DNA of 42,943 bases, taken from NCBI GenBank assembly GCA_029262855.1, contig JAJCYP010000107.1:1-42943 (forward strand). Direction: 5' to 3'. Each line of letters opens with the position of its first letter. Position 1 is the stretch's first letter. The notes beneath the pieces are model-generated. The model saw only the letters and a program-made list of their open reading frames with translations, ran no database searches and was not told the DNA's origin. Of this stretch, positions 1 through 42,943 are shown piece by piece. The position numbers and the translations under genes are program-made. The stretch is from Bacteroidota bacterium (lineage in GTDB: Bacteria; Bacteroidota; Rhodothermia; Rhodothermales; UBA10348).

Positions 1-2
1 CT

Positions 3-164
3 GGGCTTGAGCGCTCAGTCATTGAGGTCTTTAGGGTAAACAATGTGGGCACTTTCGCAGGCATTCCCATGACCCAAGCTCAATTCATCTCAGTGCTACT
101 GGTCCTAGCGGGGATAGTCTTGGTCATGCGGCGGCGACTACCTCTCCTTCGCAGGGCAGCTTGA
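3..164 (+). CDS. lgt: prolipoprotein diacylglyceryl transferase, C-terminal end (partial)
   Basis: An open frame enters from the left edge and ends with TGA at 162-164, giving the last 53 residues of a protein. It contains an R-x-x-I-E-x-F-R-V-N block, then G-I-P-M-T-Q-A-Q-F-I-S, then a hydrophobic segment and a basic tail (MRRRLPLLRR). This is the pattern of the last transmembrane helix of Lgt, the inner-membrane enzyme that transfers diacylglyceryl from phosphatidylglycerol to the lipobox cysteine of prolipoproteins. The several lipobox proteins in this window would be its substrates. The assignment rests on the tail only, because the catalytic region lies outside the window. The next sequence is transposase debris, so the gene sits at a rearranged boundary. 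Confidence 0.7.
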   Translation, partial: GLERSVIEVFRVNNVGTFAGIPMTQAQFISVLLVLAGIVLVMRRRLPLLRRAA

Positions 165-283
165 TCCAACAACTCGTCGCAAAAACGTCCTCTCGTTTCC
201 GTGCGACGATTGCCAACTACAAGGCCGCAAAGGTCGAGGATGAGGCCTTCCAGGCCAGCCTGACCGTACTCGAACATCGATAG
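161..283 (+). other. short unassigned open frame, possible gene remnant
   Basis: An open frame from a TTG at 161 to TAG at 281-283 encodes 40 residues (LIQQLVAKTSSRFRATIANY, then a lysine/glutamate-rich stretch ending in LEHR). The composition looks protein-like and the frame stays open upstream without an ATG, so it may be the C-terminal stub of a lost gene. I do not recognise it. It lies between the lgt end and an IS21-type fragment, which fits a deletion junction. Confidence 0.2.
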
Positions 284-290
284 TGATCGG

Positions 291-563
291 CGACCTTGGA
301 GTGCGTTCGTTGAGGTCTGGGATACGGTATGTGACCTCTTGGAGGTGAACGACGGTCTTGAAGCGAAGACGATGTTCCAGTATCTGCAGCGTCAGCATCC
401 GGGACGGTTTCCCGACGGACAACTGCGGACCTTCCAGCGGCGCGTCAAGCGGTGGCGCGCGCTCGACGGCCCAGCCCGCGAGGTGTTTTTCCCTCAGGTC
501 TACACGCCTGGTGAGCGTGCCCAGAGTGACTTCACGGCGCACGTGTCGTCGGTCATGGTTTAG
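291..563 (+). pseudogene. IS21-family transposase IstA, internal fragment
   Basis: The frame reads through F-V-E-V-W-D-T-V, G-L-E-A-K-T-M-F-Q-Y-L-Q and P-G-R-F-P-D-G-Q-L-R-T-F-Q-R-R-V-K-R-W-R-A to A-R-E-V-F-F-P-Q-V and S-D-F-T, then hits TAG at 561-563. This block is characteristic of the region between the N-terminal helix-turn-helix and the DDE catalytic core of IstA, the larger transposition protein of IS21 elements. About 90 residues of an expected ~500 remain. The HTH, the DDE triad and the IstB ATPase are all absent, so it cannot be active. The sequence after the stop up to about 720 shows no further IS21 similarity that I can see. It marks an old insertion and deletion beside lgt. Confidence 0.75.
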
Positions 564-726
564 ATCGGGGTGTCACTCGCCAGTAAACTGACGTCAACGG
601 TACGGTGGAAAAGTAGATGCTTTTGGATGCGATGGCAACGCTGTCCGTCAGCCACGAGTCCCTGACTCCTGGGGGCCCCTACTTCAATCCTTACGACTTC
701 TCCCGGCCCGCCTGTTGTGGCCTCTT

Positions 727-1081
727 TCAGTCGGATTGACCCGGCGGCAATCCCGCCAGGAGTCCGAAGTATTCCCTCAGCATCACGAGGCAGGATTCCA
801 GGTCGCTCTTAGAGATCTGGCCGATCCTTCTTCTAGCCAAGGAGGGGTCGACTGTCACAAACTTGGCTCGCACAAGAGATGAGTGAAGGACCCCGTCACT
901 CTTCCAACCGCGCGATGGGGCGTCTCCCGGCTTCCGAACTGAGGTCACCATCGCGATGGTTATCTCGTCCCCTGGCCTCTTTGGACTCGAAGGGACGATG
1001 GTTGGCCGATGCTTTCGTGACACTGAAGTCCTCGGCATAAGGGAACGGAACGAGGACGACATCACCTTGTCTGTAAAGCAT
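727..1081 (-). pseudogene. MazF/PemK-type toxin, inactivated by a 1-base insertion
   Basis: From the ATG at 1081 the frame reads MLYRQGDVVLVPFPYAEDFS and then V-T-K-A, the start of a MazF/PemK-type endoribonuclease. It then derails. The expected continuation (RPTIV..., GDEITIAMVTSV, LVRAKFVTVD, R-R-R-I-G-Q-I-S-K-S-D-L) lies in the next frame and runs to TGA at 727. Removing one base at 1009 joins AAA GCA directly to CGG CCA ACC ATC and restores a full-length toxin of about 117 residues. As written, translation stops at 896 after 61 residues, so the RNase fold is not completed. The gene overlaps the antitoxin-like gene upstream by 20 bp, as is usual in these operons. A sequencing error could also explain the extra base. 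Confidence 0.75.
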
Positions 1082-1292
1082 GGTTGCTGTCGTAGTTGTC
1101 GTAAGCGGCGTCCAGGTCGTTGTCCCAGTCTGCCACCATCGATGACGCCGAGAGATTGAGCATGGAGACAGATTCCTTTATCCGCTCAATCCGTTCCAGA
1201 ATCGAGACGGCAACGGTGTCCTGCAGCTCGGCGGGAAGCTGTTCGGCAGCAGTCGCCGCCTGGGTGAGGGCTGATTTTAGGGATGCTGTCAT
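1062..1292 (-). CDS. antitoxin-like protein upstream of the MazF-type toxin
   Basis: This 76-residue protein starts at an ATG (1292) with MTASLKSALTQAATAAEQLP, followed by A-E-L-Q-D-T-V-A-V-S-I-L-E-R-I-E. The pattern of a short helix, then L-P-x-E-x-Q-D and a second amphipathic helix, occurs in many small antitoxins encoded directly before MazF/PemK toxins. The C-terminal part (DWDNDLDAAYDNYD) is acidic, as expected for the toxin-wrapping tail. The stop overlaps the toxin start by 20 bp, which implies translational coupling. By analogy it would neutralise the toxin and repress the operon, but with the toxin frameshifted it may now be an orphan. The assignment relies on position and pattern; no DNA-binding motif is obvious. 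Confidence 0.6.
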   Translation of the reverse strand: MTASLKSALTQAATAAEQLPAELQDTVAVSILERIERIKESVSMLNLSASSMVADWDNDLDAAYDNYDSNHALQTR

Positions 1293-1552
1293 GATTCCAA
1301 AGTCGTAACATCGCCGGAATCGGCGCTGGCATCTTGCTGTGAGTCAGGCCCTCGGCCCGGCAACGATCGAATACGGCGGCCGAGCGCTCGCCCGCGTTTG
1401 CCTTGAACCACCCTCCGCGAGCTCGTCGGCCTTAATTCGTTGCGCCTGGGAGAGTTTCGAGTAGGAAAGTGGTTTGGGTGATCCACACATCGCCTGGATA
1501 ATACCGGCCTCTCGGCACCAGTCAAGACGCCTGTATTTCACACGCTCGGATA
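1293..1552. other. gene-poor intergenic stretch between toxin-antitoxin pair and ArsR gene
   Basis: No gene that I can support lies here. A minus-strand open frame (1344-1541, 65 codons) contains a Y-S-K-L-S-Q-A-Q-R-I-K-A-D-E-L-A-E stretch that looks faintly protein-like, but I recognise no family. The right part is AT-rich and leads into the promoter of the downstream regulator gene. The left part must carry the promoter of the minus-strand toxin-antitoxin pair. Confidence 0.4.
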
Positions 1553-1580
1553 TTGACAGTAGTGTGCTATATTGTACATT
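1553..1580 (+). promoter_or_regulatory. candidate promoter of the ArsR-rhodanese gene
   Basis: TTGACA at 1553-1558 and TACATT at 1575-1580 are separated by 16 bp, in the AT-rich strip just before the ArsR-family gene at 1615. This resembles a primary-sigma promoter and would give a short leader of about 28 nt. ArsR-type repressors normally bind their own promoter, so an operator is expected between 1570 and 1610, but no clear dyad is visible beyond TGTACA at 1574-1579. Confidence 0.4.
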
Positions 1581-1614
1581 CTAATAATCACTTGACTATT
1601 TGATATACAGATGA

Positions 1615-2298
1615 ATGCCAGACTCCCCTAGGTATTTCAAGGACGCCATCTTCGGACAAATCGCTCTGATGGGGAAGTCGTTCGCCAGCGGGCCACGCCT
1701 GGAGATCCTTGATATTTTATGCCAGGGACCACGCGCAGTCGAGGAGGTGGCTCGGCAGGCTGAACAGTCTGTCGCGAACACCTCTCATCATCTTCAGGTG
1801 TTGCGACGCGCGCGCTTGGTGGATGCGCACAAGGAGGGAGTGCGAGTAACGTACCGCCTCGCCAATGAGCACGTGTGCTCGGTGTATCGGGCGGTACGAG
1901 ATCTGGCCACATCAAGGCTCCTGGAGATTGAGCGGGTCACCCGCGAGTTCCTAAATGATCGCGGGGCGATGGAACCAGTTGATCGTGAGATCCTGATCGC
2001 CCGGGTCGAAAAAGGTGAAGTAACCGTGCTTGACGTGCGTCCGCCAGAAGAGTACCAGGCGGGCCATATCCCAGGCGCCGTTTCAGTGCCACTGCGCGAC
2101 CTCGAAAACCGAATTGGCGATCTGCCGGCAGAACGGGAAATAGTTGCATACTGCCGGGGCCCCTACTGCGTCATGGCGCTGGAAGCAGTCGAAATACTTC
2201 GGGCCCGCGGCTTTCGAGCATATCGAATGGAAGAGGGTGTGCCGGATTGGAAGGCCCGGGGGCTTCCTGTCTCCGGCTTAGTGGGAGAGCAGCCTTGA
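1615..2298 (+). CDS. ArsR-family regulator fused to a rhodanese domain
   Basis: This 227-residue protein has an N-terminal ArsR/SmtB winged helix at about residues 15-95 (A-S-G-P-R-L-E-I-L-D-I-L, then S-V-A-N-T-S-H-H-L-Q-V-L as recognition helix). A C-terminal rhodanese domain follows at about 120-220 (V-L-D-V-R-P-P-E-E-Y, G-H-I-P-G-A, active-site loop Y-C-R-G-P-Y-C with Cys180). Rhodaneses carry persulfide sulfur on that cysteine, so the fusion suggests a repressor responding to sulfane sulfur or another thiol-reactive signal. It probably controls the transporter downstream, whose TTG start overlaps this stop (TTGA). The ATG at 1611 is excluded because it meets TAG after six codons. No metal-binding Cys motif is visible in the recognition helix. 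Confidence 0.85.
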   Translation: MPDSPRYFKDAIFGQIALMGKSFASGPRLEILDILCQGPRAVEEVARQAEQSVANTSHHLQVLRRARLVDAHKEGVRVTYRLANEHVCSVYRAVRDLATSRLLEIERVTREFLNDRGAMEPVDREILIARVEKGEVTVLDVRPPEEYQAGHIPGAVSVPLRDLENRIGDLPAEREIVAYCRGPYCVMALEAVEILRARGFRAYRMEEGVPDWKARGLPVSGLVGEQP

Positions 2299-3608
2299 CC
2301 GTCGATCAGACCAGTGCTCACCTAAGGGGACACGAGCCTCGGCTCGGCATCCGGGAGAACGTGGTACAGTTCTCGTTGCTGGTGCTCGTCAACGCCTTTG
2401 TAGGCGCAATGGTGGGCATGGAGCGGAGCATCCTGCCGGCGATCGCCGAGGAGGAGTTCCTTTTGGTGGCCCGCACTGCGGTGCTGTCCTTTATCATCGT
2501 GTTCGGTATCACGAAGGCGGTCACCAACTATCTCGCCGGCCGCTTCTCGGATACCTACGGGCGAAGAAAGGTGCTGATCGCGGGTTGGGTGATTGCGGCA
2601 CCGGTTCCGTTTCTGCTCATGTGGGCGCCGACTTGGGGTTGGGTGCTCTGGGCAAACGTGTTGCTCGGGATAAGCCAGGGTCTCACGTGGTCGACGACGG
2701 TCATCATGAAGATCGATCTCGCGGGCCCGAAGAACCGTGGGATGGCCATGGGACTCAACGAGTTCGCTGGCTACTTCGCCGTCGCTGGGGCGGCATTGGC
2801 AACCGGCTATGTGGCGAGCACATCCGGGCTCAGGCCCGAGCCGTTCTATCTCGGCGTTGGCTTCGTCGCGATCGGCTTTGTGCTCTCCGCCCTGTTCGTC
2901 AGGGAGACGAGGCATCATGCTGACCACGAGGCCAAGCTGAACGATCGCACTCGGCCCGAAGAATTGCTTTCCCAGCGCGAGGTATTTCTGCGGACGTCGT
3001 TTGTTGATACCGACCTGTCGTCGGTCAGCCAGGCAGGCCTGGTGAACAATCTCAACGATGGCATGGCATGGGGGCTGTTTCCGCTGTTCTTCGCAGCAGC
3101 GGGAATGACCATCTCACAAATAGGATGGTTGGCAGCTATTTACCCGGCCGTATGGGGTGTCGGCCAACTCTATACCGGGGCGCTCTCGGATCGCATTGGA
3201 CGCAAGGGCCTCATAGTAGGAGGTATGTGGGTGCAGGCGGCGGGAATAATCACGATTACGGTTTCCGCCGGATTCGCGGGCTTTGCGGCTGGCGCTGCCC
3301 TGCTGGGAGCTGGGACGGCCATGGTCTATCCGACCCTTTTGGCGTCAATAGGGGACGTTGCGCATCCAGCCTGGCGCGCAACAGCGGTTGGAATTTACCG
3401 CCTCTGGCGGGACCTCGGATATGCGGTGGGGGCGATCGTGGCCGGGGTCGTTGCGGACATCGCCGGACTTGATGCATCCATGTGGCTCATTGCCGCCATG
3501 ACGTTCGTCTCTGGTGTCGTGGTTGCTGCCCGAATGCAGGAGACGCGGGGACGAGTCGCAGGCGGTTCCCATCGCTCAGGCTCACACCATCCGGACGAGT
3601 CACAATGA
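2295..3608 (+). CDS. major facilitator superfamily transporter
   Basis: This 437-residue inner-membrane protein has about twelve hydrophobic segments and two MFS loop signatures: G-R-F-S-D-T-Y-G-R-R-K after helix 2 and G-A-L-S-D-R-I-G-R-K-G in the second half. This implies the usual 6+6 helix transporter, but the substrate cannot be read from the sequence. I chose TTG at 2295 because it overlaps the regulator's stop (TTGA) and follows GGGAGAG at 2283. The ATG at 2247 would add 16 non-hydrophobic residues inside the rhodanese gene. The gene is co-transcribed with the ArsR-rhodanese regulator, and its stop overlaps the ATG of a DsrE-like start (ATGA, 3605-3608). That suggests an original three-gene operon linked to sulfur or thiol chemistry. 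Confidence 0.85.
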   Translation: MTVDQTSAHLRGHEPRLGIRENVVQFSLLVLVNAFVGAMVGMERSILPAIAEEEFLLVARTAVLSFIIVFGITKAVTNYLAGRFSDTYGRRKVLIAGWVIAAPVPFLLMWAPTWGWVLWANVLLGISQGLTWSTTVIMKIDLAGPKNRGMAMGLNEFAGYFAVAGAALATGYVASTSGLRPEPFYLGVGFVAIGFVLSALFVRETRHHADHEAKLNDRTRPEELLSQREVFLRTSFVDTDLSSVSQAGLVNNLNDGMAWGLFPLFFAAAGMTISQIGWLAAIYPAVWGVGQLYTGALSDRIGRKGLIVGGMWVQAAGIITITVSAGFAGFAAGAALLGAGTAMVYPTLLASIGDVAHPAWRATAVGIYRLWRDLGYAVGAIVAGVVADIAGLDASMWLIAAMTFVSGVVVAARMQETRGRVAGGSHRSGSHHPDESQ

Positions 3609-4296
3609 ACAAGACGCTATTCATACTCAACGATGCGCCTTACGGTACCGGTACTACTGTGGAGGCCCATATCGTGGAAGTAGAAATATCCAACGTAGTC
3701 GTCGGTACCCCAAGGAAGGCGGAGAGTCCAATACAAATTTCCTGGGATGCAGTCTGGGATTTCGTTGACTCAGGATCTGGCTGCCTCCCCAGTTTCATTA
3801 CCTCTGATTCGAAGGTAATCTTGGTCGACGGGAGTGAAACGACCCTTTCCTCGTCGGAGGATCAACCGTACGGCTCGGGGTCCTATACCTGGACACCCGA
3901 AGGAGTCTACTCGTCGATCCAGGTCAAGGTTGAGGACTTAAACCGGGGAAACTCGGCGTCCTCCGCTCTGTTTAATGTCGAGTCCCTCATAGCCCTTTCA
4001 ATCAGTGGTCCAAGTGCCCTTGAAGAAGGTGAGCAGGGGACTTGGACTGCCTCGGTGTCCGGAGAACCTCGCCTTACAGCTATGACTGGGACTACATGCT
4101 AGACTGCGAGTCAGCGCCGTTGGGTATTCTAGTTGAGCAGTGCGATGTTTGGTATCAAGGCGGTACGGGCAGTTCTTGGAGTCATTCGTTGAGCGGATCC
4201 AGCTACGACCTGATAATTAGGCTAAAAGTAGTCGACTCGGATAACCCTGCCTATGACAGAACTGAAACCAAGACGGTGTATATCACCGATGTGTAA
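3605..4296 (+). pseudogene. chimera: DsrE-like start joined to a frameshifted Ig-like repeat protein
   Basis: The first ~15 codons (MNKTLFILNDAPYGT) match the start of DsrE/TusD-like sulfur-relay proteins, and the ATG overlaps the MFS stop, so a dsrE-like gene once ended this operon. From about residue 16 the sequence changes to a threonine/serine-rich, Ig- or PKD-like extracellular protein (L-S-I-S-G-P-S-A-L-E-E-G-E-Q-G-T-W-T-A-S-V-S-G). That part is itself broken: one G appears to be missing near 4064, and the expected T-S-P-Y-S-Y-D-W-D-Y continues in the next frame to TAA at 4294-4296. As written, the frame stops at 4102 after 165 residues. Both parts look inactivated, by a recombination junction near 3650 and by the frameshift. 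Confidence 0.6.
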
Positions 4297-4927
4297 AGGA
4301 GTACTAGGAGGCCTGGTTTCGTCAACGTTACTTGTCTGGGCGTGTGTTGGCGCCGTGTTCTTGGCATCGTGTGATAGCGGCGTGAATGAAGATCAGGTTG
4401 GGCTCGACCTGGAGCCTTTGATGCAGGCGGAGGTCTCGAATGGAGAGCTCAGTGCCAGGATCGATTCCCAAGGCAACATTTCAAGGGTGGAGTGGAAGCA
4501 CACCGACAATACCGGGCTGGAGGCATCCGTGGGTTCCATTAACGGGGGACTTTTGCTAGCCACCACTGAGTCGGGTGCGCGCAGTTACTCGGCGTCCAGG
4601 GCGCTGGGACTTCTTGGTGCTCCGGCGATTGTTGAGCACGCCAGCGATACGTTGGGTCTCTTCTTTCTTCGCCAGGAGGCAGCTCAGACTCAGGCGGACA
4701 ACTGGCCGGCACACCTGGGAGCACCCGTCAACGAGGACGGTTCGGTCCGAGTGTACGGAGACCAAATGGTCTGGGCTTTGTTCGGAGACAAACCCTCTAC
4801 GCAAGACCCGGTGGGGATTAGAGTGGGAGCCTCAATGTTCCTCGCGGACAAGCCTGGTCTTGAGGACGTGCTGTTCCCGAGGGGCGCGTTATGCCCGAAA
4901 CGAAGTCAGAGCTGTACCGAGCATTGA
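4289..4927 (+). CDS. lipoprotein of unknown function, probably truncated
   Basis: The ATG at 4289 overlaps the end of the Ig-like remnant. The 212-residue product begins with a type II signal peptide: M-C-K-G, a hydrophobic core V-S-S-T-L-L-V-W-A-C-V-G-A-V-F, then lipobox L-A-S-C followed by D-S-G. The mature part has alternating hydrophilic segments (beta-rich by eye), such as G-E-L-S-A-R-I-D-S-Q-G-N-I-S and G-D-Q-M-V-W-A-L-F-G-D. I recognise no domain. The last ~15 residues (G-A-L-C-P-K-R-S-Q-S-C-T-E-H) differ in character from the rest, and no gene follows for 140 bp, so a deletion or frameshift near 4880 has probably removed the C-terminal part. The protein would be anchored to a membrane by lipid, through Lgt. 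Confidence 0.55.
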   Translation: MCKGVLGGLVSSTLLVWACVGAVFLASCDSGVNEDQVGLDLEPLMQAEVSNGELSARIDSQGNISRVEWKHTDNTGLEASVGSINGGLLLATTESGARSYSASRALGLLGAPAIVEHASDTLGLFFLRQEAAQTQADNWPAHLGAPVNEDGSVRVYGDQMVWALFGDKPSTQDPVGIRVGASMFLADKPGLEDVLFPRGALCPKRSQSCTEH

Positions 4928-5069
4928 CTTCCGATGGAGGCAGGTCTGCCAAGGATACCGACTGTCCGCGTGACACTCCAGTGGAGAAGCTCAGCAAAAG
5001 AACTATGGTACAGATCCGGGTTCTGACAGTTAAATTCAACGTCTGGTCCATGGGTAGCAACACTTTAGT

Positions 5070-5465
5070 TCATTGATTTTTTGGCGGGCCGATAACGACT
5101 TCGAATCTCCCGGTCACGCGATATCCGTCTCCAGAGCTGGAACTGATCCCAACTCCCGCCAGGTACACCCCGGGTTCGAAACCTGCCACAAGAGCCGCCT
5201 TATTTGTGAATGTGGTGACATTCGCGCCGAGCCCTGACCAGTTGTAAGTGAGGTCTGTGCGCAAACTGTCCTCCACGACGCACGTGACCCTAAGCGTGTC
5301 CCCCATCGGAACGGGATTGGGGTCTAATCGAAATCCGAGGATGCGGGTCACTGGAATGCCCAGGGGGTCTGGCTCGTCCCGAAAGAGGTTATCGCAGCCT
5401 GCACAGACCAAGAGAAACCCGATGGCAAGCGCTAGCCGATGAGAAAAATGGAAGGTGAGACTCAT
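5070..5465 (-). CDS. small lipoprotein with Ig/PKD-like fold
   Basis: This 131-residue protein starts at the ATG at 5465; the TTG at 5477 would add only four residues. The signal peptide is L-A-L-A-I-G-F-L-L and the lipobox V-C-A-G-C is followed by D-N-L. The mature part has the spacing of a single beta-sandwich repeat: a conserved-looking P-N-P-V-P-M-G-D-T-L-R-V-T-C, then D-L-T-Y-N-W-S-G, and a final strand with G-R-F-E-V-V-I-G. No catalytic motif is visible, so a structural or surface role is likely. It lies downstream of an AraC-type regulator on the same strand, 63 bp away. Confidence 0.55.
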   Translation of the reverse strand: MSLTFHFSHRLALAIGFLLVCAGCDNLFRDEPDPLGIPVTRILGFRLDPNPVPMGDTLRVTCVVEDSLRTDLTYNWSGLGANVTTFTNKAALVAGFEPGVYLAGVGISSSSGDGYRVTGRFEVVIGPPKNQ

Positions 5466-5499
5466 TGTCGTTGGCAAGTTAGAAATTGATTCGTCGCAC

Positions 5500-5511
5500 T
5501 CTGTTTACAGA
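5500..5511. promoter_or_regulatory. small dyad upstream of lipoprotein gene
   Basis: TCTGT-TT-ACAGA forms a dyad 34 bp upstream of the minus-strand lipoprotein start, in the 63-bp gap after the AraC-type gene. It could be an operator, but a 5-bp arm can arise by chance and no second copy was seen. Confidence 0.2.
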
Positions 5512-5528
5512 ACTGCATACACTATTCC

Positions 5529-5948
5529 TTACAGTATTTTTTGCCCCCTGGCGCTGCGTCGCCAAAGGGCGGGGCTTCTTCCGTGGAACCGTCTGAAGGC
5601 GTTTATAAAAGCGGCCCCGGACCGGTAGCCCAGCGCAAAGCCAATGTGAGAAACACTAGCGCCGGTGCCGCCAACCAGGAGGCCTGCTAGCGACATTCGG
5701 TGGTGGGTGACATACGCCTGCGGAGTCCGTCCGACGTAATAAGAGAAGCGTGCGGATGTGTTCTTGTCTCCGATGGAACCGCATATTGAACCCTGACCAA
5801 GCCGGTGTGATTCGAGGAACATGGTGTCGTTCAGCCTCGCCAGCATGCAGGACACGTCCCGAGGCCAGTCAGCGCGAGTCAGGGTAAACTGCGATTCCGC
5901 GCAAGCGCTTCTTGCTTGTGCCAAGTCGGCGGACGATGTTTTGCTCAT
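5529..5948 (-). CDS. AraC-family DNA-binding domain protein
   Basis: This 139-residue protein consists almost entirely of the double helix-turn-helix of AraC/XylS regulators. The second HTH is clear: V-S-H-I-G-F-A-L-G-Y-R-S-G-A-A-F-I-N-A-F-R-R-F-H-G-R-S-P. It is preceded by R-T-P-Q-A-Y-V-T-H-H-R-M. The first HTH lies around residues 40-80. There is no N-terminal sensor domain, so the protein is about half the usual AraC length (250-300) and resembles the stand-alone type. A candidate target is the lipoprotein gene just downstream. Surrounding genes are degraded, so it may be a remnant of a larger regulator, although it has a normal ATG start. Confidence 0.7.
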   Translation of the reverse strand: MSKTSSADLAQARSACAESQFTLTRADWPRDVSCMLARLNDTMFLESHRLGQGSICGSIGDKNTSARFSYYVGRTPQAYVTHHRMSLAGLLVGGTGASVSHIGFALGYRSGAAFINAFRRFHGRSPALWRRSARGQKIL

Positions 5949-6097
5949 GGAAGTACTTCAATCGGATCCGTTTTGGCCAGTGCTGCTCGTCCTCACCCAT
6001 AAAAACGAAATCCGAGTCTATTCAACGACAGCGCGTCAGGGAGGCAGCCAAGTTTTCGCGACTTTGCAGGCTGCGTGACACTGCCCGACTGGACGGA

Positions 6098-6827
6098 ATG
6101 ATGAGATTGCGATTGCTGCTCACAATCTGTGTTCTGTTGGTCGCCTGTGATTCAGGCCCAATTGAAGCGCAGCCCGAGCTGGTCTGCACGCAGGAGTCAG
6201 TTCCAGGCGTTCTTATGCCACTGGAGATAGGCAACTATTGGGATATAGAGGCTCAGAAGGGAAATGGCGAGGTGGTGGACACTTTTCGAACGCAAATAAC
6301 TACCAAACTGGATCCCGCTACCTATGGAATCGAACAGGCATATGTGGCGGAAGACTTCAACCTCTCATCTCCCAATGATATCAAGAAGCGGCTTATCTGG
6401 AAGAACGAGATCGATGGACTCTTGCTCGCGGGACTTATTTCCGGCGAAGACACTGTCCTCTATAATTTTAGAAAGTATCCACTTTCTCCGGCGGTGGGAC
6501 AAGAGATTCAATCCTATAGGGTGGGCGCCACAGGCACCCAAGGAGTCTACGAGCGAGTAGACTCAACCAAATGGACGGTGTTCAAAACGGGCCATATCGT
6601 CGATACGCCAGTTCGACAGTTTGTGACTAGCGTTCTTGTGTATACGACTGAACGCCCCCTTCCCGACGTATCAGCGTCAGACACGCTACGAACAGATTGC
6701 TCCGGGAATTGGTGTTGTTGCAAGGGACTGGAACAGACTCGAAGGCCACCAGCCCAATCTGGCCTCGTTCAGGCAAAGGCTCGTTGATTTGTGCATCAAG
6801 AAACCGCAGACACCAAATTCCCTCTGA
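6098..6827 (+). pseudogene. lipoprotein gene with a frameshift near the 3' end
   Basis: From ATG-ATG at 6098/6101 the product has a signal peptide (L-R-L-L-L-T-I-C-V-L-L) and lipobox L-V-A-C-D-S-G. The mature part begins with P-L-E-I-G-N-Y-W-D-I-E, a pattern I associate with periplasmic lipoproteins of Bacteroidota relatives. Near 6685 the frame turns into a cysteine-rich tail (S-G-N-W-C-C-C-K) ending at 6787. The +1 frame instead gives R-Y-E-Q-I-A-P-G-I-G-V-V-A-R-D-W-N-R-L and ends at 6827, which looks like the authentic C-terminus. A single-base indel between about 6650 and 6690 is the simplest explanation. Function is unknown. The original length would be about 240 residues. Confidence 0.55.
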
Positions 6828-6915
6828 CGGTGACAGCTGCCACTTACAACCGGATGATACAAACAAAAACCGCCTCCAACTCGCCCTGAAAGGCCATATT
6901 GAAGACGGTGTTCGT

Positions 6916-6991
6916 TGGTGATCCCGCCAGGGTTCGAACCTGGGACCCTCTGATTAAAAGTCAGATGCTCTGCCAGCTGAGCTACGGGATC
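6916..6991 (-). tRNA. tRNA-Lys (anticodon TTT)
   Basis: On the minus strand the sequence folds as a complete tRNA. The acceptor arms GATCCCG (6991-6985) and CGGGATC (6926-6920) pair. The D-loop contains AGCTGGCAGAG, the anticodon loop CTTTTAA has anticodon TTT flanked by paired CTGA/TCAG, and the T arm carries GGTTCGAACC. The discriminator A (6919) is followed by an encoded CCA (6918-6916). The tRNA reads AAA/AAG codons. It stands alone between the degraded lipoprotein region and DUF302, so it may mark the border where accessory DNA begins. No attachment-site duplication was recognised. Confidence 0.95.
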
Positions 6992-7105
6992 TGGCCACCA
7001 TGAACGTAGCGGTCCACAGACCCGTAAACTAGAAAGCAGCGCCGAGCTTCGCTCGTCTGAATTTGAGAGGATTGCTCAAAGAGCAGACTTCTCGCGAGGC
7101 CCAGG

Positions 7106-7504
7106 CTATGCCGATTGCCCCAACGCCGCAATCACGCGCTGAAGTCGCTCCCGCACGTCGCTAGCCACGTCGCCGAGTTGGTCATTCTGCACCGACGCCA
7201 TCGAGGCCACGGGATCCACAGCCGCAACCTCCACGCCGCCCTCAACTTCCTGGACGATAACATTGCACGGTAGCATCAGGCCGATGTGTCCTTCTGACAG
7301 CAGCGCCTTGTGGGCGAGCGGGGGATTGCAGGCGCCCAGGACTCGGTAGGGACGAAAGTCGGCGTTGAGCTTCTTCTTCAGCGTCGCCTGAATGTCGATT
7401 TCCGTCAGGACACCAAAGCCCTCGGCCTTCAATGCTTCGCGGGTGGCCTCATCGGCCTCGTCCATGGACATGGCCAGGGTGGTAGAGAAGTAGTAAGCAC
7501 TCAT
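7106..7504 (-). CDS. DUF302 family protein
   Basis: The 132-residue protein matches the DUF302 pattern throughout: M-S-A-Y-Y-F-S-T-T-L at the start, T-R-E-A-L-K-A-E-G-F-G-V-L-T-E-I-D-I-Q-A-T-L-K-K-K-L, then P-Y-R-V-L-G-A-C-N-P-P-L-A-H-K-A-L, G-L-M-L-P-C-N-V-I-V, and D-P-V-A-S-M at the end. DUF302 proteins are small cytoplasmic proteins without a proven biochemical role. Two conserved cysteines (in G-A-C-N-P and L-P-C-N-V) are present here. The gene is divergent from an APC permease, with a 12-bp palindrome 18 bp before its start, so it may be controlled by a dedicated regulator. Confidence 0.8.
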   Translation of the reverse strand: MSAYYFSTTLAMSMDEADEATREALKAEGFGVLTEIDIQATLKKKLNADFRPYRVLGACNPPLAHKALLSEGHIGLMLPCNVIVQEVEGGVEVAAVDPVASMASVQNDQLGDVASDVRERLQRVIAALGQSA

Positions 7505-7521
7505 GGGACTCGAATAATGTT

Positions 7522-7533
7522 ATGACATGTCAT
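7522..7533. promoter_or_regulatory. 12-bp perfect palindrome in the DUF302/permease divergent region
   Basis: ATGACATGTCAT is a perfect 12-bp palindrome in an AT-rich strip (AATAATGTT...TATATG), 18 bp upstream of the DUF302 start and 109 bp upstream of the chosen permease start. Position and symmetry fit an operator for a dimeric repressor, but no regulator gene adjoins it. The permease frame could formally begin at this ATG, but that would add 40 non-hydrophobic residues. Confidence 0.35.
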
Positions 7534-7641
7534 TATATGCAACGAGCGGCCCCAGGGTTTCCCCGACCCGAGAGGTTCGACCCTACGGCGCCGTCATCAC
7601 CAGCAGTTGCGTCAACGCAGGTCAACAGTCGATCCTTGGCC

Positions 7642-8979
7642 ATGTCTGACCCCATTCTTCCCAAGGCCCTCCGCACCTGGGATGGCATCGCCCTCCTGAT
7701 TGGCATTACGATCGGCAGTGGAATCTACTCCACGCCGTACCTGATTGCCGGATACTTCCCCGACTTTGCGTCGGCGGCCATCGCCTGGGTGGGGGTCGGC
7801 GCATTCGTCCTGGTCTCCGGGATGGTCTACGCAGAGCTGGGCACACGCCTCCCTGCCACGGGCGGCGAGTACGTCTACATGGAGCGGGCCTACGGCCGAT
7901 GGGCGGGGTTCATGGGCTGGGCCCAACTCTTCATTGTCCGTACCAGTCCGGCAGCCGCTCTCGCCATTATTGCCGCAGACTACGTGGGGTTCTTCGTACC
8001 CGTGGCTGGTGCCTCCCATACCGCTGTCGCGCTCAGCATTCTTGTGTTCCTGGGCATCTTCAATGTGATCGGTATCCGATGGGCGAGTCTCATCAACAAG
8101 TTCTCGACCATTACGAAGGTGGGCGGACTGATCATCTTCGCGGTCGGCGGGCTGTACCTGCTCCAAAACGAGTTCGTCCGATTCGACCAGGTGGCCGCGC
8201 CAACCACCGGTCTAAGTCACACGGGAAATCTGATCGCGGCAATCTTCCTGATCATCTTCAGTCACACCGGCTGGGACCGTGTGGGCTATGTGGCCGGCGA
8301 AATGGAGGATCCTCGGAAGAGTCTCCCCCGGACCATGTTCATCGGGCTGTCGCTCATCCTCGTGCTCTATTGGGCCGTGAACTCGGTCTACTACGGCGTT
8401 CTGGGCGTCGAGGGACTCAGGGCCACGACCACGCCGGCTGCGACCGTGATGTCTCAGTTGGTCGGACCTCTGGGCGGGTTAATCGTCGCGCTACTGGTCA
8501 TCGTCTCGGCGCTCGGGAGCATCAATGGCACGATGATGGCGTCCAGCCGCGTCTACTACGCCATGGCGCGCGATGGGCTCTTCTTCAAGTGGCTGGACTA
8601 CGTGCACCCCCGATTCCGTACCCCCTCACGAGCAGTAATCGCTCACGTGGTCTGGGGAGGAGTCATCCTGCTGGTTCGTGGCAGTTTCGCATCCATAGCC
8701 GCCGGAATGATCTTTGGCGTCCTGATATTCTACACCCTGACGGGCATCGCTCTATTCAAGTTCAGAACGGAGCAGGTCGGCGAGGACACCGCCTGGAAGA
8801 TGCCGGGCTACCCCTGGCTGCCGGGCATCTACGTCGTGGCCATGATTGCGCTGTTGGTGGTGCGAGTGATCTTCGAGTGGCAGGCCTCGCTGGTGGACTT
8901 TGCCTTCATCGCCACAGGAGTTCCGGTATCCTACTTCTGGTTGCGCGGGCAGCGCCGTCAGGGCAATCCCGACGACTAG
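7642..8979 (+). CDS. APC-family amino acid permease
   Basis: This 445-residue inner-membrane protein has about twelve hydrophobic segments. The APC signature of helix 1 is clear (I-G-I-T-I-G-S-G-I-Y-S-T-P), followed by Y-A-E-L-G-T-R-L-P-A-T-G-G-E-Y-V-Y in helix 2-3. The internal S-S-R-V-Y-Y-A-M-A-R-D-G motif and the P-G-Y-P-W-L-P-G segment before the last helices are typical of the LAT-like/amino acid-polyamine-organocation branch. It probably exchanges or imports amino acids; the specific substrate cannot be read. I start it at the ATG at 7642 (MSDPILPKALRTWDG), where the conserved N-terminus begins. Its stop overlaps the convergent pyrophosphatase-like gene by 4 bp. Confidence 0.85.
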   Translation: MSDPILPKALRTWDGIALLIGITIGSGIYSTPYLIAGYFPDFASAAIAWVGVGAFVLVSGMVYAELGTRLPATGGEYVYMERAYGRWAGFMGWAQLFIVRTSPAAALAIIAADYVGFFVPVAGASHTAVALSILVFLGIFNVIGIRWASLINKFSTITKVGGLIIFAVGGLYLLQNEFVRFDQVAAPTTGLSHTGNLIAAIFLIIFSHTGWDRVGYVAGEMEDPRKSLPRTMFIGLSLILVLYWAVNSVYYGVLGVEGLRATTTPAATVMSQLVGPLGGLIVALLVIVSALGSINGTMMASSRVYYAMARDGLFFKWLDYVHPRFRTPSRAVIAHVVWGGVILLVRGSFASIAAGMIFGVLIFYTLTGIALFKFRTEQVGEDTAWKMPGYPWLPGIYVVAMIALLVVRVIFEWQASLVDFAFIATGVPVSYFWLRGQRRQGNPDD

Positions 8980-9398
8980 CAGCCTACACCGGGTCTCCCA
9001 ACCTGAAGATTCCAAAGCTCCGCCATGGGCCTCCGCAGCACCAATCGCCCTTCCATCAGTGAAGGATCGAAGTTCAGAAACCCGTGCACCAGATAGATCT
9101 CCTCCGGACTGCAGTCCAAAAGGAACTTGCATTCGCGGTCGCCCTTCCGATGATCCCTCGTCCAGACGGCACCGACCAGGCCGGTCGCCGTCGTGCCGAC
9201 AAAAACGTCTATCTCCTCGCCGTCTGACCCCACAGTCTCGTTCACGAATCCGTAGTCGATGGGGTACACAATCCCCGTGTGAACCGGATGCGTCGAGCGG
9301 CGAGGCCGATCCACGGTCACACCGTTGGTCCGAATCATCGTCTCCCAGTCGGACCAGTCAAGCGCCGAGCCCCACGCGATTGCGAGTCGTTCATCCAT
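8976..9398 (-). CDS. inorganic pyrophosphatase-like protein (short form)
   Basis: This 140-residue protein carries the core of soluble family I pyrophosphatases: G-I-V-Y-P-I-D-Y-G-F-V, then G-S-D-G-E-E-I-D-V-F-V. The classical signature is D-x-D-[PE]-x-D; here it reads D-G-E-E-I-D, so one metal-binding Asp is a Glu. At 140 residues it is shorter than the usual ~175. Short proteins of this type are common and often annotated as pyrophosphatase, but activity should not be assumed. The start ATG overlaps the aspS stop (TGATG at 9400-9396), so the two are translationally coupled. Hydrolysis of PPi released by aminoacylation would be a sensible link, but that is inference. Confidence 0.7.
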   Translation of the reverse strand: MDERLAIAWGSALDWSDWETMIRTNGVTVDRPRRSTHPVHTGIVYPIDYGFVNETVGSDGEEIDVFVGTTATGLVGAVWTRDHRKGDRECKFLLDCSPEEIYLVHGFLNFDPSLMEGRLVLRRPMAELWNLQVGRPGVGC

Positions 9399-11239
9399 CA
9401 GTCCTCCTTCGGCGCCGTCACAGCGATGTGCAGATCACGCAGCTGATGCGCATCCACGACATCCGGTGACACGACCATGGTCTCCTGGGCGCTCTGTGTC
9501 TTCGGGAAGGCGATGACGTCGCGCAGCGATTTGGCCCCCGCGAGAAGCATCACGATCCGGTCCAGACCGAATGCAATGCCGCCGTGGGGCGGGGCCCCGA
9601 AGCGGAACGCATCCAGCAGGAAACCGAAACGCTGCTGGGCTTCTTCCTCATCGATACCAAGCGCAGCAAACATCTGCCGCTGGATCTCGGGGTTGTGGAT
9701 ACGGATGGATCCGCCGCCGATCTCATTGCCGTTCAGCGTGATGTCGTACGCCCGGGCCCGGACCGCACCGGGGTCCGTGGCCATCAGGTGCATGTCCTCG
9801 GGGTGGGGCGACGTGAACGGGTGGTGCATGGCATGGAATCGTCCCGAGCCCTCATCCCACTCCAGAAGCGGGAAGTCTGTGATCCAGGCAAACTGCCAGG
9901 GCCCGTCGGGTCCGTCGCCAATGAGCTCGAGATCCCGGGCCACGTGCAGTCGCAGGTCTCCCATCTGCAGGTGAACCTTCGGAGCCTCGCCGGCCAGGAT
10001 GAGAACCAGATCTCCGGTCTTGGCGCCGATGGCCGCGGCTGCGCGGTCGACAACCTCCGCGGGCAGCACCTCGGCCTTGACGCTGGAGTGCGTGGGCCCG
10101 CCGTCGGAGGGCAGCTTGAAGTAGACCAGGCCGCCGGCGCCGATCTGCTTCCGGACGATGTCCTTGTCCAGACGATCCATGACGCCGCGCCCGCGATCGC
10201 CTTCGCCGGGGACCACGATGGCCAGAATCTTGCCGCCTGTCTCGATCACGTTGTCGAAGACCCGGAAACCACTGCCGGTGAAGGCTTCCGTCGCGTCCTG
10301 GATTTCGAGGCCGAACCGGAGATCCGGCTTGTCGGATCCGAAGCGGCGCACTGCGTCGGCGTAGGTCAGACGCACAACGGGAAGCGGCAGTTCGTACCCC
10401 TTCAGGTCACGCCAGATCTGGGCAATCAGTCGATCGAAGGTCTCGTAAATGAGCTCTTCCGTGGGGAAGGTCATCTCGACATCGATCTGGGTAAACTCGG
10501 GCTGGCGATCCGCGCGGAGATCCTCATCCCGGAAGCACTTGGTGATCTGGAAGTACCGGTCCATGCCGGCCACCATGAGGATCTGCTTGTAGGTCTGCGG
10601 ACTCTGGGGGAGGGCGAAGAACTTGCCCGGATGGACGCGACTGGGAACGAGGAAGTCGCGCGCGCCCTCGGGCGTCGACTTCATGAGAACCGGCGTCTCG
10701 ATTTCCAGAAAGGACTCCGCGTGGAAGAAGCGCCTGACCGACTGGTAGAGCTCGCTCCGCAGAACAATGTTGTCCCGCATCTGGGGACGCCTCAGGTCCA
10801 GATAGCGGTACTTGAGTCGCAGATCCTCGTTGACGTGCTGGGCCTTCTCCTCGTGGGTGGAGACCGGAAAGGGGATGGCGTCGGCGCGGTTGAGGACAAT
10901 CAGGTCGTCCACACGGACCTCGATCTCGCCTGTGGCCAGCTTCGTATTGATGGTCTCGTCTGACCGGCGCGTGACGGAACCCTCGACCGAAATGACCCAC
11001 TCGCTACGCAACGCCTCGGCAATGTGGAGCGCGCCTTCGTCGTCCTGCGGCGAGAGCACAATCTGGGTCAGGCCGTAGCGGTCCCGGAGGTCGATGAAAA
11101 TCACGCCTCCCAGGTCACGGCGGGTATCCACCCAGCCCTTCAACGTGACCTTGCTGCCGATGTCATCGATACCCAGCTCGCCGCAGGTATGCGTGCGGTA
11201 TGAGTGGGTATCCGGCTGTCCGATGGAGGAGGTGCTCAT
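9398..11239 (-). CDS. aspS: aspartyl-tRNA synthetase
   Basis: This is a 613-residue class IIb synthetase that charges tRNA-Asp in the cytoplasm. The N-terminal OB-fold anticodon-binding domain is at about 15-120 (V-T-L-K-G-W-V-D-T-R-R-D-L-G-G-V-I-F-I-D-L-R-D). Motif 2 reads C-F-R-D-E-D-L-R-A-D-R-Q-P-E-F-T-Q-I-D. A bacterial GAD insertion lies at about 300-430, and motif 3 reads G-I-A-F-G-L-D-R-I-V-M-L-L. The length matches the bacterial form with the GAD insert. Whether it also charges tRNA-Asn cannot be decided here. The ATG at 11239 is supported by the conserved YRTHTCGEL start. It is coupled to the pyrophosphatase-like gene downstream, and a small hairpin with a U-run lies upstream. Confidence 0.95.
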   Translation of the reverse strand: MSTSSIGQPDTHSYRTHTCGELGIDDIGSKVTLKGWVDTRRDLGGVIFIDLRDRYGLTQIVLSPQDDEGALHIAEALRSEWVISVEGSVTRRSDETINTKLATGEIEVRVDDLIVLNRADAIPFPVSTHEEKAQHVNEDLRLKYRYLDLRRPQMRDNIVLRSELYQSVRRFFHAESFLEIETPVLMKSTPEGARDFLVPSRVHPGKFFALPQSPQTYKQILMVAGMDRYFQITKCFRDEDLRADRQPEFTQIDVEMTFPTEELIYETFDRLIAQIWRDLKGYELPLPVVRLTYADAVRRFGSDKPDLRFGLEIQDATEAFTGSGFRVFDNVIETGGKILAIVVPGEGDRGRGVMDRLDKDIVRKQIGAGGLVYFKLPSDGGPTHSSVKAEVLPAEVVDRAAAAIGAKTGDLVLILAGEAPKVHLQMGDLRLHVARDLELIGDGPDGPWQFAWITDFPLLEWDEGSGRFHAMHHPFTSPHPEDMHLMATDPGAVRARAYDITLNGNEIGGGSIRIHNPEIQRQMFAALGIDEEEAQQRFGFLLDAFRFGAPPHGGIAFGLDRIVMLLAGAKSLRDVIAFPKTQSAQETMVVSPDVVDAHQLRDLHIAVTAPKED

Positions 11240-11283
11240 GCCAGAGCGGCGTGGTGGCCGCGAATTATCGCTTTGGGGTCAAC

Positions 11284-11303
11284 AAAAAAGGCCACTTGGG
11301 CCT
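11284..11303 (-). terminator. terminator-like hairpin in the aspS upstream region
   Basis: Read on the minus strand, AGGCC-caagt-GGCCT is followed directly by six T residues (11289-11284), the form of a short intrinsic terminator. It sits about 45 nt upstream of the aspS start in a region where no minus-strand gene precedes it. It would therefore act in the aspS leader (attenuation) or block antisense transcription from the divergent side. The stem is only 5 bp. Confidence 0.3.
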
Positions 11304-11382
11304 GATTTCGAACGCCGATAATACGCCGATGACCCCGCAGCCATGCTGAATAATTGGTTTAGGCTCCACTGGAAGCGTTTTC

Positions 11383-11390
11383 TATCTTTG
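11383..11390 (+). promoter_or_regulatory. Bacteroidota-type -7 promoter element before the POT transporter
   Basis: TATCTTTG matches the TAnnTTTG -7 element of Bacteroidota promoters and lies 41 bp upstream of the transporter ATG. The matching -33 element is not clear: TTG at 11354 is 26 bp away, and TTTAGG at 11358 is nearer to the right spacing. It is the best promoter-level hint of the phylum in this window. Confidence 0.45.
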
Positions 11391-11431
11391 CCGGACTGAC
11401 CCGGTTTACCCAATCCACCCCTCAGGACTAG

Positions 11432-12943
11432 ATGTCTGATTTTACCAGTACTGCCGCAGCGCCCGATCCCTCCGGCGCCACATTCTTCGGTCACCCGCGC
11501 GGCCTCGCCACGCTGTTCTTTACCGAAATGTGGGAGCGGTTCTCGTACTACGGGATGCGGGCGCTGCTGATTCTGTTCATGACCGAGACCACGCTCTCGG
11601 CCAATCCGGGGCTTGGGCTGGGCGATGCGCCGGCGGCGGCCATCTACGGTCTCTACACGGCACTGGTCTATCTGCTCTCCCTACCGGGCGGTTGGGTCGC
11701 CGACCAGATCTGGGGGCAACGAAAGGCTGTGTTTGTCGGGGGCTGCATCATCGCAGCGGGCCACTTCTCGATGGCCGTCCCGTCGACGACATTCTTCTTC
11801 CTGGGTCTGGTACTCATCGTACTCGGGACGGGGCTTCTCAAGCCCAATGTGTCCACCGTAGTCGCGGAGCTCTATCCCGAAGGCGGCGCGCGACGGGACG
11901 CCGGTTTCTCCATTTTCTACATGGGCATCAATCTGGGGGCGTTCCTCGGACCGATCATCGCCGGCTACTTTGGCGAGGGCATCAACTACCATTACGGGTT
12001 CTCCGTGGCCGGCTTCGGCATGGTGCTCGGGCTTATCCAGTACCGGTACGGGTATAAGTATCTCGGCGAGATTGGCAAGCTCCAAACCGACAAGACGCCC
12101 GGTCAGGTGAGCGCCCTGGAGCGGAAGTTCTACATGGTTGTTGCGGCGACGCTCGGCGTTGTCGCCCTGTTTGGGTACCTGGTTTCCATTGGCACGATTC
12201 CCCTGACGCTCACCGAAATCGCCCAGGGCCTCGGGGGCAGCGTGCTCGTTGTTGTGGGGCTCTACTTCGTCTACCTCATCGTGGCCGGTGGTCACAATAC
12301 AGAGGAGAAGAAGCGCCTCGGCATCATCTTCTGGCTGTTCATTCTGGCGGCCATTTTCTGGTCGGGCTTTGAGCAGGCCGGGTCCTCGCTCAACCTCTTT
12401 GCAGATCGGATGACGGACCGGATGATCGGCGGTTTCGAGGTGCCGGCGAGCTGGCTGCAGAGCGTCAACTCGACCTTCATCATCATCTTTGCCCCGGTCT
12501 TTGGCTGGCTCTGGGTGACCCTGGCCCAGATCAATCGACATCCGAGTTTCCTCTACAAGTTTGCGCTCGGCCTGCTGGGTCTCGCCGCCGGTTTCTTCGT
12601 CATCTCCTGGGGTGCGGCGAATGCCACCGAGGCCGTTGGCGCGTCCATGGCGTGGCTGATCGTCATGTACTTCTTCCACACGGTCGGGGAGCTTTGCCTC
12701 TCGCCAGTCGGACTGTCGTCGATGACCAAGCTGGCACCCGCCGGGCGCGTGGGTCAGATGATGGGCATCTGGTTTGTCGCGACCGCGCTGGGGAATCTCA
12801 TTGCCGGCCTCGTGGCAGGCAGCCTCGAGTCGCTACCGGCCGGCGAGCTGTTCTCGACCGTCGCCATGATCACGGGCGGAGCAGGCATCTTTGCTTTGGT
12901 AGCGGCACCCTTCCTCAAACGCTTCACGGGCGGAATCGAATAG
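11432..12943 (+). CDS. proton-dependent oligopeptide transporter (POT/PTR family)
   Basis: This 503-residue inner-membrane symporter carries the family hallmark E-x-x-E-R-F at residues 32-37 (E-M-W-E-R-F-S-Y-Y-G), which couples protons to peptide uptake. The second PTR motif is visible around residues 150-175 (D-A-G-F-S-I-F-Y-M-G-I-N-L-G-A-F-L-G-P). About 14 hydrophobic segments are present, as in bacterial members. The F-E-Q-A-G-S-S-L-N stretch in helix 7 is also typical. It imports di- and tripeptides with protons. It is divergent from aspS and convergent with an outer-membrane protein gene; a 15-bp tandem repeat fills the gap to that gene. Confidence 0.92.
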   Translation: MSDFTSTAAAPDPSGATFFGHPRGLATLFFTEMWERFSYYGMRALLILFMTETTLSANPGLGLGDAPAAAIYGLYTALVYLLSLPGGWVADQIWGQRKAVFVGGCIIAAGHFSMAVPSTTFFFLGLVLIVLGTGLLKPNVSTVVAELYPEGGARRDAGFSIFYMGINLGAFLGPIIAGYFGEGINYHYGFSVAGFGMVLGLIQYRYGYKYLGEIGKLQTDKTPGQVSALERKFYMVVAATLGVVALFGYLVSIGTIPLTLTEIAQGLGGSVLVVVGLYFVYLIVAGGHNTEEKKRLGIIFWLFILAAIFWSGFEQAGSSLNLFADRMTDRMIGGFEVPASWLQSVNSTFIIIFAPVFGWLWVTLAQINRHPSFLYKFALGLLGLAAGFFVISWGAANATEAVGASMAWLIVMYFFHTVGELCLSPVGLSSMTKLAPAGRVGQMMGIWFVATALGNLIAGLVAGSLESLPAGELFSTVAMITGGAGIFALVAAPFLKRFTGGIE

Positions 12944-12996
12944 GCGGCGGCCCTCGGAGCGGCACCCGTCGGGGCGGCGCCCGTCGGCGCGGCGCC
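12944..12996. repeat. 15-bp GC-rich tandem repeat, 3.5 copies
   Basis: The 53 bp between two convergent stop codons consist of GCGGCGGCCCTCGGA, GCGGCACCCGTCGGG, GCGGCGCCCGTCGGC and the partial copy GCGGCGCC. The array begins at the base after the transporter stop and ends in the complement of the barrel gene's stop. The units are rich in G and C and could fold, so a bidirectional terminator role is possible, but no U-run is present. Confidence 0.7.
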
Positions 12997-14696
12997 TAGA
13001 ACGTCGGGTTCAGCCGCAGCCAGAGCGTGGGCTCCAGGCCCGTACCCATGTCGCGGAGTGGCCACGCCAGTTCGAATCTGATCTGGCGGTCATCCAGCGC
13101 GATGCCGAAGCCCGCGGCGGGAATCACGTCGTCCACCGAGAAGTCCTTCCCGGACAGGCCATTCGTCCAGCCGGCATCGGCCAGTGCGAAGAGCGTCACA
13201 CCATCGAGAATGCCGTCGAATGGATCCACATCGTAGAACGCCATCTCGGCATTCACGAGGAGCATCTCGCTGCCGCGGAAGACGTTCTGCGGGTAGGCCC
13301 GGACCGAGCCGGCACCGCCGAGCGTGAAGCTCTTCTGGATGGGCAGTTCTCCCTTCGAAGTCCCGGCGCGGGCGCGGAGCGAGAGCCCCATATCCCGCCC
13401 CGTGTGGAGGTAGGCCCGGACGTCTCCGATGTAGCGATTGAAGTTGAAGTCGCCGCCCATGGTCTTGCCGAATTCGGCCTCCCCCCTGAAGGCGATGCCG
13501 CTCGGGATCCAGCGAAGTCCGCGGATCTTCCCACCGTCAACCGTGACCACCATGCTCTGCATGCGGCCCTCGTCGATGTCCGGATTGCTCCGGAAGGAAT
13601 CGCCCCCAAAAAGGGACCAGGTGGCGTTCTGGCCCAGGCTTGAGTAGTCATCACTGCGGTAGGCAACCGTGGCCTGGAGCAGAGGAGTCACCCGGGCGGC
13701 CGCGTAGAGCGTGTAGCCCTCGGTCTGGTAGTAATCGAAAAAATCCGTGCGGAAAAGGACGGCGGCCAATGAGTTCTCGGCCCAGCCGGCCTTCCACAGG
13801 TCGTCGGTGGCCGTTTCCACACGATAGGCGCCACCAATCTTGATGTCGAAGTCCTGGGTGCTGTAGGAATGACCCAGACGCGCCTCGGCACCCGCCTCGT
13901 AGCGCCATTCATCCAGTCCAAACGAGCGCCCGACCTGCCCGTAGATCCGCGCGCGGTCGTAGGAATCCCAGTCCATGGGTTTGCGGCGAATGCCCAGCGT
14001 GCGCCCATCGACCCGGTTGTACCGAATCGAGGAGATCGGCCGGTAGGTGGAGGTCTCGGTGAAGGGCCAGCGGTCTCCGAAATCGCCCACAAAGGACGGG
14101 GCATACGAACGGAAGCGATGCCGCCGCCAATCCGATCGGTCACGGCGATACCGGGTTCGGCGATCGTCCCACTCGTCCTCGACGTCGTCCTTCCAGTCCT
14201 CATCGTTCGACCGGTCGGCCCAGGCCTCAGCCCTCCGCTCCCAGCGTTCACCCCAACGTTCTCCCCATGCTTCGGCGCGCTGGCCGAATTCTTCGAACCG
14301 GTCCCTTTGGCGGCCATGACGATCCCGGAGTTCGTCCAATCGATCCTCCTCATCCCGGACCGATGACAGCAGCCTTGAAACGCGGCGCGCGTCTGAGTCG
14401 TGACCATCATCGCGAAGTTCGTCCAGGACCTCTTCGATCATGTCCTCCGCCTCATCGAGACGGTCGTCCGCGTCGTCGTAATCGCCGTATCCGATCTCAT
14501 CGGCTGCGGTCTGCAGTCGCCTTGCGGCCCTGCGAAGATCGCTGCGATGGCCCCTGGAGAGGTCATCGCCAAGCTCCTCGGCACGCTCGGCAAGCGCCGA
14601 AATTCGATCCTGTGCCCGATCAACCTGATCAGCATAGTCCTGGGCCAGGGCGGGGGAGACGAAGAGAAAAAGAAGCAGTAGCAGTCGGGCCTTCAT
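12996..14696 (-). CDS. outer-membrane protein: charged coiled coil plus Omp85-like barrel
   Basis: This 566-residue protein has a signal peptide at its ATG (MKARLLLLLFLFVSPALA). Residues ~20-190 are extremely charged and helical (repeated R-D-R, D-D-A-D-D-R-L-D-E-A-E-D, W-G-E-R-W-G-E-R-W), consistent with a periplasmic coiled coil. From ~200 a beta-barrel follows, with alternating strands. Near the end it has F-T-L-G-G-A-G-S-V-R-A-Y-P-Q-N, resembling the VRGY loop of Omp85/BamA/TamA proteins with Gly changed to Ala, and it ends in phenylalanine (L-R-L-N-P-T-F) like a BAM signal. No POTRA domains are seen, so it is not BamA. It might be an Omp85-related transporter or surface protein. The next gene upstream encodes a polysaccharide glycosyltransferase. 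Confidence 0.6.
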   Translation of the reverse strand: MKARLLLLLFLFVSPALAQDYADQVDRAQDRISALAERAEELGDDLSRGHRSDLRRAARRLQTAADEIGYGDYDDADDRLDEAEDMIEEVLDELRDDGHDSDARRVSRLLSSVRDEEDRLDELRDRHGRQRDRFEEFGQRAEAWGERWGERWERRAEAWADRSNDEDWKDDVEDEWDDRRTRYRRDRSDWRRHRFRSYAPSFVGDFGDRWPFTETSTYRPISSIRYNRVDGRTLGIRRKPMDWDSYDRARIYGQVGRSFGLDEWRYEAGAEARLGHSYSTQDFDIKIGGAYRVETATDDLWKAGWAENSLAAVLFRTDFFDYYQTEGYTLYAAARVTPLLQATVAYRSDDYSSLGQNATWSLFGGDSFRSNPDIDEGRMQSMVVTVDGGKIRGLRWIPSGIAFRGEAEFGKTMGGDFNFNRYIGDVRAYLHTGRDMGLSLRARAGTSKGELPIQKSFTLGGAGSVRAYPQNVFRGSEMLLVNAEMAFYDVDPFDGILDGVTLFALADAGWTNGLSGKDFSVDDVIPAAGFGIALDDRQIRFELAWPLRDMGTGLEPTLWLRLNPTF

Positions 14697-14779
14697 GACG
14701 CGATCGGGGGATAGGTGTGGGGTGGCGGCCGTCCTCCGGGGCCGCATATCAAACTCCATACGACCCGGTGGCGCGGTGT

Positions 14780-14807
14780 GTTACACCCGCGGGGCCAGTT
14801 ACACCCG
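14780..14807 (-). repeat. paired CGGGTGTAAC motif upstream of the barrel gene
   Basis: Two copies of CGGGTGTAAC (minus strand; GTTACACCCG at 14780-14789 and 14798-14807 on plus) lie 18 bp apart and 84-111 bp upstream of the barrel-gene start, reading in its direction. A near-identical pair, CGGGTGCAAC, lies at 31751-31774 upstream of a rhomboid gene in the matching orientation. Direct-repeat operators are possible. Confidence 0.4.
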
Positions 14808-14851
14808 CCGGGGCGCGAAGGCCGCGCGTCGGAGCAGCCTGAGTCGGGCGA

Positions 14852-16051
14852 TCACGATTCGATGGCGTGGAAGGAGGTGGTCGAACGCGTGGCCAGGCGC
14901 AGGGCTGTCAGGACGACCCGCTGGGGGAGGGCGAAGGGTCGGTCGCCGAGAAGGGCGGCCTTTCGTGCGGCGGTCAGCATCGAGGAGGCGAAGAGGTCGG
15001 GATCCCACTCGGCGATGATCGCGCGCGATCGGCGGCTCATCTGGCCACGATCCGACGAGGCCATCGAGAGCAAGGCGCTGGTCAGGCCGGCGCGGTCTTC
15101 GGGCGAGAACCGGAATCCGTTCTCCCCGGGCCGGACCAGGTCATGGGTCGCGCCCGCACCTGTCGACGCCACTACCGGCAGGCCGGCAGCCATGGCTTCG
15201 TTAATCACGAGTGCCCATTGGTCTACCGAGGCCGGGTGCACGAAGGCACCCGCGTGGGCATAGTAACCGGGTATCTCGTCGATCTGACGGAAGCCCGCAA
15301 AGACGACGCCTTCTCCCGCCTCAGACTCCAACTGCCCGCGTAGGGGTCCGTCACCCAGCATCACGAGTGGCCACGGCTGCTCGGCCCGGAGGCGATAGTC
15401 GTCGTAGGCGCCGAGCAACATCGAGAGGTTCTTCCGGGCAATGAACCGGTTCGACGCGAGGAAATACGGCGTCTCGATTCCGGCCGGTGGCTGAGAGGCT
15501 GCGGCTTTGCCGGCGAAATACTCGTTGTCCACCACGTCATAGCCGAGCGAGATGGCGTCATGCGAAATGCCGAGATGCTCGAGATAGGCGCGGGAACGGG
15601 TGCCTGCCGTGACGGCCGAGTCGTAGGCCCCGAGGAGGAGTCGCTTGACCCACTCGCGGGCCGCGGACCGCTCGGCGTCATCGGCCTTGCTGTCGGTCAT
15701 CACAACCGCGCCCTTTCGATTGCGGCGACACCACGAGACACAGGCTCGAGAGTCGGGAAATGAGTACGTGTGAATGGCCACGGCGTCGGGGGCGATTCGG
15801 TCCAGCTGGCGGGTGACCTCGAGATGCATCTCGGCCGGCGTCACGTCTTCAAACTGCCTTCCTGGAAACACCTGCACACGCTCGAAGGGCACGTCGTCCT
15901 GCTCCTCGCGCCAGGCGTACACGGAATCAAGGGAGGCGGTCTCCAGGGCGATGAGTTCGACGCCCTCCTTTTCGCACAGGGCGTGGGTCGCCCGCAGGCG
16001 CGCCAGGTGGTACGGGCCCAGGCGGGGCCACTGGATCACGAGCCGTTTCAT
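14852..16051 (-). CDS. GT4-type glycosyltransferase
   Basis: This 399-residue protein has the two-Rossmann GT-B layout. The N-terminal half begins [15 protein letters not shown]. The C-terminal nucleotide-sugar domain contains S-N-R-F-I-A-R-K-N-L, L-G-D-G-P-L, and the retaining-GT4 signature P-A-S-V-D-Q-W-A-L-V-I-N-E-A-M-A-A-G-L-P-V-V-A-S (about residues 280-305), in which E-x7-E is replaced by D-x7-E. It probably adds one sugar of the surface-polysaccharide repeat on the cytoplasmic side. It is the last gene of the seven-gene operon, and its ATG overlaps the previous stop (ATGA). The donor sugar is unknown. Confidence 0.8.
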   Translation of the reverse strand: MKRLVIQWPRLGPYHLARLRATHALCEKEGVELIALETASLDSVYAWREEQDDVPFERVQVFPGRQFEDVTPAEMHLEVTRQLDRIAPDAVAIHTYSFPDSRACVSWCRRNRKGAVVMTDSKADDAERSAAREWVKRLLLGAYDSAVTAGTRSRAYLEHLGISHDAISLGYDVVDNEYFAGKAAASQPPAGIETPYFLASNRFIARKNLSMLLGAYDDYRLRAEQPWPLVMLGDGPLRGQLESEAGEGVVFAGFRQIDEIPGYYAHAGAFVHPASVDQWALVINEAMAAGLPVVASTGAGATHDLVRPGENGFRFSPEDRAGLTSALLSMASSDRGQMSRRSRAIIAEWDPDLFASSMLTAARKAALLGDRPFALPQRVVLTALRLATRSTTSFHAIES

Positions 16052-17244
16052 TGGAGGACCGCGTCGAAGATAGTGGATGCGAAGTGGTCCGCATGGTTCA
16101 TCTGAGCAAACGCGTGGGCCCGGTTCGGATTGAAGGGAGACTCGCCACCATCTTCCCGGCCGGCAAGATCCAGCATCCGATCCAATTCCCGGGCCAAGGC
16201 CGCTGGGTCTGAGGTGTCAACGGCAATCCCCAGTTGATGGGCCGAAATGGTCTTGCCCATCAGGCCATATTCCGGACCAACAACGGGTGTGTTGGCTGCG
16301 GCCGCGCGAATCAGGACGTGACTGGACCCAATGTGGCGCCGGTACGCAACCAGTGCCACGTCTGCCGCCTGCATCAAGTCCTGACCTTCTTCGCCCGGGA
16401 CATAGCGGTCCTGATGCACAATGTGGGTCGTGGCACGGGCTGCCTGGATAGAGGAAGAAATCCTATCGCGCTCGGCGTCTGGAATGGGGCCGGCAACGAC
16501 CAGCGTGATTGGCGTCTCCACGCGGGGCAGGGCGGCAAGCACTTCGTGGATGCCCTTGCGTGCGCTGACCACACCAAAGAAGAGGACCATTTTCCTGCCC
16601 TCAGGAACGCCCCAGCGCTCGCGGATGGCCGGGCCCGATTCGCCAAAACCTGCGGGATCGAGTCCGTCCGGAAGCCAGGTAAGTTTTTCGCTTCCGTGTG
16701 CTCTGACCGCGAAAGGATCAAGGCAGAGCACACTGTGGACTGCCGGATTGGCAAGCGTGGCCGACAAGAGCGCCCGCTTTCGAAGCCGAGTCAGCAGCGG
16801 CTCGCCCTCGTAGTGGAACGAAGGACGGAAGTAGATGCCAGAGACAGGAATCGGACCCGATGCGGGATGCTTGATCCGCCGGAGGGCGAGCGAAGCCTGA
16901 AGGTGATCAAGGTACATGACCAGAACTCGTTCTGGCCGGCGATTCTGGAGCACCTCAGATAGCACGCGCCCCTGAAGCAAATCCTGCCTCAAAACGTCAG
17001 CCAGCCCCATATGACCTTCGCGAAGGGGTTCCGGAAGCGCTATGGGAACGAGCTTGACAACGCTGGACTCCTGAGCGCCGAGCCACTGGGCGAAGTCCGG
17101 GTGCTCGCGGGCGAATGCCTCCGGAACGACGATCTCCAGGAGACCCCGCTCCGAGCCGGCCACCCAGGACCGTGCGAGCATTTCCAGGTACGTCCGATGG
17201 TGCCCGCCGGTGTAGAGGTCGAATAGTAGGAGGCGCGCGCTCAC
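16048..17244 (-). CDS. GT4-like glycosyltransferase
   Basis: This 398-residue protein begins [19 protein letters not shown] and has a GT-B C-terminal domain ([17 protein letters not shown], then [18 protein letters not shown]). The usual acidic E-x7-E is replaced by S-x7-A, so it is a divergent member. It starts with GTG, overlapping the UDP-xylose synthase stop (GTGA). It is expected to transfer a sugar during repeat-unit assembly, alongside the GT4 enzyme downstream. Because the catalytic signature is weak, acceptor, donor and even activity are uncertain. Confidence 0.7.
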
Positions 17245-18221
17245 TGCAGCCTGTCACCACCGGATTGCCGGGTCAGTAGGTCGTCGAAGTAGTCAATGGT
17301 TTTCCGAAGCCCCTCGGCCACCGTGGTGGAGGGCTCCCACTTCAACGTGTCCCGGGCCAGCGAAATGTCGGGCTGGCGCATGTAGGGGTCATCCGGCGGT
17401 GCAGGCTTGTAGGCAATGCTGGACCCAGTGCCGGTCATCTCAATGATGGTCTCGGCCAGAGAGACAATAGTCTGCTCGGTTGGGTTGCCGAGGTTAATGG
17501 GGCCGGTGACCTCCTCGTCAGAATTCATGAGTCGAATCAGCGCGTCGACCAGGTCGGCCACATAGCAAAACGAGCGCGTCTGCTTGCCGGTGCCGTAAAT
17601 GGTGATGGGGTTTCCCTGCAGCGCCTGCACAATAAAATTCGACACCACCCGGCCGTCGTTGGGGTGCATTCTGGGCCCGTAGGTGTTAAAAATACGGGCC
17701 ACCTTGATGGGCAGCTGGTGCTGACGGTTGTAGTCAAAGAACAACGTTTCCGCACAGCGCTTTCCCTCATCATAGCAGGACCGGGGTCCGATAGGGTTTA
17801 CGTTCCCCCAGTAGGACTCGGATTGAGGGTGCTCTTCGGGATCTCCGTAGACCTCACTGGTGGAGGCCTGCAGGATGGTCGCGCCGGTACGCTTTGCCAG
17901 CCCCAGCATGTTGATGGCTCCGTGTACGCTGGTCTTGGTGGTCTGGACCGGATCGCGTTGGTAATGGACGGGGGATGCGGGACAGGCCAGGTTATAGATC
18001 TGATCGACCTCCACATAGAGTGGAAACGTAACGTCGTGCCGCATCAACTCGAACATGGGGTTGCCGATGTAGCCTGCCACATTCCGCCGGGTGCCGGTGT
18101 AGTAATTGTCTACCGCCAATACCTCAGAGCCGCGAGCGAGCAGCGCCTCGCAAAGGTGGGAACCAATGAACCCCGCGCCGCCTGTGATCAGGACTTTCTT
18201 GTGCTGGGCTACATTGTTCAT
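17241..18221 (-). CDS. UDP-glucuronate decarboxylase (UDP-xylose synthase)
   Basis: This is a 326-residue extended short-chain dehydrogenase. The NAD-binding G-G-A-G-F-I-G-S-H is at about 14-22. UXS-specific blocks follow: [23 protein letters not shown], catalytic Y-D-E-G-K-R, then I-F-N-T-Y-G-P-R-M and D-G-R-V-V-S-N-F-I. Enzymes of this family oxidise and decarboxylate UDP-glucuronate to UDP-xylose in the cytoplasm, which would supply xylose to the glycosyltransferases encoded just downstream. Its ATG overlaps the stop of the epimerase-like gene (ATGA) and its stop overlaps the next GTG. No UDP-glucose dehydrogenase is seen in the window, so UDP-glucuronate must come from elsewhere. Confidence 0.88.
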
Positions 18222-19282
18222 ATTGCGGATCGCTGCTGCCAGCCTTCGATGATCTCGGCAATGATCTGGTCGATCCCAATCGAAATATCCCAGGCAGGAT
18301 AGTGTTCTTTAAGGCGGGAGAGATCACTGTAGTACACAATGTGATCTCCCTTTCGTGCCTGCTCCGACATGGTGTAGTTCATGGTGTTGCCGCTGGCCGC
18401 TTCCATCTTGGCGATGGCCTCCAGCATGGAGACTGAGTTGCCCTTTCCACCTCCCATATTGTACACCTCCCCACTTCTGGGCGCCCGAATAAACTCATGG
18501 ATGAATCGCGCCACGTCGTGCCCGTGAATGTTATCGCGGACCTGCTTGCCCTTGTAGCCAAAGATGGTGTACGGCTGTCCAGTTACCGCACATTTGGCCA
18601 GATAGCTCAGGAATCCGTGCAGTTCCACTCCGGCATGGTTGGGTCCGGTCAGGCAGCCTCCCCGCAGGCAGCAGGTGGACATCCCAAAGTAACGGCCGTA
18701 CTCCTGAACCATGACATCAGAGGCCACCTTTGATGCCCCGAACAGGGAGTGCATGGTGTGATCGATGGGAAAGTCCTCTCCGATGCCGGACTGCCATTTT
18801 GGCTCGGCGTACTCCCAGCGCGTCTCCAACTCTACGAGATCCAGATGGTTGGGGCCATCGCCGTAGACCTTGTTCGTGGACATGTGCACGAAGGTCGAAT
18901 CGGGTGCGTGGCGGCGAGTGGCCTCCAGCAAGTTCAACGTCCCCACCGCATTGACATCGAAGTCGTCGAAGGGAATGTCTGCGGCCTTGTCGTGGCTCGG
19001 CTGTGCAGCAGCATGAACGATTGCATCCGGCTTTATGCGCTCGATCAGATTCAGCACGCCCTCCCGATCCCGAATGTCCAGATCGAAGTGCTGGTAGTCT
19101 TCCAGTTGCTTCAGTCGGTCACGGCTCACCGTAGTGTCTCCGCCGGCCCCGAAAAATTGTGCCCGCATGTTGTTGTCCACGCCGCAAACCTGCCATTGCT
19201 CTCCACCGGGCCGGTTCAGGAAGAAGTCCGCTACGGCACTTCCGATGAGTCCGGCCGAACCGGTGACGATAATCGTTCGCAT
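18218..19282 (-). CDS. CDP-paratose 2-epimerase-like NAD-dependent epimerase
   Basis: This 354-residue extended SDR starts at ATG 19282, with the Rossmann motif [17 protein letters not shown] at its very N-terminus. Longer starts would run into the upstream flippase gene. It has [13 protein letters not shown] and the family-typical [17 protein letters not shown] and G-K-Q-V-R-D-N-I-H. This is the pattern of RfbE-like (tyvelose) epimerases. The catalytic Y-x-x-x-K position reads F-G-A-S-K, so the usual Tyr is Phe; I recall the same replacement in relatives. The substrate is probably a nucleotide sugar other than CDP-paratose, since no CDP-sugar pathway genes adjoin. It lies in the polysaccharide operon. 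Confidence 0.7.
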
Positions 19283-19286
19283 AGAA

Positions 19287-20609
19287 TCAGGATTTGGAAA
19301 GGGGCGGGGACACGGATACGATCTGAAAGCGGGTCCAAAGTCCCAGGGTGGCTCCAAACGATCCGCCAATGAAAACAGCCAGGAGACCGGCAGTTCCGTA
19401 CTGCCAGATGGCCAGGACGAAGAGGATCCCGACCGCTCCCGTGACCGACGCCATGAACTGGCCCAGAAAGCGCTGATCGTCCGCTGCGATCAATGAGATG
19501 GAGAGGACCGAGCTCAGGCACATCATCGGATAGAGCAGGCCCAGCCATTGAAGCGTTCGTCCGGCGCCGGCGTAGGCCTCGGGGTCCTTCACGATGAAGT
19601 CCATGATCGCGCTGCCTCCAATTCCGAGACCCAGTCCAAGGAGGCCAGAGATGGCCAGCATACCCATTACTCCCTTGAGGACAACCTGACGAAAGTCGGC
19701 GAGATTTCCCGTGCCCCAGGAGGCGGACATCCTGGGCAAAAGCGCCGCCGTCGCGAGGGCCGGGAGGAGAAGCATGGCCTCAACGATGCGGAAGGCGGCG
19801 CCGAATCGCCCGACCTCGGCTGATCCTTCGAAGAAATCCAGGATGACCGGACCCATCCGGGTGTAGGCGATGACCGCGATGGCGAAGACGCCCAGCGGGG
19901 CCGCCACACGCAGGTTCTGCTTCAGGAAGGAGGCGCTGAGTACCTTGAACTCGAAGGGCGCAATGCGGAAGGCCACGAACCAAAGCGTTCCCACGAGCGC
20001 GAACAGCATCCCCACCGTCATGCCCAGCAGCGTTCCGGTAGCGGTCCCGGTAGAAAGCAGCATGATGCTTCCGCCCGTCAGGACCAGGAGCTTCTCGAGC
20101 ATCACCGAGATGGATTCGTACCGGAGGACATGGAAGGCCCGGAAGAACACGCGGCTGAATCCGATCAGAAACACCGAGAGGCCGTAGACGCCGGCCAGGC
20201 CGAGTGCCGTCAGGCGCTCGTCGCTCGCTCCCAGGGCGGCCGCGATCCCGATGACCGACACAACGACGACGATCCCCAGGCCCCCCCGAAAGACGAGGAA
20301 GTTGGAGAAGTAGCGCCAGGCCTGGTCGCGACTCCGGGCGACTTCCCGTGTCACGAAATCATTGAGACCCAGGTCTGTCACGGACGCGGCGATGATCATC
20401 AACCACAGCGCCCAGTTCATCAGCCCGTAGGCTTCCGGGCTCAGATTGCGGATGCAGAGGTAGCTGATGAAGAAGAACCAGAGCGGCGAAACCGCGGCGC
20501 TGCCCATCCCGAGCCAAGTGATATTCCGGATGATGCCATCGGGTCGGGGCGCGATGGGATGGGGATCCCGGCTCTCCACGCGCGGTGTGCCCGAGTCCAG
20601 GGGGCTCAC
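19287..20609 (-). CDS. wzx: polysaccharide flippase, Wzx-like (MOP superfamily)
   Basis: This 440-residue inner-membrane protein has about 12-14 hydrophobic segments. Family features include an N-terminal block around [15 protein letters not shown], then [14 protein letters not shown], and V-T-R-E-V-A-R-S between helices 2 and 3. Wzx proteins flip undecaprenyl-linked repeat units across the inner membrane. I start at GTG 20609, which overlaps the wzz stop (GTGA). A TTG at 20678 would add 23 arginine-, glycine- and alanine-rich residues inside wzz. The next gene follows after 4 bp. The symbol reflects role and context; sequence alone does not separate Wzx from related MOP exporters. Confidence 0.8.
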
Positions 20610-21832
20610 GCCCGGGCCGCCCGCTCGGAAGCCTGCCGCAGCTTGGCCGCAAGATCGGCGCTGTTGCTTCTCCACCAAGTCGAGAGCAGGACGTACAGCA
20701 CCACAAGGATGAACGCCGACAAGGTGGCCGCGATCACGATGATCGACCGCTTGGGACTGTCCTTCTCGACCGGCGGAACGGCCGCGTCGACGATTTGGAG
20801 CGCCTCCATTTGCTGCTGCTCCTCAAAGCGGGCCTGCTCCAGCATGGGGGCGACGAACTCCAGGATCTTCTCCTGGATGGTCTTCTCCATCTCGATGTCC
20901 AGGAAGAGGCGGACTGCCTCGGGTACCTGACTCTGCGGGACCGGCATGATCATTTCGCGCCCCGCCAGGGCAGCCTGATACTTGCGGTTGGACGCTTTGA
21001 CCACCTCTTCCAGGCCACGAACTGTCGTGTTGTTCTCGCCCAGCTGGCTCCTGAGTGCCTCAAACTGAACCTCGGCCTGGATGGCCGCCACCCGGAGCTG
21101 AGCCAGCTGGTCGAAGAAGGCCTCCGTCTGCGCCTGCAGATCGTAGATGCCGTACCGAATCTGGAAGGACTTCAGCGAGTCCAGCAGCGCAGCGCGGCTG
21201 GACTCCGACTCCTCGTACCGCAGTTCCACGTACCGCCGGAAGTTGCCGGCCGTCGCCGAGGAGAGTTCGTTATTGACCTTGTTCAGCTCCTCAAGCATGA
21301 AATTGGCCATGGCGGCCGCGCGCACCGGATCCTTGTCGATCACCTCGATGGACAGGAAGTCATACTCATTGTCGACGTACAACTCGATGTTGTCCGCGAG
21401 GTCCTTCAGCGCGTCCTCCATCGGCGTGTCGCTGTCCGTGTACTCGTACACCGTGACGAGGTCGAACTCCCTGACTACCTGTTCGAGTACCCGCCGGCTT
21501 TCCAGGATGGCGAGGTATCGCACATAGTCCCCGCCGGAGGATCCCAAAAGCGATTGGGCCGCGGAGCCCAGATTGCCGAGGAGGGCGCCCGCGAGGCCGC
21601 TGCTGCCGGACTCGGGCATCAGCAGTCGGCTGGTCGCCCGATAGTAGTTGGGCAGCATCAGCGAGAGAACCACCGAGAGCACCGCGATTGCGCCGGTCAC
21701 ACCGATGATCAGTCCCCTCCGATTCCACAGCGTGCCCAGGGTTTGCCACATCTGCCGTTCGGCAATGGTGCGGCGCTCATCGTCCGTCCGTCCTGACTGT
21801 GGCAGCCCACTCTCTGTTCGATTCGCGTCCAT
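20606..21832 (-). CDS. wzz: polysaccharide chain-length determinant, Wzz-like
   Basis: This 408-residue protein has the polysaccharide co-polymerase layout. TM1 is at about 40-60 (I-I-G-V-T-G-A-I-A-V-L-S-V-V-L-S), then L-P-N-Y-Y-R-A-T-S-R-L-L. A long alpha-helical periplasmic region (~170-330) is rich in E, L, R and Q. The C-terminal TM is at about 365-385 (S-I-I-V-I-A-A-T-L-S-A-F-I-L-V-V-L-Y), preceded by P-P-V-E-K-D-S-P-K-R. There is no cytoplasmic tyrosine-kinase domain. It would set the chain length of the exported polymer and contact Wza. It starts 4 bp after the wza stop and overlaps the wzx start. Confidence 0.8.
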   Translation of the reverse strand: MDANRTESGLPQSGRTDDERRTIAERQMWQTLGTLWNRRGLIIGVTGAIAVLSVVLSLMLPNYYRATSRLLMPESGSSGLAGALLGNLGSAAQSLLGSSGGDYVRYLAILESRRVLEQVVREFDLVTVYEYTDSDTPMEDALKDLADNIELYVDNEYDFLSIEVIDKDPVRAAAMANFMLEELNKVNNELSSATAGNFRRYVELRYEESESSRAALLDSLKSFQIRYGIYDLQAQTEAFFDQLAQLRVAAIQAEVQFEALRSQLGENNTTVRGLEEVVKASNRKYQAALAGREMIMPVPQSQVPEAVRLFLDIEMEKTIQEKILEFVAPMLEQARFEEQQQMEALQIVDAAVPPVEKDSPKRSIIVIAATLSAFILVVLYVLLSTWWRSNSADLAAKLRQASERAARA

Positions 21833-21836
21833 CCTG

Positions 21837-23603
21837 CTAGCGGGTCAAGCTGACGATGAGGGCCACGAGCGTGGCCAGGGTACCGATGGACTGCACCACC
21901 GTCTGGGCGACGCGGATTCGCGCGTCTGATCGGAGGCTTTGCTCCTGAATGACCAATCGCTGCATCTCGGCGTTCTCGGCCAGGTCCTCGCGGCGATCCA
22001 CGAACACCACATCGCCCGACATCACAACAGCGTTTTCGTCCCGAATGAGTTCGCCCGTGTTGGCGCGGAGTAGGTAAATGTCGGAGGCATGAAGGCCCCG
22101 GCCGCCGGCTGCCTGCACGTAGTACTCGAGCGGCTGGCCGCCTGAGACCAGAACGAAGCCCGGCCGGATGACCTGTCCGGCGACGAAGACCGTGTTGTCA
22201 TCGCGCGGAATAACCAGGCGATCACCGTCTCGCAGGAGGATCGCTGCCGTGTTGCCGGCTAGCATCTCCTCGACATTGACCGACACCCGGTTCTGGGTGC
22301 GCAGCTCTTGGGCGAAGTATGCCCGGCTGAGGAAATCCAGGTCCGTCAGCCGCAGTTGCTGGAGGATGGCCAGGGTGTCGGCCCGCATCAGGCGATCCAG
22401 ATCGGGCTCGGGCATAATGCGGTCTTCCGCCTTCAAGCCGAGGGCCGGGTCCGGCAGCGCGCGACGTTCCAGAAACGCTGCCGTTTGCTGGGCCTCTGGC
22501 CGCAGTCCACCTGCCAGTTCGAGCAAATCGCGGAGCGAGGTTTCTCCCTCCTGGATCGCGTAGGTACCCGGGTGCTGGACCATGCCTTCCACCGTCGCCA
22601 CGCCACCCGCGAGTCGGCCGCGGGTCACCGAGACGTGGTCCCTGGGAGCCAGTCCGATGGCGGCGCCGATCTGGCCGAGCGCCTCGTGGAGCGGCAGGGT
22701 TCGTGCCTGGTTCGTGCCGTGGGACAGCACCCGGACCGTGGCCGGGAGGGCGGGAGCCTGAAAGAGGCCCGCCGCCTGAAGGAGGGACCGGACGTTGTCG
22801 TCTGGGCGCGCGTCGTATCCGCCCGGGAAAGGCACCGCGCCGTCCACGTAGACCGACTCGAAGTCGGGATCGTAGCCCGGGACGAGAATCACGTCGCCGT
22901 CGCGGAGATAGGGGTTTTCGGAGACCTGGCCGGCCGAGTAGTACCGCATCAAATCGAGCCGGTCCTCCGAACCGTCACGGTGAATGACCGCGACATTTCG
23001 GAGCGATGGGCGGTACCTCGGATTCGTGACCGGAGCACGGGTGGTGTCCGAGAACGCCATTTCCAGGGCCGAGGAGACGCGGCCCACTGGGAGGGAGAGG
23101 ACCCGGCCGGGGACGGGTACCGCCCCCGAGACGTGGACGTAGAACTGTCGGGGCTGGGAGAGTGTGACGTCGACCGGGATGTTGCCGAAGGCGCCCTGCA
23201 GCGCCTCGATGGCAGCGGCGCGGGCCTGCGCGAGCGTCATGCCCGCGATGTCGACGCTACCGGCCTCGGGGAGCGGAAGGCGCCCATCGGCCGAGACCGG
23301 AATCGGAGCCGCGGATCCTTCGACCGAGCCGACGACGACCGTAAAAAAGTCGCCCGGGCCCACCATGTACTCGTCCGGATCGACCGCGCCTTCCATGGGA
23401 AGGAGACTCGAGACGATCATGCTCTCGGCCATGCGCCGGCGGAGGATGTCGAGCGGGTTATCCGAGGAGATACCGGAACTGCCTCCGGACGTCAGGATCT
23501 GGGCGGACGTGGCCGGCGCCAGCAGGGTCGCGGCAAGAATCGCGACGATTGCGCCAAGGGCAGCGGGCAACCGTCGGAAAAGAGGGGGGCGGGAAAGGGC
23601 CAA
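21837..23603 (-). CDS. wza: outer-membrane polysaccharide export protein, Wza-like
   Basis: From TTG 23603 the protein has 588 residues and an ordinary signal peptide (R-R-L-P-A-A-L-G-A-I-V-A-I-L-A-A-T-L-L-A-P-A-T-S-A). The Poly_export domain follows (Y-M-V-G-P-G-D-F-F-T-V-V-V, L-P-L-P-E-A-G-S-V-D-I-A-G-M-T), then several SLBB repeats with the V-x-G-x-V-x-x-P-G pattern (H-V-S-G-A-V-P-V-P-G, Y-V-D-G-A-V-P-F-P-G, V-E-G-M-V-Q-H-P-G, V-A-G-Q-V-I-R-P-G). It forms the outer-membrane exit channel. There is no lipobox, unlike E. coli Wza, and it is longer (588 versus about 380). The frame stays open to a TTG at 23741, but that would put 46 residues before the signal peptide and nearly meet ispE. The start is therefore uncertain. 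Confidence 0.8.
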   Translation of the reverse strand: MALSRPPLFRRLPAALGAIVAILAATLLAPATSAQILTSGGSSGISSDNPLDILRRRMAESMIVSSLLPMEGAVDPDEYMVGPGDFFTVVVGSVEGSAAPIPVSADGRLPLPEAGSVDIAGMTLAQARAAAIEALQGAFGNIPVDVTLSQPRQFYVHVSGAVPVPGRVLSLPVGRVSSALEMAFSDTTRAPVTNPRYRPSLRNVAVIHRDGSEDRLDLMRYYSAGQVSENPYLRDGDVILVPGYDPDFESVYVDGAVPFPGGYDARPDDNVRSLLQAAGLFQAPALPATVRVLSHGTNQARTLPLHEALGQIGAAIGLAPRDHVSVTRGRLAGGVATVEGMVQHPGTYAIQEGETSLRDLLELAGGLRPEAQQTAAFLERRALPDPALGLKAEDRIMPEPDLDRLMRADTLAILQQLRLTDLDFLSRAYFAQELRTQNRVSVNVEEMLAGNTAAILLRDGDRLVIPRDDNTVFVAGQVIRPGFVLVSGGQPLEYYVQAAGGRGLHASDIYLLRANTGELIRDENAVVMSGDVVFVDRREDLAENAEMQRLVIQEQSLRSDARIRVAQTVVQSIGTLATLVALIVSLTR

Positions 23604-23659
23604 AGGACTCGCGGTGATGCGTGGAGCAGAAAAACCGTACCGAGTAAGCAATAGGCCGC

Positions 23660-23683
23660 GAGAGATAGGATAGGAGAGATAGG
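23660..23683. repeat. direct repeat in the wza/ispE divergent region
   Basis: GAGAGATAGG occurs twice with a 14-bp period (23660-23669 and 23674-23683), in the 152-bp gap between the chosen wza start and ispE. The gap must hold both divergent promoters, so the repeat may be a regulator site. It could equally be coincidental. Confidence 0.3.
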
Positions 23684-23755
23684 TGCGTGCGGCCGGCTGC
23701 CGCAGAACCCGAAAACTACGCCTTCCTGTCGGCTCCTGCAACGTATTATCCGGAC

Positions 23756-24601
23756 ATGCGCAGCGTTTTGGCCCCCTGCAAGATCAACCTGGGACTGCAT
23801 GTCCTCCGGAAGCGTCCCGACGGGTTTCGGGACATCGACACGGTCTTCCTGCGCATCCCGTGGTGCGACGAGATTTCCTACGAGCCTCTGGCGGGGGGTG
23901 AGCGGGTGATGTCGAACTCGGACCCCGCGCTGCCCACCGACGAGCGGAATCTGTGCATGGCGGCGGCGATTGGATTGGCCGATTCGTTGGGCGTGACGCA
24001 GGGGTTTCGGCTTCATCTTGAGAAGCGGGTGCCGTATGGGGCGGGGTTGGGGAGCGGGTCGTCCGATGCGGCGGCGGCGTTGATGATGCTGGCTGAGGAG
24101 TGGGGTGCTGCGGCGCCAGGCCGGCGGGCGCACGAGGCTGACCTCCATGCCATCGCAGCCGCCCTCGGCTCTGACGTGCCGTTCTTTCTGGGGTCAGCCG
24201 CCGCTCGGGGCACCGGGCGGGGAGAACGGCTGGAGCCCGTGGATTGGCAGTGCCCCTATCCGCTGGTTGTCGCCGTTCCCGAGGTGCACGTGCCCACTGG
24301 ACCGGCATACGCTCTGGTCGAGCCGCGGTCAGAAGGACGTGCCGATATCGTTAAGGTGGTTGCTTCGAACGATCTGGACCGATGGCGCGCCGAGCTCGTC
24401 AATGATTTTCAGGAACCGATCATACGGGCTTTCCCGGCTGTGGGGGCCGCGCTGCAGGCGCTCTGGGACGCGGGCGCGGGCTACGCCGCGATGAGCGGGT
24501 CAGGCGCGGCTGTGTTCGGGGTGTTTGAATCGGCCGGTGCGGCTCGGGGTGCGGCGGAGGCGCTGGGGTTGGCGGGGTGCCGGACTTGGAGCGAGGCCTA
24601 G
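23756..24601 (+). CDS. ispE: 4-diphosphocytidyl-2-C-methyl-D-erythritol kinase
   Basis: This 281-residue GHMP kinase phosphorylates CDP-methylerythritol at the 2-hydroxyl, the fourth step of the MEP isoprenoid pathway. The N-terminal A-P-C-K-I-N-L-G-L-H-V and R-P-D-G-F-R-D-I-D-T-V-F carry the substrate-binding Lys and Asp region. The ATP-binding loop is P-Y-G-A-G-L-G-S-G-S-S-D-A-A-A-A-L (about 95-110), and the C-terminal G-S-G-A-A-V-F-G-V-F is motif III. I start at ATG 23756; an upstream start at 23687 would add 23 residues with no family match. The gene is divergent from the polysaccharide operon, and its TAG shares CTAG with the parE stop on the other strand. ispG of the same pathway lies at 33571. 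Confidence 0.92.
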   Translation: MRSVLAPCKINLGLHVLRKRPDGFRDIDTVFLRIPWCDEISYEPLAGGERVMSNSDPALPTDERNLCMAAAIGLADSLGVTQGFRLHLEKRVPYGAGLGSGSSDAAAALMMLAEEWGAAAPGRRAHEADLHAIAAALGSDVPFFLGSAAARGTGRGERLEPVDWQCPYPLVVAVPEVHVPTGPAYALVEPRSEGRADIVKVVASNDLDRWRAELVNDFQEPIIRAFPAVGAALQALWDAGAGYAAMSGSGAAVFGVFESAGAARGAAEALGLAGCRTWSEA

Positions 24602-24885
24602 GCTTCGAGAAGGCTGTCCCTCGATTGATGTAGAACTCTGACCACTAAGATTCCGTCGGAAAACGGCCGGTAGTAGATAACAAAGGGGCGCACAACGTGG
24701 CTGCGCATTCGCGGCCCCAACTCTCGCCTCGAAGTCCCCAACCTCGGGTGTTCAGACAGAATGCCAAGCGCGGACCGGATGCGAAGTATCAGGCCGTCGG
24801 CAGCTGCCTCGTTCCGGTCTGCCACATAGTCCCAGATGCCGTCCATGTCCCGTTTGGCCTTCGGAGAGATCTCAAGTCTCGGCAC
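24598..24885 (-). CDS. parE: RelE/ParE-family toxin
   Basis: This 95-residue protein starts at GTG 24885 (V-P-R-L-E-I-S-P-K-A-K-R-D-M-D-G-I-W-D-Y). The family pattern is complete: A-L-G-I-L-S-E-H-P-R-L-G, R-R-E-L-G-P-R-M-R-S-H, F-V-I-Y-Y-R and the C-terminal V-V-R-V-L-H-Q-S-R-D. ParE toxins typically poison DNA gyrase. The start overlaps the antitoxin stop by 14 bp on the same strand, the usual antitoxin-first order. Length and ends look normal, so the module appears intact. Its stop overlaps the convergent ispE stop. Confidence 0.85.
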   Translation of the reverse strand: MPRLEISPKAKRDMDGIWDYVADRNEAAADGLILRIRSALGILSEHPRLGTSRRELGPRMRSHVVRPFVIYYRPFSDGILVVRVLHQSRDSLLEA

Positions 24886-25153
24886 CGGTTCGTTTTCGTG
24901 CGCGGCCTCGAGCGATAATGTCGTCAGCGTCGAACTCCGTTGGTGGCCCGCTGTCGAGCCCTTCCTGGATCGCGAGGCGGAGTCCGCGCAATTTGGCTTG
25001 CCGCTCCTGCTCCTGTTCTTCCACCAGGCGCAGACCTGCACGGACTACCTCGCTTGCCGACGCGTATCGACCTGATCGGATCAGATCATCGACAATTCCC
25101 TCAAAGTGCTTTGTTAAGGAGATGTTCACAGCGCTATCGACACGAAGGTTCAT
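24872..25153 (-). CDS. parD: ParD-type ribbon-helix-helix antitoxin
   Basis: This 93-residue protein begins at ATG 25153 (M-N-L-R-V-D-S-A-V-N-I-S-L-T-K-H-F). It carries the ParD ribbon-helix-helix at about 8-50 (N-I-S-L-T as beta-strand, then I-R-S-G-R-Y-A-S-A-S-E-V-V-R-A-G-L-R-L-V-E-E). The acidic and basic C-terminal tail (I-Q-E-G-L-D-S-G-P-P-T-E-F-D) would bind ParE. It neutralises ParE and represses its own promoter, which probably lies in the AT-rich 25154-25205 strip (TTATTTTG on the minus strand is close to a -7 box). It directly follows the truncated DUF5615 gene. Confidence 0.85.
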   Translation of the reverse strand: MNLRVDSAVNISLTKHFEGIVDDLIRSGRYASASEVVRAGLRLVEEQEQERQAKLRGLRLAIQEGLDSGPPTEFDADDIIARGRARKRTGAET

Positions 25154-25208
25154 GATGTACAACGCCACAAAATAACAATAAATGCTACTATGTGTGCGTC
25201 ATGGGTCG

Positions 25209-25343
25209 TCAGCTTGCCGCCACGCTTAGAAGCGCCCCGTTCTTTCGGCCGCTCCAGCCCATCTCCTGCACCATCTTCACCGCGTGGCCAAGCAACCCTC
25301 GTTTCAGCTTCTTCGGGAGGCACTCGTCAAGCAGGATTCGCAT
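25209..25343 (-). pseudogene. DUF5615-type (PIN-like) toxin, truncated to 44 residues
   Basis: From ATG 25343 the frame reads M-R-I-L-L-D-E-C-L-P-K-K-L-K-R, then L-L-G-H-A-V-K-M-V-Q-E-M-G-W-S-G-R-K-N-G-A-L-L, and stops with TGA at 25209. This is the N-terminal part of the DUF5615 PIN-like family (usually about 110-120 residues), including the first acidic D-E-C-L-P motif. The later acidic residues needed for a PIN-type nuclease are missing. Only 55 bp separate its stop from parD, so the 3' two-thirds was probably deleted when the parDE region arrived or rearranged. Its start overlaps the DUF433 stop by 17 bp, the standard order for this antitoxin-toxin pair. It is too short to be found by most gene callers. 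Confidence 0.7.
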
Positions 25344-25557
25344 CGCCAAGCTGGGCTAAGAGTGCCTTCTTCGACTCCTCCAGAAAGGTAACGGCTTGCT
25401 CGCGGCTCACGCTCGGAAAGTTGTCGAGAAACTCGTCGAGGTCGTCCCCGGCGGCGAGGTAATCGACGAGGTTCTGGACGGGGACGCGTGTGCCGGCGAA
25501 GACCAGGGTCCCGCCGAGAATGTCGGGGTCGCGGTTGACGACTGTCTGGTTGGTCAT
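25327..25557 (-). CDS. DUF433 family antitoxin
   Basis: This 76-residue protein starts at ATG 25557 (M-T-N-Q-T-V-V-N-R-D-P-D-I-L-G-G-T-L-V-F). The DUF433 core is clear: F-A-G-T-R-V-P-V-Q-N-L-V-D-Y-L-A-A-G, then L-D-E-F-L-D-N-F-P-S-V-S-R-E-Q-A. DUF433 proteins contain a winged-helix-like domain and pair with DUF5615 PIN-like proteins as type II toxin-antitoxin modules. Here the partner is truncated, so the antitoxin is probably an orphan. It lies 88 bp downstream of a class A PBP gene on the same strand. Confidence 0.8.
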   Translation of the reverse strand: MTNQTVVNRDPDILGGTLVFAGTRVPVQNLVDYLAAGDDLDEFLDNFPSVSREQAVTFLEESKKALLAQLGDANPA

Positions 25558-25645
25558 GGCGCACCTGACTAGATTGTTGAGGAAGGAACGCCGCGTTCTT
25601 CCAAGATGATTCAACGACCTGCACACGAGCGATGCGCACGCAGCC

Positions 25646-27973
25646 CTACCAGCCCACTCTCCCGCGCCCGCGCCGATCATCGAAACGATCGGACGGCGTG
25701 ACCTCATCCCGGTAAAGAATCGGCGGATCCGGGAATCGATTCTCCGCAGGGATGAACCCGGCCTCGGCCGCTTTCATCCGCTGATAGAAGTCGCCGACGA
25801 CCAGCAGCGCATTGTGCGCGCCCTGGCCCCACCAGTTCGTCCGGAACGTGACGCGGCGATCATTGAAGCCCACCCACGCACCGGTCACGAGATCCGGATG
25901 CATGGCCATGAACCAGCCATCCGCGCTGTTCTGCGTGGTCCCGGTCTTGCCAGCCAGATCCAGATCGCCCAGTCCGAACTGGGATCGCATTCGCCGGCCT
26001 GTACCCCGGTTGATGACGCCGCGCATCAGGTCCACCATGGTGTTGGCGGTCTCGGGGCTGAGCGCCTGTCGCGGTGACTGCTCGGCCTCAAAGAGTACGT
26101 TCCCCTGGGCATCCTCGATGCGGGTCACCACGATGGGTTCGACTCGGAAGCCACCGTTGGCCAGCGTGGAGTAGGCCGTTGTCATCTCGTAGAGCGTGAC
26201 ATCGCTGACGCCGAGCGCGAGCGAGGGTACTTCAGCGAGAGGACTACTCACTCCCATCACGCGGGCGATGAACGCCACCTGCGGCGGGCCGACCTCAAGA
26301 ATGAGACGTGCGGATATGGTGTTCATGGATAGGGCCAGTCCGTCCCTAAGCGTCATCATTCGGCCGCTCATCGCAGCTCCGCTGTTGCCCGGATTCCACT
26401 CCTGGCCGGTTTCCGGATCCACTACAAAGTGAAGGGAATCATCCAGGAGGGTGTAGTAGGGCGACCACCCGTTGTCTATTGCAGCGGTGTAGAGGAAGGG
26501 CTTGAAGGTCGAGCCCGGCTGCCGGGCGGCCTTGTCCACGTGGTCGAACCAGTCTGTGGCGAGATCCCGACCACCGATCCAAGCCTTGACATGACCGGTC
26601 TTGGGGTCCATGGCCACAAGGCCTGTCTCCAGGCGGGTCTTGACGGCCTTGAGCGAGTCCAGGAAATTCGCGTCGGAACTCAGTTGGCGCATCAGTTCGC
26701 TGCCGCTGGCCCCCCGCGCACGCGCGGTCCGGAACCGCGCAGTCTCGCGGATCATCTGATTCAGGTACTCCGAATTCGACTCCCAATAGTACTCAAAGGG
26801 GTTGTAGCCCTCCAGTTCTGCGTAGGCGCACGGGTCCTGGCTCCACAGGGACTCGGAGGCTCTCGACCACTGGTAATCCACCACCGTCTGGAGGCACTCG
26901 AGCTGCTTGTGCATGGCGGAATCGGCCAGCTTCTGCATCCTGGAATCCAGCGTCGTGTGGACCACCAGTCCGTCCTGATCGACGTCGTACCCGTTTTCGC
27001 GTCCCCAACGCGCCATCCACTCGTAGACGTGCTGCGCGAAATACGGCGCGATGGACGAGGTGATGGCGTACGAACTGTTGAACGCCTCAATTTCCTTGGT
27101 CTTGAGCGTGTCGTAGGCCGCCCTGTCGATCCGCCCCGCATCCCTCAAGAGAGAGAGTACCACGTTCCTGCGGCGGGCCGTCCGCTCCGGGTACCGGTAG
27201 GGGTTATAGATGGAAATGCCCTTCAGCATGCCGACCAGAATGGCGGCCTCGCTGAGATCCACATCGGCCGCCGACTTACGGAAGAAGGTCCGTGCGGCCG
27301 TTTCGACACCGTACACGTTGTACCCGAACTCGACGGTGTTCAGGTACATCTCGATGATCTCCTGCTTGGTGTACCGCTGCTCCAACTGCACCGCGGTCAC
27401 CATCTCCTTCAGCTTTCGCCCGACCGTCTGCACGCGGCCGATCCGCACGTTGTAGAGGTTTCTCGCCAGCTGCTGGCTGATCGTCGACCCGCCCTGTTTG
27501 TCGAACGGCAGTCCGATCCCGCCGAGGATGGTCTGGCTCACCGCCGAAACGGTTCGAAACAGGTCCATCCCCCAGTGTTCGTGAAACCGCTTGTCTTCGG
27601 TGATGACGAGCGCGTCGACCAGGTAGGGCGACATGTCCCGGTACAGGATCCAGGCCCGGTTTTCCGAGGCGTAGCGGGCCAGTTCCTCGCCGTCTGCCGT
27701 GTAGGCGATTGTCGCCAGCTGGAATTCAGGGTTCTCTATTTCGGTGAGCGGTGGGAGTTCGTCCCTCATCGAGAGCAAATAGCCCCCGATTGAGAGCGCG
27801 ACAATCAGTCCGAGGCCAACGATTACGCCGAGTCCGATTGCGGCAACCCGCACCTCTGGGTTCGCCCAGGCGTCCTGCAGGCGCGCGCGCCAATCCCCCG
27901 GCTTCGGCTGGCGGCTGGATGGGTCCTCCATGTAGCGGCGGACCTCGTCGTCAGAAAAATTCCACTTGGACAT
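25646..27973 (-). CDS. class A penicillin-binding protein (PBP1A-type)
   Basis: This 775-residue bifunctional murein synthase has a cytoplasmic head (1-45) and a TM at about 46-70 (A-A-I-G-L-G-V-I-V-G-L-G-L-I-V-A-L). The glycosyltransferase-51 domain follows (I-T-E-D-K-R-F-H-E-H-W-G with catalytic Glu126, Q-G-G-S-T-I-S-Q-Q-L-A-R-N). The transpeptidase domain has P-G-S-T-F-K-P with Ser488, S-M-N, and K-T-G-T-T-Q-N. It polymerises lipid II and cross-links peptides in the periplasm. The C-terminus ends in an arginine- and glycine-rich tail. It is the third gene in a minus-strand run with lpxH and a second class A PBP. Confidence 0.9.
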   Translation of the reverse strand: MSKWNFSDDEVRRYMEDPSSRQPKPGDWRARLQDAWANPEVRVAAIGLGVIVGLGLIVALSIGGYLLSMRDELPPLTEIENPEFQLATIAYTADGEELARYASENRAWILYRDMSPYLVDALVITEDKRFHEHWGMDLFRTVSAVSQTILGGIGLPFDKQGGSTISQQLARNLYNVRIGRVQTVGRKLKEMVTAVQLEQRYTKQEIIEMYLNTVEFGYNVYGVETAARTFFRKSAADVDLSEAAILVGMLKGISIYNPYRYPERTARRRNVVLSLLRDAGRIDRAAYDTLKTKEIEAFNSSYAITSSIAPYFAQHVYEWMARWGRENGYDVDQDGLVVHTTLDSRMQKLADSAMHKQLECLQTVVDYQWSRASESLWSQDPCAYAELEGYNPFEYYWESNSEYLNQMIRETARFRTARARGASGSELMRQLSSDANFLDSLKAVKTRLETGLVAMDPKTGHVKAWIGGRDLATDWFDHVDKAARQPGSTFKPFLYTAAIDNGWSPYYTLLDDSLHFVVDPETGQEWNPGNSGAAMSGRMMTLRDGLALSMNTISARLILEVGPPQVAFIARVMGVSSPLAEVPSLALGVSDVTLYEMTTAYSTLANGGFRVEPIVVTRIEDAQGNVLFEAEQSPRQALSPETANTMVDLMRGVINRGTGRRMRSQFGLGDLDLAGKTGTTQNSADGWFMAMHPDLVTGAWVGFNDRRVTFRTNWWGQGAHNALLVVGDFYQRMKAAEAGFIPAENRFPDPPILYRDEVTPSDRFDDRRGRGRVGW

Positions 27974-28082
27974 TCGTTACGGTTGGTCTGGCGCGGTCGC
28001 GGCAGGGGGCAAGCGAGTCGCAGGGCGTGGCGGGGGACACCGTCACGTTGGCCCATACGACGAAATGTGCCGCGGGTTTTGG

Positions 28083-28841
28083 TCAGACCAATTCTTTGAG
28101 AGGGATGCCCGTTTTCCACGTTCGCAGTTCTATCCCGGCCGAGTCGAGTGTTGCGAACGTCCTGCTGAGCGCCCACGACCCGGCGTTTACATAGACCCCG
28201 CCCGGAAGCTCGGTTCGTTCGGGCGAGTGGCAGTGCCCAAAAACAGCCACGTCTGCAAAGCCCGAGGCGAGGAGCGTTGCGGCATGCCCCCTGACCCTCT
28301 CTACTGTCATGGGGTCCAGTCGGGACGACCGGGCCCCACGGCTCCACGTCCGCGCCAGCCACTGCCCGAAATCCCCCGGCAGCAGTCCCGCATACAGACG
28401 GTGCACACTCCGTGACCGAATGAAACGCTGCCAGAGGCTGAGCCGGCCTCCATTTTCCTCGCGGTCGCCGTGCCCAAAGGCCACCCGGTGCCCTTCCAGC
28501 GCCTGGATGGTGGACTCCCTCAGAACCCGGAAGCCCAGGTGTTTTTCGAGGTAGTCCCGGTGCCAGGGGTCGTGATTGCCGGTGACCACGGTCACCTGGA
28601 TGCCCGCGTCGGCCCAGCGGGCCAGAGTACCCAGAAGCCGGGTGAGTCCCTTGGGAATGAGATCGCGGTACTCGATCCAGGCGTCGAACAAATCGCCCAA
28701 GAGGATAACGTGGGTCAGGTCCTCCCGGTGGCAGTCGAGGCAGGCGAGCAAATCGCGCTCGGCCGCATCGCCACCCGAAATCAGGGGGTCATCCGGCGGG
28801 GGCGCGTGATCGAAATGGAGATCGGAGACAAAGAGAACCAC
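28083..28841 (-). CDS. lpxH: UDP-2,3-diacylglucosamine diphosphatase, LpxH-type
   Basis: This 252-residue calcineurin-like phosphoesterase contains the five metallophosphatase blocks: S-D-L-H-F, L-G-D-L-F-D-A-W, T-G-N-H-D, A-F-G-H-G-D and F-G-H-C-H-S-P. LpxH cleaves UDP-2,3-diacylglucosamine to lipid X in lipid A synthesis, at the inner face of the cytoplasmic membrane. It starts with GTG at 28841, 14 bp after the second PBP's stop. The W-I-E-Y-R motif after the second block fits this family; a general phosphoesterase is less likely. Its presence indicates lipopolysaccharide or lipid A-containing outer membranes. Confidence 0.8.
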   Translation of the reverse strand: MVLFVSDLHFDHAPPPDDPLISGGDAAERDLLACLDCHREDLTHVILLGDLFDAWIEYRDLIPKGLTRLLGTLARWADAGIQVTVVTGNHDPWHRDYLEKHLGFRVLRESTIQALEGHRVAFGHGDREENGGRLSLWQRFIRSRSVHRLYAGLLPGDFGQWLARTWSRGARSSRLDPMTVERVRGHAATLLASGFADVAVFGHCHSPERTELPGGVYVNAGSWALSRTFATLDSAGIELRTWKTGIPLKELV

Positions 28842-28855
28842 GCGGCGAAGATAAC

Positions 28856-31762
28856 CTACCAGACCAATCGCTTGCGCTGGGTTCTGACTGTGGCGTCCCT
28901 TCCGCTTGCAGGGCGGGGGCCCGCAACGGCCGCTTCCTGGGCGGCGCCAGGTTGGTCGGGGTCGGCGCCGCGCCTCAGCGCGTCATCCAGCCTGCCTCCC
29001 GGCGCGGGCTGTCCGTAGTAGTCCCAGCGGCGGACGGGGTCGATGAGACCGCCGGCGAAGGGATCGGCGGGAGGCGAGGGCGAGACCCATCCCGGTGGCG
29101 GCTGGAATTGGCTTGGACCCACGCCGGACATCGGATCGCGCACGGCCGCTTGCAGGAAATCGGCCACCACCTCGCCCGCGTTGTGGGCGCCCTGTCCGTA
29201 GTAGTTGCTGCGGAATCGGACGGCGGGCTGGTTGAAGCCCACCCAGGCGCCCGTCACGAGTTCAGGGTGGAGAGCCACGAACCAGCCGTCGGTATTGTCC
29301 TGCGTCGTGCCGGTCTTACCCGTCCACTCGCCCGGAATCGGATAGCGACTGGCGAGGCCCGCTCCAGTGCCGCCCGGCCGTGTCACATCCTGCAGCATGT
29401 CGACAATCGTGAAGGCGTGCTGAGAGGCAATCGCCCGGGTCCCGACCGGTTCGAAATCGGCGATGACGTTGCCTTCCGCATCCTCGATGCGGGTCACGAC
29501 CTGGGGCTTGTAGTGCATGCCTTCAGCTACGAAGGTGCCGTAGGCCGAGACCATTTCCTGGAGCGTGACTTCGCTCGTTCCGAGGGCGATGGACGGCACC
29601 TCGAGCAGGTCGCTCTCGATACCCATCCGGCGGGCGAGATCCACGACGCGTCGCGGCCCAACCTGCTGGACCAGTCGGGCCGAGACGGTATTCTTGGACT
29701 TGGCAAGCGCCTGGCGCAGGGTGAAGATCCGCCCGGTGGCCCCTCCACCGGAGTTGGTCGGCCGCCAGGTGTCGTAGTTCGGGGGGACGCTGTACGTCTG
29801 CACCACGTCTTCGGCCAGATGGTGCGGCGAGTAGCCCGACTCGAGGGCCGCGGCGTAGAGAATCGGCTTGAAGGTCGATCCCGGCTGCCTGTGGGCGGCG
29901 CCCACCTTGTCGTACTGGTCCACGGCGAAATCGCGTGAGCCGATCCAGGCCTTCACCTGTCCGGTGAAAGGATCGATGGCCACCAGTCCGGTCTCCAGAC
30001 GTGTCGCGGCCTGATGCAGCGAGTCCATGAATACCGGATTCTGACGCAGCTGCCAGGAGGCCGTACCGGGCGACATGCCGGAGGCCCGCAGGGACAGGAA
30101 ACGGTGGGAGCGCTGCAGTCGCTGCTCTTCAAATCGGCGATTCTGTTGCCAGAAGTCGGCGAACGGCACTCCGCCCGCGGCCCAATCCTGGCCGGCGATG
30201 GCCTGCAGCTCCGTCATGCGTCGGTCGACCGCCCGCTGCGCAATACGCTGCATGTAGGGGTCGATGGTGGTGTAGACACGCAGCCCGTCGTGATAGATGT
30301 CGTGCCCGTTGGCGCGCCCCCAGGCCTCCATTTCGCGGCGGACGTGCTCGGTAAAGTGCGGGGCCGTGGCACTCAGGATCTGGCGCGGGGCCAGTTTGAG
30401 GGCGAGGGGCTCGGCGGCCAGATGGTCGGCGACCGATCGGGTCATCTTCTCGTGGGCCACCATCGAGAGCAGCACCGTTCGTCGCCGACCCAGGGCGCGC
30501 TCCGGGTTCTGCACGGGATCGTAGAGCGAGGGACCCTTCAACAGCCCGATCAGGAGGGCACTCTGGAGCATGTCAAGGTCCCTGGCCGTCGTGCTGAAAT
30601 ACGTTTCGGCCGCCGCCTCGATGCCGAACGCGCCTCGACCGAAGCTCATCTTGTTCAGGTACAGTTCAAGCAGCTCGCGCTTCGTGTAGACCTCTTCGAT
30701 GCGGCGAGCCATCAGCAGCTCGCGAACCTTCCGGTCACGGCGCGGCAGTCGGGCGATTTCGGGATAGACGTTCTTGACCAACTGCATGGTCAGCGTCGAG
30801 GCGCCGCCCCGCTCACGACCCGTGATGGAAAACCATCCCGCCTGTACCAGCCGGCGATAATCCACGCCGTCGTGCTGAAAGAACCGCCGGTCCTCCGTGG
30901 CCAGTAGCGCCGTGATCACGTGAGGAGAAACCTCACTCAACGCCACCCAGACCCGATTCTCCAGACCAATTTCCGCGAGTTGGGCTCCATCCGCCGCATA
31001 GATATACGATTTCGTAGGCAACTCCCCAGCCAGATCCATCCGGACCGGAGGCAGCGTCCGCTCGACCTCCCGGGCCTGCGCACCAATCCAAAGCCCCGCC
31101 ACGACCACCAGGACAATCAGCGTAATACTCACGCCCACAAAAACATGACGAACCCCAACCGAGCGCCGCCGCCGCTTCGCTGGGGCCGGCGCAGCCGCCC
31201 GCTCCACCCGACCCCGAGGATCCCGAACCAGCGGCGCCACCCGAACCGGAGCCGCCGCCCGAGCCGGAGGCTGACGCGAAACAAGCGAGGCAGCCCGAGC
31301 AGGAGCAAGCCGCGTCGGCACGCCAACCGGAGCCGCGCGAAGCGCCGGCCCTCCGACAAGCAGCCCTCCACCAGGAGCGTGGGGTGTCTCCGGCGGACTA
31401 TTGGCGGGCCCAACGCTCCCCCCTGAACTCAACCTCAACGCCCCCAGGCCCGGCTTCGAGTCCGCCGGAGACACCACGCGCTCCCCGGCAGATACCCCAT
31501 CTCCGGATGGCCGAACCTGAACCAAGGGCACTACCCCCCGCCCCGAGTCCGGCAGTACGACCCCAAGGTCTCCAAGCACCACCGCCAGCGAGCGAAACTC
31601 CGGGAGATCGGCACCTACCGAATCATCCCCGGTCTCCAGAGTTACCCCCTCCCGAAACGGTGCGGCCAGAATCCCCAGGCGATGATAGAATCGTTGCTTC
31701 AGCTGCTTTGAAACCTTTGGTGGCGGGCCGCGTGGTTCGCGCGCGTTTGCCGGGTGCAACAC
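28856..31762 (-). CDS. class A penicillin-binding protein with long N-terminal extension
   Basis: The frame from GTG 31762 gives 968 residues. A cytoplasmic region of about 205 residues, low in complexity and rich in Pro, Ala, Arg and Val, precedes the TM (F-V-G-V-S-I-T-L-I-V-L-V-V-V-A-G-L). Then come the GT51 domain (A-T-E-D-R-R-F-F with Glu290; G-G-A-S-T-L-T-M-Q-L-V-K) and a transpeptidase with P-G-S-T-F-K-P (Ser629), S-K-N and K-T-G-T-T-Q-D. Its C-terminal region is Pro/Gly-rich. No ATG lies before the TM, so the start is uncertain; the GTG sits inside a tandem 14-bp repeat. It is paralogous to the PBP at 25646 and probably has a different role or regulation. Confidence 0.85.
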   Translation of the reverse strand: MLHPANAREPRGPPPKVSKQLKQRFYHRLGILAAPFREGVTLETGDDSVGADLPEFRSLAVVLGDLGVVLPDSGRGVVPLVQVRPSGDGVSAGERVVSPADSKPGLGALRLSSGGSVGPANSPPETPHAPGGGLLVGGPALRAAPVGVPTRLAPARAASLVSRQPPARAAAPVRVAPLVRDPRGRVERAAAPAPAKRRRRSVGVRHVFVGVSITLIVLVVVAGLWIGAQAREVERTLPPVRMDLAGELPTKSYIYAADGAQLAEIGLENRVWVALSEVSPHVITALLATEDRRFFQHDGVDYRRLVQAGWFSITGRERGGASTLTMQLVKNVYPEIARLPRRDRKVRELLMARRIEEVYTKRELLELYLNKMSFGRGAFGIEAAAETYFSTTARDLDMLQSALLIGLLKGPSLYDPVQNPERALGRRRTVLLSMVAHEKMTRSVADHLAAEPLALKLAPRQILSATAPHFTEHVRREMEAWGRANGHDIYHDGLRVYTTIDPYMQRIAQRAVDRRMTELQAIAGQDWAAGGVPFADFWQQNRRFEEQRLQRSHRFLSLRASGMSPGTASWQLRQNPVFMDSLHQAATRLETGLVAIDPFTGQVKAWIGSRDFAVDQYDKVGAAHRQPGSTFKPILYAAALESGYSPHHLAEDVVQTYSVPPNYDTWRPTNSGGGATGRIFTLRQALAKSKNTVSARLVQQVGPRRVVDLARRMGIESDLLEVPSIALGTSEVTLQEMVSAYGTFVAEGMHYKPQVVTRIEDAEGNVIADFEPVGTRAIASQHAFTIVDMLQDVTRPGGTGAGLASRYPIPGEWTGKTGTTQDNTDGWFVALHPELVTGAWVGFNQPAVRFRSNYYGQGAHNAGEVVADFLQAAVRDPMSGVGPSQFQPPPGWVSPSPPADPFAGGLIDPVRRWDYYGQPAPGGRLDDALRRGADPDQPGAAQEAAVAGPRPASGRDATVRTQRKRLVW

Positions 31763-31776
31763 GCCGGGTGCAACAC
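31749..31776 (+). repeat. perfect tandem 14-bp duplication with CGGGTGCAAC motif
   Basis: GCCGGGTGCAACAC is repeated head-to-tail without a spacer (31749-31762 and 31763-31776). It covers the GTG used as the start of the class A PBP frame and lies 96-121 bp upstream of the rhomboid ATG at 31870. The core CGGGTGCAAC resembles CGGGTGTAAC at 14780-14807, which is also paired and similarly placed upstream of a gene in the same orientation. Confidence 0.6.
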
Positions 31777-31791
31777 GCGGCGTGTGCGCTC

Positions 31792-31821
31792 GCTATACTC
31801 ATACGTTCAATTCTCGCTCAA
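31792..31821 (-). promoter_or_regulatory. candidate promoter of the class A PBP gene
   Basis: On the minus strand TTGAGC (31821-31816) and TATAGC (31797-31792) are 18 bp apart. They sit in the divergent gap between the PBP and rhomboid genes. The predicted transcript would start near 31785, just upstream of the tandem 14-bp repeat and the GTG at 31762. The match to the primary-sigma consensus is partial. Confidence 0.3.
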
Positions 31822-31869
31822 TCTCGCGCGGCGCGTGCCGTCTGACGGGATTTCAGGGTATTCCCAGGG

Positions 31870-32538
31870 ATGTATCAGCAGAACTACCAGCCAAATTTGA
31901 GTTTCTCGGCGTTTCCGCCGGTGATCAAGAATCTTTTGATCATTAACGTGCTGGTGTTTCTGGCCTCCATGGTCCCGAGTACCAACGCGGTACTGACCAA
32001 CTGGTTTGCCCTCTGGCCGCTGGACCTTTCGCCCGGTCAACGCCTGCCGGGGACGGGCCGGTTCTGGCCGTGGCAGTTGGTCACGTATGGATTCATGCAT
32101 GCCAGCCTGAGCCACATCGCCTTCAATATGTTCGGGCTGTGGATGTTTGGCGTCCAGCTCGAGAACGCGTGGGGCTCCCAGCGATTCGGAGTGTTCTATG
32201 CCGTGGCCGTGGTTGGTGCCGGATTGATCCAGTTGATTGTCGCGACGATTGAGCCCGGTTTCTACCCGACGGTGGGGGCTTCCGGCGGCGTGTTCGGGCT
32301 CCTGATGGCCTTCGGGATGATGTTTCCCAACCAGCCCATATATCTGTATTTCCTGTTTCCGATTCCGGCGAAGTGGTTCGTAGTCATTTTCGGCGCGCTG
32401 GAACTGTATCTCGGTGTGGTCGGCGGGACCAACGTGGCCAACTTCGCGCACCTCGGCGGGATGGTGTTTGCCTTCTTTTTGATTCAGTACTGGCGAGGGA
32501 AACTGCCGTGGAAACCTGCTCGCAGGATGTACTGGTAG
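31870..32538 (+). CDS. rhomboid family intramembrane serine protease
   Basis: This 222-residue membrane protein has six hydrophobic segments. Rhomboid hallmarks are present: W-Q-L-V-T-Y-G-F-M-H-A-S-L-S-H-I-A-F-N-M (HxxxN-type segment in TM2), G-A-S-G-G with catalytic Ser138 in TM4, and A-H-L-G-G with catalytic His194 in TM6. Rhomboids cleave transmembrane substrates within the bilayer. No substrate is evident nearby. It starts at ATG 31870, divergent from the class A PBP, and is followed after 31 bp by a second rhomboid gene. Confidence 0.9.
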   Translation: MYQQNYQPNLSFSAFPPVIKNLLIINVLVFLASMVPSTNAVLTNWFALWPLDLSPGQRLPGTGRFWPWQLVTYGFMHASLSHIAFNMFGLWMFGVQLENAWGSQRFGVFYAVAVVGAGLIQLIVATIEPGFYPTVGASGGVFGLLMAFGMMFPNQPIYLYFLFPIPAKWFVVIFGALELYLGVVGGTNVANFAHLGGMVFAFFLIQYWRGKLPWKPARRMYW

Positions 32539-32569
32539 TGCGGGCTTGCCCGTACGCGCTTCAGACGTA

Positions 32570-33568
32570 ATGAACGGATTTCAGCGATTCCAGATCTGGT
32601 ATGCCGCGCAGCCCCGAGCGCTTCGGACGCTGGTGGCCATCAACGTCGTGGCCTACCTGCTCTGGCAGATTGTCTTCATCCACATCGGACCCGCGCGGGC
32701 CTTCGTCTGGAATCATCTGGCCCTGAATCCGTCGCTCCCGGATATCCTGTTCGAGCCGTGGCAGCTCCTGACGTACGCGTTCCTGCATCTCCAGCCCGGA
32801 ATGGGCGGGCTCCTGCACGTCGGGTTCAACATGCTCTGGCTGTGGTGGATCGGGCGGGATCTGGAGGAACTGCAGGGGCCGCATGCACTGACGGCGATGT
32901 ACATCTATGGCGGCCTCGGCGGCGCGCTGTTTACCGTGCTGCTCCACGGCGCGTTTCCTGGGTCTCCGATCTTCAATGGCGTCGTACACGGGGCCTCCGG
33001 CTCCGTGCTCGGGGTGATGGCCGCGCTGGCCGTGCTCTATCCCTATAAGTCGATTGGGCTCTTTCTGATTGGCGTAGTGAAGCTTCGCCACGTGGTGTTG
33101 GGGCTTCTGGCGTTGGACATTCTCTTCCTGGCGGCCGGCGGGACTTCGATCTCGGCGCACTTCGGCGGTGCCGCGGCGGGCTTGGCTTTTGCGAAGCTGC
33201 AGCAGATGGGGACGGGTACCTCGGGCTGGGCGAAGGTGTTTTTCAATGGGCGCGGCGGTTCTCGATCGCGGAGTGGCTACGGCACGCAGTCCCGGGGTTC
33301 TGCGATGGCGCGTTTGGAAGGCTGGTTGGCCTCGCGCGGGAAGTCCTCTTCGGAGGGTGGCGATGGGGCTGGGCGCGCGGGTGGTGGCGGCGTCGTTAAG
33401 GCGCGGATCATCCGGATGGACGGGTCCACGCGGGAAGACGTTCTGGCTGAACCCTCTCCCGAGGCCACACCGGACATCGACAAGATCCTGGACAAGATCT
33501 CTGAGCGGGGGTATGACTCGCTGAGTCCGGAGGAGAAGAAAATTCTTTACGAGGCCTCGGGCAAGTAG
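32570..33568 (+). CDS. rhomboid family intramembrane serine protease with C-terminal tail
   Basis: This 332-residue protein starts at ATG 32570 (M-N-G-F-Q-R-F-Q-I-W-Y). The six-TM rhomboid core spans about 20-215, with L-L-T-Y-A-F-L-H, H-V-G-F-N-M-L-W, G-A-S-G-S with Ser143, and A-H-F-G-G with His197. A Gly/Ser-rich linker (~225-285) leads to a small C-terminal domain (P-D-I-D-K-I-L-D-K-I-S-E-R-G-Y-D-S-L-S-P-E-E-K-K-I-L), a tail also found on other Bacteroidota rhomboids. The gene lies between the shorter rhomboid and ispG, with a 2-bp gap to the latter, so all three may be co-transcribed. The two rhomboids differ enough that they are unlikely to be a recent duplication. Confidence 0.9.
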   Translation: MNGFQRFQIWYAAQPRALRTLVAINVVAYLLWQIVFIHIGPARAFVWNHLALNPSLPDILFEPWQLLTYAFLHLQPGMGGLLHVGFNMLWLWWIGRDLEELQGPHALTAMYIYGGLGGALFTVLLHGAFPGSPIFNGVVHGASGSVLGVMAALAVLYPYKSIGLFLIGVVKLRHVVLGLLALDILFLAAGGTSISAHFGGAAAGLAFAKLQQMGTGTSGWAKVFFNGRGGSRSRSGYGTQSRGSAMARLEGWLASRGKSSSEGGDGAGRAGGGGVVKARIIRMDGSTREDVLAEPSPEATPDIDKILDKISERGYDSLSPEEKKILYEASGK

Positions 33569-33570
33569 CA

Positions 33571-34659
33571 ATGGCAGACGTAACCATGGCAACAGTGCGC
33601 CCCCGGCGACACTCCCGACCCGTCATGGTCGGCAACGTTCAGATTGGCGGCGGAGCCCCGATCTCCGTCCAGTCGATGACGACGTCCAAGACCCACGACG
33701 TCGAGACCTGCCTCGCCGAGATTGCGGGTCTCGTCGAGGCTGGGGCCGACATCGTGCGGGTGGCCGTCCCCCGTCCCGAGGATGCCAACGCACTCGGCGA
33801 CATCGTCCAGGGCGCGACGGTGCCCATCGTCGCCGACATCCACTTCAACCACCGCTACGCCCTGCAGGCCATCGAGGCTGGCGTGGCCAAGGTGCGCCTC
33901 AATCCTGGCAACATCGGCAAGGAGGAGTGGGAGCGCGAGGTGCTCATCGCAGCGAAGGAGGCCGGCACGCCCATCCGGATCGGGGTCAACTCGGGTTCGC
34001 TCGAAAAGGACATCCTGGACAAGTACGGGTATCCGCAGCCGGAGGCGCTCTTCGAGAGCGCGATGCGGCACGTGGACATCTGTACCAAGAACGGGTTCGA
34101 GGACCTGATCATCTCGGTCAAGCACAGTGACGTGTTTTTCATGATTCAGGCGTATCGCCTGCTGGCCGAGCGTACCGACTATCCGCTCCACCTCGGTGTC
34201 ACCGAGTCCGGCTCGCTGAAGAACGGGACCATCAAGAGTTCGATCGGTCTCGGGGCGCTTCTGGCCGATGGGATCGGCGACACGATTCGCGTTTCGCTCG
34301 CGACCCACTCGGTGCACGAAGTCGAGGTCGGTCACCAGATCCTGAAGTCTTTGCGCCTTGGACGGCCGGGCGTGAACATCATCGCCTGCCCAACATGCGG
34401 GCGATTGGCGGGCGACATGTTTCCCATCGTAGAGGAAGTCGAGGCGGCCGTCGCCAAGCGGAAGTTCACCAAGGACCTGTCGGTGGCGATCATGGGATGC
34501 GCGGTAAATGGTCCCGGCGAGGCGGCCGGGGCGGATCTCGGTGTCTCGCTTGGGAGGGGGCGCGCCCACCTGTTCAAGCGCGGCGAGATCCTCAGGACGG
34601 TGGACGAAGGAGAGATCGTCGAAGCCATCCTGGAGACGATCGAGGGCTGGGAAGACTGA
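33571..34659 (+). CDS. ispG: 4-hydroxy-3-methylbut-2-enyl diphosphate synthase
   Basis: This 362-residue protein catalyses the reductive ring-opening of MEcPP to HMBPP in the MEP pathway using a [4Fe-4S] cluster. The TIM-barrel part has R-R-H-S-R-P-V-M-V-G, V-Q-S-M-T-T-S-K-T, and I-V-A-D-I-H-F-N-H-R-Y-A. The C-terminal cluster domain has Cys273 and Cys276 (C-P-T-C-G-R), Cys310 and Glu317 (G-C-A-V-N-G-P-G-E-A). The length matches the short E. coli-type enzyme rather than the ~600-residue form with an inserted domain. It is read 2 bp after the rhomboid stop. Confidence 0.95.
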   Translation: MADVTMATVRPRRHSRPVMVGNVQIGGGAPISVQSMTTSKTHDVETCLAEIAGLVEAGADIVRVAVPRPEDANALGDIVQGATVPIVADIHFNHRYALQAIEAGVAKVRLNPGNIGKEEWEREVLIAAKEAGTPIRIGVNSGSLEKDILDKYGYPQPEALFESAMRHVDICTKNGFEDLIISVKHSDVFFMIQAYRLLAERTDYPLHLGVTESGSLKNGTIKSSIGLGALLADGIGDTIRVSLATHSVHEVEVGHQILKSLRLGRPGVNIIACPTCGRLAGDMFPIVEEVEAAVAKRKFTKDLSVAIMGCAVNGPGEAAGADLGVSLGRGRAHLFKRGEILRTVDEGEIVEAILETIEGWED

Positions 34660-34788
34660 GCCAATCGCCGATTCCGGCGGTTCTGCGCGCACGTATCCGC
34701 TCAAGGACATGGCAGTCCAGACGATACAGCGGGTGAGACCTCCAACATAGGAACGGCGATTCCCTCATTTTTCGGTATATCAAGGCTC
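34660..34788 (+). other. intergenic leader region of the propeller kinase
   Basis: The 129 bp between ispG and the kinase gene contain no gene. The last 35 bp are AT-rich (CTCATTTTTCGGTATATC) and may hold the kinase promoter, but no clean promoter boxes are visible. Confidence 0.3.
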
Positions 34789-37700
34789 TTGACGGCGCTC
34801 CTTGGCGCTGCCGTGTTCGCGATGGTTCCAGTCGGAGCCGCCGGCGCGCAGGAACTGCCCGTGGCGGCCGAGCCTCGTCAGAGTCGGACGTTTACCTACG
34901 CCGAGTTGAGCACGCACGGGGTCGAGTCAAACGAGAACTGGGACGCCGTTCAGGATGGCACGGGCCGCGTGTTCGTGGCGAACGGGCGCGGCGTTCTTGT
35001 ATACGATGGGGCCGAGTGGAAGGTGGTCAAGACCCCCAGAGTAACGGCCGTGCGGTCACTGGCCGTTGGGCCCGGAAACCGCGTGTTTGCGGGCGCCCAG
35101 GGCGAGTTCGGCTACCTGGATCCCGACTCGACCAGCTTCAGGTTCGTCAGTCTCAGCTCAATGCTTGGCGAGGCGAACGCCGGATTCGGAAATGTCTGGA
35201 CGACGCGTGCCGACAGCGAAAGGGTCTACTTCCAGGCGCCGAATCACCTCTTCGTGTGGGACGGCAACGACCTGGCGACGCTGTATTCGGAGGCCAGCTT
35301 TCACACGTCCTTCCTGACTGATATCGGGCTGGTGCTCCGCGAGCGCGGCGTCGGTCTGGTTCAATACGACGACGGCGTGACGCGCCTTATCCCCGGAGGC
35401 GAGTACTTCGCCGACATGCGGGTGTTCGTCCTGGAGCGACGCGGCTCGGGTTGGCTGGTCGGCACGCGCGACAACGGGTTTCACCTGCTTCGTGGCGGGA
35501 GCGTTACGCCCTTCCCGACGGGGGCTGATTCGCTCTTGAAGGAATACTGGCTCTACACCGGCGCGCAATCGAAGGATGGCGAGTTGATCCTGGGAACCCT
35601 CGGCGCCGGCCTCATCGGCCTCGATGCACGGGGGAAGGTGACCTCGAGGGTGACCGAGGAGACCGGGCTGCCCGACAGCTACATCACCTCCATCACGCCC
35701 ATCCGTCCGTCCGGCTTCCTGGCCACCACCCAGAACAACGGTCTCTACTTCTTCGAGCCCGCCGGAATCAGTTCCAGATGGGCAGACCTGCTTCTGGACG
35801 CGGCCAGCCACGTGACGATTCACGCCGATACCCTCTTTGTGGCGTCAGGCCGGGGTCTCGAAACCACGAGACTGGACCGGCCGGGTGCCAAGACCCGCCT
35901 GCTCCAGGACAAGACCACCTACCAGGTCCAGGCCGTGGGTGATGTGATCTATGCCGGTACCGACGATGGGGTTCAGATCTGGAAGGATGGCCGGCTCGTG
36001 AACACCGTCCTTCGCGACAAGCAGGTGATGGCGCTCGCGGCGTACAGGGACGGTGTGGCTGCGGGTCATCGCGACGGCCTCGCCATCATCGATGGCATGG
36101 AGGTTCGGCACGAGCACGCCGCAGACGACGTGCGATCCGTAGCCGTCTCCGGGCGCGACATCTGGTACGCCACGCTGTCGACCGGCCTGTCGCGGCTTAC
36201 CGACCTTGGCCGCGGCTGGGACCTCAAGGAATTTGGAAAGGCCGACGGACTGCCGGCCGACGATCGCCTGGAGGTGGTCAGGGTTGGCGAGGGAATTCGT
36301 GTGTACGCCGACGATTCCGAAGGCATCTACAAGATGGCCGCCGGATGGTTTGCCCGGGATGAGGAGCTTTCGCCCCTGGACCGAGTCGGACTGAACGAAG
36401 TCTGGAATCTGGTAGAAGGCCCCGACGGCTCGGTGTGGATTGGATACCCCGACCGGATCGAGCGCGCCATGCCCGGCGCGTCGCGCGGCGGGGCGGGATA
36501 CACGCTGCACAAGACGCCGGCGCTGAAATTTACCAGGCTCCGGCACGAGCAGCTGTTTGCCCACGAAGACGGGTCCCTCTGGTTCAACCGGGATGGCTCC
36601 GTGGTCCGGTACAGTCCCGAAGTGGACGGCGCGTTCTATTCCGGATTCCATGTGATTCTCCGGGAGGTCCGCACCCGTCGTGATCACAGGCTGATCTTTG
36701 CCGGGTTGCAAACGGACGAGGGGGGAGCAGTCGTGACCGCAAGGCGGAGCATGCTCCCCGTCGTGCTCCCATTCAAGCAGAACGCTTTGACAGCCAGCTT
36801 CTCAGCCGTCTACCCCTCGGGACGCGAGACTATTGAATACGCCTGGTCCGTCGGCGAGGATGGTGCCTGGAGCGCCTGGAGCCCGGCGTCCAGAGCGACG
36901 CTCGAGGACCTCCGGGAAGGCACGTACGCGTTCAACGTCAAGGCGCGCGATGAGCATGGCTACGAGTCGTCGACGCTGACCTTCCGGTTTACCGTGCTCC
37001 CGCCGTGGTATCGGACCTGGTTGGCCTACCTGGCCTATGCCGCGTTCGCCGTAGGCCTGATCTGGTTTGCCCATCGGTATCAGGTGATGGTTCGGGCTCA
37101 GAAGGAAGCCGCGCGACAGGCGCTCCAACTCGCACAGGAGAAGGAGTACCGGAAGCGGCTCGAGGGTGCCAACACCCGCCTGGTCCAGGCGAACAAGCTG
37201 AAGGACGAGTTCCTGGCCAAGACATCGCATGAGCTCAGGACGCCCATCACCGCCATCCTCGGTTTCACCAATATCCTGCTCGACGAAATCCCCAAGGACA
37301 AGCCCTATCGCGAGTTCCTGGACATCATTCAGGAGAGCGGCCACCGGCTCATGGGTACGCTGGACGATCTGCTGGAGCTGGCCGAACTGCGCGCCGGCAC
37401 CCGTCAGCTCAACCCGGAACCCACGAATTTGGGCGTACTGCTCGACACCCTGGTGGCGCCCATGCACTTTCGCGCCAGGGAGAAGGGGCTCTTCCTACGT
37501 GTTCGCGGCGTGTCTGACATCACCGTGGAGGCGGATGTCTCCGCGCTGCGCAAGATCCTCTGGAATCTGGTGGACAACGCCCTCAAGTTTACCGAGGCCG
37601 GTGGGGTCAATGTCCGCGTTGCTGTCCTTGCGGCCCGTGCGTGCCCCGACGGTTTTGGTACCGCAGGCGGCTGTGTCGAGGTGGTTGTCGAGGACTCCGG

Positions 37701-38034
37701 GATTGGCATTGATGAGCGGTTCATTCCGCGACTGTTTGAGGAATTTGTTCAGGAGTCCGGAGGCGAATCGCGGTCGTATACGGGCACTGGGCTCGGGCTG
37801 ACGATTGTTGACGGGCTCGTGGAGTTGATTGGCGGGGAGATCGAGGTCAAGAGCGAGAAGGGGGTGGGGAGTACGTTTACGGTGAGGATTCCGGTTCAGG
37901 CTGTCGAGGACGATTGCGCGGCGAGTTTGGGGCCTCGGGCGTTGTCCTCGGTTGGGGCACAGGATTCGGCGGATCGGCCGCCCACGCGGCGGGACCGGGA
38001 TACGCCTGGGACGGGGACGGGGGAGTCGGCTTAG
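34789..38034 (+). CDS. beta-propeller / Y_Y_Y sensor histidine kinase
   Basis: This 1081-residue protein starts with TTG 34789 and a short signal peptide (L-L-G-A-A-V-F-A-M-V-P-V-G-A-A-G-A). Residues ~30-620 form Reg_prop-like propeller repeats (A-V-Q-D-G-T-G-R-V-F-V-A-N-G, N-N-G-L-Y-F-F). A Y_Y_Y domain at about 660-740 ends in F-T-V-L-P-P-W-Y-R-T-W. A single TM follows at ~745-765, then a coiled coil and HisKA with His814 (T-S-H-E-L-R-T-P). The HATPase domain has Asn930 (N-L-V-D-N-A-L-K-F-T), D-S-G-I-G-I and G-T-G-L-G-L. The C-terminus is disordered. It probably senses a periplasmic ligand and phosphorylates a separate regulator, because no receiver or AraC output domain is attached, unlike many of its relatives. 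Confidence 0.88.
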   Translation: MTALLGAAVFAMVPVGAAGAQELPVAAEPRQSRTFTYAELSTHGVESNENWDAVQDGTGRVFVANGRGVLVYDGAEWKVVKTPRVTAVRSLAVGPGNRVFAGAQGEFGYLDPDSTSFRFVSLSSMLGEANAGFGNVWTTRADSERVYFQAPNHLFVWDGNDLATLYSEASFHTSFLTDIGLVLRERGVGLVQYDDGVTRLIPGGEYFADMRVFVLERRGSGWLVGTRDNGFHLLRGGSVTPFPTGADSLLKEYWLYTGAQSKDGELILGTLGAGLIGLDARGKVTSRVTEETGLPDSYITSITPIRPSGFLATTQNNGLYFFEPAGISSRWADLLLDAASHVTIHADTLFVASGRGLETTRLDRPGAKTRLLQDKTTYQVQAVGDVIYAGTDDGVQIWKDGRLVNTVLRDKQVMALAAYRDGVAAGHRDGLAIIDGMEVRHEHAADDVRSVAVSGRDIWYATLSTGLSRLTDLGRGWDLKEFGKADGLPADDRLEVVRVGEGIRVYADDSEGIYKMAAGWFARDEELSPLDRVGLNEVWNLVEGPDGSVWIGYPDRIERAMPGASRGGAGYTLHKTPALKFTRLRHEQLFAHEDGSLWFNRDGSVVRYSPEVDGAFYSGFHVILREVRTRRDHRLIFAGLQTDEGGAVVTARRSMLPVVLPFKQNALTASFSAVYPSGRETIEYAWSVGEDGAWSAWSPASRATLEDLREGTYAFNVKARDEHGYESSTLTFRFTVLPPWYRTWLAYLAYAAFAVGLIWFAHRYQVMVRAQKEAARQALQLAQEKEYRKRLEGANTRLVQANKLKDEFLAKTSHELRTPITAILGFTNILLDEIPKDKPYREFLDIIQESGHRLMGTLDDLLELAELRAGTRQLNPEPTNLGVLLDTLVAPMHFRAREKGLFLRVRGVSDITVEADVSALRKILWNLVDNALKFTEAGGVNVRVAVLAARACPDGFGTAGGCVEVVVEDSGIGIDERFIPRLFEEFVQESGGESRSYTGTGLGLTIVDGLVELIGGEIEVKSEKGVGSTFTVRIPVQAVEDDCAASLGPRALSSVGAQDSADRPPTRRDRDTPGTGTGESA

Positions 38035-38057
38035 TTGCCGGGGGATGAGGCGCTGTC

Positions 38058-38065
38058 TATCATTG
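38058..38065 (+). promoter_or_regulatory. possible -7 element before the amidohydrolase gene
   Basis: TATCATTG differs at one position from the TAnnTTTG Bacteroidota -7 box and lies 23 bp upstream of the amidohydrolase ATG, in the 54-bp gap after the kinase gene. No matching upstream box was found. Confidence 0.2.
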
Positions 38066-38088
38066 CGCATCGCTAGCCCGCCCCTACC

Positions 38089-39726
38089 ATGCGCGTCGCC
38101 TTCCTGGCCTTGGTTTTGACTTTGGCCGCCTGCAGTTCCTCCGAACCCGTCGATGTCCTGTACACAAACGGGGTCATCTGGACGGGAGCGGGCGTCGATG
38201 CTGAGGCCCTTGGCGTTACCGACGGCCGCCTTTCCTTTGTGGGGTCCGCAGCGGATGCGGCTGTTGTGGGAGCCGGCCAGGTGGTCGATCTGGACGGCGC
38301 CTTCGTGGTGCCCGGTTTCATCGACAACCACACCCACTTTCTGCAAGGCGGGATGCAGCTCGCCTCGGTGGACTTGCGTGATGCCGATTCGCCCGAGGAG
38401 TTTGCGCGCCGGATTGGTGAGTTCGCTTCCGGGCTTCCTGAGGGGCGGTGGATTCTGGGCGGCGATTGGGATCACGAGGCCTGGGGAGGGGAGCTTCCGG
38501 ACCGGGCGTGGATCGATTCTGTGGGTGGGGATCATCCGGTATTCGTGTCGAGGCTGGATCTGCACATGGCGCTGGCCAATACCCGCGCGCTTGAACTGGC
38601 GGGGATTCTTGAGTCCGCGGAGGACGTAGCTGGGGGCGAGATTGTGCGTCGTGTCGATGGATCCCTGTCCGGCGTGTTCAAGGATGAAGCCATGAACCTG
38701 ATCTGGAGCGCCGTGCCCGAGCCGACACCGGAGGAACGTTTGGAGGCACTCGAGCGGGCGATGGATCATGCTTCGTCGATGGGCATGACCCAGGTGCATG
38801 ATGTGGGCACGTTCGGGGGCTGGGTGGATCACGAGACCTTTCGCGCTGCTCCGGATCTACGGGTGCGGGTTTACAACATTGTCTCTCTGTCCAGCTGGGA
38901 GCGGCTGGCCGAGTTGGTTGCGGCGGAAGGGCGGGGCGACGAGTGGCTTCGATGGGGCGGCGTCAAGGGATTTGTCGATGGGTCGCTCGGGTCTACGACG
39001 GCCTGGTTTCATGAGCCATATCTGGACGAGCCTTCTTCCACCGGACTCGTGGTGACCGACACCACCGTCCTGCGGTCACGGATTCTGGCTGCCGATGCCG
39101 CCGGCCTGCAGCTCGCGGTTCACGCCATTGGCGACCACGCCAATGATTGGTTGCTGGACGTGTTTGCCGAGTTGCCTGCGCTCAACGGAGCTCGGGAACG
39201 GCGGGCGCGGATCGAACATGCCCAGCATCTTTCTGAGGCGGCGATTGAGCGGTTTTCTGATCTGGGCGTCATTCCTTCCATGCAGCCCTACCACGCCGTG
39301 GATGACGGGCGATGGGCGGAGAAGCGCATCGGGCCCGAGCGGGCGGAGCGCACGTATGCCTTTCGGTCCTTGCTCGACGCGGGGGCCGCTTTGACGTTCG
39401 GCTCTGACTGGACCGTGGCCCCTTTGAGTCCCCTGCTTGGGATTCAGGCCGCCGTCACCCGGGCGACGATCGACGGGTTGCAGCCGGATGGGTGGGTGCC
39501 GTCCCAGAAGATCGCGGTTGAGGAGGCGCTCCGGGCCTACACCGCATCGAACGCCTGGGCCGGCTGGCAGGAGGACCTGGTGGGGACGCTGGAGGTTGGG
39601 AAGCTCGCAGATTTCGTTGTATTGGACCGGGATATCCGCTTCGTGGAGCACGATGTGATTGCGGGAGCACGCGTGCTCCGAACAATTGTCGGTGGGCGAG
39701 TGGTATTTCTTTCAGAGGGGCGTTGA
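38089..39726 (+). CDS. amidohydrolase, YtcJ-like, predicted lipoprotein
   Basis: This 545-residue protein begins M-R-V-A-F-L-A-L-V-L-T-L-A-A-C-S-S-S, a type II signal with lipobox L-A-A-C, so it is probably membrane-anchored outside the cytoplasm. The mature part is a composite-domain metal-dependent hydrolase. Motifs are F-I-D-N-H-T-H-F (HxH metal site), G-G-D-W-D-H-E-A-W, G-V-K-G-F-V-D-G-S-L-G-S-T, V-H-A-I-G-D-H-A-N, I-E-H-A-Q and F-G-S-D-W. The family includes N-substituted formamide deformylase and many uncharacterised enzymes, so the substrate is unknown. Its stop overlaps the acyltransferase TTG (TTGA), implying an operon. Confidence 0.85.
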   Translation: MRVAFLALVLTLAACSSSEPVDVLYTNGVIWTGAGVDAEALGVTDGRLSFVGSAADAAVVGAGQVVDLDGAFVVPGFIDNHTHFLQGGMQLASVDLRDADSPEEFARRIGEFASGLPEGRWILGGDWDHEAWGGELPDRAWIDSVGGDHPVFVSRLDLHMALANTRALELAGILESAEDVAGGEIVRRVDGSLSGVFKDEAMNLIWSAVPEPTPEERLEALERAMDHASSMGMTQVHDVGTFGGWVDHETFRAAPDLRVRVYNIVSLSSWERLAELVAAEGRGDEWLRWGGVKGFVDGSLGSTTAWFHEPYLDEPSSTGLVVTDTTVLRSRILAADAAGLQLAVHAIGDHANDWLLDVFAELPALNGARERRARIEHAQHLSEAAIERFSDLGVIPSMQPYHAVDDGRWAEKRIGPERAERTYAFRSLLDAGAALTFGSDWTVAPLSPLLGIQAAVTRATIDGLQPDGWVPSQKIAVEEALRAYTASNAWAGWQEDLVGTLEVGKLADFVVLDRDIRFVEHDVIAGARVLRTIVGGRVVFLSEGR

Positions 39727-40520
39727 GCTTCCCGCCGCCCGTTCGCCGCACGTTTCGCGCCTACTGGCGCGCCGCGCGTTTTGCCCGGGCGCTGGTGTGG
39801 GAAACGGCAAAACTGGCCTTCCTGGTGCAGTTCCAACCCCGCCACGCGCGGCCTCTTTACCGAGCGGAACGGCAGAAAAACGCGTGTGGAAAGTTCTGCC
39901 GGATCCTCGGAATCACCGTCCGGCAGGTGGGTGAGCAGCCTACATCCGGAGCGATGCTGGTGGTGGCCAATCACCACGGGCTACTCGATCCGTGGATTCT
40001 GGCGTCCGTGCTCCCGGTAGCATTTGCCGCCAAGGCGGAAATGGGGACGTGGCCGGTGATGGGCTGGATTTGCCGGACGGTCGGGATCATCTTCGTGGAA
40101 CGGGACCGGCGGATGGCGACGTCCAAGTTTGTCGAGGAGCTGCGCTTTGCGATGCGGGCTGGCGTGCGGGTTTTGGTGTTTCCCGAAGGGACGACCGGGG
40201 ACGGGCTCTCGATTCGGGACTTTAAGACGGCCGGGTTCGCGGCTGTGGGCGGAATGGAGGATGGGGCCGTGCTGCCGGTCTATCACGGCGCGGTGCGGGT
40301 TGATGGTCGTCCTGCCACGGCGGCGGAGCGCCTGCGGGTGGGATGGCAGCCCGGGCAGCCCATGGCAGACAGTGCGTTTCAGTGGCTGACGATGCGGAGT
40401 ATCGAGGTGGAGGTTCGGATTGGGGAGGCGATTGCGACGGCGGGGCGGGATCGGAAGGAGCTCGCGAGGATGAGTCGGGCGGCGGTGGAGGAGTTGGCTT
40501 CAGGGCTGATTGAAGACTGA
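39723..40520 (+). CDS. 1-acyl-sn-glycerol-3-phosphate acyltransferase-like (PlsC family)
   Basis: This 265-residue protein starts with TTG 39723, overlapping the amidohydrolase stop. Acyltransferase block I is N-H-H-G-L-L-D (H-x4-D catalytic pair), block II is V-G-I-I-F-V-E-R-D-R-R, and block III is F-P-E-G-T-T-G-D-G. The P-V-Y-H-G-A-V pattern is block IV-like. PlsC family enzymes acylate lysophosphatidate in phospholipid synthesis at the inner membrane; related proteins acylate other lysolipids, so the exact acceptor is inferred. An N-terminal hydrophobic amphipathic segment (about residues 15-35) would bind the membrane. Confidence 0.8.
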   Translation: MSFPPPVRRTFRAYWRAARFARALVWETAKLAFLVQFQPRHARPLYRAERQKNACGKFCRILGITVRQVGEQPTSGAMLVVANHHGLLDPWILASVLPVAFAAKAEMGTWPVMGWICRTVGIIFVERDRRMATSKFVEELRFAMRAGVRVLVFPEGTTGDGLSIRDFKTAGFAAVGGMEDGAVLPVYHGAVRVDGRPATAAERLRVGWQPGQPMADSAFQWLTMRSIEVEVRIGEAIATAGRDRKELARMSRAAVEELASGLIED

Positions 40521-40589
40521 GGCGTTGTTGCGCCAGGTAACCCTTCCGTTCTCTTGGCGTATGTAGATTGACGCTCGCCGAGGCCCCGC

Positions 40590-42194
40590 ATGCAACCAAT
40601 TCCGCTCGATAGCTCCCGCTCAGACTTCAGACGGCCGCTGTTCTACAGCAGCCTCGTCATCGTTGGACTCCTCCTTGGAGTGCTCGGCACGCTGTGGCTT
40701 GGCGGCTCGGGCGACGATGCCGACTCACGCCCCAAGGTGGAGAACGTCCGACTCGGCTCTGGCGCCGCGTTTCCTCCGGTGGTGCTTCCCGAAACTCTGG
40801 TTACCCGCGGTTACGTGGATGCCCTGACCATGAACGAGGCCTTCAAGACCGTCTCCGGATTCGTGCGGCCTTCGGTGGTGTTCATTGAGGTCGAGACCGG
40901 CTCGGCGCGCGGGTTCTTTCGCCGAGGGCGCGGCTTCAGCCAGTCTGCCGGCAGCGGGGTTATCGTCAGTTCTGATGGCGTCGTCATCACCAACAATCAC
41001 GTAATCCAGGGCGCTTCCCGGATCCGCGTCACCCTGTCCGACAAGCGGGAGTATCCGGCCGAGGTGATGGGCCGCGACCCCGACACGGACCTTGCGGTGC
41101 TTCGGCTCATCGGGGCGTCAGACGTGCCGGCGATTGATCTCGGCGATTCGGATGCGCTTCGCGTGGGCGAGTGGGTGCTGGCTGTTGGGAATCCCTTTCG
41201 GCTGACGTCCACCGTGACGGCTGGGATCGTGTCCGCTTTGGGCCGACAGGTCAACATCATCGACGACTCATTCGGGATTGAGTCGTTTATCCAGACGGAT
41301 GCCGCGATCAATCCTGGGAATTCCGGTGGTGCGTTGGTGAACCTGCGGGGAGAGCTCGTGGGGATAGCGACCGCTATTGCGACAGAGTCCGGTTCGTACG
41401 AGGGATACGGGTTCGCCGTGCCCGTGCGACTCGTGGAGCGCGTGATTCGCGATCTGATCGAGTTTGGCGAGGTGCAGCGTGGATACCTCGGGGTCGATAT
41501 TTGGCCCGTGGATTCGGATCGGGCGCAGGCGCTGGGATTGCCGGATGTGACCGGTGTGCTACTTAATAATGTGTTCCATGGGCTTGCTGCTGATCTGGGC
41601 GGCTTGAGGTCCGGGGATGTGCTGCTTTCGATTGACGGGCGTTCGATTTCTGAGCCCAATGAGCTGCAGTCGGCGATTGCGCTGTACCGGCCGGGCGAGG
41701 CGCTCGGGATTGAGGTCTGGCGCGACGGCGGGCGGCGTCACTTTGATGTCGAGCTGCTCGGGCGGGATAACCCGACGACGCAGCAGTGGTTTGCGGAGTT
41801 GGATGAGGCTGCTGGCGGCGGGGCCGAGTTTGGCGGGCCTGACGCTCCCGCGCCCGATTCAGAGGTCGGCCCGGATCACGGCGATGACGGGGGAGATGCA
41901 CCCCACGGGGAGATTGTCGAAGTCCCCGAGTTCGGGATGGGGCTGTTTGAGCTGACCGACCGCTTTCAGGAGCTGTTTCAGCTTACCGAAGGTGCCTACG
42001 TGGCCTATGTCGAGAACGGGGGCCTGGCGGCCCGGGCCGGGTTGCCACGGAATGCCGTGATCGTCAGCGTTGACGGGGCTGCCGTGCGAGGGCCGCGGGA
42101 TGTGGTTGCGGCGCTTCGGGAAGCTGAGAGTGGGGCGGTTGTTGAGGTGGTCCGGCGGACTGGTGAGCGCGGGTTTTTTGAGCTGGGGCGGTAG
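40590..42194 (+). CDS. HtrA/Deg-family serine protease with two PDZ domains
   Basis: This 534-residue protein has a short basic N-terminus and one hydrophobic segment (L-F-Y-S-S-L-V-I-V-G-L-L-L-G-V-L-G-T-L-W-L in part, residues 17-37), an uncleaved anchor placing the protease in the periplasm. The trypsin-like domain has His137 (T-N-N-H-V), Asp167 (D-T-D-L-A-V) and Ser245 (N-P-G-N-S-G-G). PDZ1 covers about 285-385 and PDZ2 about 445-530. An acidic Asp/Gly/Pro-rich linker (~395-440) separates them, which is unusual. HtrA proteases degrade or refold damaged envelope proteins. Promoter elements were not identified in the 69-bp gap upstream. Confidence 0.92.
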   Translation: MQPIPLDSSRSDFRRPLFYSSLVIVGLLLGVLGTLWLGGSGDDADSRPKVENVRLGSGAAFPPVVLPETLVTRGYVDALTMNEAFKTVSGFVRPSVVFIEVETGSARGFFRRGRGFSQSAGSGVIVSSDGVVITNNHVIQGASRIRVTLSDKREYPAEVMGRDPDTDLAVLRLIGASDVPAIDLGDSDALRVGEWVLAVGNPFRLTSTVTAGIVSALGRQVNIIDDSFGIESFIQTDAAINPGNSGGALVNLRGELVGIATAIATESGSYEGYGFAVPVRLVERVIRDLIEFGEVQRGYLGVDIWPVDSDRAQALGLPDVTGVLLNNVFHGLAADLGGLRSGDVLLSIDGRSISEPNELQSAIALYRPGEALGIEVWRDGGRRHFDVELLGRDNPTTQQWFAELDEAAGGGAEFGGPDAPAPDSEVGPDHGDDGGDAPHGEIVEVPEFGMGLFELTDRFQELFQLTEGAYVAYVENGGLAARAGLPRNAVIVSVDGAAVRGPRDVVAALREAESGAVVEVVRRTGERGFFELGR

Positions 42195-42242
42195 GGACAC
42201 GGGGGACGACACTTCAGCTCTATCCCTCCAATCCCGTTGACC

Positions 42243-42422
42243 TCAGGGTTCTCTCGTCTGTTCTCCTGCCCTCAGCAGTGCAGCAATGCGTGGTCCCTCG
42301 GTCCGAGCCCACCGAGAAATTTCTGGATCCATGTCTGGCTGGACGAGGGCGCGCTCTAGCAGTCTGTCGGACTTATTAGTGTCGTCATGATTCGCAATTT
42401 GGGGTTCCTCCCCGTCGGGATC
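42243..42422 (-). other. possible gene remnant in the gene-poor right end
   Basis: From 42195 to 42546 no convincing gene is seen. One minus-strand frame without an ATG at its start is open for 60 codons and looks protein-like (R-L-L-E-R-A-L-V-Q-P-D-M-D-P-E-I-S-R-W-A, then A-A-L-L-R-A-G-E). It ends in TGA at 42245-42243. It may be the C-terminal stub of a lost gene; I recognise no family. Confidence 0.2.
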
Positions 42423-42546
42423 TCAGATGTTAGTTCGCTTCGTTCCAGTCGACCGCGACACACCGATGGCCAAAACGGCAGGCCGCTTTCGCATGAGGGG
42501 CCTCAGGGCGCACCCAGGAGGCGTAGAGACGTGGGCAGAAGCCCTA

Positions 42547-42681
42547 CATGGAATGGCGGGGGTAAATTCCACCTAGACACCCGGTTTTCGGCCGCCTGCA
42601 TGGAATGGCGGGGGTAAATTCCACCTAGGCACCCGGTTTTCGGCGGCCTTACATGGAATGATGGGGGTAAATTCCACCTAG
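42547..42681. repeat. three 30-bp repeats, possibly IS-end binding sites
   Basis: CATGGAATGGCGGGGGTAAA followed by TTCCACCTAG occurs at 42547, 42599 and 42652 (period 52-53 bp; the third copy has GAT for GGC). Copies 1 and 2 share almost the same 22-bp spacer (ACCCGGTTTTCGGC). Each unit contains TGGAAT...ATTCCA, a 6-bp inverted repeat with an 11-bp centre. The near-identical spacers rule out CRISPR. Such closely spaced copies resemble the multiple terminal repeats of IS21-family elements, so they may be the end of one. The third copy stops exactly where an IS1380-type end begins (42682). Confidence 0.6.
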
Positions 42682-42943
42682 CCTGAATTATTCACGCGCA
42701 TAAAAAAGAGCCCACACATCAGGCCCTGTAAAGCTATATTCCTTTTGAAGTTAGAATAAAGGATACGGGGGCTTTCCGCATGAACTCTCTTGCCAGTAAA
42801 GGACGGTCGTCCGGGCGAGTAAATCAAGCACTTTCGGGGCACGCTGAGCAGGCCGAATTGGGGTTTGAGACGTTGGGCGTCGACGGCAAGCCGGTCCTGG
42901 TTGACTTCACGGGAGGCGATGTCACCTCGGACGCAGGGCTGTT
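42682..42943 (+). mobile_element. IS1380-family insertion element, left end (partial)
   Basis: The sequence beginning CCTGAATTATTCACG at 42682 abruptly replaces the spacer that follows CCTAG in the first two repeat copies, so 42681/42682 is a clean junction. A transposase frame of IS1380 type starts 98 bp further on. The first bases form the presumed terminal inverted repeat, and CTAG or CCTAG next to it could be the target site. The right end is outside the window. Confidence 0.65.
42780..42943 (+). CDS. IS1380-family transposase, N-terminal part (partial)
   Basis: The frame opens at ATG 42780 and runs off the window after 54 codons. The N-terminus is basic and serine-rich (M-N-S-L-A-S-K-G-R-S-S-G-R), followed by V-D-F-T-G-G-D-V-T-S-D-A-G-L-L. 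That block matches the conserved start of IS1380-type DDE transposases (F-x-G-G-x-x-x-S-D-x-G). It catalyses cut-and-paste or copy transposition of its element. The rest, including the DDE triad, is not visible. The upstream AT-rich segment (TTGAAGTTAGAATAAAGG) may hold its promoter. Confidence 0.7.
   Translation, partial: MNSLASKGRSSGRVNQALSGHAEQAELGFETLGVDGKPVLVDFTGGDVTSDAGL

Follow-up and report, generated by a model that had tools for sequence, protein, structure and literature searches.

POTRA domains are central to the reception of substrates in current models of Omp85 proteins, a family whose usual task is the assembly of membrane proteins, and the locus analysed here raises the question of what an Omp85-type barrel would do in the outer membrane if it had none. 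The window, by which we mean the whole stretch of 42,943 nucleotides that was analysed, carries on its minus strand (12996–14696) a gene for a protein of 566 amino acids, P0001, which, on the strength of its Pfam match and its predicted structure, is a secreted outer-membrane protein with a barrel of the Omp85 superfamily and without POTRA domains. A sequence-only reading had seen in it an Omp85-like barrel with a charged helical region replacing POTRA, and had proposed a distinct envelope protein linked to peptidoglycan spacing or polysaccharide export. The architecture is borne out by the Pfam match, by the barrel in the AlphaFold2 model and by its helical N-terminus, and P0001 does belong to a POTRA-less Omp85 subfamily of its own.

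The gene, the barrel and its motifs

The reading frame may start at the ATG at 14696, giving 566 residues, or at an upstream ATG at 14759, giving 587. We prefer the former, since it opens a clean signal peptide (residues 1–18; 14643–14696, minus strand; MKARLLLLLFLFVSPALA/Q, read by eye from the sequence); a similar hydrophobic stretch opens most orthologues. One promoter-like and one terminator-like element were scored, both within the P0001 gene and both with scores near the means of shuffled sequences. In the Pfam scan, P0001 exceeds the cut-off of the Omp85 family (PF01103; 31.3 bits against 24) and stays below those of DUF5686 (PF18939; 20.6 against 39.2) and TpsB/ShlB (PF03865; 19.9 against 22.7), as it does for the NCBIfam model Omp85_fam (27 against 200 bits). 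Two sets of relatives are used in what follows, namely A1, with 35 orthologues, and A2, with 72 members (P0001 and 71 of 80 loci). At E 0.01, PF01103 is matched in 59 and DUF5686 in 66 of the 72 members of A2, and at E 0.001 Omp85_fam is matched in 49 and the BamA model in 44. The barrel is related to those of DUF5686 proteins (CarboxypepD_reg plus barrel), of which this genome has two paralogues: the first barrel half and a similar opening motif are held in common, whereas P0001 falls below the family cut-off and has no CarboxypepD_reg match in the Pfam scan.

The AlphaFold2 model, computed from an alignment of 72 sequences, has a mean pLDDT of 86.6, with a confidently predicted barrel over about residues 225–566 (12999–14024, minus strand) and the RYNRV[ED]G motif at its opening. 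Ten strands and a three-residue strand (225–227) precede a long loop, after which come five more, the model having 15 strands of five or more residues; in the model of a relative, L105, we counted 11 and five barrel strands around the long loop. The 50 PDB matches listed by Foldseek (best E 5.6e-12) are titled BamA/BAM, TamA, SAM or TOC, save for 5ayw, titled only 'membrane complex'. In VIA-align, TamA comes out at Z 21.7 (282 residues aligned, 3.8 Å) and Sam50 and Deinococcus BamA at 21.6 each, with Z running from 21.7 to 19.8 over the best 50 matches listed and identities of 10–17% in the listed rows. Such a comparison had been proposed together with the sequence-only reading; among the matches listed, the closest are TamA, Sam50 and BamA, and a non-Omp85 barrel was not seen.

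The long loop before the last five strands, equivalent to L6, spans residues 451–476 (13269–13346, minus strand) according to the model and the alignment, and carries LGGAGSVRAY with R466. The GGAGSVRAY stretch and the terminal Phe noticed beforehand are found at residues 460–468 and at residue 566 (12999–13001, minus strand; kept in 70/72 of A2), and both the D and the G of a D507-x-G509 motif (13170–13178, minus strand) are present in all 72 members. The loop Arg in a VR[GA]Y-type tip, the D-x-G of the wall and the terminal Phe are what we take to be the hallmark residues of Omp85 proteins. Two signature motifs, one at the loop tip and one on the inner wall, are described for the Omp85/TpsB superfamily in the part of the literature account drawn on here (PMC4490367), and both are present in P0001 (R466, D507 and G509). 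The positions of RYNRV[ED]G are kept in 34 or 35 of the 35 orthologues of A1, a set assembled without this pattern, and are invariant in A2 save for the E/D exchange, an invariance that is partly by construction, since the loci were found using that pattern. R466 is kept in 35/35 of A1 and 47/72 of A2. At the next position, 467, an Ala in place of the conserved loop Gly had been noted; the 35 orthologues have G (15), A (14) or S (6) there, so that the change is ordinary variation without special meaning.

The region in front of the barrel

With TamA, BamA and Sam50, P0001 has in common the barrel fold, the long loop with its VR[GA]Y-type tip, the D-x-G motif and the terminal Phe; it differs from them in its lack of POTRA domains and its helical N-terminus, at the low identity given above. 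About 190 residues separate the signal peptide from the barrel. Residues 19–163 (14208–14642, minus strand) form a charged region that is all-helical in the model (helices 19–45, 48–69, 73–96 and 100–163), with block pLDDT values of 87–97 over residues 21–120 and lower ones beyond. It is followed by a charged linker of low confidence, probably disordered, at residues 164–208 (14073–14207, minus strand), pLDDT staying under 50 over 159–208. Residues 19–158 contain 31% D/E and 19% K/R, and the hydrophobic periodicity of residues 19–163 peaks at 99 degrees with a value of 0.94, against 0.82 for the largest of 500 shuffles; composition, periodicity and model all agree with the highly charged helical N-terminus first described. 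This part of the frame is coding, since the differences from a same-genus orthologue are concentrated at third codon positions (53/43/98 at positions 1/2/3 over 145 codons). Identity with this orthologue is 48% in the helical part and 79% in the barrel.

POTRA models match neither P0001 at E up to 1 in the Pfam scan nor any of the 72 members of A2 (P0001 and 71 relatives) at E up to 0.01, and the same library, as a positive control, does find POTRA elsewhere in the genome, in three further Omp85 proteins. The absence of POTRA noted from the sequence therefore holds; a POTRA fold hidden in the N-terminus was also considered and rejected, given the all-helical model and the lack of matches. The genome has nine places with an Omp85 domain, P0001 included. 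Among the other eight (L148–L154 and L156), three carry POTRA, one PD40 propeller repeats and four the Omp85 domain only, several of the frames being cut by the end of the locus.

How P0001 relates to the subfamilies already described can be stated briefly. The BamA, TamA and TpsB subfamilies have at least one POTRA domain, and P0001 has none. POTRA-less Omp85 barrels have been published as the noNterm, WD40 and Metallo subfamilies (Heinz and Lithgow 2014, PMC4104836), some of them with other N-terminal domains, as in the subfamily of P0001, and in the portion of that account used here neither a helical-rod nor a bactofilin architecture is named. Members of noNterm have no N-terminal extension, and P0001 has its 190 or so residues. 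PlpD, a patatin-linked Omp85 protein, combines a barrel with an extra N-terminal domain, as P0001 does (PMC11116518, in the section consulted), whereas its patatin domain is absent from P0001 (no match at E up to 1 in the Pfam scan).

A profile of the helical domain, A3, of which P0001 is one of the rows, matches only the helical region of P0001 in its own genome. Across 14 genomes it gives one match in each of nine, with no second copy in these, and no match in G010, G028, G038, G080 and G117; the misses are weak evidence of absence, because the N-terminus in G010 is helical by eye and was missed all the same. A known relative of the helical part was sought with a profile built from 22 orthologous N-termini; the matches were generic helical proteins, the best being a designed coiled coil (E 1.4e-06), and the idea was discarded. 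The search of solved structures with the whole of P0001 gave helical matches only at E 0.74 or worse. We do not claim a new fold for the helical part, since the fold search barely covered it and it was not folded alone.

Spread of the subfamily and exchange of N-terminal modules

The search for orthologues, also proposed at the outset, places the subfamily in several phyla. Some match was obtained for 82 of 119 relatives, and 55 places matched at E 1e-35 or better, that of the window included, one per genome; the weaker matches are often longer proteins, the one in the genome of P0001 being a CarboxypepD_reg plus DUF5686 protein. In a phylum sample, 55 of 247 genomes matched at E 1e-20 with one match each, and the subfamily is single-copy where sampled. 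A single-sequence scan of genome contigs found no relatives. A profile scan of named genomes found 107, of which 80 were kept; because it relied on the peptide pattern RYNRV[ED]G[LF][VF], it sets a minimum for how widely the subfamily is spread. The record titles of the kept relatives name Rhodothermales, Roseithermus, Rhodothermus, Salinivenus, Balneolaceae, Ignavibacteriae and KSB1, with single records of Chlorobiaceae, Calditrichaeota and Gemmatimonadota, and many read only 'Bacteroidetes bacterium' or 'bacterium'. Judged by these sequence matches, the subfamily spans Rhodothermota, Balneolota, Ignavibacteriota and KSB1, with single records in Chlorobiota, Calditrichota and Gemmatimonadota. 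In the literature covered, which leaves most subscription papers and bioRxiv outside, no description of the subfamily was found, no full text contained 'DUF5686' and none combined 'bactofilin' and 'Omp85'.

The N-terminal module differs by clade, being a bactofilin-like β-helix, a helical rod, a short acidic stretch or nearly nothing. In sister clades, a Bactofilin match (PF04519, E 0.01) precedes the same barrel in 20 of the 72 A2 sequences, with 49.4 bits in L119 (cut-off 27.9) and 17.8 bits, below the cut-off, in L105, whose model has regular short strands over residues 105–182, as in a β-helix. Six members carry only a short helix and an acidic stretch before the barrel, and the orthologues of Rhodothermus, of the Salinibacter type and of Balneolota have almost no periplasmic part and come close to the definition of noNterm. 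In the KSB1 members L119, L134, L139, L145 and L147, about 390–400 residues precede the barrel, with bactofilin-like segments that, by eye, are repeated.

These modules were placed on a quick tree of 82 barrels, which lacks eight of the 80 loci (L080, L138, L141, L100, L109, L123, L125 and L128), has 22 of its 79 forks open and five long end branches, is flagged for long branches meeting in the Balneolota part, and is rooted, by two far rows as outgroup, on an open fork. The β-helix members fall into two groups and the helical members into a Rhodothermales group, inside which nine barrel-only rows of the Rhodothermus and Salinibacter types nest with a support of 95. Five module labels are explained by six changes, against a mean of 40.5 in shuffles, the labels having been assigned by hand (by length in the Rhodothermota neighbour count) and that of L052 (barrel-only) not allowing for a possible frame break. 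Since barrel-only members are nested in the helical clade and A3 has no match in G028, G038, G080 and G117, we regard the barrel as the unit that is always kept. Its hallmark loop Arg is a different matter: R466 is replaced in 25 members of A2 (P in 17, N in four, Q in three, H in one), and these 25 coincide with the set of A2 sequences in the tree clade with the Ignavibacteriota and Chlorobiaceae records (among L099–L146); the loss spans this whole clade in A2.

Genomic context and possible functions

Loss or replacement of the module leaves the barrel and its motifs in place, so it is in the barrel that a function common to all members is to be expected; this favours a specialised insertase or translocator and makes a role as a spacer less likely. 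Peptidoglycan spacing, one of the two functions first suggested, does not hold as the shared function, since the Rhodothermus, Salinibacter-type and Balneolota orthologues are nearly without a periplasmic part. The most likely explanation, which we put forward tentatively, is that P0001 is a specialised POTRA-less insertase or translocator of one or few outer-membrane or exported substrates, with clade-specific periplasmic adaptors. The predicted TamA/Sam50/BamA-like fold, the kept motifs, the single copy and the barrel-only orthologues would all speak for it. In Omp85 proteins, the loop arginine contacts the inner barrel wall, and that of P0001 may lock onto the wall in the same manner; the barrel would then carry the shared activity, the insertion or translocation of these substrates, and the N-terminal part would act as an optional adaptor in the periplasm, which in P0001 takes the form of a helical rod, carried on a flexible charged linker and probably serving to dock a partner. 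That partner might, in Rhodothermales, perhaps be tied to the adjacent polysaccharide pathway. Against the insertase reading, the reception of substrates is hard to account for without POTRA domains, the solved relatives are listed at 10–17% identity, and one clade, in each of its 25 A2 members, has lost the loop Arg, which fits badly with one shared insertase mechanism. A single-copy family that lacks POTRA, keeps barrel and motifs and varies its front module is a natural test of the barrel alone, and the clade-wide loss of the Arg offers a second one.

A plugged barrel could also serve as the outer-membrane anchor of a periplasmic scaffold or tether, its N-terminal module binding peptidoglycan, itself or an inner-membrane partner and so organising the envelope. 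The Bactofilin matches before the same barrel, with L119 well above the cut-off, and the β-helix-like strands of the L105 model are in keeping with this, as are the Toastrack (DUF4097) and LiaF-type genes that, with an SDR gene, follow the barrel gene in several KSB1-type loci (named from cluster representatives). Since Toastrack is predicted to be intracellular, in the part of the source used here (PMC11237479), context alone does not place these KSB1 neighbours in the periplasm. We consider the scaffold unlikely: it cannot be the function shared with the orthologues that are nearly without a module, P0001 has no peptidoglycan-binding domain at E up to 1 in the Pfam scan, and the Bactofilin match of L105 lies below the cut-off.

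The second function first suggested, polysaccharide export, draws on the neighbourhood. Upstream of P0001 lies a polysaccharide locus (14852–23741, minus strand) that, by Pfam and NCBIfam, includes an SLBB/Poly_export protein, a Wzz-like protein, a Wzx-like flippase, two SDR enzymes and two GT4-type glycosyltransferases. In Rhodothermales such a locus often, though not invariably, has the barrel gene as its last. On the other side are two neighbours that the domain scan and the neighbour tables identify as conserved, a convergent POT peptide transporter (11432–12943, plus strand) and the aspartyl-tRNA synthetase aspS (9398–11239, minus strand). The neighbour tables rest on greedy calling of the longest ORFs and include spurious ones; the general ones are without L041, L055, L079, L090, L122 and L131, and L064 is misplaced in them. 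The Rhodothermota-type count covers 32 helical-type and 13 distinct barrel-only loci (14 rows, L057 and L097 being the same gene); here the target ORF was forced, and L064 does not enter. In 18 of the helical loci, five or more upstream genes were called. An SLBB- or Wzz-type gene occurs in 13 of these 18 among the seven genes upstream on the same strand, and every one of the 18 has some polysaccharide-type gene upstream on that strand, often only a glycosyltransferase; for the barrel-only loci the figure is four of 13 by both measures (Fisher p 0.03; this test takes one barrel-only locus twice, and its rows are related and not independent).

These counts would suit an accessory factor that, in Rhodothermales, helps to export polysaccharide or to retain it at the surface. 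Yet in L049, L065 and L067, the last two being close relatives, the barrel gene lies between ispE and POT and no polysaccharide-cluster gene intervenes (unclassified ORFs there being unannotated), which shows that the link can be absent; many Ignavibacteriota-clade loci have pdxJ beside the barrel gene instead; and the locus already includes a gene for a Wza-type exporter. The comparison of orthologous neighbourhoods proposed earlier finds polysaccharide genes in many Rhodothermales loci and other neighbours in other phyla. A polysaccharide context is partly supported, and we think it quite unlikely that polysaccharide export is what P0001 serves.

Lower still we rate the view that an Omp85 insertase fold has been turned into an anchor for periplasmic cytoskeleton-like modules, with bactofilin β-helices, perhaps polymerising under the outer membrane, in Ignavibacteriota, KSB1, Calditrichota and Gemmatimonadota, and a charged helical rod instead in Rhodothermales. 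It leaves the barrel-only members unexplained. The bactofilin-barrel fusions, not found in the literature searched, would nevertheless hint at a module that might form polymers at the periplasmic face of the outer membrane. Similarly improbable is a lipid or lipoprotein conduit of Omp85 fold in the outer membrane, as proposed, in the part of the report drawn on here, for Borrelia BBJ25 (PMC13078400), a POTRA-less Omp85 barrel that is likened to P0001 by description, not by sequence: the BBJ25 gene lies within a seven-gene ABC/Lol-like cluster, unlike that of P0001, and no ABC or Lol-type family occurs among the scanned neighbour-cluster representatives, most smaller clusters having been left out.

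Returning to the window, two neighbouring transglycosylase-transpeptidase penicillin-binding proteins (25646–27973 and 28856–31762, minus strand) lie beyond the GHMP kinase gene of the ispE cluster; no tie of these two to P0001 was seen. A PBP1A-type gene (a 328-aa part in L037) is a member of a neighbour cluster in eight loci. The ORFs at 33547–34710 (minus strand), 4253–4927 and 5912–6787 (both plus strand) have no Pfam match at E 0.001, and some may not be genes. Finally, a secreted protein of roughly 600 residues, without a Pfam or NCBIfam family (5793–7586 in L121, and relatives), is encoded immediately upstream of the barrel gene in each of the six short-acidic loci and close by in L129, L145 and L119, and distant relatives of this protein occur elsewhere in six of the seven Rhodothermales genomes searched.
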